A stretch of DNA of 20,336 nt, taken from a virus. The position numbers and the translations under genes are program-made. Location: the IMG/VR virus record IMGVR_UViG_3300037189_000008, positions 1 to 20,336 of that record; one strand, given 5' to 3'. Under the pieces are notes generated by a model. That model saw nothing but the letters and a program-made list of their open reading frames with translations. It did no database searches and had not been told where the DNA came from. This document shows, piece after piece, positions 1 through 20,336 of this stretch. Position 1 is the first letter of the stretch. Each line of letters opens with the position of its first letter.

Positions 1-2373
1 AGCAGCAAGTGTTTTTTCAACAGGTGCAGCAGCTTCAGCTTTCTTCAACTCTTGCCGCGCCACGTTGCGCTGTTTGGTGGCTTCTGTCTTTTCTTCAGGC
101 GTCGTTGCCTCAGCCACTGCAGTCTCTGCATCGGCTAATTTAGTTTGTGCTTGCTCAACAGGGGTGGCAGGGGTCTCAGCAGTGGGTTCTTTAGCGGTAA
201 CAGTTTCAGCGGTGGGTTCTTGAGCCGCAAGTTTTTCTTTGATGTCCTTGATTGATGCTTCAAGGTGAAACCGCTCACCATTATTAGCAGTAGTTTTAGG
301 TAAAGTTGCTAAGCGATTTTCATCATACGCAAGCAAAGCTTGTAACTGTTCTTTTTCTGTTTTAGGCGTTTCCTCAGCAGCAGGTGGGCGCTCAGTAAGC
401 GTAGGTATCTCACCTAGTGCAGCAGGCTCTTCTCCTTTTCCTGCAACAGATGGTTCAGGAGTCTCGACAGGTCCAGCCAGTCCTGTAGTATCAGGTGGTG
501 TAGTGACTTCGGCGGCGGGTGCTTCTGACTCAAGCACAGAAATGCTTGGCTCAACTCGTCCAGTGTCAGGTTTTGCAGGCGCTCGCTCGACATTTTGTCC
601 CCTCTCTGAAGCTTCCCGTTGCGCCATAGCCAACGCAATATTCTTGGGTACACCAAGCTCACTTGCTATTTCGGCAGCACGACGCTGTATAACTGCTTCA
701 TTGCCCCCACTACCAATTTTTGGTTCAGGGCGTTTCTCCATAACTTCGCCCGTTTCAGGGTCGATGTAAGGTTCAGTTGCAGTTTGTTCAGTAGGCTCAA
801 GCCAAATGACGCCCTGATCAGAAAGAGGTTTTACTTCTTCAGGTTGCTCAGGTGGTGTTACGCTAGTAAGTTGCTCAACAGTCTCGCCTTTTTGTTTAGG
901 CGTAAACTTAAACATATCTTGCGCTTTTTGCAAAGCATTTTGTTTTGCTGTTTCTGCTGCATCTTCAGCGCGTCTAGTACCCGCTGCATCACTGTAAACT
1001 TGATTGGCTTTGTTGATAGCAGCAGCGCCACCCATCATTATGCCGCCTTGCGCAACAGTAGCAGCCAGCGTATCTACAGCACCATTTAAAAATTGTTTGA
1101 TGCCAGCTTCTGGATTTAGAGCAAATGCTTTGTCAATACCAAATTGGCCCGCATAAGTTAATTGTTCACCGGGTATTTCTTTAGCTAATGACTTAGCAAA
1201 ATGTTCGATTAGCTCTTTGTCAGGGATGCCACGAGAAGCAGCCTTAATACCTTTTAAAGTATCGCCTAAACCAAGTTTTTCCCCTAATACTTCAAGTGCG
1301 CCATAAGCTGCAGACCTAAAAGTGCTTTCACCAATACCAAGATTTTTTCTGCGGCTATCGTCATACGTTTGCCCAAAACTTTGCAAAAACATTGACCCTA
1401 AAGACAACGCTTCTGTACCAGTAAGTAACCCGGGTAGTTGTTGAATAATTGAGCTGACCGCGTTTTCAACAAGAGCTAAAGGTTTTGATGTTGGATCACC
1501 TAACGCTTCTGTATGTTTACTAAGGTAGTCAAGTGTTTTATTTGTATCACTTGGGTCAATTCCAAGAATAGCTTCGGCTAAAAACTTTTGTTGCCCACCA
1601 CCTGCTTGAGCAAACCCATACAATGATTTTAGTGCGGTGCGTTGCGCTAACTTAAGTGCGGTCTCATAGCCCGGAGCCTTAGGGTCTAACGCATAACCGC
1701 GTTTTAGCATGTACTCTTCAGGTGCTTCTTTAACTTCCCCGGCTGTTGAAACGTGCGAAGGTTTGCCTTCAAGCGCATCTTGTTTAGCCGTATTTAAAGC
1801 AACCTCAGGGGACATACCTTGTCGTATGTAATCCCTAACCCGATACTCAAGTCGATCGTCCGCCATGTATGGGTTAATCGCACCTGACGGATTAGTTTCT
1901 AAATACTCTTTGTTTTTTATGTCTAGGTCACGGTAGTACTTAGCTACTTCAGCAAATCTTATGTCAGATTTTGCAAGCTTTACTCGTTCTTCTTGTGAAG
2001 CGGCATCGTAAATATTTTTTACCGCCGGATCAATTTGCGGTGTTTGCGTTGGTGGCAAATTTTCATTAACCCCAGCCATAACAGACCCGGGCAACTTTGG
2101 TGTTTTTTGCGGGGTAGCAGACGATATGTTCCCTACGGGAGCGCCCGTCATAGGGTCATAGTATTCTTCTGGCGTAGGTGTCTCAGTTACCGGTGTAGGC
2201 GCAGTAACCGCAGGTGCGGCAGCTACTGGTGTTTGTACTGCATTTTGTGGTGCAGCAGCAGCCCCTGCGTAATTAGGCAGAATATCATTTTCAATTGCGT
2301 TGATAATGTCAGCTTGCGACATTGAATCAGGAAAGTTCACCGATCCCACGTTAGGGATGTTAACTACCGCCAT
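1..2373 (-). CDS. Giant internal/polyvalent virion protein, 3' end beyond the window
   Basis: Reading the minus strand from the ATG at 2373 gives 791 codons with no stop down to base 1, so the gene continues past the left edge. It starts MAVVNIPNVGSVNFPDSMSQ, with a VxFPDSMSxxxIxxAI pattern seen at the N-terminus of many phage internal, lytic-transglycosylase and polyvalent proteins. A Pro/Thr-rich linker follows. A hydrophobic and amphipathic helical region (about 300-450) holds SSIIQQLPGLLTGTEALSLG, GALEVLGEKLGLGDTL, AKEIPGEQLTYAGQFGIDKAF and AATVAQGGIMMGGAAAINKA, likely membrane- or scaffold-associated. From about residue 600 it is low-complexity Ala/Glu/Pro/Thr, with EPTAETVTAKEPTAETPATP, then a charged helix. 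Enzyme domains, if present, lie outside the window. It is probably ejected into the cell with the genome. Confidence 0.8.
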   Translation of the reverse strand, partial: MAVVNIPNVGSVNFPDSMSQADIINAIENDILPNYAGAAAAPQNAVQTPVAAAPAVTAPTPVTETPTPEEYYDPMTGAPVGNISSATPQKTPKLPGSVMAGVNENLPPTQTPQIDPAVKNIYDAASQEERVKLAKSDIRFAEVAKYYRDLDIKNKEYLETNPSGAINPYMADDRLEYRVRDYIRQGMSPEVALNTAKQDALEGKPSHVSTAGEVKEAPEEYMLKRGYALDPKAPGYETALKLAQRTALKSLYGFAQAGGGQQKFLAEAILGIDPSDTNKTLDYLSKHTEALGDPTSKPLALVENAVSSIIQQLPGLLTGTEALSLGSMFLQSFGQTYDDSRRKNLGIGESTFRSAAYGALEVLGEKLGLGDTLKGIKAASRGIPDKELIEHFAKSLAKEIPGEQLTYAGQFGIDKAFALNPEAGIKQFLNGAVDTLAATVAQGGIMMGGAAAINKANQVYSDAAGTRRAEDAAETAKQNALQKAQDMFKFTPKQKGETVEQLTSVTPPEQPEEVKPLSDQGVIWLEPTEQTATEPYIDPETGEVMEKRPEPKIGSGGNEAVIQRRAAEIASELGVPKNIALAMAQREASERGQNVERAPAKPDTGRVEPSISVLESEAPAAEVTTPPDTTGLAGPVETPEPSVAGKGEEPAALGEIPTLTERPPAAEETPKTEKEQLQALLAYDENRLATLPKTTANNGERFHLEASIKDIKEKLAAQEPTAETVTAKEPTAETPATPVEQAQTKLADAETAVAEATTPEEKTEATKQRNVARQELKKAEAAAPVEKTLAA

Positions 2374-2380
2374 AGTGATA

Positions 2381-2388
2381 CTCCACCT
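2381..2388 (-). promoter_or_regulatory. Ribosome binding site AGGTGGAG
   Basis: AGGTGGAG on the minus strand, 7 bases before the ATG at 2373 in the 19-base gap after the Gln-rich protein gene, sets the start of the giant gene at the left edge. Confidence 0.75.
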
Positions 2389-2392
2389 AAAA

Positions 2393-4783
2393 TTAGTTGC
2401 CTACGGTTATTAGTCTACGATTATTTGGATCATAGTTAAATATACCTGAAGAAGCAGGGGCAGCGGGCGCTTGCGGTGAGCGAATACCACCAAAAGGCAA
2501 ACCTACTGAACCGCCCGTGTTAGGTGCGCCACCAGCTCCCCCAGCACCAACAACACCGCGTCCGCCACTACCCCCTGCGGAAATATCTTCTTGTATCTTA
2601 GCAACTCGGGCGTCCATTTTTTCCTTAATCTCTGCCTGCGCAGCAGGATCATTACGCGCTCTATACAACGCAACCTCTAAGTTATTGTATTCAGAGTCTT
2701 CTTTAAGTCGAGCTGTAACTGCGTTTGGTATCGCAGCGTTTGGCTGCACAGGACGTTGTTGCGCCAAAATATCCATATAGTGTTTTTGGCTTGATATTGC
2801 AGTGTTCAAAGCAGCTTGTTCATCTTTAGTCAGCGGGCCTTCTTTTGCTTTAGTTGTTAATTGATCTATAAGAATCCCAGTTTTAATTTGCTGGTCCATA
2901 ATGCTGCCCGTAGTGGGTAGTTTAGCCCCAGCACCCGCAGCGTTAATACGACTTGCAGCATTAACTTTTGCGGCATCAACTGCAGCATCGTAGGCAATCC
3001 TTGACTTCTCAAGGTCAACACCCATTTTTTGAACTTCTTGCATAAACTTCTCTCTGCTAAGGCCGACGTCGATAAGACCTTTAACTGCTTCACGGTCTTC
3101 TTTACGAATGTCTTTAAGCGCCGTTGCATACTGAGTCAGCGCTGGCTGCGCACCTTGAGCAATATTAGCAAACGCATTTGGTGATGTACCGCCAGCAATA
3201 CCAAAACCAGCCTGCATAAGCGCAAGCCATTTAGCTTCATCGCGTTGTTGCGGCACATCACTGCGCATATCTTTGTACATTTGTTGATACTGAGAAAAAT
3301 TTTCTCGAGCTTCAGGACTCATAAGCGGAAGCTCACCATACGTAGATGTTTTTGGTGTTGCATTTTTAACTGGGTCAACAACTTGCCCTTCATCAGCAAA
3401 CGCAATGATGCCGCCATCCGCATGCCCCATGACTGGTAAATTGCTAGGCAACTGCGTAACACCTGCGTTTTCTTGCCCCGCAGCAAAAGTTTTTTCGGCA
3501 AGAATTTGACGAGCCATGCGTTTAACCGCTGGGCTTGAACTTTGCGTGATGTACTTCTGCAGGTCTTGTGGCTCCATCTGATACAGATCAGACTTAATCT
3601 CACCGCCCACGTCGAACAGTTTGGTGATGCCGCCATCAGCCATGCGGGTTTCTTTAATCTCACCGCCTTCTGCTTTATTCATTTGGTTGTACAAACCAAG
3701 CGCACCAATACCCGCAGTGCCAAGACCGGCAGCTTGTGAAATCATGCTTGGGTTCTGGTACATAGACGTTGACTGTTGAGTCAATGGCAGACCACGCAAC
3801 AGGTCGGACATAAAGCCAATCTGTTGATATGGGTAGTTAAGCTGCGCCACGTATTGCTGGTACGCAGTATCCAGACCTTTTTGCTGCAACTGTTGTTGCT
3901 GTGTACCCGCCGTGAGCATTGCTTGGTTAGCAGCCTGCTCTTGACCAAACTGGGTTTGACCCAATTGACCTAACGTAGAAGCTGCAGCACCTGCTTGCCC
4001 AAGACCAGCCAGACCATACTGCCCAGCACCAACCGCGCCTTGAACGCCTTGTTGACCCGCCTGCAGCCCTTGTAACCCAAGGTTTGCACCAAACTGCTGC
4101 GCTTGTTGAGCCTGTTGAAATGCAGTGTTATAGCCCTGACCAATCATTTGGTTCATTGCCATGTTCTTGTTGCGCTGATTTTCAGCAGCCATTAACGCTT
4201 CACGACTTCCACCAAACGCACCTGATCGCGTAGCGTTGCCCATTTCTTGAGCGCCGGTAATGTCGTATTGACGTTGCACTTCCTGCAATGCAGGCTGCAA
4301 TGCGTTTTGCAAATACGGGTTCATGTACGCTTGTTGAGCATACGGATTTGTGGCTTGTTGAGCGTATTGACGCCCAGTGTCCGCAGCTAATGCACCGTAC
4401 CCAAGCGAAGCGTTTTGAAGTTGAGCAGCCGTGCCTTGAGTGCCAAGACCATACTGACCGGTCATGTACGCCATGTTTGACGCATCAGCTAACTGAGGTG
4501 CTATTTGTTGATTGCCAACATTTTGTTGCGCTTGCATTTGCAAAGGAGTAAACCCAGCAACTTGTTGACCTTGATATGGTTGATACGGATTGTCTGTGAT
4601 GTTCGTTAAAGCAGCAGCTTTACCAAGCGTGCTTTCGACGTATGGCTGCGCGTATTCGGGGATTGAAGTGTTTTGTACGGTAGTCTGCGTTGGTTGACCG
4701 CCACCGCCGCCTTGAGGCATGATCTTGCCGCCGACTTTTAAGAAAGCCCGTTCAGGCAGCATGTCAAAATGGTTGTACTTCAT
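2393..4783 (-). CDS. Gln-rich internal virion (ejection) protein
   Basis: This 796-residue protein begins MKYNHFDMLPERAFLKVGGK, a start I associate with internal core proteins of such phages. I keep the ATG at 4783, which overlaps the upstream stop, over Met 22. Residues about 80-320 are very rich in Gln, Ala and Gly with tandem helical segments (for example QQAQQAQQFGANLGLQGLQ at 224-242, and TQQQQLQQKGL) that suggest an elongated coiled structure. A second region has MADGGITKLFDVGGE at 381-395 and ADGGIIAFADEGQ at 455-467, short motifs shared with the protein at 5190-7031. Helical segments with charged residues follow (PEARENFSQYQQMYKDMRSD, DIRKEDREAVKGL), and the C-terminus is Gly/Pro-rich. 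It is probably ejected with the DNA. The function is inferred from position and composition. Confidence 0.62.
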   Translation of the reverse strand: MKYNHFDMLPERAFLKVGGKIMPQGGGGGQPTQTTVQNTSIPEYAQPYVESTLGKAAALTNITDNPYQPYQGQQVAGFTPLQMQAQQNVGNQQIAPQLADASNMAYMTGQYGLGTQGTAAQLQNASLGYGALAADTGRQYAQQATNPYAQQAYMNPYLQNALQPALQEVQRQYDITGAQEMGNATRSGAFGGSREALMAAENQRNKNMAMNQMIGQGYNTAFQQAQQAQQFGANLGLQGLQAGQQGVQGAVGAGQYGLAGLGQAGAAASTLGQLGQTQFGQEQAANQAMLTAGTQQQQLQQKGLDTAYQQYVAQLNYPYQQIGFMSDLLRGLPLTQQSTSMYQNPSMISQAAGLGTAGIGALGLYNQMNKAEGGEIKETRMADGGITKLFDVGGEIKSDLYQMEPQDLQKYITQSSSPAVKRMARQILAEKTFAAGQENAGVTQLPSNLPVMGHADGGIIAFADEGQVVDPVKNATPKTSTYGELPLMSPEARENFSQYQQMYKDMRSDVPQQRDEAKWLALMQAGFGIAGGTSPNAFANIAQGAQPALTQYATALKDIRKEDREAVKGLIDVGLSREKFMQEVQKMGVDLEKSRIAYDAAVDAAKVNAASRINAAGAGAKLPTTGSIMDQQIKTGILIDQLTTKAKEGPLTKDEQAALNTAISSQKHYMDILAQQRPVQPNAAIPNAVTARLKEDSEYNNLEVALYRARNDPAAQAEIKEKMDARVAKIQEDISAGGSGGRGVVGAGGAGGAPNTGGSVGLPFGGIRSPQAPAAPASSGIFNYDPNNRRLITVGN

Positions 4784-5193
4784 ATAGTTACCCCGACTAT
4801 CGAATATTTTTCAGTGAACCCATAACGCCGCCAGAGCCTAGCCACAGCTTCATTGACCGCACCTTCAATACATGTAGCACCGTAGCGCTTTAGGATTGCA
4901 CACGTCTGTTGAAACGTGCCGGGGTTAGTGATTAGCCGCCCCCCAATGTAAGTAATAAACGCCACACGATGATTAGGTCGGTTTGAAAAACTAACCGTTG
5001 CAGCACCCCTAATCTCGTTTTCTTCGTTCGAGGCTACAAGCAATAACCACTGCCCAGTTACCACAAGCGTTTTGACTTGATCTAGCGTGTAGTCTTGTTC
5101 ACCTTCTTGCTGCTCAATTGCATCTTTTATAAAACTTTCAGCCTGAACCCATACCTGATTCACAAACTCAATAGGTACGTGTTGTACGTTCAT
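4780..5193 (-). CDS. GNAT-like protein (possible T7 gp13-type internal virion protein)
   Basis: This 137-residue protein begins with a helical N-terminal region (VPIEFVNQVWVQAESFIKDAIEQQEGEQDYTLDQV), then strands WLLLVASNEENEIRGAATVSF (49-69) and HRVAFITYIGGRLI (75-88). The C-terminal helix and strand GATCIEGAVNEAVARLWRRYGFTEKYSIVGVTI look like a GNAT acyltransferase fold (the W-RRYGF end is a common GNAT signature). The usual R/Q-x-x-G-x-G/A acetyl-CoA loop is not clear, so catalytic activity is uncertain. T7 gp13, an internal virion protein, is GNAT-like, and this gene lies between two internal protein genes with ATGA overlaps on both sides, so a virion-assembly role is more likely than host modification. 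Family call moderate. Confidence 0.6.
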   Translation of the reverse strand: MNVQHVPIEFVNQVWVQAESFIKDAIEQQEGEQDYTLDQVKTLVVTGQWLLLVASNEENEIRGAATVSFSNRPNHRVAFITYIGGRLITNPGTFQQTCAILKRYGATCIEGAVNEAVARLWRRYGFTEKYSIVGVTI

Positions 5194-7031
5194 GCTGGCA
5201 AGTATTTGTCTGATTTAGAGTTAACAGCTACTTTACCCTTACCGACAGTCTTACGTCTATTGTTTTGAATGCGATCCATCATGGCGTACAAACGTTTAGC
5301 ACCGGCATCTGTAGACCCATTCCCCAATTCAGAAACAATCCGAGCAGGAATGACAAACTCACCATCAGCAAGACGAGCAGGCTGATGACGACCAATTTGA
5401 GCAGGGATGCTATCGCTGACGCCATCGCCGGGTCCTTTTAGTAACCTACCGCCGTCTGAGTATGAGCCAAGGTCACCAATACCCCCACCCATTGCATACT
5501 GTAAGTTTTGTGGCATCAGACCACCATTAGCTGCGCCTTGGTCTGTATTGGTAGCGCTAGGCACATAGTCCGTATATCCCATGTTGGCATAACGTTGCTG
5601 TATTGCAGCTAAACCACTTGATGGATCAACAGGCACATTAGACGGGATGTTGAACTCAGGCGAACCTGATGTCGGGTTATAAGGACGCGTTGGCGTGTTG
5701 TTGGCATAGTCATAGACCTCAGCAATTTGAGGCGCGGAAGAATCACCCGCAACAGCAGAGGAAGCAGGAGAGGCGGCGGCTTTTTTAGTGGCAAGAGCAG
5801 CAATACCAGCAGCACCCGCACCACCTGCACCCGCTACACCGGCGGCTCCCCCTGCACCACCAGCCGTGCCATTTGTGTACGCATTACCATATTTTACAAA
5901 GGCAGGTTGTTGGTATTGAAACGCCTCAGGAGCTTGTCGTTGTGGTGTTGCGTAGTGTTGTTGAATTTGCGCCAATTCTGGCTGAATCATTGGTTGCGTA
6001 ATGCCTTGAGGCACAATTACTTGAGGGGTTTGAGCCTGTTGTATTGCCATTAGTGCCGCAAGCGTTGGGTTGCCTTGTTGTTGCGCAGCGGGTAAAGCTA
6101 CAGCCTGAGGAGCTTCTTTGGCTTCTGCCTCACCACCTTCAGCCATGCGCGTGTATTCTTGTCCTGCATATGGCGTAGTAGGTGTATCGTAGTCAGAGTC
6201 GCGGATTGCAGCGCTTGTTGGCAACTGTGAAGATGTAGCGTACTGAGTGTGGTCAATATGTGAAGTTGGATAAATTGCATTTTGACCCAAGAAATTATCT
6301 TGTTGGGATAACCCACTTTGTTGACCGCCTTGCGCAAGACCCGCAATACCACCATCAGCCATCGTTGTGCGCGTACCCCAATCATTTGCATTTACAGGCT
6401 CTTGAGCTGTGTATGATTGTTTGAAATACGGTGTGCCAGCACCAGCATATTCTGGATTTTCTGTTTGACTGTATTTATACGGGCGAATGTAACTTGTCTT
6501 TTGCCCCGCGCCGCCACTACTACTGGATGGTTTAAATGCTGTTAACCCCAAAGCGCCAACACCTAATGCGGTTTTACCGGGATTTTCAGCAACCCATTTA
6601 CCAATACCTGAGTCAAAAAACCCTTTACCCGCATTTGAAGCAGCAGATGTACCAGAAAGCGCCGAACTCGTATCAGCTATAGTCTGAGAAGGTACAACAC
6701 CTGAAAGCGGTGCAGCTCCAGTAGACAAGCTACCCATAGCACTAGGAACTTGATTTCCTAATAAAGACGTACCGTTAACAGTCACACCGCTTGAAGGTAA
6801 CGATGTAATACCTGCGCTGGCTTCAGGTAACACAGAACCAGCAATCGGGGCAGGCGCGGGCACTGCTGATGCAACCGCAACCTCACTACCTAATGCAGCG
6901 GGAGCCAAAGCACCACCCAAAGCGCCAGTAGCGCCACCCATCAAAGCGCCGGTCAATACGTCTTTATGTTGCAGTGCAGCGATACCGCCACCCATTGCAG
7001 CGCCAATTGCTAAACCCCACATAATAGGCAT
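5190..7031 (-). CDS. Gly/Ala-rich internal virion (ejection) protein with glycine zippers
   Basis: This 613-residue protein starts with two glycine-zipper segments. G6, G10 and G14 lie in WGLAIGAAMGGGIAAL, and G28, G32, G36 and G40 lie in TGALMGGATGALGG. Both are spaced as in GxxxG membrane-inserting helices. The middle is rich in Ser, Thr, Gln, Pro and Ala, with Gly/Ala-rich residues 387-420. It contains MADGGI at 224, MAEGGE at 296 and several more GG motifs (502-529), also found in the protein at 2393-4783. The C-terminal domain (533-585) has GPGDGVSDSIPAQIGRHQPA, then LADGEFVIPARIVSELGNGS and KRLYAMMDRIQNN, a pattern I associate with internal core proteins of podovirus-like phages, followed by a basic tail. 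It is likely packaged and ejected to form a channel in the host envelope. The stop overlaps the next start (ATGA). Confidence 0.65.
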   Translation of the reverse strand: MPIMWGLAIGAAMGGGIAALQHKDVLTGALMGGATGALGGALAPAALGSEVAVASAVPAPAPIAGSVLPEASAGITSLPSSGVTVNGTSLLGNQVPSAMGSLSTGAAPLSGVVPSQTIADTSSALSGTSAASNAGKGFFDSGIGKWVAENPGKTALGVGALGLTAFKPSSSSGGAGQKTSYIRPYKYSQTENPEYAGAGTPYFKQSYTAQEPVNANDWGTRTTMADGGIAGLAQGGQQSGLSQQDNFLGQNAIYPTSHIDHTQYATSSQLPTSAAIRDSDYDTPTTPYAGQEYTRMAEGGEAEAKEAPQAVALPAAQQQGNPTLAALMAIQQAQTPQVIVPQGITQPMIQPELAQIQQHYATPQRQAPEAFQYQQPAFVKYGNAYTNGTAGGAGGAAGVAGAGGAGAAGIAALATKKAAASPASSAVAGDSSAPQIAEVYDYANNTPTRPYNPTSGSPEFNIPSNVPVDPSSGLAAIQQRYANMGYTDYVPSATNTDQGAANGGLMPQNLQYAMGGGIGDLGSYSDGGRLLKGPGDGVSDSIPAQIGRHQPARLADGEFVIPARIVSELGNGSTDAGAKRLYAMMDRIQNNRRKTVGKGKVAVNSKSDKYLPA

Positions 7032-7033
7032 GG

Positions 7034-7387
7034 TTACGCCCCTTCCATAATTTCTGGCGACTCAAGACCCGTGCCGCGCAAGTTGTGTAAACAACAAAAG
7101 ACTACATCGTCAGTAAGTGCTTTAAATGCGTGCTGTTTGCCTGCTTGTACTTTGATAATTGCAGGTGCTACATACACACCCATCAACGCGCCATCTTGCC
7201 AAGCCTCAACCGTTCCACGCGAAACAAGAGTGATATGATCGTGCGTATGGACATGCTGTCCGGCAATGCTCTCTGCCTTTTTAATTGAGTAAGCGCGAAC
7301 CCAGATGTCGTCAACCTCTGCGAACTCAATGTACTCATGCTCGACAGGGACGTACTCTGTGTTGGGCTTTAAGGCTTCAAGGTTCAT
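7034..7387 (-). CDS. Cupin-fold protein
   Basis: This 117-residue protein is a single small cupin barrel. The first metal motif is H45-V-H47-T-H49-D-H51 (GQHVHTHDHITLVSRGTVEAW), followed by the turn GALMGVYVAPAIIKVQAG and a second His, H86, in GKQHAFKAL. These could hold a metal ion. Strands flank both motifs, and it ends CCLHNLRGTG. Cupins range from dioxygenases and sugar isomerases to binding proteins, so no reaction can be assigned. It lies between a receptor-binding-type gene and the internal protein genes, unusual company for a metabolic cupin. A role in virion assembly, host-wall modification or host takeover are possible, but only by position. Confidence 0.75.
   Translation of the reverse strand: MNLEALKPNTEYVPVEHEYIEFAEVDDIWVRAYSIKKAESIAGQHVHTHDHITLVSRGTVEAWQDGALMGVYVAPAIIKVQAGKQHAFKALTDDVVFCCLHNLRGTGLESPEIMEGA
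7039..7046 (-). promoter_or_regulatory. Ribosome binding site GGAAGGGG
   Basis: GGAAGGGG on the minus strand, inside the 3' end of the cupin gene and 7 bases before the ATG at 7031, fixes that start over the second Met (residue 4) of the internal protein. The stop of the cupin gene lies between the site and the start. Confidence 0.55.
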
Positions 7388-7388
7388 G

Positions 7389-7397
7389 CCTTTCCTC
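7389..7397 (-). promoter_or_regulatory. Strong ribosome binding site before the cupin gene
   Basis: GAGGAAAGG on the minus strand ends one base before the ATG at 7387, with the GAGG core about 6 bases from the start. It sits in a 34-base A/T-rich gap, one of the largest in the window. No convincing -35/-10 pair was seen in this gap. Confidence 0.6.
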
Positions 7398-7421
7398 GTT
7401 TAAACAAGTTATTCAATATTA

Positions 7422-8297
7422 TCATGCGTATAGCGCAGATACAAAGGTTGCCGTAAGAATTATGGACGGTGATGCAGGGTGTACTGGCGCTGTTCCTGCG
7501 GGGTATGTTGCCGCTACCGTGTTGCCAGAATCAGAAGCCATAAGCAGTTGAACGTAATCCCCAGCGTTTAGCGGTAAGACCAAGTTCCAAGAAATAATTG
7601 CCGCACCGGGGACGCCACCGTGAATAGCTGGAACAGACACAATACCGGCGCTGTTTGCCACATCTACACCGTTTTGCCTAAACCACAGAGTTACGTTGTC
7701 AATGGAAGAGTCAAACGTTAAAAGCTGGATACTAAACTGCACGTTGTAATAACCAGCCACATCAAAAACAATCTTAGTCTTGTCGGTGGGATCAATGGCT
7801 ACTTGATTGGCAACGTCAGTTTGAGTGAATACAACGGTTAAAGCTGTAGTTGGCGATGGTACAGGCTGTGCTTCAGATACAGCAGCTCCAGATGTGTGCG
7901 CGGCTTTTGTTGAACCGTATGCGCCACGGGTAATCCCCGTAAATGTTGTGGGTGTTTTGCCTGTGTACTGAATAAGCTCAGTGCCAATCAGTATCGCACC
8001 CGCACTCAAAAAGTCTGCCGTTGATGTAACCGCAATGGGCGTTGTTGATACGTTGCTAATGTTTGCCGTTAGAGCTGTGACACCGTCTTGATGAAACGCA
8101 CCGTTTGGAAAGCGCAAGTTGCTGCCGCCCGCAGTGGATGTCAGGGTGTTTGTGAAGTTATCTAGCGTGTTGAAATACAAACGCAAAACGTTACTAAACT
8201 GATCCTGAAACCGTTGGTCGTACTCAACCGGGGCAATTGGCTGGTTGGGAGCCTTTGTGCCACGAAGCAAGGTCGCTATTTGAGTAATGATTGCCAT
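7422..8297 (-). CDS. Receptor-binding type protein with C1q-like C-terminal domain
   Basis: This 291-residue protein has three parts. The N-terminal 60 residues contain a helical segment (APVEYDQRFQDQFSNVLRLYFNTLDNFTNT), probably a trimerising coil and virion anchor. Residues about 85-143 are the Ig-like module with ILIGTELIQYTG and GITRGAYGSTKAAHTSGAAV, shared with two other virion proteins here. Residues about 158-289 look like a C1q/TNF-type jelly roll (FDVAGYYNVQFSIQLL, VTLWFRQNGVDVANS, ISWNLVLPLNAGDYVQLLMA, PSIILTATFVSAL), as on tips of tail needles and fibres. The gene follows the nozzle by 11 bases, so it may be a needle or plug-attached spike, or a host-binding fibre. The C1q call rests on the strand pattern only. 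Confidence 0.72.
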   Translation of the reverse strand: MAIITQIATLLRGTKAPNQPIAPVEYDQRFQDQFSNVLRLYFNTLDNFTNTLTSTAGGSNLRFPNGAFHQDGVTALTANISNVSTTPIAVTSTADFLSAGAILIGTELIQYTGKTPTTFTGITRGAYGSTKAAHTSGAAVSEAQPVPSPTTALTVVFTQTDVANQVAIDPTDKTKIVFDVAGYYNVQFSIQLLTFDSSIDNVTLWFRQNGVDVANSAGIVSVPAIHGGVPGAAIISWNLVLPLNAGDYVQLLMASDSGNTVAATYPAGTAPVHPASPSIILTATFVSALYA

Positions 8298-8308
8298 AAG
8301 GGTTTACC

Positions 8309-10408
8309 CTATCGCCTGCCGTCGTTGCGAATGTCAATTCGCGGCGTGCCAAGCTGCCAAGCCACCCCAAGCCCTGTGGACTCAATCCTGAACGCCATTT
8401 GACGCCCGCGCAGGCGAGTATAGACCTGACCGTCAAACTCTTGGATGTTGTACACGCCCCGATTGGTGTAGTTATCGTTGCTCTGTACCGTTGGGTTATC
8501 CGCCTGCCCGTAAGGTGAACCTGAGTTTTGCCGAGGCTTAACTGTCATGGTTACCGCAGGTTGATCCACGTTTGAACCATTAAAGTTAACGTCAGGCAAG
8601 ATACGCCAGACAAACCCAAAGTTGTGACCATCACCAATATCAAAGTCTGACGACTGCACATACGCATCGATTGGCGCGGGGGAGGTTCCAGCCACATCAT
8701 CAACGTTTGACTCATGGTACAACACACGGTTGTCGTAGTTTGTAGCCATTGGGTAGCGACGAATACCAGAGTCAAGCCATGCCGTGCGAGCCATCGAGCC
8801 GTAATACCAGACGCGATCAAGGTAGTTGTAAATCACATACTTATCGACGGTGTTTGATGTGCCTGAACAGTAGAACCACCAGACCTCGTTGTAACCTTCA
8901 TTGCCGCCACAGAACACTTGGTATGACTGATCTTGGTTGATGTCGTCAAAAATATACTGGCGCAGTGAACAGGGCAGTGTTTCTACACGACCTGAGTACA
9001 TGTAGAACTTGTCCGTACCCATCCAGTAGGTTACGTTGTTGATTGTGATCATTGAGTTTGGCGAGATGACGGAAATGTTGTCCATCAAAATCTCAAACTT
9101 CCAAACGTATGGCGGTCCAAGGTACTGCATTGAATACAGGCATGAATCAGTCCAAACCAGAATCTCTTGGCGCGTTGCAATTGCTTGCATGATGTACGAA
9201 CCGTTGGACAGCCTGAACTCACCGGCTTGGTTTGTTACCTCTGGAACCCATTGGTAAGCATTGGCTTGATCAGACCAACGCACAAGCATCGGATCAAACG
9301 TGGTGTTTGGGATGCCTGACACATAAGGATTTGCACCAAAAGCAATAATAAAACGCTGAATTGCAGAAGCAATCACTTGGTACGTCTCATACGGCACATA
9401 CGTGCCTGAGTAGCCTTCAGACGTTGACAGGTCGGATAAGAGCTGTGCGCGTGTTGATACACCAGTGCTGGCTTTCCAGTAATAAATAGCTCCTGCGCGA
9501 GGTGCAATCACCAAGTCTTGACCGTAGTTGTCATCTGACCACAAGCGTAATTGATTACCGATTGTTGTAACCGCACCAGACCCCCAGCCGCCACGACCCC
9601 ATGTACCCGAACCCCAGCCTGTGCCAGTAACGTATGTATCTAGACCGGTGTTAATTTGATACGCAGCAACAACAGCAGCCCCGCCACCAGACGTAGCACT
9701 GGTTGAGAACACGCCGCTAACATTGAAGGTGTATGTGTTAGCGTTGATGATGTTGTAGATTTCTTGCTCAGCGTTCAGGTTGCCCGTAGTAAATCCATCA
9801 AAAGCTGTTGCACCACTGAAAGTCACAAAATCATTTTTTGTTGCGCCGTTTGCCACATCGGTAACTGTAATGGTCGAACAACCCACTGCCGCACCGGTTG
9901 GATGAGTTGCAGCCGTTGTGCCGTTATAGCCACGAATCAAACCATTTAAGACGTTGCCAGTCTTGCTGGTAAAGAAAATCTGTTCAGTGCCGATCTTGAT
10001 GATGCCGGGCGAGTTTGAAAACGACGCACCAGAAACCAAAGTTAAGCTTGTAGCCGTTGCGGTAATGCTGCCATTCAATGTGCTGTAGGCAGAAGCAAAC
10101 GGGTTGTTTGCCATTGGGTTAACGGTCTTGCGGATCGGGGTAATGTCGTAGTACGTACCGCCAAGCTCAATGTAGTATTTAAGGCTTGTGCCAACACCAA
10201 GGTAATTGTTGCCAGACAGGTCAACCCAATTCCACAGCGAACGCGCAGTGCCTAGGTATGTGTTGTCAGACAGCCGAGTCCAGCCGCCAATCTTTTCGGG
10301 AAAGCCTGAGCGAAACCGAATTTTGTCCCCGTCATACCACCCGCCTTCGTTGGCGTAGTCAGTACCCTCGCGGTTTAAACCGGGTCTGAACTGAAGTTTC
10401 TGGAGCAT
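8309..10408 (-). CDS. Tail nozzle protein (P22 gp10 / SU10 nozzle-like)
   Basis: This 699-residue protein opens with the sequence typical of podovirus tail hub or nozzle proteins: MLQKLQFRPGLNREGTDYAN, then GGWYDGDKIRFRSGFPEKIGGW (22-43). These form the lower tail tube and plug through which DNA leaves. The propeller-like body has LWNWVDLSGNNYLGVGTSLKYYI (59-80) and later strands such as LRLWSDDNYGQDLVIAPRAGAIYYWKAS and MLVRWSDQANAYQWVPE, with YWMGTDKFYMYSGRVETLPC and the C-terminal QEFDGQVYTRLRGRQMAFRIES. Two insertions appear: residues about 113-177 match a module shared with two other proteins, and 179-254 form a second Ig-like module. The W/G-rich segment GTGWGSGTWGRGGWGSG is at 262-278. 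It lies 2 bases after the endolysin stop. Confidence 0.82.
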   Translation of the reverse strand: MLQKLQFRPGLNREGTDYANEGGWYDGDKIRFRSGFPEKIGGWTRLSDNTYLGTARSLWNWVDLSGNNYLGVGTSLKYYIELGGTYYDITPIRKTVNPMANNPFASAYSTLNGSITATATSLTLVSGASFSNSPGIIKIGTEQIFFTSKTGNVLNGLIRGYNGTTAATHPTGAAVGCSTITVTDVANGATKNDFVTFSGATAFDGFTTGNLNAEQEIYNIINANTYTFNVSGVFSTSATSGGGAAVVAAYQINTGLDTYVTGTGWGSGTWGRGGWGSGAVTTIGNQLRLWSDDNYGQDLVIAPRAGAIYYWKASTGVSTRAQLLSDLSTSEGYSGTYVPYETYQVIASAIQRFIIAFGANPYVSGIPNTTFDPMLVRWSDQANAYQWVPEVTNQAGEFRLSNGSYIMQAIATRQEILVWTDSCLYSMQYLGPPYVWKFEILMDNISVISPNSMITINNVTYWMGTDKFYMYSGRVETLPCSLRQYIFDDINQDQSYQVFCGGNEGYNEVWWFYCSGTSNTVDKYVIYNYLDRVWYYGSMARTAWLDSGIRRYPMATNYDNRVLYHESNVDDVAGTSPAPIDAYVQSSDFDIGDGHNFGFVWRILPDVNFNGSNVDQPAVTMTVKPRQNSGSPYGQADNPTVQSNDNYTNRGVYNIQEFDGQVYTRLRGRQMAFRIESTGLGVAWQLGTPRIDIRNDGRR

Positions 10409-10410
10409 TT

Positions 10411-10944
10411 TTAGCCCACCATCTTTAAAGCACGTTGACGAACAATTTCTGCACGATTAAGCCAGCCTTGTTCGTATTTTGGGTTCTTTAAACTTTTATA
10501 CCACGCCACTTTTTCGTCGGTAAACTTGTTGACAAGTTCTGTGGAATTAAACTTACTGACCGCAGCTAACGTTAACGGACCGATTGCCCCGTCAGGCGTT
10601 GCACCAACAGCACTTTGCAAAGTCTTAGCACCGCGACCAACCCCAGCATTAACAGCGAGGTCAAACACAAGATAATCCACACCGTTTGGCAAATCGTTGC
10701 AATGAGCCGCATCCCAGAATTTACGGCGGTACATGGGTTCAACCAACGCATGAGTGAGGTTACGCATTTCTTTTTCGTTTGACTGTCTACCAACCCAAGA
10801 CTCCCAAGTTGTTTGCGTTACACCAAGATTGGTGCAGCCTTTTCTGCCATCAGGAAGCCAGTTGCCATTGTCATCAGGGTCGTCACTAAACCCGCCTTCT
10901 GACTCTTGCATGTAGTCAAACGATTGTTTCCAGTTGTCTTTCAT
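10411..10944 (-). CDS. Endolysin, GH108 muramidase with C-terminal peptidoglycan-binding domain
   Basis: This 177-residue protein starts with the GH108 catalytic region. E16 in ESEGGFSDDPDD is the expected catalytic glutamate, followed by the NLGVT motif (39-43), where the family has a TNxGIT-like sequence. It would cut the glycan backbone of peptidoglycan. The C-terminal part has FWDAAHCNDLPNGVDYLVFDLAVNAG (77-102), the PG-binding-3 type pattern, and a repeat-like stretch with TPDGAIGPLTLAAV (116-129), then EKVAWYKSLKNPKYEQGWLNRAEIVRQRAL. There is no signal peptide, so export depends on the holin, to which it is coupled by ATGA. No spanin pair was seen nearby. The length is normal for this family. 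Confidence 0.88.
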   Translation of the reverse strand: MKDNWKQSFDYMQESEGGFSDDPDDNGNWLPDGRKGCTNLGVTQTTWESWVGRQSNEKEMRNLTHALVEPMYRRKFWDAAHCNDLPNGVDYLVFDLAVNAGVGRGAKTLQSAVGATPDGAIGPLTLAAVSKFNSTELVNKFTDEKVAWYKSLKNPKYEQGWLNRAEIVRQRALKMVG

Positions 10945-11306
10945 TTCTTTTGCGAGTAAAACAAGGTGCGGTCACCAAACAAGTAGAACCCAACGGCTGA
11001 AGCAAAGTTATTTACGGCAGGGCTGTCTTGACCAGACAACTGCATGAATGCCCAAGTGCCAAGCACAATTAGCCCAACAGACGGGCGCATAAGCCTCACA
11101 ACAGCTTCAACCCACGGATAGGTTGTGCCAGTACCACCAGCAGCGTTCATCGCCTGAAACATCTGCAAATCAGTCTGGCGCATCTGGACGTATTCGTTGA
11201 TGTTCACTGGCTTGTAAACGTCGGTCTGAATAAAACGACCTATAAGGGATTTCCCTAGGTCTACGGCAAGTGGGCCAAGCGCAGCAAGGATGGTTAGCGG
11301 GTCCAT
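10941..11306 (-). CDS. Holin (GTA-type 3-TM family)
   Basis: This 121-residue protein has an N-terminal hydrophobic, partly amphipathic segment (about 3-25, LTILAALGPLAVDLGKSLIG), a middle soluble helix (NEYVQMRQTDLQMFQAMNAAG), then PWVEAVVRLMRPSVGLIVLGTWAFMQL with a clear membrane helix (about 76-90) preceded by the RLMRPS motif typical of gene-transfer-agent-type 3-TM holins. A last hydrophobic segment is at 98-111 (VNNFASAVGFYLFG). It would form inner-membrane lesions that let the endolysin reach peptidoglycan. Its stop overlaps the muramidase start (ATGA), the usual holin-lysin coupling, which strongly supports the call. The C-terminus is basic (YSQKK). Confidence 0.82.
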   Translation of the reverse strand: MDPLTILAALGPLAVDLGKSLIGRFIQTDVYKPVNINEYVQMRQTDLQMFQAMNAAGGTGTTYPWVEAVVRLMRPSVGLIVLGTWAFMQLSGQDSPAVNNFASAVGFYLFGDRTLFYSQKK

Positions 11307-11309
11307 AGC

Positions 11310-11510
11310 TTATCCAAACGTAATAGCAAACATCGGCACAGAGGTTGCGTGAATCTCAACGTTCTGTTGTGGCGTGGCTAGGTCAGCACCGCAGTCTGAG
11401 CATTGCGCTTTGTCCAGCTCTTCTTGGGTTACGTCCGCACTGCAACTCGGGCAGAGAATTTCAATCTTGTGCGCGGCTTCTGTATCAGTTGCTTGGTTTT
11501 CGATAATCAT
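11310..11510 (-). CDS. Small zinc-ribbon protein
   Basis: This 66-residue protein has four cysteines in two CxxC knuckles, C20-x2-C23 and C37-x2-C40, separated by 13 residues. That is a typical zinc ribbon, with an acidic flexible N-terminus and a hydrophobic end (SVPMFAITFG). The start overlaps the upstream stop by one base (TGATG), so it is coupled to the fibre gene. The holin gene begins 3 bases after its stop. Function is unknown; such mini zinc ribbons in phages may mediate protein or nucleic-acid contacts. It is too small to be an enzyme. It is the second zinc-ribbon protein of the window, with shorter knuckle spacing than the one at 19104-19526. Confidence 0.7.
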   Translation of the reverse strand: MIIENQATDTEAAHKIEILCPSCSADVTQEELDKAQCSDCGADLATPQQNVEIHATSVPMFAITFG

Positions 11511-11935
11511 CAGAACGTACCTCCAGAGAGTGTAATGGCAGAGTAAAAGCCAGTTGATCCGTCACAGTATACGTTCTGCTTTACGCCGTTACCAACAGTT
11601 ACCGTTGCGCCTGTTGAGGCTTTAAACACGATGGGGAACCCGCCGGTGGTGTTGTTGTAGACGACGTAAGCCTTATTGACCAGCGGAGCCACGACGTTGC
11701 GCTGAGCGGTCAGTGTGCCTGTTGCTATGATAACCGCGTTACGTGCTTCGTCTGACAGCCCGTTTAAATCAGTTAGCGTGTAGTCAGCATCCAGCATGGT
11801 AATTGTCTGCACCCCAGTGATTGCCTGTTCAAGCAATGTGCCAAGGTTCTTGTTGGTCGTTTGACCCCATGTACCGGACTGTTCGCCGTCACCGATAAGT
11901 TCGATTTTGAGTGATGGTGAGTAAGTTGATGGCAT
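11510..11935 (-). CDS. Small tail/fibre-associated structural protein
   Basis: This 141-residue protein opens with MPSTYSPSLKIELIGDGEQSGTWGQTTNKNLGTLLEQAITG, a segment common at the N-terminus of phage fibre or baseplate-attached proteins, where it probably docks to the virion. Beta strands rich in Val/Thr follow (QTITMLDADYTLTDLNG, RNAVIIATGTLTAQRNVVAP, NKAYVVYNNTTGGFPIVFKAS), ending in VYCDGSTGFYSAITLSGGTF. The motif GLSDEARNAVI at 59-69 belongs to the same pattern. It closes the fibre cassette. Its TGA stop and the next ATG share one base (TGATG). The virion role is likely, though whether it carries a separate tip or only docks other fibres is unknown. Confidence 0.75.
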   Translation of the reverse strand: MPSTYSPSLKIELIGDGEQSGTWGQTTNKNLGTLLEQAITGVQTITMLDADYTLTDLNGLSDEARNAVIIATGTLTAQRNVVAPLVNKAYVVYNNTTGGFPIVFKASTGATVTVGNGVKQNVYCDGSTGFYSAITLSGGTF

Positions 11936-11947
11936 AGTAAATCCTTT

Positions 11948-12613
11948 TTAAGCAGCCAATACGTCTTGCCAATTGTTAGTCTGTGAAGCGTTTACGTCAA
12001 CCCAATTTGCTGTTTGCGCGGGGACAATGTCGCTCCAGACCATGAAGTCACCAATCCTGCCGTAGGCGGTCAGTCCAGTCACAAAGACATCAGCGTTTGC
12101 CGTGGCGTTGACGTTGCCTAAGCGTGTAGTACCCGTGACGCCGGTGACATTAACAACTACGGTTGAGAAGGCAGTTGCCGTGCCAAGAGCAGTTGTACCG
12201 CGCACTCCAGTAACGTTAACAACCGCGCTCTGCACAACGTAGGCAATACCAACCGAGCCTGTGCCTGTCACGCCCGTAACAGCAGCACTTACGTCAGCGG
12301 TAGCAATAACCGAGTGAACCGAACCTGTACCAACCACACCTGTTGGAGTTACGTTAGCAGTACCAGTAACCGAAGCTGTGCCTAGCGCAGTAGTACCACG
12401 CACATAAGTGACGTTTACCGAAGCACCCGCATTTACCGTTGCAGTGCCAAGAGCTGTTGTGCCACGTACTCCAGTAAGCGTAACGCTTGCATCTGCCGTA
12501 ATGCTAACCGAGCGAACCGAACCTGTGCCAATTAAACCCGTTACGTTAATGCTTACCGAATCTACCCCCGTAGCCGCAAACGATGCACCAGCAATCGGGG
12601 TAAACCCAAGCAT
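11948..12613 (-). CDS. Beta-repeat protein with exact 22-residue periodicity
   Basis: This 221-residue protein consists almost wholly of tandem repeats. The motif VTGVRGTTALGTA and variants recur with the TG pair at residues 25, 47, 69, 91, 113, 135, 157 and 179, an exact spacing of 22. Each unit alternates short Val/Thr strands with a Gly turn, as in beta-solenoid or beta-helix shafts. The last copy is degenerate (LTAYGRIGDF). A different tail follows: W193-SDI, W204-VDV and W215-QDV are spaced 11 residues apart with QT in the two linkers. No Cys, signal peptide or catalytic motif is seen. Sitting in the fibre cassette, it is probably an elongated fibre, spike or surface-attached protein, with the Trp repeat as binding or trimer-tip element. 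The role is inferred. Confidence 0.7.
   Translation of the reverse strand: MLGFTPIAGASFAATGVDSVSINVTGLIGTGSVRSVSITADASVTLTGVRGTTALGTATVNAGASVNVTYVRGTTALGTASVTGTANVTPTGVVGTGSVHSVIATADVSAAVTGVTGTGSVGIAYVVQSAVVNVTGVRGTTALGTATAFSTVVVNVTGVTGTTRLGNVNATANADVFVTGLTAYGRIGDFMVWSDIVPAQTANWVDVNASQTNNWQDVLAA
12047..12544 (-). repeat. 66-bp in-frame tandem repeats (seven to eight copies)
   Basis: The 22-residue repeats of the gene at 11948-12613 are also visible as DNA repeats of 66 bases. For example, the similar strings starting at 12180 and 12444 on the plus strand (both beginning GTGCCAAGAG) are 264 bases apart, exactly four units. Copies differ mainly at third codon positions and in two sub-types, GTGSV and GTTALG. 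All copies keep the reading frame. Confidence 0.85.
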
Positions 12614-12617
12614 TTAT

Positions 12618-13133
12618 TTACGCTCCAGTAGGGGGTGTGTAATTCGGGTCATGCGCCCAAACCACAGGTGGCAAAGCAGCTAACTGGTCAACAGTCGTGC
12701 AAGCGTTAATTGCCGTGATGTAGTCGGCAGCCTGTGTGCGAATTGTTTGACGCCATGTGTTCCAGTTGGGTGCGACTGTGCCGCCTGTTTCAACAGCCTT
12801 AACAACCATCCAGTCGGTTGGCAAGAGGATTGAGTAAGCCGCTGCGTTTGTTGCGTTGACCGCATTAGACTGGCACTCAAACAAGTCTTTAGGCGTAGCG
12901 GTGTAGTTAATCTCAACCACCGTGCCGTTGTAGACAGGTGCGTCTTGGCTAATCCAATAATAGACATCTGAAGGATATTGACCGTACACCACATCAACCA
13001 TGCCGATAGCCGCCTTTTCTTCGGGGCTAGACAGGTTGCACCAATTGGCTGGGTATTGCGTACCATCCCACTCAAAAGCTGTGCCAGCGGGGATTAACAT
13101 GGCGATAACGCCGTTGGAAATGATTGCAAACAT
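12618..13133 (-). CDS. Probable tail fibre assembly/attachment protein
   Basis: This 171-residue protein has a short beta N-terminus (MFAIISNGVIAMLIPAGTAFEWDGTQYPANW), a SSPEEKAAIGMVDVVYG segment (35-51), and a C-terminal helical region LLPTDWMVVKAVE (103-115), NWNTWRQTIRTQAADYITAI (123-142), then DQLAALPPVVW. The TDWMV ... WRQxIR pattern is like tail fibre assembly and DUF4376-type proteins, which help fibres fold or attach and are typically coded right after the fibre gene, as here. The ribosome site TAGGAAAA includes the fibre gene's TAG stop. The last codons of this gene (GGAGCG) form the ribosome site of the next gene. Assembly role is inferred; it could instead be a minor fibre component. 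Confidence 0.65.
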   Translation of the reverse strand: MFAIISNGVIAMLIPAGTAFEWDGTQYPANWCNLSSPEEKAAIGMVDVVYGQYPSDVYYWISQDAPVYNGTVVEINYTATPKDLFECQSNAVNATNAAAYSILLPTDWMVVKAVETGGTVAPNWNTWRQTIRTQAADYITAINACTTVDQLAALPPVVWAHDPNYTPPTGA

Positions 13134-13141
13134 TTGTTTTC

Positions 13142-15520
13142 CTATTGAGCAAGGCTGTTGCGGAAAGGGTTACTTGCGAAGGCGGCGTATATGTATGTGC
13201 CACCAGATGCGTTAATTGCAGCAGAGTTATTTCTAATTTTGAACCCATTTGAAAGCGCATCAAAATCTTGCGTTGTTGCTGTGTACTCAGCATCAGAAGT
13301 GTTAGGGTAAAGAATTGAACTCATAGCGTTGTATGGTGTTCTTGCTGTATCCCAAATACGCCAATCGCTTGTTGTGTCTGTGCGCTTATAAAGAATAAAC
13401 CGAGGTTTAAACCCAAGGTATACAAACACACCGTCCGTGCTGCCGTTACCAGTTAAGCTACCAAACGCTGAGTATCCTGCTATAGGTGTCCAGCAGTAGG
13501 CAACATAACCTAAACCACTTTCGTTTGCGTACGAAAGAGCCGCCGGTGTAAACACTGATGATGTTGGCGCAGCAATGGCGCTACCAGCATTTAAACCGCT
13601 GGTGTTGTTCAAAAACAAAGTCTGCGTAGCCGTAGACCACAATACACCGCAACCTTGTACAACCCAGTTATACGTTGATGCACGACCTTTCTCAATAATC
13701 AACGATGGCTTGACACCAAGCCCATGACCAACCGTTGCACCGTTTGTGCCGTTACCTGTGTAAGTGACAATCGAAAATCCGGCAGACGCATTAACGCTCA
13801 CAGTCGATGTGATTGAGCCGTTGGTGTTGCTTGATGTTGAACCTTGCCCTGCTTGCCATTGCCAGCCGACAAAAGTTTGACCGCTATCGTTTGATGCAAG
13901 GTATGTTCCGCTACTAGTGCTTACTGTAAACCCATTGCTGTTAAACGATGTAAGCAGATTAAAAGTGGCTTCTGCATTAGTTGAATTGGATGATAAGTCC
14001 TTACCAACACCACGCACAGAATCTTCTAAATAATTGCCGTACCCCAATGAACGACATTTAACCCATACTAGGTCGGGTTTAAACGCACCCGCATTAACAA
14101 TACTTTGTGTCGAGCCATTACCCGTATACAACGTAGCATCCATCACCGTGTTGCCCTTGAGGATGGTGCTTGTTGGCAAATTGTATGTGTTCAGGGCTAC
14201 AAAACCTGTGGGGGGTGTGTATGAAAACGGACGCTGACCAAAGTTAATAGTTGATGAACCGGAAGATGAATACGCCCCAACAACACGGTCTACGCCAGTA
14301 GAAATGGTTGTTACTTGCCCAGTACCCGCAGCAGGATTGCCTGAATTTTGCCAAGTGCCATTTTTAGCGACCCACACTTTACCTGTGTCAGCGTCCCAAG
14401 CAAAACCAAGCAAATCGCCATCGGTAAATGAACTAACGGTAAGCACAGATGAACCGTTATAGTAAATGTCACCGCCCTGAAAATAACCAAATGAATTGGC
14501 ATCGTAGCCGGGCCAATACGTTCCAAGCCCCGCCACATACAAGCCTGAAATTGGAAAATTAGCACCTGCACCACTATTGCTAACAAACTCCCAATAAAAC
14601 TTACCTGTCCGAGCAGCAATTGTTGAACGCTTGCCGCCGCTGCCCGATATATTAAGGTTGCCACCCGCAAGCGTACCCGTCATGCCTGTTTCTGCATTCA
14701 ACGGATTCAATACACAATAGTTAGCCGCCGTAGCACTCGTCAACGTAGGCACATCAGCCATGCTGTCATACGTCACACCAGCCGTGATGCTGATGTTGTT
14801 CGTTGTCCAGTAATTGCCGTTGCCTGAGAAGTCTTTACCCAAGCCTACGTTGCTGCTTGTAGTCAGCGCAGAGTTGTCTGTGAAGGGGAGATAAAAACCG
14901 TTTGTGCCGTATGTGCCTGTGTACCGTGCGGGTTGCCATACGCCTGTGAGAACGTTGGTTGAGCCGAATGATGAGGGGGTTAGGGCTTGACCGTCAATGA
15001 AGTTGACTTCTGCTAGGTAGCCGTCAAAATACTGCGCTGATGTTAAATACCCAATATTGGTTGCTGTCGATGCTGTGTTTAATGCCCATTCCGCCGCACT
15101 TGGCCCAGTACTTGTGCCAAACGATGTGATTTGCACGCCATTAACGTATAGGTTAAGCGCAGTAGAGCTGTTGCTTGCAACAACAAAATGATACCAAGCA
15201 GATGGGTCACGAAATACTTGCGTTGTAACACGTCGTGATTGCACTGTGCTGCTGACGTAATTGATAACTTCTAGCTGGTTGTTTGTGAATTTAATTGACG
15301 ATTCGTTTGTGCCGCCGTTAACGCCATTACCAAATAAAATAGCGGCATTGCCAGAAGGCCAATTTCCAATCTTGACCCAAGCGCTCCAAGTCCACACAGC
15401 GTTGTTAGTAACTGTGCCAGTATTAGTCCGATTCAAATACGCAGACGCACTCGCCCTAAACCGCAGCGAGCGTGTGAGGTTGTAGCCTGTAGGGTTAGCG
15501 CCAGCTAATACCGGAAACAT
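13142..15520 (-). CDS. Large tail fibre with LamG-like, SPRY-like and DUF7483-like domains
   Basis: This 792-residue protein is the main receptor-binding candidate. Residues about 17-190 form a LamG/concanavalin-like jelly roll (RSLRFRASASAYLNR, WTWSAWVKIG, WYHFVVASNSSTALNLYVNG, GYLAEVNFIDGQALTPSSFG), a fold that often binds glycans. Residues about 255-440 look like a SPRY domain (GKFYWEFVSNS, SFGYFQGGDIYYNG, FTDGDLLGFAWDADTGKVWVAKNGTW). Residues about 460-785 contain three related repeats opening with TGNGS/T and a GxKP strand (465, 587, 689) and match the DUF7483 type found on phage fibres. It is coupled to the preceding fibre gene by TAATG. Its TAG stop starts the TAGGAAAA ribosome site of the likely assembly gene. 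The domain calls are from motif reading; the exact receptor is unknown. Confidence 0.85.
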   Translation of the reverse strand: MFPVLAGANPTGYNLTRSLRFRASASAYLNRTNTGTVTNNAVWTWSAWVKIGNWPSGNAAILFGNGVNGGTNESSIKFTNNQLEVINYVSSTVQSRRVTTQVFRDPSAWYHFVVASNSSTALNLYVNGVQITSFGTSTGPSAAEWALNTASTATNIGYLTSAQYFDGYLAEVNFIDGQALTPSSFGSTNVLTGVWQPARYTGTYGTNGFYLPFTDNSALTTSSNVGLGKDFSGNGNYWTTNNISITAGVTYDSMADVPTLTSATAANYCVLNPLNAETGMTGTLAGGNLNISGSGGKRSTIAARTGKFYWEFVSNSGAGANFPISGLYVAGLGTYWPGYDANSFGYFQGGDIYYNGSSVLTVSSFTDGDLLGFAWDADTGKVWVAKNGTWQNSGNPAAGTGQVTTISTGVDRVVGAYSSSGSSTINFGQRPFSYTPPTGFVALNTYNLPTSTILKGNTVMDATLYTGNGSTQSIVNAGAFKPDLVWVKCRSLGYGNYLEDSVRGVGKDLSSNSTNAEATFNLLTSFNSNGFTVSTSSGTYLASNDSGQTFVGWQWQAGQGSTSSNTNGSITSTVSVNASAGFSIVTYTGNGTNGATVGHGLGVKPSLIIEKGRASTYNWVVQGCGVLWSTATQTLFLNNTSGLNAGSAIAAPTSSVFTPAALSYANESGLGYVAYCWTPIAGYSAFGSLTGNGSTDGVFVYLGFKPRFILYKRTDTTSDWRIWDTARTPYNAMSSILYPNTSDAEYTATTQDFDALSNGFKIRNNSAAINASGGTYIYAAFASNPFRNSLAQ

Positions 15521-16638
15521 TACGCCACCGCCTGTGAGATGCCTTGTTGATAGAGATTTGTGCCGTCAGAGCGGAAGGTGAAGAAGTCTTTTGCCCCGGC
15601 AGCGGTAGACAGCGTTGGTGCAGTACCAGAAGCCCACTTGAACACCGAGTTCCATGTGAGCGTATTAGACCCTGCATTTTGAATCACAGCCAACGCATAA
15701 AACGCGCCGTTTACCAAACCCGTAGGTGCGCCCATTGTGCGATTTGATGACACAAAAGTAAATGTAGCCACTTGCCCGCCCGCTGTTGTGGTGTCCCACG
15801 CAATTGTAGCTGCATCGGTCAACGTAAAGTTGGGCGAGTAACCCGTGCCTGTAAACGCGGTCTTGCCCGTGCCTTTGGGGGTCAAGGTAATGCTGATGTT
15901 GGTATCTGAGCCTAATGCAGCCAAGGAAGTGGAGTTCCCCGTAGCGCTACCTGTTACGGTGAGGTAATTAACTGCTGAGGCTGTATTAGTGATTAAAAAT
16001 TGATAGCCACCACCTGTTGCAAACCCGTGGAATCCAGACCCTTTTGCCTGATAAGTTGTAGAAATATTGGTATCTGAGCCAATAAAATTTAAATTGTATG
16101 AACTACCTCCTGAATAAAGCTGAAGCGTGTTACCTGTGCTATTGTCTAAACGCAGTACAGAGTTAGCGCCTACATTAAATAGCTGTGTGCCTGTGCCTTT
16201 AGAGGTGTAGGTAAGCCCAATGTTAGTGTCAGAACCTGCCGCTGTAATTGATGGCGAAGAAGTTGTAACAGCCCCCGCAGCCTGCAAATAATTTACCGCA
16301 CTAGCAACAGGCGTGACACGCAATGATTCCGCACCCGCTGCTGCGCCTAAATATGACGTACCCACAACGGTTAACGCAGTACCACTAAACTGCAAATTAG
16401 CCGAAGTTTGTAAAGCAGACGTACCGTTGCCGTAAGGTACATAGTTGGCGGGGAACACAGTTCCAGCTGACGCTTTTGACGCAATAACCTGAACATTACC
16501 TGTATTGTCTTTGTAATAAAGAATGCCGTCAGTAATGTTTACAGCTAACTCACCATTTGCCAGATTGCTTGCAGAAGGTGTAGCTGAAGCTGTTGTGCTG
16601 TAGTACGTTTGAATTGGTAAAAAGCCTGCTTGTGCCAT
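15520..16638 (-). CDS. Tail fibre protein with repeated GSDTNI motifs
   Basis: This 372-residue protein is low in charge and rich in Thr, Ser, Gly and Asn. The N-terminus (about 16-52) has the common fibre start NLANGELAVNITDGILYYKDNTGNVQ, as in proteins that attach to the particle through a short beta module. GSDTNI occurs three times (135, 187 and 243), each followed by a KGTG or KGSG turn, and ASAVNYL occurs twice (112 and 220), giving repeats of about 52-56 residues. The C-terminal part (about 266-372) has strands such as ATFTFVSSNRTMGAPTGLVN and ends FFTFRSDGTNLYQQGISQAVA, a common fibre end. The repeats suggest an elongated beta shaft. Its stop and the start of the large fibre gene share one base (TAATG), so the two are translationally coupled. 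Confidence 0.8.
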   Translation of the reverse strand: MAQAGFLPIQTYYSTTASATPSASNLANGELAVNITDGILYYKDNTGNVQVIASKASAGTVFPANYVPYGNGTSALQTSANLQFSGTALTVVGTSYLGAAAGAESLRVTPVASAVNYLQAAGAVTTSSPSITAAGSDTNIGLTYTSKGTGTQLFNVGANSVLRLDNSTGNTLQLYSGGSSYNLNFIGSDTNISTTYQAKGSGFHGFATGGGYQFLITNTASAVNYLTVTGSATGNSTSLAALGSDTNISITLTPKGTGKTAFTGTGYSPNFTLTDAATIAWDTTTAGGQVATFTFVSSNRTMGAPTGLVNGAFYALAVIQNAGSNTLTWNSVFKWASGTAPTLSTAAGAKDFFTFRSDGTNLYQQGISQAVA

Positions 16639-16647
16639 GATCTATTC

Positions 16648-16968
16648 CTAAAATGTCCCACTATTAGTAATACGCTCTGCGGGGTATGTCACAAACACGT
16701 TCAGTGTGCCTGTAAAACTTACCAAACTGCCTGAGTTTGATGAAGCCAAGACGGTCGTGCGTGACAGCGTATTACCCGCTGAGGTGTATGTACCAATGCC
16801 AACTTCCCAGCTACCCGCTGCGTTCGTAATAGTGTAGTAGCAAGAGTTACCGTTGCCAATACCAGCAGAGAACGTCTGATAACCGGTTAGCGCACCAGCA
16901 AGCGTAAGTGTTCCCGTACCAGCAGTTGTGCTGGTTTCTTGTACTCGATCCGCAAGCACCAGAGCCAT
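16648..16968 (-). CDS. Short tail-fibre-type module protein
   Basis: This 106-residue protein is essentially one beta-rich module. It opens with MALVLADRVQETSTTAGTG, then CYYTITNAAGSWEVGIGTY (about 43-61), LSRTTVLASSNSG (68-80), and a closing VSFTGTLNVFVTYPAERI (83-100). This module type, with WEVGxGTY, a T-V-x-SSN segment and a final VxxTxPA strand, recurs in many phage tail fibres and tail-associated proteins, usually as part of a longer chain. Here it stands alone. It probably trimerises or caps a neighbouring fibre. Its TAG stop overlaps the TAGGAA ribosome site of the next gene. Virion role inferred from the module and the fibre cassette context. Confidence 0.7.
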   Translation of the reverse strand: MALVLADRVQETSTTAGTGTLTLAGALTGYQTFSAGIGNGNSCYYTITNAAGSWEVGIGTYTSAGNTLSRTTVLASSNSGSLVSFTGTLNVFVTYPAERITNSGTF

Positions 16969-16970
16969 GT

Positions 16971-16980
16971 CAGGCTCCTA
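16971..16980 (-). promoter_or_regulatory. Ribosome binding site TAGGAGCCTG
   Basis: TAGGAGCCTG on the minus strand directly follows the upstream TAA stop and precedes the ATG at 16968. It differs by one base from the sites at 17433-17442 and 18572-18582. Confidence 0.75.
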
Positions 16981-17430
16981 TTAAGCAATCTGAATAATTG
17001 CAGTACCGGCAGCAGCAGTCGGGAACACAACAGTGAATGTACCGGCAGTCGAAGTCTTGTCAGAGCCAAAGTCCAACACAGCCACGCACTTGTTGCTCTG
17101 TGTGCTGTTGTAGATCATTGCGCCGCGAGCAGTAATAGTTGCCGATGACCATGAGCTGTTTGAGAACGACAGATACGCTGTAGTGCCTGACGATACAGGA
17201 ACCACTGAGATTGTCAGTGTGTTGCCACCAGCCGTGTAGCCAGTACCAACAACTTCGTTAGAGGTTGTATAAGCAGTGGTCGTTGCGTCCAGTGTTGCTG
17301 CTGAGGTGTACAGCGCAATCTTAAACGTGTCGGCTGCGGTCGAAGCACGGACAACGCCAGTGCCAAAATTGTGGATGCCATCAAGGATTTCAACCTTGAA
17401 AGACGTTGCCATCGCTTGCGTGATTGCCAT
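16981..17430 (-). CDS. Beta-rich virion protein of unknown role (149 aa)
   Basis: This 149-residue protein is low in charge and rich in Thr, Ser, Ala and Gly, with alternating hydrophobic strands (DTFKIALYTSAATLDA, NTLTISVVPVSSGTTAYLSF, KCVAVLDFGS, GTFTVVFPTA). The N-terminus (MATSFKVEILDGIHNFGT, after a short Met-Ala-Ile leader) is a pattern I associate with small abundant proteins of environmental tailed phages, and the composition fits a virion surface, decoration or fibre-base protein. There is no signal peptide or catalytic motif. It has one of the three TAGGAGCCT ribosome sites, suggesting good expression. The next gene follows 12 bases after its stop. Exact virion role is not known. 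Confidence 0.7.
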   Translation of the reverse strand: MAITQAMATSFKVEILDGIHNFGTGVVRASTAADTFKIALYTSAATLDATTTAYTTSNEVVGTGYTAGGNTLTISVVPVSSGTTAYLSFSNSSWSSATITARGAMIYNSTQSNKCVAVLDFGSDKTSTAGTFTVVFPTAAAGTAIIQIA

Positions 17431-17432
17431 AG

Positions 17433-17442
17433 TAGGCTCCTA
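17433..17442 (-). promoter_or_regulatory. Ribosome binding site TAGGAGCCTA
   Basis: TAGGAGCCTA on the minus strand lies just before the ATG at 17430, within the 15-base gap after the adaptor gene stop. It is the same string as before the gene starting at 18570. Confidence 0.75.
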
Positions 17443-17445
17443 AAA

Positions 17446-18093
17446 TTATCGTACAGGCCCCGGAACCGGGAGTTTAAGTTGTCCGTCACGGTAGGCACTG
17501 CGACGTTCTTTTCCATCACCAAGGTCTTTGAGCAGAGCCATTGACTCTTGATACATCTTCTCATAGTAAGCGACCATGTCCTGCTCGCCCTTTTGAAAAA
17601 TCACAGCCTCGCGCAGTGAGCCATACAGCAACACTGTTTCAAAATTATCGCCCACCCATGACGTACCCGCAGTAACAATCGACTCTGGGTAATAGTATTC
17701 GTGCAATTCAACAACATAACTCTGATCCGGCGTTGGACCGATGATGAACGTGTACGGGGCAAACTGACCAAAGTACTTTGGCAACCCTGTGTCGCTTGGG
17801 CTTGGGTAAGCCTGACGAATAAAGTTTACATCTTTGTCCAACAGAAACTGTTGCTCGCCATTGGAGTCAGTTACAGCCAACGAGAATGTTGCCAAGTAGT
17901 CTGTTGGCAAAGACAAATACTTGTCCCCAGCCGTGAAGTTGCCTGTCACGTTGCGGCGGATTGCAGGAATCTGCACCGCGTTGTAGATGCGCTCTTCAGC
18001 AAGCTGCACAAAGTTCGGGATGTTGTCGATGAAGACCTGTTCAAAGGTCTCCGCATAATCCTGAATGGCAGTTGATAACTGGGCGTAATTCAT
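17446..18093 (-). CDS. SU10-type head-tail adaptor protein
   Basis: This 215-residue protein has the order expected of short-tailed phage adaptors that ring the portal and connect it to the tail. Two N-terminal helices (about 5-42, QDYAETFEQVFIDNIPNFVQ and AEERIYNAV) are followed by a beta domain with LPTDYLATFSLAV (62-74), GLPKYFGQF (103-111), FIIGPTPDQSYVVELHEYYY (116-135), and a C-terminal helical bundle (DNFETVLLYGSLREAVIFQKGEQDM and YYEKMYQESMALLKDL) ending in a basic tail. Length fits the family, which includes T7 gp11-like and SU10 adaptors. No strong ribosome site precedes the ATG, which lies 2 bases after the upstream stop, so translation is probably coupled. It resembles in layout the connector-like gene at the right edge, so the window may code two such rings. 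Confidence 0.75.
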   Translation of the reverse strand: MNYAQLSTAIQDYAETFEQVFIDNIPNFVQLAEERIYNAVQIPAIRRNVTGNFTAGDKYLSLPTDYLATFSLAVTDSNGEQQFLLDKDVNFIRQAYPSPSDTGLPKYFGQFAPYTFIIGPTPDQSYVVELHEYYYPESIVTAGTSWVGDNFETVLLYGSLREAVIFQKGEQDMVAYYEKMYQESMALLKDLGDGKERRSAYRDGQLKLPVPGPVR

Positions 18094-18095
18094 TT

Positions 18096-18377
18096 TTAAG
18101 CCATTGGTCCGCGAGCCATACGACCCTTAGTTGCTGCACCGTTGCCGCGAGTCTCGATACCATCAGCTTTAACATCGTCACGACCGGGGTTACCAATGGC
18201 AACGCGCATAGCTAAAGTGCGTGGACTAACTTGATCAGCAGAAAAAGTGTTTGGGTCAGGCTTTCGACTAACCGCATCTTCCATACTAACTGCACCACCT
18301 TTCATAGTGTGCGGCTCAGCATATTTATCAGCTTGACCAACTTCTTTACCCATCATTTTTGAGCTAAATTTAGCCAT
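18096..18377 (-). CDS. Small phage protein of unknown function (93 aa)
   Basis: I place the start at the ATG 18377-18375, giving 93 residues beginning MAKFSSKMMGKEVGQADKYA. The longer frame to 18422 would overlap the upstream gene by 38 bases and add a hydrophobic stretch (VVTWLVLTT) that reads as that gene's sequence in another frame. The chosen start leaves 7 bases after the upstream stop and has AGTGAG as a modest ribosome site. The protein is polar, with Lys/Gly/Asp-rich segments and a basic C-terminus (GNGAATKGRMARGPMA), and is probably poorly structured. No known domain is recognised. It pairs with the preceding small basic gene and precedes the adaptor gene, whose ATG lies 2 bases after its TAA. 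Confidence 0.7.
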   Translation of the reverse strand: MAKFSSKMMGKEVGQADKYAEPHTMKGGAVSMEDAVSRKPDPNTFSADQVSPRTLAMRVAIGNPGRDDVKADGIETRGNGAATKGRMARGPMA

Positions 18378-18384
18378 GACAATC

Positions 18385-18570
18385 TCACTTTTGGTTGTTA
18401 GCACGAGCCATGTTACGACCAACTTTTTTCATTGCCATTGACGTAACGGTGCTTGCACCTTTTTTACCCTTGCCGCCCTCAATACCCACTGATGGGCCTG
18501 AGTCGCCAAGATTTTTGCCTTTGGTTCTGCCGGTTTTGGTAACACCGTCTGCGCCGCTTTTATACGCCAT
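18385..18570 (-). CDS. Small basic Gly/Lys-rich phage protein
   Basis: This 61-residue protein is rich in Lys, Gly and Ser with almost no hydrophobic core (KTGRTKGKNLGDSG, then EGGKGKKGAS) and has a short basic C-terminal helix (MAMKKVGRNMARANNQK). It is probably largely disordered and could bind nucleic acid or an acidic partner. The gene is supported by a strong AGGAG ribosome site and by exact packing between the HNH gene and the next small gene, 7 bases downstream. I do not recognise a named family. By position among connector genes it may be a minor virion component. Function unknown. Confidence 0.7.
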   Translation of the reverse strand: MAYKSGADGVTKTGRTKGKNLGDSGPSVGIEGGKGKKGASTVTSMAMKKVGRNMARANNQK

Positions 18571-18571
18571 G

Positions 18572-18582
18572 ATAGGCTCCTA
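18572..18582 (-). promoter_or_regulatory. Ribosome binding site TAGGAGCCTAT fused to a stop codon
   Basis: On the minus strand TAGGAGCCTAT precedes the ATG at 18570. The AGGAG core is a strong Shine-Dalgarno match at normal spacing. Its leading TAG is the stop codon of the HNH gene. The same 10-base string, with at most one change, stands before the genes starting at 17430 and 16968. Confidence 0.75.
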
Positions 18583-19107
18583 AGTAATGTAACTATTGTT
18601 TTTGCGTTGGTTTGTTGACGCAGGTATAACTTGTAAATTTGTTGGCACATGTAACCCAGACACCAATTTGCCTTGCAATGGGATTATATGGTCAACATGC
18701 CATGAAAAGCCAAATATTTTTGTACGTAACGCCGCCAATTCATATGCTTGTTCAATCATCCAATAATCATCTTCTGTAAGCCACGATGGGGTTCTGTGTA
18801 ATTTAGCTGTTTGCCGTTTACGTGACCAAGCATTTACTTTGGCTGGGTTATCCTTACGGTATTGTTTAGCAGCTTCTTTAGCTTTAACAGCGTTGTTTGA
18901 GTACTCTATCGCACGTAGTTTTTTGCGACGATTAGCATTTTCATCCCTCCACTGCTTCGCGGCTAAAATACTTTTATCTCGAGTTTTTTGGTAATATCGC
19001 TTACGGTTCATTTTCTGATAAGTTTTTCGGCACTCAATGCACTGCCTACGCTGTGGTTCAAACAACGAATTATCTTTACTTACATTACAAACCGTGCATA
19101 TTTTCAT
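18580..19107 (-). CDS. HNH homing-type endonuclease
   Basis: This 175-residue protein starts with a treble-clef-like zinc site (C4, C7, C23, C26). A long Lys/Arg-rich helical linker (about 30-105) probably binds DNA. The C-terminal HNH nuclease (beta-beta-alpha-metal) has H137-x-D139-H140 as the metal and general-base cluster, N157 in a PTNLQV strand, and N166 with K169/N170 closing the motif. It would cut or nick DNA, and free-standing HNH genes of this kind are typically selfish intron-like elements between phage genes. It sits between a zinc-ribbon gene (4-base ATGA overlap) and a small basic gene, and its TAG stop forms the first bases of the next gene's TAGGAG ribosome site. Hand counts over six 60-base lines give about 40% G+C, against about 54% in three lines of flanking genes, consistent with later acquisition. 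The ribosome site before its own start is weak, so coupling to the upstream gene is likely. Confidence 0.9.
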   Translation of the reverse strand: MKICTVCNVSKDNSLFEPQRRQCIECRKTYQKMNRKRYYQKTRDKSILAAKQWRDENANRRKKLRAIEYSNNAVKAKEAAKQYRKDNPAKVNAWSRKRQTAKLHRTPSWLTEDDYWMIEQAYELAALRTKIFGFSWHVDHIIPLQGKLVSGLHVPTNLQVIPASTNQRKNNSYIT

Positions 19108-19526
19108 ATTATTTCTATACTAACTGTACCTACTTGACCAGTCGCCAATAAATCGTTTGGCGTTAAGCCGTCATCTGCAGGACCACCTACGGGGTTCCAA
19201 TTCCATTGGATAACCCTGCTACCACCTTCAGGATAACCAATGCCGATCGGCGCATTTGTATCCGTCAAAGCAATCTGCAAACCACTTGTGCCGGAAACCA
19301 AATAGCTAACGTCTGGCCTTGGCTCTCTCACTGCCTGCGGGTCATTGACTGGATACATACCCAATTGCAACTGTGGCTGATCGGGGTCCCAACAAGACGG
19401 GCAAACCTTGATGTTGTACAGCTTAGTCTTCAGTACCTGCTTCTTTAATTCTTTCAACTTGTATCGCTGAGCGCAACGGTCACACTCGGCAATTGCATAT
19501 TTACCTGACGCAAATTTACTAGGCAT
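19104..19526 (-). CDS. Zinc-ribbon virion-associated protein
   Basis: This 140-residue protein has an N-terminal zinc ribbon with two CxxC knuckles, C15-x2-C18 and C42-x2-C45, separated by a basic segment (KLKELKKQVLKTK). A conserved-looking LQLGMYPVNDPQAVREPRPD stretch follows at 53-72, then a beta-rich C-terminal half with many Gly and Pro. Homologous genes are common next to connector genes in environmental caudoviruses and have no assigned function that I know. Start choice: TAAGGTGACAT before the ATG supplies a good ribosome binding site and also contains the stop of the upstream gene. Its own stop overlaps the HNH gene start as ATGA. It may be a minor head or head-completion protein, by position only. 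Confidence 0.75.
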   Translation of the reverse strand: MPSKFASGKYAIAECDRCAQRYKLKELKKQVLKTKLYNIKVCPSCWDPDQPQLQLGMYPVNDPQAVREPRPDVSYLVSGTSGLQIALTDTNAPIGIGYPEGGSRVIQWNWNPVGGPADDGLTPNDLLATGQVGTVSIEII

Positions 19527-19534
19527 ATGTCACC

Positions 19535-20336
19535 TTAGTAAAAAAGTTGTCGCGGCACAAACCGTACAGGAGCCTTCTCACGATCCTCATCTGCTGCCAA
19601 CTGAAACTGTTGCTCGTAATCTGCTTTCAGCATCACAATTCGATTTGGGTCAACCTCTGGCAACTTAATGCTTAGGTTATACGCAAGACCTGCGACCATG
19701 CACGTAATAAAACGAAACGGGATGTCTTGTGTAGAAATGCCGTTACCTGAGTTTTGGATGCGTCTTAAACGGTAATATACAAACGTGTACTGGTTGCCCG
19801 GTGCATTGGGGGTAGGCCAGACATTCACGTTTGGTAAAAAGATTTGAGTAACTGAAGCTAATGCACTATGAGCAACAGCAGTTGTGTTTGCCTGCCCACG
19901 AAAGCAGTTTAATAGCTGATTACCGCTCACATTTTGATAGACAATAATCTCGTCATCAATCTTCACATAGCCTGAACTTGGCAAGCTCGCAGCCGATGAA
20001 ACATTGATTGTTGTATCTGTAGACGAAATAGAGGCAGACAACGTTGCAGACGGTATAGCATTTGTATTGCCAGATTGACGGTTTACCCATACTTGAATCG
20101 GACGCCCCAGTGCATTCTTAGTTGGGATCGTGATGTATGTGGACTCAGAAATGCGGGTAATGTTGATGTCAATCTGATTTTGACCAGACCCAGTACGGAT
20201 CACAGTGTCAAGCAAATCAATCGTATCAATAGGTAAGGGGTATATAGCTTGCCCTGTGACCATTGGAATCTGCCCCTGTTCGATCGTCCACAGGTTGATG
20301 CCACGATTTGCCCACTCAATGGTCATTAGATTTAGA
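19535..20336 (-). CDS. Head-tail connector/adaptor-like protein, 5' end cut by window edge
   Basis: The frame is open to the right edge: the codons before the Met at 20326 contain no stop. The usual N-terminal helices of such proteins are missing here, so the gene is probably truncated and that Met is internal. The visible 263 residues have a beta-rich start (YPLPIDTIDLLD at about 29-40), a GRPIQVW strand at 74-80, then WPTP at 170-173, a YTFVYYRLRRI strand at 180-190, and a helical C-terminus (IPFRFITCMVAGLAYNLS, then a charged helix ending in EDREKAP). This is the layout of P22 gp4 / T7 gp11 / SU10-type adaptors and resembles the adaptor gene at 17446-18093. Residues about 93-161 look like an inserted Ig-like module that also occurs in the proteins at 7422-8297 and 8309-10408. 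The stop TAA merges with the ribosome binding site of the next gene. The role as connector is inferred; the virion location is likely. Confidence 0.6.
   Translation of the reverse strand, partial: LNLMTIEWANRGINLWTIEQGQIPMVTGQAIYPLPIDTIDLLDTVIRTGSGQNQIDINITRISESTYITIPTKNALGRPIQVWVNRQSGNTNAIPSATLSASISSTDTTINVSSAASLPSSGYVKIDDEIIVYQNVSGNQLLNCFRGQANTTAVAHSALASVTQIFLPNVNVWPTPNAPGNQYTFVYYRLRRIQNSGNGISTQDIPFRFITCMVAGLAYNLSIKLPEVDPNRIVMLKADYEQQFQLAADEDREKAPVRFVPRQLFY

Follow-up and report, generated by a model that had tools for sequence, protein, structure and literature searches.

Results

A module common to three tail proteins

Sequence comparisons and structural modeling revealed a discrete module of about 64 amino acids that recurs in three virion proteins with different jobs, namely, an adaptor, a nozzle, and a fiber- or needle-like protein, and that is almost certainly a mobile domain. 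All three are encoded in the window, i.e., the whole 20,336-nucleotide stretch of phage DNA analyzed here. The first-pass annotation had proposed a module shared by these proteins, and BLASTP of the full proteins bore this out, with E values of 7e-10 for adaptor and nozzle (38% over 85 amino acids), 1e-6 for adaptor and third protein, and 5e-8 for nozzle and third protein. Shuffling of the three module pairs gave Z-scores of 15.7, 11.8, and 13.8, and the spacing of a glutamate, an arginine, and a histidine (E-17-R-10-H) is the same in all three copies. The segments lie where they had been placed, except that the third had been started nine residues too late, and the size of about 55 residues given at that time was too small.

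The window is a 20.3-kb fragment of an environmental phage, and a near-identical contig of 36.5 kb (L004) was found. A profile built from the three copies matched exactly three places in the window, leaving no fourth copy there, and also exactly three in the 36.5-kb contig. Pairwise identity of the three modules is only 36 to 44%, and at the DNA level no likeness beyond 12-nucleotide words was detected among them. None of the three can therefore have been copied recently from another, and the missing DNA likeness rules out a recent duplication within the genome.

Genes carrying the module

All three genes lie on the minus strand. The first encodes the adaptor (ring) protein (positions 19535 to 20335), with its N terminus truncated at the window edge. 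Homologues in other phages are annotated as "adaptor" or "tail adaptor," and the protein only just passes the model of the SU10-type adaptor PF24175 (27.2 bits at a cutoff of 27). In VIA, its residues 14 to 257 matched solved adaptors and ring proteins with Z-scores of 4.6 to 6.2. Module copy 1 covers residues 96 to 159 (19850 to 20041), with the invariant residues E126, R143, and H153. Since the reading frame is open up to position 20335 and most relatives whose locus extends far enough have 43 to 50 additional N-terminal codons (e.g., MTTSGLSSFNLDLTELVEEAFERCG...), the adaptor probably starts upstream of the ATG at 20326, and the residue numbers given here are probably about 44 too low.

The second gene (8309 to 10408) encodes the nozzle or hub protein of 699 residues, which matches phrog_3287 (E = 1.9e-64) and belongs to the P22 gp10/SU10 gp17/Pa223 family. 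Its model yielded VIA Z-scores of 30 (9nwi_Y), 27 (SU10 and VP1), and 24 (P22), corresponding to the beta-propeller nozzle fold. Module copy 2 spans residues 111 to 175 (9884 to 10078; E142, R159, and H169) and is directly followed by a second insert with the pattern TVTD..HGA..GDFVTFSGA at residues ~178 to 250 (9659 to 9877).

The third gene (7422 to 8297) adjoins the nozzle gene and encodes the fiber- or needle-like protein of 291 residues with a BclA_C/C1q-like C terminus. Module copy 3 (residues 76 to 140; 7878 to 8072; E107, R124, and H134) separates the C1q/BclA-like C-terminal domain from a conserved segment at the N terminus. The earlier designation as C1q-like has indirect support from Pfam BclA_C matches in 8 of 17 homologues (best E value, 4.8e-5); the protein of the window itself (P0003) gave no such match.

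Presence, absence, and replacement at the insertion sites

Homologues of all three proteins occur without the module. The adaptor linker is 72 to 79 amino acids long with the module in 93 of 99 open reading frames (ORFs) and only 4 amino acids long without it in the other six, typically ~73 against 4 at a core identity of ~70 to 80%. Nozzle homologues whose cores are likewise ~70 to 80% identical can be sorted into three classes by what they hold at one position, the module being absent or replaced in most of them: the linker measures 83 to 92 amino acids (typically ~85) with the module and 13 to 20 without it, and the third class (26 relatives) shows the following GDFVTFSGA domain in duplicate instead, with a linker of mostly 114 to 142 amino acids. 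Among relatives of the third protein, some carry the module, some have other sequence in its place, and some lack it cleanly, the N-terminal segment then running directly into the C-terminal domain. The segment is thus dispensable in close homologues, the opposite of what an integral part of the protein core would show.

A tree of nozzle cores, built without the insert region and supported by SH-aLRT values only, requires the module to have appeared or disappeared no fewer than 8 times, gains and losses being inseparable in it; when all four states are counted, 16 changes are needed. A clean insertion of the module is the difference between the sister nozzles L015 and L073 (support, 100). The states of the three proteins are freely mixed across relatives. 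Among 12 long relatives, three copies were seen only in the phage of the window; L047 carries the module in the third protein only, and L057 carries it in the adaptor and not in the nozzle. Presence in the nozzle and presence in the third protein are unlinked (2/17/7/44; Fisher P = 1, uncorrected for relatedness), which suggests that the module copies are probably not interdependent.

The module was also found at further sites. In L178, L207, and L224 it occupies a nozzle site B farther along the protein, after a GxGWGxGxWGG motif, and in Pelagibacter phage HTVC027P it lies in a different adaptor loop (loop 2), with another, weaker copy one gene further on. The Roseobacter phages CRP-901 and CRP-902 and the Pelagibacter phage HTVC023P have one module each, in ORFs of 707 to 717 amino acids at the position of the nozzle hit; CRP-901 and HTVC023P have none in the adaptor. 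In Skadi-4, the module covers residues 520 to 583 of "tail tube B," toward the C terminus. Profile matches in relatives reached E values of 1e-21 to 1e-31, and there was no match in SU10, DSL-LC04, MinM2, GB2A, or lambda. Clean absence, a fold of its own (see below), and different sites together lend good support to the earlier description of the segment as a transferable domain.

Predicted fold and relation to the siphophage hub barrel

AlphaFold2 models were built from the window and from relatives on viral contigs. The module reached pLDDT values of 92 to 96 in the adaptor and 92 to 95 in the nozzle, with short strands arranged in a similar series in both, and is predicted to be an independently folding all-beta domain in the form of a small beta-barrel. 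The third copy should share this fold by homology, given its BLASTP identity of 34 to 41% to the other two.

In VIA, the adaptor module aligned to residues 479 to 558 of the JBD30 hub (8rk3_b) with a Z-score of 9.7 and an rmsd of 2.1 Å (73 aligned residues; 25% identity). These residues probably correspond to "domain VI," judging from their position and from the published description, which does not number the residues. That description presents the homologous domain as a small six-stranded barrel that acts as an internal contact and stabilizer. A PDB search with a 40-row module profile picked out the Chi hub with an E value of 4.4e-5 and the JBD30 hub with a weak E value of 0.055, and profile scans of the whole Chi and JBD30 genomes gave matches only in the hub genes. 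With the three window modules alone, the PDB sequence search returned only noise from microcompartment shell proteins. Aligning 14 hub segments from 13 phages with 40 modules by hhalign gave a probability of 95.2% and an E value of 2.8e-8 over 66 columns, the score of 46.2 comparing with a shuffled maximum of 15.7.

The same segment ranked high in VIA against the VP1 capsid (9in6_M; Z = 10.4) and the GP4 portal-tail protein (8jov_1; Z = 10.1), followed by the Mystique tail tube (9n71_A; Z = 8.9), the lambda tail tip (Z = 6.5), and F1-ATPase barrels (Z = 6.0). Because none of these was matched by sequence, we do not claim homology for them.

The module and the siphophage hub/J barrel (JBD30 domain VI-like) thus have in common both the fold and the signature IDDEi..v.ai..v.RG..DTvpa.H..Ga. 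While the hub barrel is part of one hub protein and lies between fibronectin-like domains, the module described here is an optional insert in adaptor, nozzle, and fiber-like proteins of short-tailed phages; none of its three host proteins is a hub/J protein with fibronectin-like domains alongside, and the module is a relative of the hub domain. The Rcc01698_C domain (PF23666), the C-terminal domain of the hub of gene transfer agents (GTA), has a weak RG..G.T motif in common with the module. This candidate was rejected, as its best E value was 0.021, it was hit by 2 of 40 members below the curated cutoff, and a comparison of the module profile with a GTA hub protein, the relation at which Pfam had weakly hinted, gave ~0 bits.

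Place in the tail

By sequence alignment, nozzle residues 65 to 93 and 367 to 574 lie opposite residues 74 to 102 and 614 to 852 of SU10, and residues 24 to 91 (very weakly) and 367 to 537 lie opposite residues 28 to 93 and 161 to 342 of Pa223. The module and the next domain therefore fall in the stretch of the Ig-like nozzle domains of SU10, which are situated between blades 2 and 3, stabilize the tail, and touch the short fibers (PMC9509320). Pa223 is some 200 residues shorter in this stretch. In the adaptor, two strands of the beta-rich part flank the module; outside it, the protein aligns to solved adaptor and ring structures ~185 to 243 residues long. Judging from solved relatives, the module would be exposed on the exterior of the tail.

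Occurrence in other phages and in bacteria

A profile search across phage virion proteins, as proposed in the first-pass annotation, extended the family well beyond the window. The module was found in 203 records, which include baseplate wedge and structural proteins of cyanomyoviruses and tail-tube B proteins of pelagiphages, and about ten PHROG families contain it (profiles matching the segment: 4406, 2885, 11439, 358, 1101, 7578, 22827, 708, and 9851). These are families of whole proteins (baseplate wedge, tail fiber, and virion protein) in which the shared domain has no name. No family in the 2025-26 copies of Pfam and NCBIfam covers the module, and no bacterial or phage Ig model of Pfam matched any of 40 module members at an E value of ≤0.1.

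Genome contigs were scanned with a consensus query. On bacterial contigs, the module occurs in connector-like and tail fiber proteins (L276 and L274) and also in bacterial proteins with subtilase, RCC1 repeat, or VWA/TIG domains. Tandem arrays were found in giant ORFs of up to 18,985 residues in metagenome-assembled genomes (MAGs) labeled planctomycete or Kuenenia in the MAG records, with 4 to 42 copies per genome; two giant segments with 13 to 16 copies each had zero Pfam matches.

Discussion

Taken as a whole, the reading that we consider fairly probable is that of a mobile all-beta barrel added to the exterior of the tail as a structural element; its structural role, taken by itself, we favor only slightly. 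Recombination has almost certainly placed the module into, and removed it from, loops of virion proteins time and again, the recipients being the adaptor ring, the nozzle, and the fiber or needle linked to the nozzle. In the nozzle, it is situated between the N-terminal blades and the remaining beta-propeller. Surface loops that accept such a compact barrel would enlarge the exterior of the tail, and the module might then act as a spacer, clamp, or docking surface that touches neighboring subunits or fibers. A docking or stabilizing function would parallel the role reported for the homologous six-stranded barrel of siphophage baseplate hubs.

Adhesion of virions close to their hosts has been proposed for Ig-like domains on capsids. 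By analogy, the module could be a weak, promiscuous adhesion domain whose E, R, and H residues bind a ligand of the cell surface or the matrix, such as a glycan or a cation, and keep virions near their hosts, which we regard as unlikely. It would account for the three residues being invariant across 100 nonredundant module copies, whatever the host protein, and for their persistence in the hub family and in bacterial giant, protease, RCC1, and VWA proteins; these bacterial proteins look secreted or surface exposed, and the fold search with the module segment also lists a Klebsiella phage depolymerase. However, the homologous JBD30 domain is described as making internal contacts, and the E, R, and H residues may simply define the fold, as the conserved G, I, and Y residues look structural as well. 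Still more speculative, and rather doubtful, is an extension in which the exterior of virions and giant surface proteins of bacteria would share an undescribed adhesion and structural superfamily, the "E-R-H barrel," with a common E/R/H ligand or ion site. If this were true, phages and bacteria would exchange the same binding module.

The module might also be ancestral in each protein and have been lost by deletion in some lineages, with no transfer between proteins. The high share of adaptor ORFs that carry it fits this view, as does the nearest neighbor of a module belonging to the same protein class in 89 of 100 cases, so that each class has its own module lineage, and the tree cannot tell losses from gains. 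Against it, however, speak the second sites at which nozzle and adaptor accept the module, as does a single nozzle site that holds the module, a duplicated other domain, or nothing. The several sites are hard to explain without transfer despite the class-wise lineages, and the presence of the module in unrelated protein families means that at least its origin in several of them needs transfer; pure ancestry with loss is therefore improbable. A chance or compositional likeness of beta strands rich in T, S, and V, as the module segments are, is practically untenable and was refuted by the BLASTP E values, the shuffle Z-scores of 12 to 16, the identical E-R (17) and R-H (10) spacing, and profile matches that are strong in relatives and lacking in the five phages without the module.

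Promiscuous add-on domains of virions and the shuffling of tail proteins are already known, and a previous survey of domain shuffling in phage proteins found tail proteins to be hot spots (Smug et al. 2023; PMC10684548). The mobility of the module reflects the same evolutionary process. That scan was ECOD based, and families missing from domain libraries fall outside it; the words "nozzle" and "cyanophage" are absent from its main text. In the open-licence papers searched, we found no description of the module family, its reach into adaptor and nozzle, its kinship with the hub barrel, or its presence in giant proteins. The Ig-like domains of the SU10 nozzle, of major tail protein decorations, and of Hoc are likewise promiscuous beta domains added to tail and head proteins, but they differ from the module in sequence family and in fold matches, the module being a small barrel. 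The mobile barrel described here would thus be a second widespread plug-in domain of phage virions besides the Ig-like ones. As it is inserted even into ring and nozzle proteins, on which assembly imposes strong constraints, its positions mark loops able to accept cargo. Regions that at present are labeled "hypothetical" or "structural protein" also gain a testable fold from it, and its occurrence in planctomycete ORFs of thousands of residues ties the evolution of phage tails to giant bacterial proteins.

In 26 relatives of the nozzle (such as those on the related contigs L024-L041 and L060-L078), the module's site is occupied instead by a second, tandem copy of the neighbouring 'GDFVTFSGA' domain. 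The nozzle loop holding the module is therefore a general acceptor of domains.

Among bacterial genome contigs, the module was found in long arrays within giant ORFs of planctomycete- or Kuenenia-labelled MAGs (L258, L264, L266, L268, L271, L275, L281, and L286), with 7 to 16 copies per single 6- to 10-kb segment. Three genomes with these labels contain 37 to 42 copies, and the giant module-bearing ORFs reach 18,985 amino acids in one genome. A Pfam search of two of the giant-ORF arrays gave no match. Furthermore, the Chloroflexi contig L276 encodes a protein (4419-5366) that reads like a head-tail connector of the HK97-gp6 type, without a match in Pfam, and holds the module in its C-terminal half. 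The module lies at a similar place in L283, L287, L289, and L293, likewise Chloroflexi-type contigs, possibly representing a further independent insertion into connectors.

The adaptor gene of the window is cut at the edge (20326-20335). Since most relatives extend 43 to 50 codons further at the N terminus, the ATG at 20326 probably lies within the coding sequence rather than at its start. A second SU10-adaptor-like protein without the module (17446-18093, minus strand; PF24175, E = 2.8e-21) is encoded near the first adaptor gene.

Other minus-strand genes of the window encode a large virion protein (13142-15520) that combines DUF7483 (PF24299, E = 8.9e-108) with a LamG-like domain, and a protein built from the short internal repeats V.VTGV.GTGSV and GTTALGTA (11948-12613). 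Surrounded by structural genes, a further minus-strand gene (18580-19107) encodes a product that reads like an HNH-type endonuclease, with zinc-finger-like CxxC pairs and the motif WHVDHIIPLxxG.
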